From Pseudomonadota bacterium (GTDB taxonomy: Bacteria > Pseudomonadota > Alphaproteobacteria > Rhizobiales > Xanthobacteraceae): 16,547 bases of DNA. The translations under genes were made by a program, and so were the position numbers. The stretch is taken from NCBI GenBank assembly GCA_021779635.1, contig JAJYAH010000020.1:5686-22232 (forward strand), written 5' to 3'. This document shows, one piece after another, positions 1 through 16,547 of this stretch; within the stretch, counting starts at the first letter, position 1; each line of letters starts with the position of its first letter. The notes beneath the pieces are model-generated. The model was not told the DNA's origin, did not search any database, and worked only from the letters and a program-made list of their open reading frames with translations.

Positions 1-464
1 ATCCCGGTGACATAGTCGCTGTCGATCAACGTCGTCGACCAGGTCCATTTCAGACTGCCATTGGTCAGCGCTTCCTGCTGCGGAATCGCATTGACGTGTG
101 GAGTGCCGTATTTCTCCGAGACTTGCGACAGCGGCACGGTCTCATTGGATGTTCCCGCGCCCATGAGCAGCACGACCTTGTCCTGATTGATCAAGCGCTC
201 GGCTTCGCCGACGGCATTGATCGGTTTGCTTTGCGAATCTCCCTTGACCAGTTCGATCTGGGCACCGTCGTGATTTCTGAGTCCGCCGGCGGCGTTGAGC
301 TGTGAGATGGCGAGCTCCGTGCCTCGCATGCCGTCGCCGCCAGCCACCGCGCCAGGCCCGGTCAAGGCATAGACTGCGCCGATCTTTACCGTCTCGGCGG
401 CGCGCACGTTGACCGCCGACAGCAGCACCACCGTCGAAAGAAGAAAGACCACCATGCGTTTCAT
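1..464 (-). CDS. livK: ABC transporter substrate-binding protein, LivK type (partial)
   Basis: Periplasmic solute-binding protein of a HAAT-family importer. It binds the substrate and delivers it to the LivHM permease. I translated it directly: the start is the ATG at 464-462, preceded by AGGAG at good spacing. The N-terminus MKRMVVFLLSTVVLLSAV is a basic then hydrophobic signal peptide, with likely cleavage near VRA-AET. The mature protein begins ETVKIGAVYALTGPGAVAGG, which is the type I periplasmic-binding fold start seen in LivK-like proteins. Later come a GAGTSNET stretch and a region on alternating ligand-lobe strands. About 154 residues are present of a usual 370 to 400, and the rest lies beyond the left edge. 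It is the last gene of the liv operon, 28 bases after livF. HAAT binding proteins in such catabolic clusters often bind aromatic or dicarboxylic acids rather than amino acids, so the ligand is unknown. Confidence 0.9.
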   Translation of the reverse strand, partial: MKRMVVFLLSTVVLLSAVNVRAAETVKIGAVYALTGPGAVAGGDGMRGTELAISQLNAAGGLRNHDGAQIELVKGDSQSKPINAVGEAERLINQDKVVLLMGAGTSNETVPLSQVSEKYGTPHVNAIPQQEALTNGSLKWTWSTTLIDSDYVTG

Positions 465-492
465 CTGCGTCTCCTGGCTTTTTTGTTAAGCG

Positions 493-1203
493 TCAAATTC
501 CGAGATAAGCCTGTTTGACCCGCGGATCGGATGCCAGGCTTGAAGCGACGCCCTGCATCGCGAAACGGCCCTGCTCAAGCACATAGCCGTGGTCGGCAAC
601 TTCGAGCGCGAGCGCGGTATTCTGCTCCACCACCAGAATGGTCAGGCCCTGCGCCGCCAGACGGCGCACGGCGACGAAAATCTCGTCGACAACGATCGGC
701 GCGAGACCAAGGCTGGTTTCGTCGAGAAGCAACAGCCGCGGCGAGGCCATCAGTGCGCGGGCAATCGCCACCATCTGCTGCTCGCCACCGGAAAGCGTGC
801 CCGCAAGCTGGGTCCGGCGCTCGCGCACCTTCGGAAACAGCTCAAGCACCACAGCGAGATTCTCGTTGCGCTTCCGGCGTGCTGCCGGCGATGACGAACC
901 GACCAGCAGGTTCTCGAGCACGGTCATATCCGAAAACAGCCGCCGGCCCTCCGGAACCTGGACGAGCCCTGCCCGGACGATATCCTGCGGCGGCATCCCG
1001 ACGATATCCTGTCCGTCGTAATGTATCGTTCCGGCCTCGGCGGGAATGATCCCGGATATCGTGCGCAGAAGCGTGGTCTTGCCGGCGCCGTTGGCGCCGA
1101 TCAGCGCGGTGATGCTGCCGGCGGAAATCGACAGATCGACGCCGCGCAAAACGGGCACGTCGCCGTAACCGGCGCACAGGCCAGTGACATCAAGCAGGGC
1201 CAT
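493..1203 (-). CDS. livF: HAAT ABC transporter ATP-binding protein LivF
   Basis: Cytoplasmic ATPase that pairs with LivG to drive the LivHM importer. The protein has 236 residues, normal for LivF. The Walker A motif GANGAGKTT is at residues 36-44, the signature LSGGEQQ at 137-143 and Walker B LLLLDE at 157-162, followed by the LivF-like SLGLAPIVVDEIF stretch. The LivF-type ending VVEQN is present after the last core strand. The start is the ATG at 1203-1201 with AGGAGG seven to twelve bases upstream. The first 14 bases overlap the end of livG, consistent with translational coupling. It lies fourth in the livHMGFK order. Identification as a LivF family member is firm, but the transported substrate is not indicated. 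Confidence 0.95.
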   Translation of the reverse strand: MALLDVTGLCAGYGDVPVLRGVDLSISAGSITALIGANGAGKTTLLRTISGIIPAEAGTIHYDGQDIVGMPPQDIVRAGLVQVPEGRRLFSDMTVLENLLVGSSSPAARRKRNENLAVVLELFPKVRERRTQLAGTLSGGEQQMVAIARALMASPRLLLLDETSLGLAPIVVDEIFVAVRRLAAQGLTILVVEQNTALALEVADHGYVLEQGRFAMQGVASSLASDPRVKQAYLGI

Positions 1204-1924
1204 GGTGCCTCCTGCCGAGATAGGCTTCGATCACGGATGGGTCGGCGGCGACCTCGGCCGGCAGCCCGTCCGCGATCTTGCGCCCGTTCGCCATCACCAC
1301 GATACGGTCCGACAAGAACATGATCGCACGCATGACATGCTCGACGATCAGCAGCGCGATCCCGCCGCGGCGGATATCGGCGAGGATCACCATGATCTCG
1401 TCGATTTCGGCGGGGGTTAATCCAGCCATGACCTCGTCGAGCAACAGCAGCCGCGGACGGGTCGCTAGCGCGCGCGCAATCTCCAGCCGCTTCTTTTCCG
1501 GAAGCGACAGGTTGCGCGCAAGCGCCATGGCCCGGTGATCGAGTTTGACACGGCTGAGAACCGCCATCGCCTCGGCGCGGGGATTGGCGCTTCCCCGGTC
1601 GGGACCAACCACTCCGGCGATGACATTTTCCAGCACCGAGACGTCACGAAACGGCTGAACGATCTGAAAGGTGCGGCCGATGCCCAACCGCGCCAGGCGA
1701 TGGGTCGGTTGACCCGTGATATCCAGGCCGTCGAACGCGACCGTTCCTTTGGTGGGACGAATAAAGCCGGAGATGGTCTCAAAAAGCGTCGTCTTGCCGG
1801 CGCCGTTGGGCCCGATCAGGCCCACGATTTCATTGCTGTTCAGATCGAAGGACACCTCATCGACGGCCCGCAAACCGCCGAACCAGCGGGAAACGCCGCG
1901 CACCTGCAGAAGCGGCGAGCTCAT
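1190..1924 (-). CDS. livG: HAAT ABC transporter ATP-binding protein LivG
   Basis: Second ATPase of the importer, 244 residues. The reading frame is open far upstream into livM, but the real start is the ATG at 1924-1922 (MSSPLLQVRGVSRWFGG), which overlaps the livM stop as ATGA. Walker A GPNGAGKTT is at residues 38-46 and Walker B LLLLDE follows the helix LEIARALATRPR. The signature region reads NLSLPEKKRLEIARAL, so the textbook LSGGQ is replaced. This divergence is common in LivG proteins, whose partner LivF keeps LSGGE. The LivG-specific insertion with the FQIVQPFRDVSVLENV stretch is present. The C-terminus ends in YLGRRHHGPA and overlaps livF by 14 bases. Confidence 0.94.
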   Translation of the reverse strand: MSSPLLQVRGVSRWFGGLRAVDEVSFDLNSNEIVGLIGPNGAGKTTLFETISGFIRPTKGTVAFDGLDITGQPTHRLARLGIGRTFQIVQPFRDVSVLENVIAGVVGPDRGSANPRAEAMAVLSRVKLDHRAMALARNLSLPEKKRLEIARALATRPRLLLLDEVMAGLTPAEIDEIMVILADIRRGGIALLIVEHVMRAIMFLSDRIVVMANGRKIADGLPAEVAADPSVIEAYLGRRHHGPA

Positions 1925-2871
1925 TTTGGCCTCCGCGCAATCGCATCCGACAGCAGGCCCCACAAGCCGCGAGGCGCGAGCCGCATCACCAGAATGAGGA
2001 TGACGCCATAAACAATCAGATGAATGCCGGCGAGCCTGCCTCCCAGCAAGCCGCGCAACAGCTCGGTCAGCGGCACCAGCACGACCGCACCAAGCAGCGG
2101 GCCGAACAACGAACCGAGCCCGCCGATAAAGGCGAACAGCAGCGCATCGATCGAGAGCGGCACCCCCAGCACGGATTCCGGATCGATGAAGAGCACATAG
2201 TTGGCGTAGACCGGCCCGACCAGCGCCGCCAGCGCGCCGCTGATCGCCGCAGCGATGACTTTTCCCTGCACGACATCGATGCCGAGCGCCGCCGCCGAGC
2301 GCTCGTTCTCCCTGATCGCAAGCAGGACATAGCCGAGGCGTGAGCGATGAATGGCCAGACTGACGGCCGACACCATGGCGAGAACGCCGAGCGCCGCATA
2401 ACAAAATCCCAGCTTGGAACTGAACTGGAAATTCGCGAAATCAGGCCTGGAGGGAATCGCCAGTCCATTGGCGCCGCCGAGAACCGCGACATTGCTGACG
2501 ATGTGCAACGCCATCTCGGCCACCGCAAGCGTGACCAGCGCGAAATAAACGCCCGACAATCTGCAGCGGAAAACCGTATAGCCCATCCCTGCGCCAAGCG
2601 CGCCGCCGATGATTGCGGCAACGACCAGGCCGATCCAGGGACTGACGGCAAAATCAAGATAAAGCGCGGTGGAGACATAAGCCCCGGCGCCGACGAACAA
2701 CGCATGCCCAAGGGACATCTGACCGGCCATTCCGCCCAGGATATTCCAGGCCAGCGCGGTCGCACCATAAAGCGCCACGAGAATGAAGACGTGTTGCCCA
2801 TAGATCGACAATAGCGGGGCAACGCCGGCAAGCAGCGCGACAGCGAACCCGAGCAGCAGCATCGGTCTCAT
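1921..2871 (-). CDS. livM: HAAT ABC transporter permease LivM
   Basis: Inner-membrane permease, 316 residues, one half of the LivHM channel. The frame is open further upstream inside livH, but ATG 2871-2869 (MRPMLLLGF) overlaps the livH TGA by four bases and fits the family length. Many hydrophobic segments are visible, starting with residues 3-35. The LivM hallmark GGMAGQMSLGHALFVGAGAY follows near residues 45-65. Later comes the loop ENERSAAALGIDV, the cytoplasmic EAA-like loop that contacts the ATPases, and the downstream FIGGLGSLFGPLLGA stretch. The C-terminus RGLWGLLSD is typical of LivM. It has a 4-base overlap with livG as well. Confidence 0.94.
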   Translation of the reverse strand: MRPMLLLGFAVALLAGVAPLLSIYGQHVFILVALYGATALAWNILGGMAGQMSLGHALFVGAGAYVSTALYLDFAVSPWIGLVVAAIIGGALGAGMGYTVFRCRLSGVYFALVTLAVAEMALHIVSNVAVLGGANGLAIPSRPDFANFQFSSKLGFCYAALGVLAMVSAVSLAIHRSRLGYVLLAIRENERSAAALGIDVVQGKVIAAAISGALAALVGPVYANYVLFIDPESVLGVPLSIDALLFAFIGGLGSLFGPLLGAVVLVPLTELLRGLLGGRLAGIHLIVYGVILILVMRLAPRGLWGLLSDAIARRPK

Positions 2872-3743
2872 AGCCGGCGGCCTCCGAGCAGCCCCTCCGG
2901 CTTGAACAGCAGAAACAGAATAAAAATGGCATAGGTGATGATGAAATTGATTGAGCCACCCGTCATCAGGCCGCCGACCGCCTCGACAATGCCGACGATG
3001 AATCCCCCGATCAGCGCCCCGACGAAATTGCCCATGCTCCCGAGCACCACGACGATGAACGCGGTCAGGGTAAAATTCGAGCCGACGCTGGGGCTGACGT
3101 AGTTGAACGGCGCAATCAGCGGCGCCACTAAACCGAGCGATCCGACGCCGATACAGAAGGCGAGAAGGTACATCCGCTCGACATTGACCCCGCACAACAG
3201 CGCCGCATCGCGATCCTGCGCGGCCGCACGGATCAGCCGGCCCGGCTCGGTCGATCGCAGAAACCAGTAAAGCCCGAGGCAAAGCGCAATCGACACCGCA
3301 CCTGCGATCAGCGCCGCCGTCTGAATGAACACATTGCCGAAACGCACGACATTCCCGGACAGGACGGAGGGAATGGCATGAAGATCGGCGGTGAAAAACG
3401 CCAGCATGGCGTTCTGCAGGATCAGCGACAGCCCGAGCGTCACCACGATCTGGTTATGCTCGGGCGCCGGAATGACCGGGGCGATCAGCAATTTATAGGT
3501 AAAGGCGGCGGCCAGCGTCACGAGCGGCAGCACCAGCAACAGCGACAGATAGGGGTCGAGGCCGAGCAAGGTCGCGCCGAGATAGGTCAGGTACAGCCCG
3601 ATGGCGAGAAAGTCGCCATGCGCGAAATTGACGATCCGCAGCACGCCAAACGTCATCGTCAGCCCAACCGCGACGATTGCATAGACACCACCGAGCAGAA
3701 GCCCGTCTGCGAGCGCCTGCGGGAGCAGCGGAAGCAGGTCCAT
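2868..3743 (-). CDS. livH: HAAT ABC transporter permease LivH
   Basis: Inner-membrane permease, 291 residues from the chosen ATG at 3743-3741 (MDLLPLLPQALADGLLLGGV). An in-frame GTG at 3803 would add 20 charged residues not seen in LivH proteins, so it was not used. The ribosome site is weak (GAGG about ten bases upstream). The LivH hallmark GLTMTFGVLRIVNFAHGDF is present near residues 30-48. The EAA-type loop AAAQDRDAALLCGVNVERMY lies in the middle, and VVLGSMGNFVGALIGGF comes before the last helices. It is the first gene of the operon. Its stop overlaps the livM start as ATGA. Confidence 0.94.
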   Translation of the reverse strand: MDLLPLLPQALADGLLLGGVYAIVAVGLTMTFGVLRIVNFAHGDFLAIGLYLTYLGATLLGLDPYLSLLLVLPLVTLAAAFTYKLLIAPVIPAPEHNQIVVTLGLSLILQNAMLAFFTADLHAIPSVLSGNVVRFGNVFIQTAALIAGAVSIALCLGLYWFLRSTEPGRLIRAAAQDRDAALLCGVNVERMYLLAFCIGVGSLGLVAPLIAPFNYVSPSVGSNFTLTAFIVVVLGSMGNFVGALIGGFIVGIVEAVGGLMTGGSINFIITYAIFILFLLFKPEGLLGGRRL

Positions 3744-3844
3744 CAGGCCGTCGCCTCGGGCCGTTGCTGCAGCATTTCTCCGCCCACGACTTCGTTCCTC
3801 CACCGCTTGGTTGTTGTTGCGCCCGCTTCGGAGCCGGCGGTGCT

Positions 3845-3868
3845 CCGGGCGTTTTTCCGGCCGCCCGG
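3845..3868 (-). other. GC-rich hairpin in the liv leader
   Basis: A perfect 7-base inverted repeat, CCGGGCG at 3845-3851 and CGCCCGG at 3862-3868, with a 10-base loop. Read as liv leader RNA (minus strand) the loop is GCCGGAAAAA. A further CGGGCG on the minus strand (plus positions 3820-3825) can pair with the same CGCCCG arm, so two exclusive foldings are possible. No U-tract follows, so it is not a classical terminator. It may be a regulatory leader structure or part of a dispersed intergenic repeat. Confidence 0.45.
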
Positions 3869-3910
3869 CCTAACCGGACTGCCTCGCCCGCGTGGGGCGG
3901 ATCGCCGCAC

Positions 3911-3924
3911 ATTGGACAGACCAT
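3911..3924 (-). promoter_or_regulatory. Putative GntR (FadR-type) operator in front of the liv operon
   Basis: On the minus strand this reads ATGGTCTGTCCAAT and matches the site at 5032-5045 (ATGGTCAGACCAAT) at 12 of 14 positions in the same orientation to transcription. The known FadR-family core is TGGTNNNACCA. This copy has one mismatch in the second half-site (TCCA for ACCA). It touches the predicted -10 box, as does the other copy. Binding by the adjacent GntR protein is inference. Confidence 0.5.
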
Positions 3925-3951
3925 TGATGCATTTCGCCCTCGGTTCGTCAA
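3923..3951 (-). promoter_or_regulatory. Predicted promoter of the liv operon
   Basis: Minus-strand -35 TTGACG (3951-3946), 17-base spacer, then -10 ATCAAT (3928-3923). The -35 matches the sigma-70 consensus at five of six positions. The -10 is poor at three of six. The position relative to the operator-like site copies the arrangement at the 5004-5033 promoter. It would give a leader of roughly 170 bases before livH. Confidence 0.4.
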
Positions 3952-4042
3952 GAAGGTTCAGTTCCGGTGTCCATTTCGATCCGGTTGGTGTAAGGATTGA
4001 CAGGCCCGCATCAACCGCGGGCTTCGAGAGGCTGACAAGACC

Positions 4043-4906
4043 GTGATCAGGAAGACGACGATTGCCGCGACTGCGGTTCGGGCGAAAAAGCGCCGTGCCG
4101 CGCCACGGCCCGCGACCAAGGCAAGCGATGCGGTCGCGACGGACCGGTCGCAACCGAGATTTGCCCCGATCCGCACCAAGCGCGTCTTCGAGGAAATCTG
4201 CGAGCAGGTTCGCCGCGAAATGGCCGCGGGCTCGCTGCGTCCAGGCGACAAGCTGCCGCCGGAACGCGAGCTCGCCTTGAAACTCGGCGTCAGCCGGGCG
4301 GCCGTGCGCGAAGCCTTGCGCAGCCTCGAGATCGCCGGTGTGGTCGGTCTGCACAAGGGCGCAAGGGGTGGCGCCTTCATCCTGAAAGGCGATCCCGATC
4401 TCGTTACCCGATCGATCCGCGACATGTTCCATCTCGGCCGCATCTCGCTCGACAACCTGACGGAAGCCCGCACGCTGGTGATGCAAATAGCCATGCAGCT
4501 TGCCAGCGAAAGGATCAGGCCGACGACGGTTGCTGCGCTGGAGAGAAATGTCGATCGCCTGACGATGCTTCCCGTATCCGGAAAGGCCTCGGAGCGGGTC
4601 GCGATCAGCGCGGAGTTTTACCGGTTGATCTCACAGGCGACCGACAACACCGTGCTCCAGGTCATCATCGAAGCCTTGACCGATATCGTGCTGCAACAGG
4701 TCGAACAATCGAACATCGAATTTTTTCCAAACCTGATCGCGCATCGGCGCCGGTTGGTCGAATATATCGCAACCGGCCAGGTGGACGAGGCCAAGCGGGA
4801 AATGACCGAGCATCTCCAGCGTCTTCGCCGCCATCTGATGCGCGCCGAACGCTCGGCCGCCGGCAACAAGGCGGTCCGGCCGCTGGCTGAAGAAACCTCG
4901 CCGTAG
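4043..4906 (+). CDS. FadR-subfamily GntR transcriptional regulator
   Basis: DNA-binding regulator, 287 residues. The start is the GTG at 4043. An in-frame TGA at 3998 leaves no other ATG, GTG or TTG before it. A basic, low-complexity N-terminal tail of about 40 residues precedes the winged helix-turn-helix (about 44-113), which carries the GntR signature PGDKLPPERELALKLGVSR and the recognition helix AAVREALRSLEIAGV. The all-helical FCD effector domain follows (about 125-265). Of the usual four FCD metal ligands, two histidines seem kept (H234 in LIAHRRR, H257 in MTEHL). The usual Asp-x3-His pair is S189 and Y193 (SAEFY). The loss suggests a metal-free effector pocket, as in E. coli FadR that binds acyl-CoA. 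The gene stands alone between the liv operon and the CoA operon, both of which carry matching operator-like sites. The likely role is local control, effector unknown. Confidence 0.9.
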   Translation: MIRKTTIAATAVRAKKRRAAPRPATKASDAVATDRSQPRFAPIRTKRVFEEICEQVRREMAAGSLRPGDKLPPERELALKLGVSRAAVREALRSLEIAGVVGLHKGARGGAFILKGDPDLVTRSIRDMFHLGRISLDNLTEARTLVMQIAMQLASERIRPTTVAALERNVDRLTMLPVSGKASERVAISAEFYRLISQATDNTVLQVIIEALTDIVLQQVEQSNIEFFPNLIAHRRRLVEYIATGQVDEAKREMTEHLQRLRRHLMRAERSAAGNKAVRPLAEETSP

Positions 4907-5003
4907 AACCGTCCCCCGTATTTATAGCGAAGCCATGCCATCACCCGCTCGCCGCGCAGCGAAGGTCATGCGTTGCCGAATGCCGCGCCATGCAATCTCG
5001 CGT

Positions 5004-5033
5004 TTGACATTCCATCCGGGCTGCTCCTAGTAT
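5004..5033 (+). promoter_or_regulatory. Predicted sigma-70 promoter of the CoA-transferase/dehydrogenase operon
   Basis: Perfect -35 TTGACA at 5004-5009, 18-base spacer, -10 TAGTAT at 5028-5033 (four of six). The first gene starts at 5087, giving a leader of roughly 45 bases. The palindrome that follows overlaps the end of the -10 box and the expected transcription start, a classic repressor position. Confidence 0.6.
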
Positions 5034-5045
5034 GGTCAGACCAAT
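5032..5045 (+). promoter_or_regulatory. Putative GntR (FadR-type) operator of the CoA operon
   Basis: ATGGTCAGACCAAT contains TGGTC-A-GACCA (5033-5043), a perfect 5+5 inverted repeat around one base. It equals the E. coli FadR core TGGTCNGACCA as I recall it. It lies across the predicted start site, so bound protein would block RNA polymerase. The FadR-type regulator is encoded immediately upstream. Release by a pathway acyl-CoA is inferred. Confidence 0.65.
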
Positions 5046-5086
5046 AGCCCTTAAGCCAATAAATCAACCAGGCAAAGAAGACCAGA

Positions 5087-5881
5087 ATGGCCGATACCGA
5101 TTGCTCGATGGCTGAATTGCAGGCGGTGATCCTGGCGCGCGATCTGCGCGACGGCGAAAAGGCCATCGTCGGAACCAACAGCGACGTTCAGGTCGCGGCC
5201 TGCAATCTTGCCCGTTGCCGCCAGGCACCGACGCTGTGGTGGGTGTCAGGGCCCGGCGGCATGGTCAATTGCAACGAGCCGGTGATCCGATCGACCGCGC
5301 GGACCGAGAATATCGCCTGGAGCGAGGCGATGATGGACCTCCCGCAAATGGTCGATTTCATCGATTGGAAAATCCATTTCTTCGATTTCGCAATTCTCGG
5401 CGCCATTCAGGTCGACCGTTTCGGCAACATCAACACAGTCTGCGTCGGCCCGCACGACAAGCCGCGGTTGCGCGGTCCCGGCACGGTCGGCATCAGCGCC
5501 CTCACCGCGCTGGCGCGACGCTTCTACGTGGTGATGGCCCGACACGACCGCGGCAGCTTTCCCGAACGCGTCGATTTTCTCAACGGCCCCGGCTTTCTCG
5601 ACGGCGGGACATCGCGCACCGACCGCGGCTTGCCGGAGGGCGGCCCGAAGCTGGTCTTGAGTCCGTTCGGCGTGTTCGATTTCGAACCGGTGTCCAAGCG
5701 AATGCGTATCCTGTCGCTGCATCCCGGCGTGACGATCGAGCAGGTTCAAAAGCAGACCGGCTTCGAACTGATGGTTGAGGGGACGCCTCCGATTACCTCG
5801 ATGCCATCGGCCGAAGAACTGCGCGTGCTGCGCGAAAACGTCGACTCGACCGGCGTGCTGCGCGAGAAGCGGCGCGCCTGA
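5087..5881 (+). CDS. Class I CoA-transferase family beta subunit (GctB/IpdB-like), nucleophile Glu absent
   Basis: Beta subunit of a two-subunit family I CoA-transferase-like enzyme, 264 residues, cytoplasmic. The ATG at 5087 has only a weak purine-rich ribosome site. The N-terminus (AELQAVILARDLRDGEKAIVGT) aligns without gaps to glutaconate CoA-transferase subunit B as I remember it. The region QVDRFGNINTVCVG (about 107-120) is the conserved QxDxxGNxN loop. PFGVFDFEPVSKRM and LSLHPGVTIEQV near the C-terminus resemble M. tuberculosis IpdB. In GctB the catalytic Glu54 sits in VESG. The matching place here is WVSG, with V53 instead of Glu. IpdAB also lacks a normal nucleophile and acts as a ring-opening hydrolase on a CoA ester, so C-C hydrolysis is a real alternative to CoA transfer. 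The partner alpha subunit lies after the dehydrogenase gene. Confidence 0.88.
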   Translation: MADTDCSMAELQAVILARDLRDGEKAIVGTNSDVQVAACNLARCRQAPTLWWVSGPGGMVNCNEPVIRSTARTENIAWSEAMMDLPQMVDFIDWKIHFFDFAILGAIQVDRFGNINTVCVGPHDKPRLRGPGTVGISALTALARRFYVVMARHDRGSFPERVDFLNGPGFLDGGTSRTDRGLPEGGPKLVLSPFGVFDFEPVSKRMRILSLHPGVTIEQVQKQTGFELMVEGTPPITSMPSAEELRVLRENVDSTGVLREKRRA

Positions 5882-5916
5882 TCCAATAGTACCGCGACAA
5901 TGCAAGGGAAACGTTC

Positions 5917-7065
5917 ATGTATCTGACCGAAGAGCAGACCGCGTTTGTCGACAACATCAAGCGAATGGTCGAACGACATGTCGCCCCGATCGCCGCCGAG
6001 ATCGACGAGACCGATCGCTTTCCCGAAGAGCTGGTGCCGATCTTCGGCGACATGGGCCTGCTTCAGCAGTGGGTTCCGGAATCTTACGGGGGCCCGGGGG
6101 GAAATCTCACCCTGCTTTGCCTCGCCAAGCATGAGATCGCCAAGGTCTCGATGGCGTGTTCGATCCTGGCCGGCCAGAATTCCATCGGCATGATTCTGCC
6201 GCTGCTGCATTTCGGCACCGAGGAACAGCGCCGGCGATTCCTGCCCGAGGTCGCCAAGGGACGCACCTTGACCTCGGTCTGCATGTCCGAACCGCATTGC
6301 GGCTCCGACGTCGCGGCCATGAAGACCAAAGCGGTTCGCGACGGCTCATCCTATGTCATCAACGGGGAGAAGTGCTTCATTACCTTCGGCAGCGTCGCGC
6401 ACTGGGTGCTGCTGTTTGCGCGCACCTCCGAGGGCCGCGGCGTCGATGGCATCAGTGCGTTTCTGGTCGATACCAAGACGCCCGGATTCAAGGTCGGGCG
6501 CAACGAACGCAAAATGGGTCTTGGTGGCGTTCCCAACGTCCAGCTGTTTTTCGAAAATATGCGGGTACCGGCCGAGAACCGGCTCGGCGAAGAAGGCCAG
6601 GGCTTCAAGGCCTGCATGCATATCCTCAATCTCAACCGTCCGACTGTCGCGGCGGCGGCGATCGGTATCGGCCAGGGTGCGCTCGACGCATCGATCGCCT
6701 ATGCCAAGGAACGCAACGCCTTCGGCAAGCCGATTGCAAGCTTTCAGGGCCTGCAGTGGATGATCGCCGACATGGCGATACAGCTGGAGGCCGCCCGCGC
6801 GCTGCTGTTCGAATGCACCCGGCAGGTCGACATGGGCGATTTCAGCCAGCTTTCGATGATGGCCTCGATGGCCAAATGCTTCGGCAGCGATGTCGCCATG
6901 AAGGTCACGACCGATGCGGTGCAGATTTTCGGCGGCGTCGGCTATCTCAAGGATTATCCGGTCGAGCGGATGATGCGGGACGCCAAGATCAACCAGATCT
7001 GGGAGGGCACCAACCAGATCCAGCGCATCGTGATCTCTCGCCATCTGCTGGGAAGGGAGGCCTGA
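5917..7065 (+). CDS. Acyl-CoA dehydrogenase
   Basis: FAD enzyme that oxidises an acyl-CoA at the alpha-beta carbons, passing electrons to ETF. 382 residues, the usual length. The ATG at 5917 has AAGGGA upstream. The three-domain fold is visible: an N-terminal helical domain from about 1-115, then the middle domain with the first family signature CMSEPHCGSDVAA. The second signature IFGGVGYLKDYPVERMMRD lies in the C-terminal domain. The catalytic base is Glu363 in WEGTNQIQR, at the place of Glu376 of medium-chain acyl-CoA dehydrogenase. It lies between the two CoA-transferase-like subunits. It ends TGATG, sharing one base with the alpha-subunit start. Substrate chain or ring type is not indicated, and a cyclic or branched acyl-CoA is plausible from context. 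Confidence 0.95.
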   Translation: MYLTEEQTAFVDNIKRMVERHVAPIAAEIDETDRFPEELVPIFGDMGLLQQWVPESYGGPGGNLTLLCLAKHEIAKVSMACSILAGQNSIGMILPLLHFGTEEQRRRFLPEVAKGRTLTSVCMSEPHCGSDVAAMKTKAVRDGSSYVINGEKCFITFGSVAHWVLLFARTSEGRGVDGISAFLVDTKTPGFKVGRNERKMGLGGVPNVQLFFENMRVPAENRLGEEGQGFKACMHILNLNRPTVAAAAIGIGQGALDASIAYAKERNAFGKPIASFQGLQWMIADMAIQLEAARALLFECTRQVDMGDFSQLSMMASMAKCFGSDVAMKVTTDAVQIFGGVGYLKDYPVERMMRDAKINQIWEGTNQIQRIVISRHLLGREA

Positions 7066-7934
7066 TGTCCAAGCTCAAGAGTCTGTCCGACGCGCTCGAT
7101 GGCGTGGAGGACGGTGCAACGATCGGCCTTGGCGGCTGGATCTTCAATTCACAGCCGATGGCCCTGGTGCGCGAACTGATCCGCCGCAACAAGCGCAACC
7201 TGCGCCTGGTGCCCGCCCCCGGCAGCATCGCGCCCGACATGCTGATCGGCGCCGGTTGCGTCGCTGAGACCGGATGTGTGTTCATCAGCTTCGAGCAATT
7301 TGGGCTGGCGCCGCATTTCCGGCGTGCCGCCGAGTCCGGCACCGTGAAGATCCGCGAACTCGACGGCCCCGCCATCGCCGGCGGGCTGCGGGCTGCCGCA
7401 TGCGACCTGCCTTACGGCCTGATCCCGGACATGTGCACGGACCTGCCGCGCGTCAATCCGGAGACCTACCAACCGGTTCCGCGCGCCCCCGGCGAGCGCG
7501 CCATGCTGAAGGTGCCGGCCATTCACCTCGACGTCGTGCTGCTTCATGCCCAGCAGGCCGACGCACTCGGCAACGTGCAATATTTCGGACCGGTATTCTT
7601 CGATGTGCTGATGGCGCAGGCGGCCAGGAAAGTCATCGTCTCGGTCGACCGCATCGTGTCCACCGATGTCATCCGGCGCGACAATCACCTGACCAAATTG
7701 CCTTCGGCATTTGTGGACAGCGTAGTCGAGGCACCCTTCGGGGCCCATCCGACGTCGAGCGGCGGCCTGTACGAGGCCGACGACGAGCATCTGGCGGAAT
7801 ATGTCCGGGCGAGCGGCGGCACCGCCTCGTTCACCAAATATCTGGAGACCTATATCGGCAGCGCCGCCACGCATGCCGACTATCACAAACGGATCGGAAG
7901 CCCGCGCCTGCGCGAGCGAAAGGCCGTGAGTTGA
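7065..7934 (+). CDS. Class I CoA-transferase family alpha subunit (GctA/IpdA-like)
   Basis: Alpha subunit, 289 residues, forming an alpha-beta enzyme with the product of 5087-5881. The frame is open upstream through the dehydrogenase gene, but ATG 7065 with GGGAGG just upstream is the clear start. The N-terminal glycine-rich oxyanion-loop region TIGLGGWIFNSQPMALVREL matches the IpdA style (TIGIAGW..RKPMA). RELDGPAIAGGLRAAACDLPY, then LGNVQYFGP (the alpha-subunit GNxxxxG loop) and VVEAPFGAHPTSS follow in the right order. The one-base overlaps on both sides show tight coupling. The order beta, dehydrogenase, alpha is unusual, since these subunits are normally adjacent. The reaction is uncertain because the beta subunit lacks the nucleophile. 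Confidence 0.9.
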   Translation: MSKLKSLSDALDGVEDGATIGLGGWIFNSQPMALVRELIRRNKRNLRLVPAPGSIAPDMLIGAGCVAETGCVFISFEQFGLAPHFRRAAESGTVKIRELDGPAIAGGLRAAACDLPYGLIPDMCTDLPRVNPETYQPVPRAPGERAMLKVPAIHLDVVLLHAQQADALGNVQYFGPVFFDVLMAQAARKVIVSVDRIVSTDVIRRDNHLTKLPSAFVDSVVEAPFGAHPTSSGGLYEADDEHLAEYVRASGGTASFTKYLETYIGSAATHADYHKRIGSPRLRERKAVS

Positions 7935-9130
7935 TGGCGGTTCCCTCGCCCAATCCGCGGCCGGGCCCGTTGCAGGGTATCCGGGTGCTCGATTTCACCG
8001 CGATGCTGGCCGGCCCGCACTGCGCGCGTCTGATGGCCGATCTTGGCGCCGAGGTCATCAAGATCGAGGGGCTTGAGGGCGATTTGATCCGCGGACGGCC
8101 GCCGTTGCGCGAGGGGCACAGCACTTATTTCGGCGCACTCAACTGCGGCAAGAAAAGTGTAGCGATCGACCTGAAGAGCGACGCCGCAAAACGAATTATC
8201 CACGAGCTTGCCAAGGTTTCCGACGTCGTCGTTGAGAATTTTCGTCCCGGCGTCATGGCGAGACTCGGCTTCGACCACGCGACCCTGACGAAGCATAATC
8301 CCAAACTGGTTTACTGTTCGATTTCCGGCTATGGACAGTCAGGTCAGGGCGCCACGCGCGCCGCCTACGCGCCGATCATTCATGCTGCCAGCGGCTATGA
8401 TGCGGCAAACCTCGGCTACCAGGTTCAACAGGATCATCCGGCTTCGACCGGCATATTCGTCGCTGATATTCTCGCCGGCGCTTATGCCTTCGGGGCCATC
8501 CAGGCCGCGCTCGTGCATCGCGAACGAACCGGACAGGGACAGGCCGTCGACCTGTCGCTGATGGACTCGATGCTGAACCTGATGGTGTTCGAATGCCAGG
8601 AGGCGCAATTCCCGATCGGAAGACGACGCCCGGTATACGCGCCCATGAAGACCACCGACGGTCACGTCATTATCGCCCCGATCAGTCAAAAGAACTTTGA
8701 GCAGATGGCGGATGCGCTGCAACGACCGGACCTGAAAGCCGATCTCCGGTTCTCGACAAATCAGGCGCGCGAACGGCACTGGGCCGAACTCATGACGGTT
8801 ATCGAACAATGGACCGAGAAGCGCACCGGCCTCGAATGCGAAGCCATCATGGACGCGGCCAGCGTCCCCTGCTCGCGGTTCCTCAGCGTTGCGGAGGCCA
8901 TGAAGGATCCGCAACTGGCCGAAAGGGGCAGCCTCTCAAAGGTCCACGATGTGGCCGGAGAGTTCCTGGTGCCCAACGCCCCATTTCAATTCACGACGCC
9001 GACGGCAGCCGGCCCGGCCGTATCCGAACTTGGTGCGGATAGCGCCGAGGTGCTTTCGAGCCTTCTCGGATACTCCGATCAGCAGATCGCCGAGTTACGA
9101 AATCAGCGCGTGCTGTCGCCCGGGCGATAA
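7934..9130 (+). CDS. CaiB/BaiF family (family III) CoA-transferase
   Basis: Moves CoA between acids by way of an aspartyl-CoA intermediate. 398 residues, normal length. The ATG at 7934 shares one base with the preceding TGA. The family N-terminus LQGIRVLDFTAMLAGPHCARLMADLGAEVIKIE is split over about 13-45. FRPGVMARLGF and YCSISGYGQSG follow. The nucleophile Asp is D178 in VADILAGAYAFGAIQAAL, placed 22 residues before the TG of RERTGQGQ, as in formyl-CoA transferase. It is the last gene of the plus-strand operon. It may activate the imported acid with CoA taken from a later product. The stop is 24 bases from the convergent hotdog gene, with no clear terminator between them. Confidence 0.93.
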   Translation: MAVPSPNPRPGPLQGIRVLDFTAMLAGPHCARLMADLGAEVIKIEGLEGDLIRGRPPLREGHSTYFGALNCGKKSVAIDLKSDAAKRIIHELAKVSDVVVENFRPGVMARLGFDHATLTKHNPKLVYCSISGYGQSGQGATRAAYAPIIHAASGYDAANLGYQVQQDHPASTGIFVADILAGAYAFGAIQAALVHRERTGQGQAVDLSLMDSMLNLMVFECQEAQFPIGRRRPVYAPMKTTDGHVIIAPISQKNFEQMADALQRPDLKADLRFSTNQARERHWAELMTVIEQWTEKRTGLECEAIMDAASVPCSRFLSVAEAMKDPQLAERGSLSKVHDVAGEFLVPNAPFQFTTPTAAGPAVSELGADSAEVLSSLLGYSDQQIAELRNQRVLSPGR

Positions 9131-9154
9131 CGGAGGGCCAGAGGACCCCAGGCT

Positions 9155-10108
9155 CTAAGCATAAAGCCGACCGTGCTCCTGAGCGTATGGCGCGTACGAA
9201 TCCTTGATGCTGGCGAGGTTCAGCAGCATTTTTGCCACCGGCACATCGCTGTCGGCAAATACCGTGGTCTGAACCCAAAGGCTTTCGGTCCGGCGGCTTC
9301 CGCTCAGGGCGATGACCTCGCGCTCGGTTTCATAATCCTCTCCCACGAATAACGGCCCGCGGATCAAGCGGATTTCCTGATCGGCGAACAGGCCGACCGC
9401 CGGGCCCTTGATCGGCAACTGATCGTCCCTCGATCGATATTGAAACAGCACGCTGAGCATCTCGACCGGAATGATCGGTCGTCCCCAGGGATTGCCGGAT
9501 CCTTCCTCCCTCCGGTAATAGGAACTCGGTTCGGTGATGACCTTGAGTTTATCGTTGAGCGAAAACGGATAGAGCTCGCCCATATTCTGATCGAAGCCCA
9601 TGCGCACGGTCTGACGGCCGGTCTTCATTCCGACCTTCACATCGCGCAGGATCACCGGATCGGCAAGCGGCTTCAGTTCGGTCAAGCGCTGATCGAGCGC
9701 AGTCGCCGGACCTTTATCGCCGACCGAAGCAGTGCCACGCAGAACCTCGGTTCCATCGCGCTTCACCATCTGGATTTTGCACTGCTTGGTCCCCGGCTCA
9801 GGCTTTGCCAGAATGGCTTGCACCTCTTCTCCTGCAAAGGAGGGATTGCGGTAGTGCGCCGAGATGCATCCGGTCTCGAACCACGCTTTTCCCCAAAAAT
9901 GCTCGCACAGCGGTGCAAATTGGCTGAAATGGGTCGGCCCTTCAATCGTCCCGCCCTGGAACCCTAGTTTCTGCGCCGTCGCATCGTCATGAATCGAGGC
10001 GTGAGAGTCATAGACCTGAGCATTGAGCATCTGATGCGGCCGGCGCCATGGCCCGACGAGAGAATCGGAGGTCTCCGTGATGACCGTTTCAAACGCCTTC
10101 GATCCCAT
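9155..10108 (-). CDS. Hotdog-fold (MaoC dehydratase-like) protein
   Basis: 317 residues, ATG at 10108 with a strong GGGGAG ribosome site. The N-terminal part resembles a MaoC-type hotdog domain: YDSHASIHDDATAQKLGF and GGTIEGPTHFSQF sit where hydratases have a DxNPxH motif followed by G-x-x-x-HG. The exact catalytic pair is not kept: H40 is present, but D34 is one residue too far and S35 occupies the expected Asp position. A second, less clear hotdog-like half may cover residues 165-300. The function could be hydration of an enoyl-CoA, thioester binding or a non-catalytic role. It is downstream of the ring-cleavage genes on the same strand but separated by 285 bases, so it may have its own promoter. 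Confidence 0.7.
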   Translation of the reverse strand: MGSKAFETVITETSDSLVGPWRRPHQMLNAQVYDSHASIHDDATAQKLGFQGGTIEGPTHFSQFAPLCEHFWGKAWFETGCISAHYRNPSFAGEEVQAILAKPEPGTKQCKIQMVKRDGTEVLRGTASVGDKGPATALDQRLTELKPLADPVILRDVKVGMKTGRQTVRMGFDQNMGELYPFSLNDKLKVITEPSSYYRREEGSGNPWGRPIIPVEMLSVLFQYRSRDDQLPIKGPAVGLFADQEIRLIRGPLFVGEDYETEREVIALSGSRRTESLWVQTTVFADSDVPVAKMLLNLASIKDSYAPYAQEHGRLYA

Positions 10109-10113
10109 TGAAC

Positions 10114-10148
10114 TCCCCGCAAATGTCAGCCTGCTCCAGAAGCGGGGA
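10114..10148 (-). other. Possible RBS-sequestering hairpin before the hotdog gene
   Basis: Perfect 7-base inverted repeat: TCCCCGC at 10114-10120 and GCGGGGA at 10142-10148, with a 21-base loop. In the minus-strand mRNA the arm nearest the gene contains the GGGGAG ribosome site six bases before the ATG, so folding would hide it. The long loop makes it only moderately stable. Confidence 0.35.
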
Positions 10149-10271
10149 TTATCACGTTACCGGCCGCGATCCAATATCATCCAGCCATATCACTCCCGCG
10201 CCGCATCTTTCCCGGGCAAGATTCGCTCCAAGCGCCTCATCCTTTTCGTGGACCGAACGCGAGGGCGCTCG

Positions 10272-10334
10272 GAAGGTGCCGGGATAAGCCGCGCCATCAA
10301 TCAGAATGTTCCGCCCGGTGATGTAGCTCGCCCG
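10272..10334 (-). pseudogene. C-terminal scrap of a short-chain dehydrogenase/reductase
   Basis: Twenty-one codons on the minus strand read RASYITGRNILIDGAAYPG followed by TF. This is the standard SDR C-terminus (xSYITGxxIxVDGGxYPG). Where a normal gene would stop after TF, the next codon is CGA, one change from TGA. Upstream the sequence no longer matches the SDR pattern, and there is no Rossmann motif, YxxxK or start nearby. It sits in the 285-base gap between the ring-cleavage dioxygenase and the hotdog gene. It is probably the remnant of a deleted dehydrogenase gene. The rest of the gap (10109-10271 and 10335-10393) shows no gene. Confidence 0.55.
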
Positions 10335-10393
10335 AACCAAACGGGAATTGCCACGCTCGGGTATGGCCCGCACCGGCCGACGTGTTCGCTGGT

Positions 10394-11257
10394 TCAATGA
10401 CCGCTTGGCAACGTCATGCCGCCAGGCTTGGCGCCCCACATGCAAAAGCTCGACGGTTCGAACCCGAACTGCCGCGGCTGATGGTTGGCATCGTCGGCGA
10501 CTTCATCGACCCCGACCGAATATTCGAACACCATTCCGTCCGGGCCTTTGAAATAAAGAAATCGCGCCCCGGATGTCGGATGGCGACCAGGGCCAAACAC
10601 GATCGGCACGCGGCGTTCGCTTAGAAAGTAATAGGAGCGCAGCACGTCATCGTTAGTCTGCACTTGATGATTGACGTGCTGGATGCCGGCATGCGTCGCC
10701 CGCACCAGCGCAATGGTGTGATGGATCGCGTTGACGCGCATCAGGGGAATATCGCCGATCCGGTCGCTGACGCGCGCGTTGTACACTCGCGTCCAAAATC
10801 CTTCATCACGTACGGGATCCGTGGAGTTGAGACCGATGTGGCTGAATCCGGTGATGCCTGCGTCGCGCGCCGCGAAATAGCGCCGGCCATTCCGCTCGGG
10901 CCTCACCACCAGTTCGATGTGGTTGCCGCTGGGGTCGCGAAACCCGATGAACGCCCGCACCCTGCGCTTCTGCGCCTCTTCGGCCGAGCCGCCTTCAACA
11001 TGATGGCCAAGGCTCTCGAGGGTCGCTGCCGCCTGCTGCAGGCTCGCCTCGTCTTCGATTTCAAAGCCGACGGTCTGATCGGCGGGATCGCCTTCCGTGT
11101 AGCAAAGCGTATGCGAGCGGTCGTCCGATCTCAAATACAGCGCCTTTCTGCCGCGCTCCGCAACCTGCAAGCCAAGGCAGCTGGTCGCGAACGTCTCTGC
11201 TGACTCCAGATCGGGGGAGCCGAGCCGTACATAGCTCACATCCCTAAGGTTGATCAT
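10394..11257 (-). CDS. VOC-family extradiol ring-cleavage dioxygenase
   Basis: Fe(II)-dependent type I extradiol dioxygenase that opens a catechol-type ring beside the diol. 287 residues from ATG 11257 (MINLRDVSYVRLG), with AGGAGA upstream. An in-frame upstream codon at 11293 was rejected because it has no ribosome site and overlaps the previous gene. Two VOC modules are visible (about 4-120 and 135-270), as in BphC. The iron triad is intact: H140 in GFSHIGL, H194 in IQHVNHQV nine residues before DD, and E245 in GMVFEYSVG. H180 (NAIHH) and H179 fit the conserved second-sphere region. It lies 19 bases after its degenerate paralogue and at the end of the dioxygenase operon, so it likely cleaves the diol made by the upstream SDR. 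Confidence 0.9.
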   Translation of the reverse strand: MINLRDVSYVRLGSPDLESAETFATSCLGLQVAERGRKALYLRSDDRSHTLCYTEGDPADQTVGFEIEDEASLQQAAATLESLGHHVEGGSAEEAQKRRVRAFIGFRDPSGNHIELVVRPERNGRRYFAARDAGITGFSHIGLNSTDPVRDEGFWTRVYNARVSDRIGDIPLMRVNAIHHTIALVRATHAGIQHVNHQVQTNDDVLRSYYFLSERRVPIVFGPGRHPTSGARFLYFKGPDGMVFEYSVGVDEVADDANHQPRQFGFEPSSFCMWGAKPGGMTLPSGH

Positions 11258-11276
11258 TCCGCTTCTCCTGATTGAT

Positions 11277-12155
11277 TCAAACGCCGCGCGCACTCAGCTC
11301 CGGGACATCCTTGCTTTCGCTTCCCCAACTGCAAAGCGATTCCGGCGCGAGCGGAAATTGCCGTGCGGGACGACGCAGAGGGCCCGGTTCTGTCATGCCG
11401 TTGACGTAGGAGAAAATGAGGCCATCGGGACCTTCGACATGCAGGAATATCTGTTCCGAACACGGTTCGCGTCCGGGACCCTGCACGATCTTTACCTGGC
11501 TCTCCTGCATGAAATAGCTGTTCTGCATGATGCTGTCGAGCGTCTCGACCTCGAACGCGGCGTAGAGCAGCCCGTTCCGCTTCGCCGGATAAAGCGCAAT
11601 CCGATGGTGAAAACTGTCGATTTGCAGGTAGGCGATATCGCCTACCCAATCCCGCACCTGGGCGCCCAGCGCTTTCCAGAATTCAAGATCCCGACCGGGA
11701 TTGGTCGATCTCAACCCGACGCCATGCAAGCGGGTAATGCCGGCGTCGCGGCTCGGAAAATATCGTCTGCCGCTTTGACTGGGACGCAGCACCAGATCGA
11801 TATGGTTGCCGGAGCCGTCTTCAGCCAGCAATGCCGCCCGAACGTAGCGACGATGGCAGGCATCAGCGGTCGCGCGCGTCACGACAAAATCGCGGTCCCG
11901 CAGCAGCTCTTCGATCTGATCAAGTGCCGTCTCGCTCCACACCTCAACACCGGTGCTGGAACCACCGTTCGTATCGCTGCTGAAGCTGACGGTTCGAAAC
12001 CGGTGGTCGGAGCGAAACGCAACTTCATCATCAGGCCCCGCAACGCGTTGCAAACCGAAAATATCCGATGCGAATCTTGCCCCGGCATGCAACTCCGCGA
12101 TCGCAAGACGGACATAGCACACGGATGTCACGAGCGGATTGTCGGTGGAATTCAT
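11277..12155 (-). CDS. VOC-family protein, extradiol dioxygenase paralogue lacking all iron ligands
   Basis: 292 residues, ATG at 12155 with AGGAG upstream. It aligns along its length with the neighbour at 10394-11257: VCYVRL, GNHIDLVLRP, RRYFPSRDAGIT, VGLRST, WVGDIAYLQIDSFHHRIAL and QGPGR are shared. The metal positions are changed: H140 of the neighbour corresponds to G145 here (a His is one residue earlier, H144), H194 to Y198 in LLYAAFEV, and E245 to S249 in LIFSYVNG. A normal extradiol reaction is therefore unlikely. It could be a structural partner of the active enzyme, a substrate or product binding protein, or a new activity. The frame is intact and has a good ribosome site, so it is not a pseudogene. 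Confidence 0.87.
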   Translation of the reverse strand: MNSTDNPLVTSVCYVRLAIAELHAGARFASDIFGLQRVAGPDDEVAFRSDHRFRTVSFSSDTNGGSSTGVEVWSETALDQIEELLRDRDFVVTRATADACHRRYVRAALLAEDGSGNHIDLVLRPSQSGRRYFPSRDAGITRLHGVGLRSTNPGRDLEFWKALGAQVRDWVGDIAYLQIDSFHHRIALYPAKRNGLLYAAFEVETLDSIMQNSYFMQESQVKIVQGPGREPCSEQIFLHVEGPDGLIFSYVNGMTEPGPLRRPARQFPLAPESLCSWGSESKDVPELSARGV

Positions 12156-12171
12156 CTGCCCAGGCTCCTGC

Positions 12172-12855
12172 TCAACCCGGCCTCGATCGCGGTTTCCGAT
12201 CGCTGAGGAAAACCTTGATCATTTGACGCCAGAGCGAGAACAACTCGTCGAACCACTTCGGATCGTTATCCCACAATGTTCGCAGAGCCATCCCGCGAAC
12301 AAGACTGAGGGTCAAAGCGACAATGTCGGATGCAAGCTGGCCAGGCACACCGCTTGCCGCCAGGGCGCCCGTCCAGGCGGTCTCCACGGGACGTCGCGCC
12401 TTTCGCGAAATATCGAGAATCTGTTTCCGCACCGATTGATCGGTCGACGTCGAAAGAACGATATCGATCGCCACCATGAAGTGCTCGCTAAAGAAGAACT
12501 CCCGCGCATCCTCGATCACGGCTTCGATCAGATCGCGGGGCCTGTTCACGGCGGAAGCCCGGCGTCGGCTGAGTGCCTGCGCCTGCTCGAAGACATATTC
12601 AAGGGTGGCTACAACCAGCGAATCCTTGGTCGGGAAGTGATGGAGCTGCGCGCCTCTGGACAAGCCGGCTGCCTCCGCAACCTCGGCGGTCCTGAAACGT
12701 GCATAGCCGCGCTTGCGGATGAGGTTCGCGGCCGCCTTCAGGATACGCGTCCGCGTTTCCGCGCTGCGCTCGGCCTGGGTGCGGCGACGCGCCACTTCGG
12801 CCGAATGCCGGGTAGAGCGTGTCGTCGAAGGAATTCTGCTGGCACGAGCTGGCAT
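12172..12855 (-). CDS. TetR-family transcriptional regulator
   Basis: 227 residues from ATG 12855. A TTG at 12867 is possible, but the ATG has GAGG six bases upstream. A basic N-terminal arm of about 25 residues is followed by the TetR helix-turn-helix: RTRILKAAANLIRKRGYARF, then TAEVAEAAGLSRGAQLHHFPTKDSLV (about 38-85). The C-terminal ligand-binding helices are not family-specific. The gene is inside the catabolic operon: its ATG lies one base after the ferredoxin stop, and the next gene follows after 16 bases. It is thus made together with the enzymes and probably acts as a feedback repressor on the operon promoter beyond the right edge. Confidence 0.93.
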   Translation of the reverse strand: MPARASRIPSTTRSTRHSAEVARRRTQAERSAETRTRILKAAANLIRKRGYARFRTAEVAEAAGLSRGAQLHHFPTKDSLVVATLEYVFEQAQALSRRRASAVNRPRDLIEAVIEDAREFFFSEHFMVAIDIVLSTSTDQSVRKQILDISRKARRPVETAWTGALAASGVPGQLASDIVALTLSLVRGMALRTLWDNDPKWFDELFSLWRQMIKVFLSDRKPRSRPG

Positions 12856-12856
12856 A

Positions 12857-13171
12857 TCAGACCTCAATACAGACGTGTTGGTCGATCACCTTGACCGGAT
12901 AGGTCTTCAGTGGAATCTCACAGGGCATGCCGGTCGGTTGCCCCGTCGTGACGTCGAAGGTTCCGAAATGAAATGTGCATTCCACGATCTTTCCCGTCAA
13001 AATGCCCTCCTCGGACAGCGACGCCTCGCCATGGGTGCACATGTCAGCGGTCGCATAAATCGCACCGTCCACGCGATACAGCGCGACATGTGAACCGTCG
13101 GGGAGCGAGGCCTTCTTGATCTCACCTTCCGCAATCTCGTCAACTCCACATAGCACCACGGTTTCTGGCAT
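12857..13171 (-). CDS. Rieske [2Fe-2S] ferredoxin of a ring-hydroxylating dioxygenase
   Basis: Small electron carrier, 104 residues, moving electrons from the reductase to the terminal dioxygenase. The Rieske motif is complete: C45 and H47 in MCTHGEASLSEEG, C65 and H68 in ECTFHFGTFD. The layout and length match BphA3 or CmtAd type ferredoxins. The C-terminal strand pattern CEIPLKTYPVKVIDQHVCIEV is typical. The ATG at 13171 has only a weak ribosome site, and the gene is ten bases after the SDR. It is encoded away from the alpha and beta subunits by one gene but in the same operon. Confidence 0.95.
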   Translation of the reverse strand: MPETVVLCGVDEIAEGEIKKASLPDGSHVALYRVDGAIYATADMCTHGEASLSEEGILTGKIVECTFHFGTFDVTTGQPTGMPCEIPLKTYPVKVIDQHVCIEV

Positions 13172-13181
13172 CGGCTTTGGC

Positions 13182-13943
13182 CTAGAGCATCGTGCTTCCG
13201 CCGTTGACGCTGATGACCTGGCCGGTCACGAACGACGCTTCGGCGGATGCGAGGTAGCTGACCATGGAAGCGACCTCCTCCATCTCGGCGGGCCTGCCCA
13301 TGGGTATGACGCTGACGAACTTCGCCGCAAGCGCGGGATCGCGCTTCGTTATGGCGACCATTTGCGGCGTGTTGACCGCGCACGGCGCGACTGTATTGAC
13401 GGTAATGCCATCGCGCGCGAACTCGCGCGCCATTCCGGTGGTCAATCCATGGACGCCGCCCTTCGCGGCGTTGTATGCGGCATGATCCCAAAGCCCGTTG
13501 CGAACGGAGTCGGCGCCGAGATTAATGATCCGGCCGTACGAATTGGCCCGCATTTTCGGGATCGCATGCCAGGAACACCACAGCACCGTCCACAAATTGC
13601 GATCGATCGTGGTCCGCAATGTTTCCGGGGTGTGCTCGGCGAAGGCCTTGATAATACCCCCGCCTGCATTGTTCACCAGCACGTCCAGCCGGCCGAAACG
13701 ATCGACCGCACGATCGATCGTACCCTTGGCGACGCTTTCCGACGACAGATCGCCCGCATAACTGACAACCTCGGCGCCGAACTCCTTGGCCAGGTGTTTC
13801 GTTGCTTTGTCGAGTTCCGCCTCATCCATATCCGCAACCACCAGCCTGGCGCCGTCGCGGGCAAGACGTTCCGCGATTGCAAGGCCAATGCCTCTTGCGG
13901 CCCCTGTCACGACGGCGACATTGTTTTTCAGCTTCTTGTCCAT
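13182..13943 (-). CDS. SDR dehydrogenase, probably cis-dihydrodiol dehydrogenase
   Basis: NAD(P)-dependent enzyme, 253 residues from ATG 13943 (MDKKLKNNVAVVTGAARGIG). The longer frame back to 13988 was rejected because it overlaps the beta-subunit gene. TGAARGIG is at 13-20, DMDE at about 38-41, NNAG at 91-94, and Y157 with K161 are in YNAAK. The usual catalytic Ser, 13 residues before the Tyr, is A144 in NLGADSVRNG, with S146 two residues on. The position directly after the dioxygenase beta gene fits rearomatisation of a cis-dihydrodiol to a catechol. A different alcohol dehydrogenation cannot be excluded. The C-terminus SFVTGQVISVNGG is the normal SDR ending. Confidence 0.88.
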   Translation of the reverse strand: MDKKLKNNVAVVTGAARGIGLAIAERLARDGARLVVADMDEAELDKATKHLAKEFGAEVVSYAGDLSSESVAKGTIDRAVDRFGRLDVLVNNAGGGIIKAFAEHTPETLRTTIDRNLWTVLWCSWHAIPKMRANSYGRIINLGADSVRNGLWDHAAYNAAKGGVHGLTTGMAREFARDGITVNTVAPCAVNTPQMVAITKRDPALAAKFVSVIPMGRPAEMEEVASMVSYLASAEASFVTGQVISVNGGSTML

Positions 13944-13956
13944 CCAAGCGTTGCCT

Positions 13957-14463
13957 TCACAGAATGATGCTGACGCGGCCCTGGGCACGAAGACCCTCGC
14001 TGTCCAGAAGGCAACGCTTTTCCCTTATCTTGAACGTGCCATTGCCCGGCACAAGACGATACCGGTTGCTGCCGAAGTAAGTGTCCGTCACACCGTCCTT
14101 GGTGCGGTAGGTGATAAAGGCCGAACTGACTTCGAGGTCGTCACCGATGCGTTTCCGGATCCGCACGTTGCTGACGAGGTGCCTGGTCCGCGAATGCGGG
14201 AATTCGGCGTGAGCGGTGCGCTTCATCAGGCGCTTCACCCGTTCGCTGAGCCGGAAGCGGTCATCGGCGATATAAAACAGGTTATTGTCCGGCGACGCAT
14301 CGACGGCCAGATCGGTAGCCGGCACGTAGTAAATCGCGTCATCCGTGAAAAGCTCCAGCCATTCCGGCAAACGCCATTCGTCGAGCAGTTCAGCCTCGGC
14401 GAACAGGAAATCCTCGACATCGGTGCGAGCGACGGGATGCATTGCCAATTCACCGTCGCTCAT
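13957..14463 (-). CDS. Aromatic ring-hydroxylating dioxygenase beta subunit
   Basis: Small structural subunit of an alpha3-beta3 dioxygenase, 168 residues, NTF2-like fold. DVEDFLFAEAELLDEWRLPEWLELFTDD is the typical N-terminal helix pair. DDAIYYVPATD, then SRTRHLVSNVRI and the last strand FKIREKRCLLDSEGL follow in the normal order. The start ATG overlaps the alpha stop as ATGA. The subunit carries no metal site. The gap to the SDR is 13 bases. Confidence 0.94.
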   Translation of the reverse strand: MSDGELAMHPVARTDVEDFLFAEAELLDEWRLPEWLELFTDDAIYYVPATDLAVDASPDNNLFYIADDRFRLSERVKRLMKRTAHAEFPHSRTRHLVSNVRIRKRIGDDLEVSSAFITYRTKDGVTDTYFGSNRYRLVPGNGTFKIREKRCLLDSEGLRAQGRVSIIL

Positions 14464-15731
14464 GCCGGCAGCCGGAATATATGCTCGTTCCAGTTCGACC
14501 AGAACGCGCGCATCTGGGCTTCGTCATCATATGACGGGTTTTCCTTGCCCATTCCCTTCGAGATATCGTTCCACTGCGCTTCGCTGGAATTGCGGAAGCC
14601 GCGCTGACATTGTTCGAGCGCCTCGACGTCGTCGGGCGTTGCAAAGCCTCCGGGTCCGAGAAATTCGAGGAAATTGAACAGCCGGTATCTCCGCGCCCAC
14701 TCGGTCTCTTCCTTCGGAGCCAACGCCCATGCGCTGATATTCATGAAATCGGGCGCGGCCGGATAGTAGGTTCGCACCGTCACCGCCATGATGTCGTTGA
14801 TCACCAGATTCGGGAAGATAAACAGGTTTCGATTGAAGGTGGCGATACGATCGGCGCGCTGCTTTCCAAACCGCTTTACCAGCCCGTCATAGAGCCTCGA
14901 AAGCTCTCGCTTGCCATCCTCGCCCCACGACGGAATCCACTGCGCGACGGGACGGCCCCACGGAGCCTTGTATTCGAGAACGGCATGCCCCTTGCCGAGA
15001 TCGCGCGCCGATCCCTCGAACGCGACCTGGGCGAGGCCGCCAGTCGTCGCCTTCAGGTAATCCAGGTATGTCGCATGGGTCGTCAGCGCGTGGTAGCCGT
15101 CGATGCTGTTTTCCGTCAGCAGCTTCCAGTTGGCACGCATCGAATATTCCTGCGTGCCGCCGACGATCGTCATCTCCGTTTCCGCCTGGTCGCAGATCAC
15201 ATCGAGATATTCCCTGACCGGGCCGAGATAATCCGCCAAACTCTCGACATTCCGGTCGAAACAAATGAAATTCAAATCGCGGTAACTCTCCAGCCGCGGC
15301 ACCTGCTGCATGTTGGACGTGCTGCGCTCCTTGAAATCGGCGGCATAGGACGCCTCTCCGGGCTGGCTCCGCAAGGTGCCATCCAGGCCGAATACCCAAC
15401 CGTGATAGAAACACTGGAAGGACTTCGCGCTGCCGTGCTTCTCCCGGCAGACCTGTGCGCCACGATGCGGACAGGTATTCAGCATCGCCTTGAGATTTCC
15501 CTTGCCGTCGCGGGCAAACAAGATGCTTCGACCCCCGACCTGACGGGTGACGAAGTCGCCGGGCTTGGCAAGCTCGGAACTGTGGCCGAGATAGAGCCAG
15601 CATTTATCGAATATCTGGGCCCGCTCCGCCTCCAGAATGGCGGGATCGACGAACGCCTGACGGGACACCTTGAAGATCTTCCTCGATTCATCGATCAGAA
15701 GCGCTGTCTTCATCGGTCCAATAGCATTCAT
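14460..15731 (-). CDS. Aromatic ring-hydroxylating dioxygenase alpha subunit (Rieske)
   Basis: Catalytic subunit that adds both atoms of O2 to an aromatic ring, 423 residues from ATG 15731 (MNAIGPMKTALL), with GGGAGG seven bases upstream. An in-frame TTG at 15752 was not used. The Rieske cluster ligands are C87, H89, C107 and H110 (NTCPHRGA and QCFYHGW). The mononuclear iron site is ENSIDGYHALTTHA with D211 bridging, H214 and H219. The third ligand is D367 or D368 in ATPDDVEALEQ. The N-terminal IFDKCWLYLGHSSELAKPGDF reminds me of p-cumate or biphenyl dioxygenase alpha chains. That resemblance is from memory and does not fix the substrate. Confidence 0.95.
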   Translation of the reverse strand: MNAIGPMKTALLIDESRKIFKVSRQAFVDPAILEAERAQIFDKCWLYLGHSSELAKPGDFVTRQVGGRSILFARDGKGNLKAMLNTCPHRGAQVCREKHGSAKSFQCFYHGWVFGLDGTLRSQPGEASYAADFKERSTSNMQQVPRLESYRDLNFICFDRNVESLADYLGPVREYLDVICDQAETEMTIVGGTQEYSMRANWKLLTENSIDGYHALTTHATYLDYLKATTGGLAQVAFEGSARDLGKGHAVLEYKAPWGRPVAQWIPSWGEDGKRELSRLYDGLVKRFGKQRADRIATFNRNLFIFPNLVINDIMAVTVRTYYPAAPDFMNISAWALAPKEETEWARRYRLFNFLEFLGPGGFATPDDVEALEQCQRGFRNSSEAQWNDISKGMGKENPSYDDEAQMRAFWSNWNEHIFRLPA

Positions 15732-15748
15732 GGCAGTGCCTCCCTTGA

Positions 15749-16547
15749 TCAATTGCTTTTCAATGCCCGTCGCAGATCAAACGCCGTCGATTCAATATCG
15801 GGTCGGTCGAGCCTTGCCTGCCGCGCGACCAGCCGCCGGAACATGGCCATGTCCTTGGCTGCATTGACCGAGATCGCGCCGACAATCTCGTTACCGCGCA
15901 ACGCGGCCACGGAGAAACGATCGCTCCGGCTGTCGCCCCGCACGATGTGGTCGGCGTTCAGCATATCGCCCACGACCTGAACGTTGAGATCATATTGATC
16001 CGACCAGAACCAGGCAGGATCGTCATATTCGCGGTCCGCTCCCAGCATGTTTCCGGCAACGCAGATCGCCTGGTTCTGGGCATTGGCCCAGGTTTCAATG
16101 CGCATGGCCCGGTCGTGGCATTTGCTCCATTGCAGCGCTACATCGCCGGCGCTGAAAACATTGGGCGCCGCCGTCCGTCCGAACGCATCGACTTCGATGC
16201 CCGCATCGGCCGGCAGGCCCAGATCGCGAGCGATCGCATGGGTTGGATCGACTCCAATTCCAACAAGCACGATATCCGCCTTCAGTTCGGCTCCATTGGT
16301 CAAACGAACGCCGTTCGCCGTCCCTGACGCGACCGAGGCGCCAAATACGAACCGGACGCCATTGTTGCGATGCCTGGCTTCAACAACCTTGCTGACAAGA
16401 TCAGGGAACGCCCGGGCGAGAAGCCGCTCCTGATTCTCGATGACAGTAACCTCGCATCCGCATTTCGCCGCGGCACAGGCAGCCTCTAGACCGATAACAC
16501 CGCCGCCAACGATGGCGACGCGGGACCGTCCATGGAACGATTGGCGC
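15749..16547 (-). CDS. FAD/NAD-dependent ferredoxin reductase of the dioxygenase (partial)
   Basis: Flavoprotein that passes electrons from NADH to the Rieske ferredoxin. About 265 residues are present, and the N-terminal FAD-binding third lies beyond the right edge. I extended the frame to the edge by hand: it stays open. Near the edge the NAD-binding motif RVAIVGGGVIGLEAACAAA is followed by CEVTVIENQERLL. The second FAD segment PNVFSAGDVAL is near the middle. The C-terminal reductase domain carries WFWSDQYDLNVQVVGD, as in BphA4 and CmtAa types. The Reductase_C domain supports a dioxygenase role rather than glutathione reductase. It lies 17 bases before the alpha gene in one operon. Confidence 0.92.
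   Translation of the reverse strand, partial: RQSFHGRSRVAIVGGGVIGLEAACAAAKCGCEVTVIENQERLLARAFPDLVSKVVEARHRNNGVRFVFGASVASGTANGVRLTNGAELKADIVLVGIGVDPTHAIARDLGLPADAGIEVDAFGRTAAPNVFSAGDVALQWSKCHDRAMRIETWANAQNQAICVAGNMLGADREYDDPAWFWSDQYDLNVQVVGDMLNADHIVRGDSRSDRFSVAALRGNEIVGAISVNAAKDMAMFRRLVARQARLDRPDIESTAFDLRRALKSN

Follow-up and report, generated by a model that had tools for sequence, protein, structure and literature searches.

BphC, HsaC and other type I extradiol dioxygenases carry all catalytic residues in one gene product, unlike the gene pair described here; BphC-SD3, for example, is a homo-octamer (excerpt of PMC6880040). A two-subunit extradiol enzyme is known among the type II enzymes. 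In 2-aminophenol 1,6-dioxygenase (AmnA/AmnB), which has the LigB fold, the active site with its iron is in the beta subunit (excerpt of PMC4250580). Neither subunit of the Micromonospora rosaria enzyme is soluble alone, and the co-purified subunits form a tetramer of two heterodimers (excerpt of PMC10470539). In the literature that we searched, outside of which most subscription journals lie, we found no type I extradiol dioxygenase described as a heteromer in which one subunit is inactive. The original prediction had held that such an enzyme is not a standard theme. As far as we found, that is correct for type I, but the type II enzyme is a precedent for the principle.

The psb cluster of Rhodopseudomonas palustris No. 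7 was reportedly described by Puskas et al. in 2000. It has been in print since that year, according to a reference in an excerpt of PMC2358900. PsbC2 (P0202) is encoded in this p-cumate cluster (AB022919); a paper on R. palustris psbC1 was not found in the same literature, again with most subscription journals outside it. DhbA of Pseudomonas reinekei MT1 and OpaC of Pseudomonas sp. PTH10 are 2,3-dihydroxybenzoate 3,4-dioxygenases, the same kind of enzyme as C2 of the present locus. OpaC is 51% identical to PsbC2 and 55% identical to DhbA, and its gene has as neighbors the porin gene opaM and opaO, which encodes a 300-aa hypothetical protein (excerpt of PMC6362003). When expressed alone in E. 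coli BL21(DE3), OpaC converted 2,3-dihydroxybenzoate in cell extract (same excerpt).

The window, by which we mean the whole stretch of 16,547 nucleotides that was analyzed, carries a minus-strand operon in its right half. The operon is of the psb type (p-cumate/2,3-dihydroxybenzoate). Its features are as follows.

15749..16546, minus strand: ferredoxin reductase, truncated at the window end
14460..15752, minus strand: ring-hydroxylating dioxygenase alpha subunit
13957..14463, minus strand: ring-hydroxylating dioxygenase beta subunit
13182..13943, minus strand: SDR, probable cis-dihydrodiol dehydrogenase
12857..13171, minus strand: Rieske ferredoxin of the ring-hydroxylating dioxygenase
12172..12855, minus strand: TetR-type regulator; the operon order is the same in relatives
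12165..12169, minus strand: ribosome-binding site of C1, AGGAG, read in the sequence
11277..12155, minus strand: C1, ligand-less VOC/type I extradiol-dioxygenase-like protein, 292 aa, ATG start; PsbC1-like, a name that we infer
11721..11723, minus strand: C1 codon G145, aligned with the first iron ligand, H140 of C2
11562..11564, minus strand: C1 codon Y198, aligned with the second iron ligand, H194 of C2
11409..11411, minus strand: C1 codon S249, aligned with the third iron ligand, E245 of C2
11264..11269, minus strand: ribosome-binding site of C2, AGGAGA, read in the sequence
10394..11257, minus strand: C2, 287 aa, ATG start; PsbC2-like type I extradiol dioxygenase that has the HHE iron triad
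10838..10840, minus strand: C2 codon H140, first iron ligand, by alignment; codon read in the sequence
10760..10762, minus strand: C2 codon R166, from residue counts in paired versus unpaired C2
10676..10678, minus strand: C2 codon H194, second iron ligand, by alignment
10523..10525, minus strand: C2 codon E245, third iron ligand, by alignment

C1 is 19 nt upstream of C2 on the minus strand. Both frames are intact and both ribosome-binding sites are good, as originally predicted. An alternative GTG start of C2 at 11293, called mechanically, would overlap C1 and is unnecessary. C2 shares 75% identity with PsbC2 in an alignment that covers 98% of C2, and it is kin by sequence to the named PsbC/DhbA-type 3,4-dioxygenases, with its substrate suggested by gene context only. 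A locus that we assign to R. palustris (L031/L082; its C2 is identical to P0189, which is named R. palustris) has the gene order of the window, and its upstream C1 has G/Y/S at the ligand places. The gene pair had probably been sequenced already by 2000 as psbC1-psbC2, where the name psbC1 is our extrapolation from psbC2.

C1 and C2 are clear paralogues, as the original prediction had stated, with 38% identity over 271 aa (BLASTP, E 5e-64) and a shared predicted fold. Their AlphaFold2 models are confident (mean pLDDT 93.2 for C1 and 93.0 for C2) and match type I extradiol dioxygenases over almost the whole length. Both models have the two-domain VOC fold, and Foldseek matched C2 to BphC-type enzymes with E values down to 3e-26. 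By sequence and model, neither protein has the LigB fold of AmnA/AmnB, which excludes membership in that family and sets the putative two-subunit enzyme of C1 and C2 apart from it. The best-scoring solved sequence for both proteins is 3b59, a Mn(II)-bound VOC protein of Novosphingobium aromaticivorans. Unlike C1, it keeps H/H/E in the alignments, and we know of no partner for it.

The alignment places C2 H140, H194 and E245 opposite C1 G145, Y198 and S249, in agreement with the residues predicted. To compare the second shell, we transferred BphC numbering to C1 and C2 through the 1han alignment; the BphC residues H195, H241 and Y250 are catalytic second-shell positions. In C1, the equivalents of H241 and Y250 are lost (E230 and H239), and the equivalent of H195 is kept as H184. 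Across the 46 distinct pairs that we collected, every C2 has the iron triad together with H195, H241 and Y250, and so do all eight single C2 proteins. None of the 46 C1 proteins has the 2-His-1-Glu triad: all three ligands are lost in 45 and two are lost in 1, and 20 different combinations of residues occupy these positions. The listed homologues of each protein show that the difference is not due to chance. All 120 listed C1 homologues, out of 1352 found, are without the triad (with the query, G/Y/S 109 times, S/Y/S 11 times and N/Y/S once), and all 120 listed C2 homologues, out of 3429 found, have it. JGI names many of the listed C1 homologues "2,3-dihydroxy-p-cumate/2,3-dihydroxybenzoate 3,4-dioxygenase." That dioxygenase name is very unlikely to be right for the ligand-less proteins.

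We then looked at how often the two genes occur together. A scan of a genome contig collection with short C1 patterns found 19 loci, 17 of them in Bradyrhizobium. C1 was directly upstream of C2 at all 19, and 18 showed the complete operon order; at L003 the pair stands without the other operon genes. Because the whole-genome surveys used C1 profiles at E <= 1e-40 and scored the best 6 to 8 candidates in each genome, they might overlook a C1 that is strongly diverged or stands alone. Matches were found in 19 of 296 genomes in the family of L001's genome (each with two neighboring matches), in 11 of 397 in the order survey and in 7 of 398 in the phylum survey. The three surveys overlap and together comprise 31 distinct matching genomes. 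Both genes are present in 27 of these; the other 4 have C2 alone, always with H/H/E, and in none of the 31 did we find C1 alone. This is the conserved pairing for which the original prediction had proposed a survey.

The 46 pairs come from 35 loci and the window (36 in all), 8 loci of the phylum and order surveys, and 2 plasmids. Two duplicates, L028 (= L006) and L030 (= L013), had been dropped before the 44 pairs preceding the plasmids were counted. Neighboring genes were called using codon-position GC, and some calls are merged or misplaced (e.g., L017 and L093). In 45 of the 46 pairs, C1 immediately precedes C2, with gaps of up to 228 nt and without any intervening gene call. In G882, where the C1 ligand places read H/E/T, the genes for a class II aldolase and a regulator split the pair. 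At 11 of the 36 (L004, L005, L006, L009, L012, L015, L016, L034, L035, L038 and L043), as well as in the Tistrella pair, the C1 stop and the C2 start overlap, with 4 nt shared by the two genes. An overlap of this length fits translational coupling.

The two plasmid pairs are from Pseudosulfitobacter pseudonitzschiae, for which we examined one of 38 plasmid records matching C1 and C2, and from Tistrella mobilis. The Pseudosulfitobacter locus (L108) has a psb-like cluster with the pair on a predicted conjugative plasmid of 100 kb. Single C2-type genes with H/H/E were found on two Cupriavidus plasmids (three loci) and on one Paraburkholderia plasmid, the record examined among two from Paraburkholderia and one from Caballeronia. 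No second VOC gene of this type lies within 6-8 kb on each side of these single genes. A search for a hidden C1 in the flanks of the single C2 genes gave none at E <= 1e-3; the flank of L102 gave a chance-level match only. About 7 kb away at L103 there is a distant VOC protein (26% identity to C2) with H/H/E by eye. A search for fusions, in which C1 and C2 of the window were joined as one query and the 7996 candidates sharing most words were scored, produced no clean full C1-C2 fusion among 38 hits. One hit, P0252, looks like a frame-shifted C1/C2 stretch, and P0266 is by eye a TetR-C1 joint. Two others have C2 joined to a different gene product, a class II aldolase in P0258 and an SDR in P0209, and both may be assembly errors.

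A maximum-likelihood tree with 94 rows places the 44 C1 proteins in one clade (99/96) and the 44 paired C2 proteins in another (100/95). Four single C2 proteins lie near the base of the C2 side with weak support (80/48), and the outgroups are long. A quick tree that included the plasmid pairs again gave one group each for the 46 C1 and the 46 paired C2 proteins (SH-aLRT 91 and 96), with eight single C2 proteins tentatively outside both groups. Long branches were flagged in both trees (L045_C1, L033_C1, L062 C1 and Psulf_C1). Separate C1 and C2 trees of 44 pairs have a distance correlation of 0.92 and share 23 of 41 splits (mean 0.2 and maximum 2 after shuffling), a mirroring that we read as co-inheritance, not as contact.

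C1 changes 2.3 times faster than C2 over the 44 pairs. Median dN/dS, from the 93 of 190 comparisons among 20 loci with 0.05 < dS < 1.2, is 0.163 for C1 and 0.064 for C2; the values of four further genes of the operon lie at 0.077-0.112, and the SDR set among them includes a wrong hit in L003. C1 therefore has the highest value and the weakest constraint among these six genes, yet it is clearly constrained. With its catalytic residues lost and its sequence under purifying selection, C1 looks like a pseudoenzyme, and it is a conserved family rather than a decaying copy. The gene is present and intact in relatives, so the absence or decay that the original prediction had named as refuting it does not apply. 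The prediction that C1 is kept for a purpose is strongly supported by the conserved pairing, the purifying selection and the single old clade.

The active partner itself differs where C1 is present. Residue 166 of C2, one of only four positions that tell paired and unpaired C2 apart under the thresholds applied, is R in 45 of the 46 paired C2 proteins; the exception, L006, has W in both C1 and C2. The same position is W in all eight unpaired C2 proteins, in 41 of the 46 C1 proteins and in 3b59. In a motif search of listed homologues whose pairing is not known, R was found in 116 of 120 C2-type sequences and W in 99 of 120 C1-type sequences. Because R166 is one change on one branch, its link with pairing does not count as repeated evidence, and the residue may concern the pocket rather than an interface.

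The retention of C1 beside C2 across many species of soil bacteria suggests a two-part enzyme with one non-catalytic half, and C1 is best read as part of a heteromer, in a structural or regulatory role. In the form that we favor, C1 is probably the non-catalytic subunit of a hetero-oligomeric ring-cleaving dioxygenase, physically associated with C2. C2 would hold the iron site and carry out extradiol (3,4-) cleavage; its presumed substrate is 2,3-dihydroxybenzoate or one of the 4-alkyl derivatives, for instance 2,3-dihydroxy-p-cumate. C1, a full-length paralogue, would have kept the fold and lost iron binding and catalysis, and it would have been retained because the assembly, stability or active-site tuning of C2 had become dependent on it. 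The dependence of C2 on C1, the complex and the substrate are all deduced from sequence. Because OpaC is active alone, C1 is not needed by the whole family, and our proposal covers only the C1-carrying lineage. It is an even call whether this VOC dioxygenase lineage went from a one-gene homomer to an obligate two-gene hetero-oligomer through one duplication. In such a history, the active subunit would no longer work alone, as marked by W166R; the pseudo-subunit, having lost its iron, would hold the complex together; and the unpaired relatives with W166 would represent the state before. If true, the type I enzymes would have taken the same evolutionary step as the type II heteromers with a dead subunit, in an unrelated fold. 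C2 expressed alone from paired clusters may be an inactive or unstable enzyme. Close relatives have both the paired state (C1 and C2) and the unpaired state (C2 only), in which the cost or use of a dead subunit could be measured directly.

Besides the activity of OpaC alone, the high dN/dS of C1, the lack of a full fusion among the 38 hits and the split pair in G882, two more points speak against the two-subunit reading. Operon neighbors often co-occur without touching, and a pure scaffold would have no use for H183, H184 and S233, conserved residues that appear to be part of the old pocket. A rather unlikely alternative, which would need no contact with C2, is that C1 is a separate, metal-independent pathway protein that binds, isomerizes or protects an unstable ring-cleavage product. 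C1 is indeed found in aromatic-catabolic clusters and is under purifying selection; H184 is kept in all 46 C1 proteins, H183, D180 and S233 are invariant in 44 of 44, and R185 is invariant in a 20-row C1 alignment (A2). However, H183, H184 and S233 are invariant in C2 as well, so they may have a structural role. At the five other mapped catalytic positions, C1 proteins differ widely from one another, which speaks against a single new chemistry common to them all. Nor is there a column in which C1 and C2 each reach 93% conservation with different residues.

The annotated clusters also leave no obvious chemical job for C1, because in both of them each usual step already has a candidate gene. The Pseudosulfitobacter cluster encodes a Rieske dioxygenase, an SDR, the VOC pair, an amidohydrolase, an FAH-family hydrolase, an acetaldehyde dehydrogenase, a 4-hydroxy-2-oxovalerate aldolase and an alpha/beta hydrolase. 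The Tistrella cluster encodes the VOC pair, a class II aldolase, a 2-hydroxymuconic semialdehyde dehydrogenase, and FAH-family and HpcH/HpaI proteins. The assignment of steps in these clusters follows annotation and what we take to be the usual pathway, with excerpts of PMC6362003 and PMC12442788 as aids. The single-C2 pathway, moreover, runs on OpaC alone at the ring-cleavage step in vitro (excerpt of PMC6362003). The repurposed fold that the original prediction had offered as an option is less likely, since most mapped C1 pocket positions vary freely and the usual steps are already provided for in the two clusters. Two decarboxylases, the metallo-dependent hydrolase OpaD and the class II aldolase DhbB, are contrasted in an excerpt of PMC6362003. 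We rejected C1 as a simple decarboxylase, because the pair is accompanied by an amidohydrolase in Pseudosulfitobacter and by a class II aldolase in Tistrella.

It is improbable that C1 is instead a pseudoenzyme with a ligand-sensing or regulatory role, modulating C2 or the neighboring TetR when substrate is present. The pseudo-pocket keeps H183 and H184, and C1 lies between tetR and C2 in the window and in 18 of the 19 pattern-scan loci. However, the Tistrella pair has no adjoining tetR gene, and in Pseudosulfitobacter five ABC genes lie between tetR and C1.

An active C1 with metal bound through other residues at a shifted site is very improbable. In the window, H144 adjoins the lost first ligand, and the original prediction had named it as a possible substitute. 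Among C1 relatives, however, seven residues (H, Q, E, A, S, N and D) occur at position 144, which excludes a rescue by H144 as a family feature, and the other two ligand places vary. The only invariant histidines in A2 are H183 and H184 and the only invariant acidic residues are D50, D113, D137, D169, D180 and E204, none of them at a ligand place. Least credible of all is a non-functional relic heading for loss: its faster evolution and missing catalytic residues would suit one, but C1 has the low dN/dS given above, all 46 copies have open frames of at least 273 aa with none broken, and the quick tree, with its flagged long branches, unites in a single clade the C1 proteins of Bradyrhizobium, Rhodopseudomonas, Tistrella and Pseudosulfitobacter.

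Several observations concern the rest of the window. A minus-strand frame at 10272-10334, with ...RASYITGRNILIDGAAYPGTF, is by eye the tail of an SDR (family F11). This SDR family is found downstream of C2 in 11 relatives' loci, and the window copy is seemingly only a remnant. The 317-aa protein farther downstream of C2 (9155-10108, minus strand) is by eye of the MaoC/hotdog type; it had no Pfam or NCBIfam match at E <= 0.001. A second catabolic cluster, with gene names assigned by eye, occupies 4043-9130 on the plus strand and contains a GntR/FadR-type regulator, two CoA-transferase-like genes, an acyl-CoA dehydrogenase and a CaiB-like CoA-transferase. This cluster might handle a short acid released by ring cleavage of alkyl benzoates. 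In L004-L006, relatives of its regulator, acyl-CoA dehydrogenase and CaiB-like genes are roughly 2-8 kb downstream of the psb-type pair. Positions 493-3803 on the minus strand carry genes of a branched-chain amino-acid type ABC transporter, by eye two ATPases and two permeases, and a similar transporter set is inside the Pseudosulfitobacter psb-type cluster.
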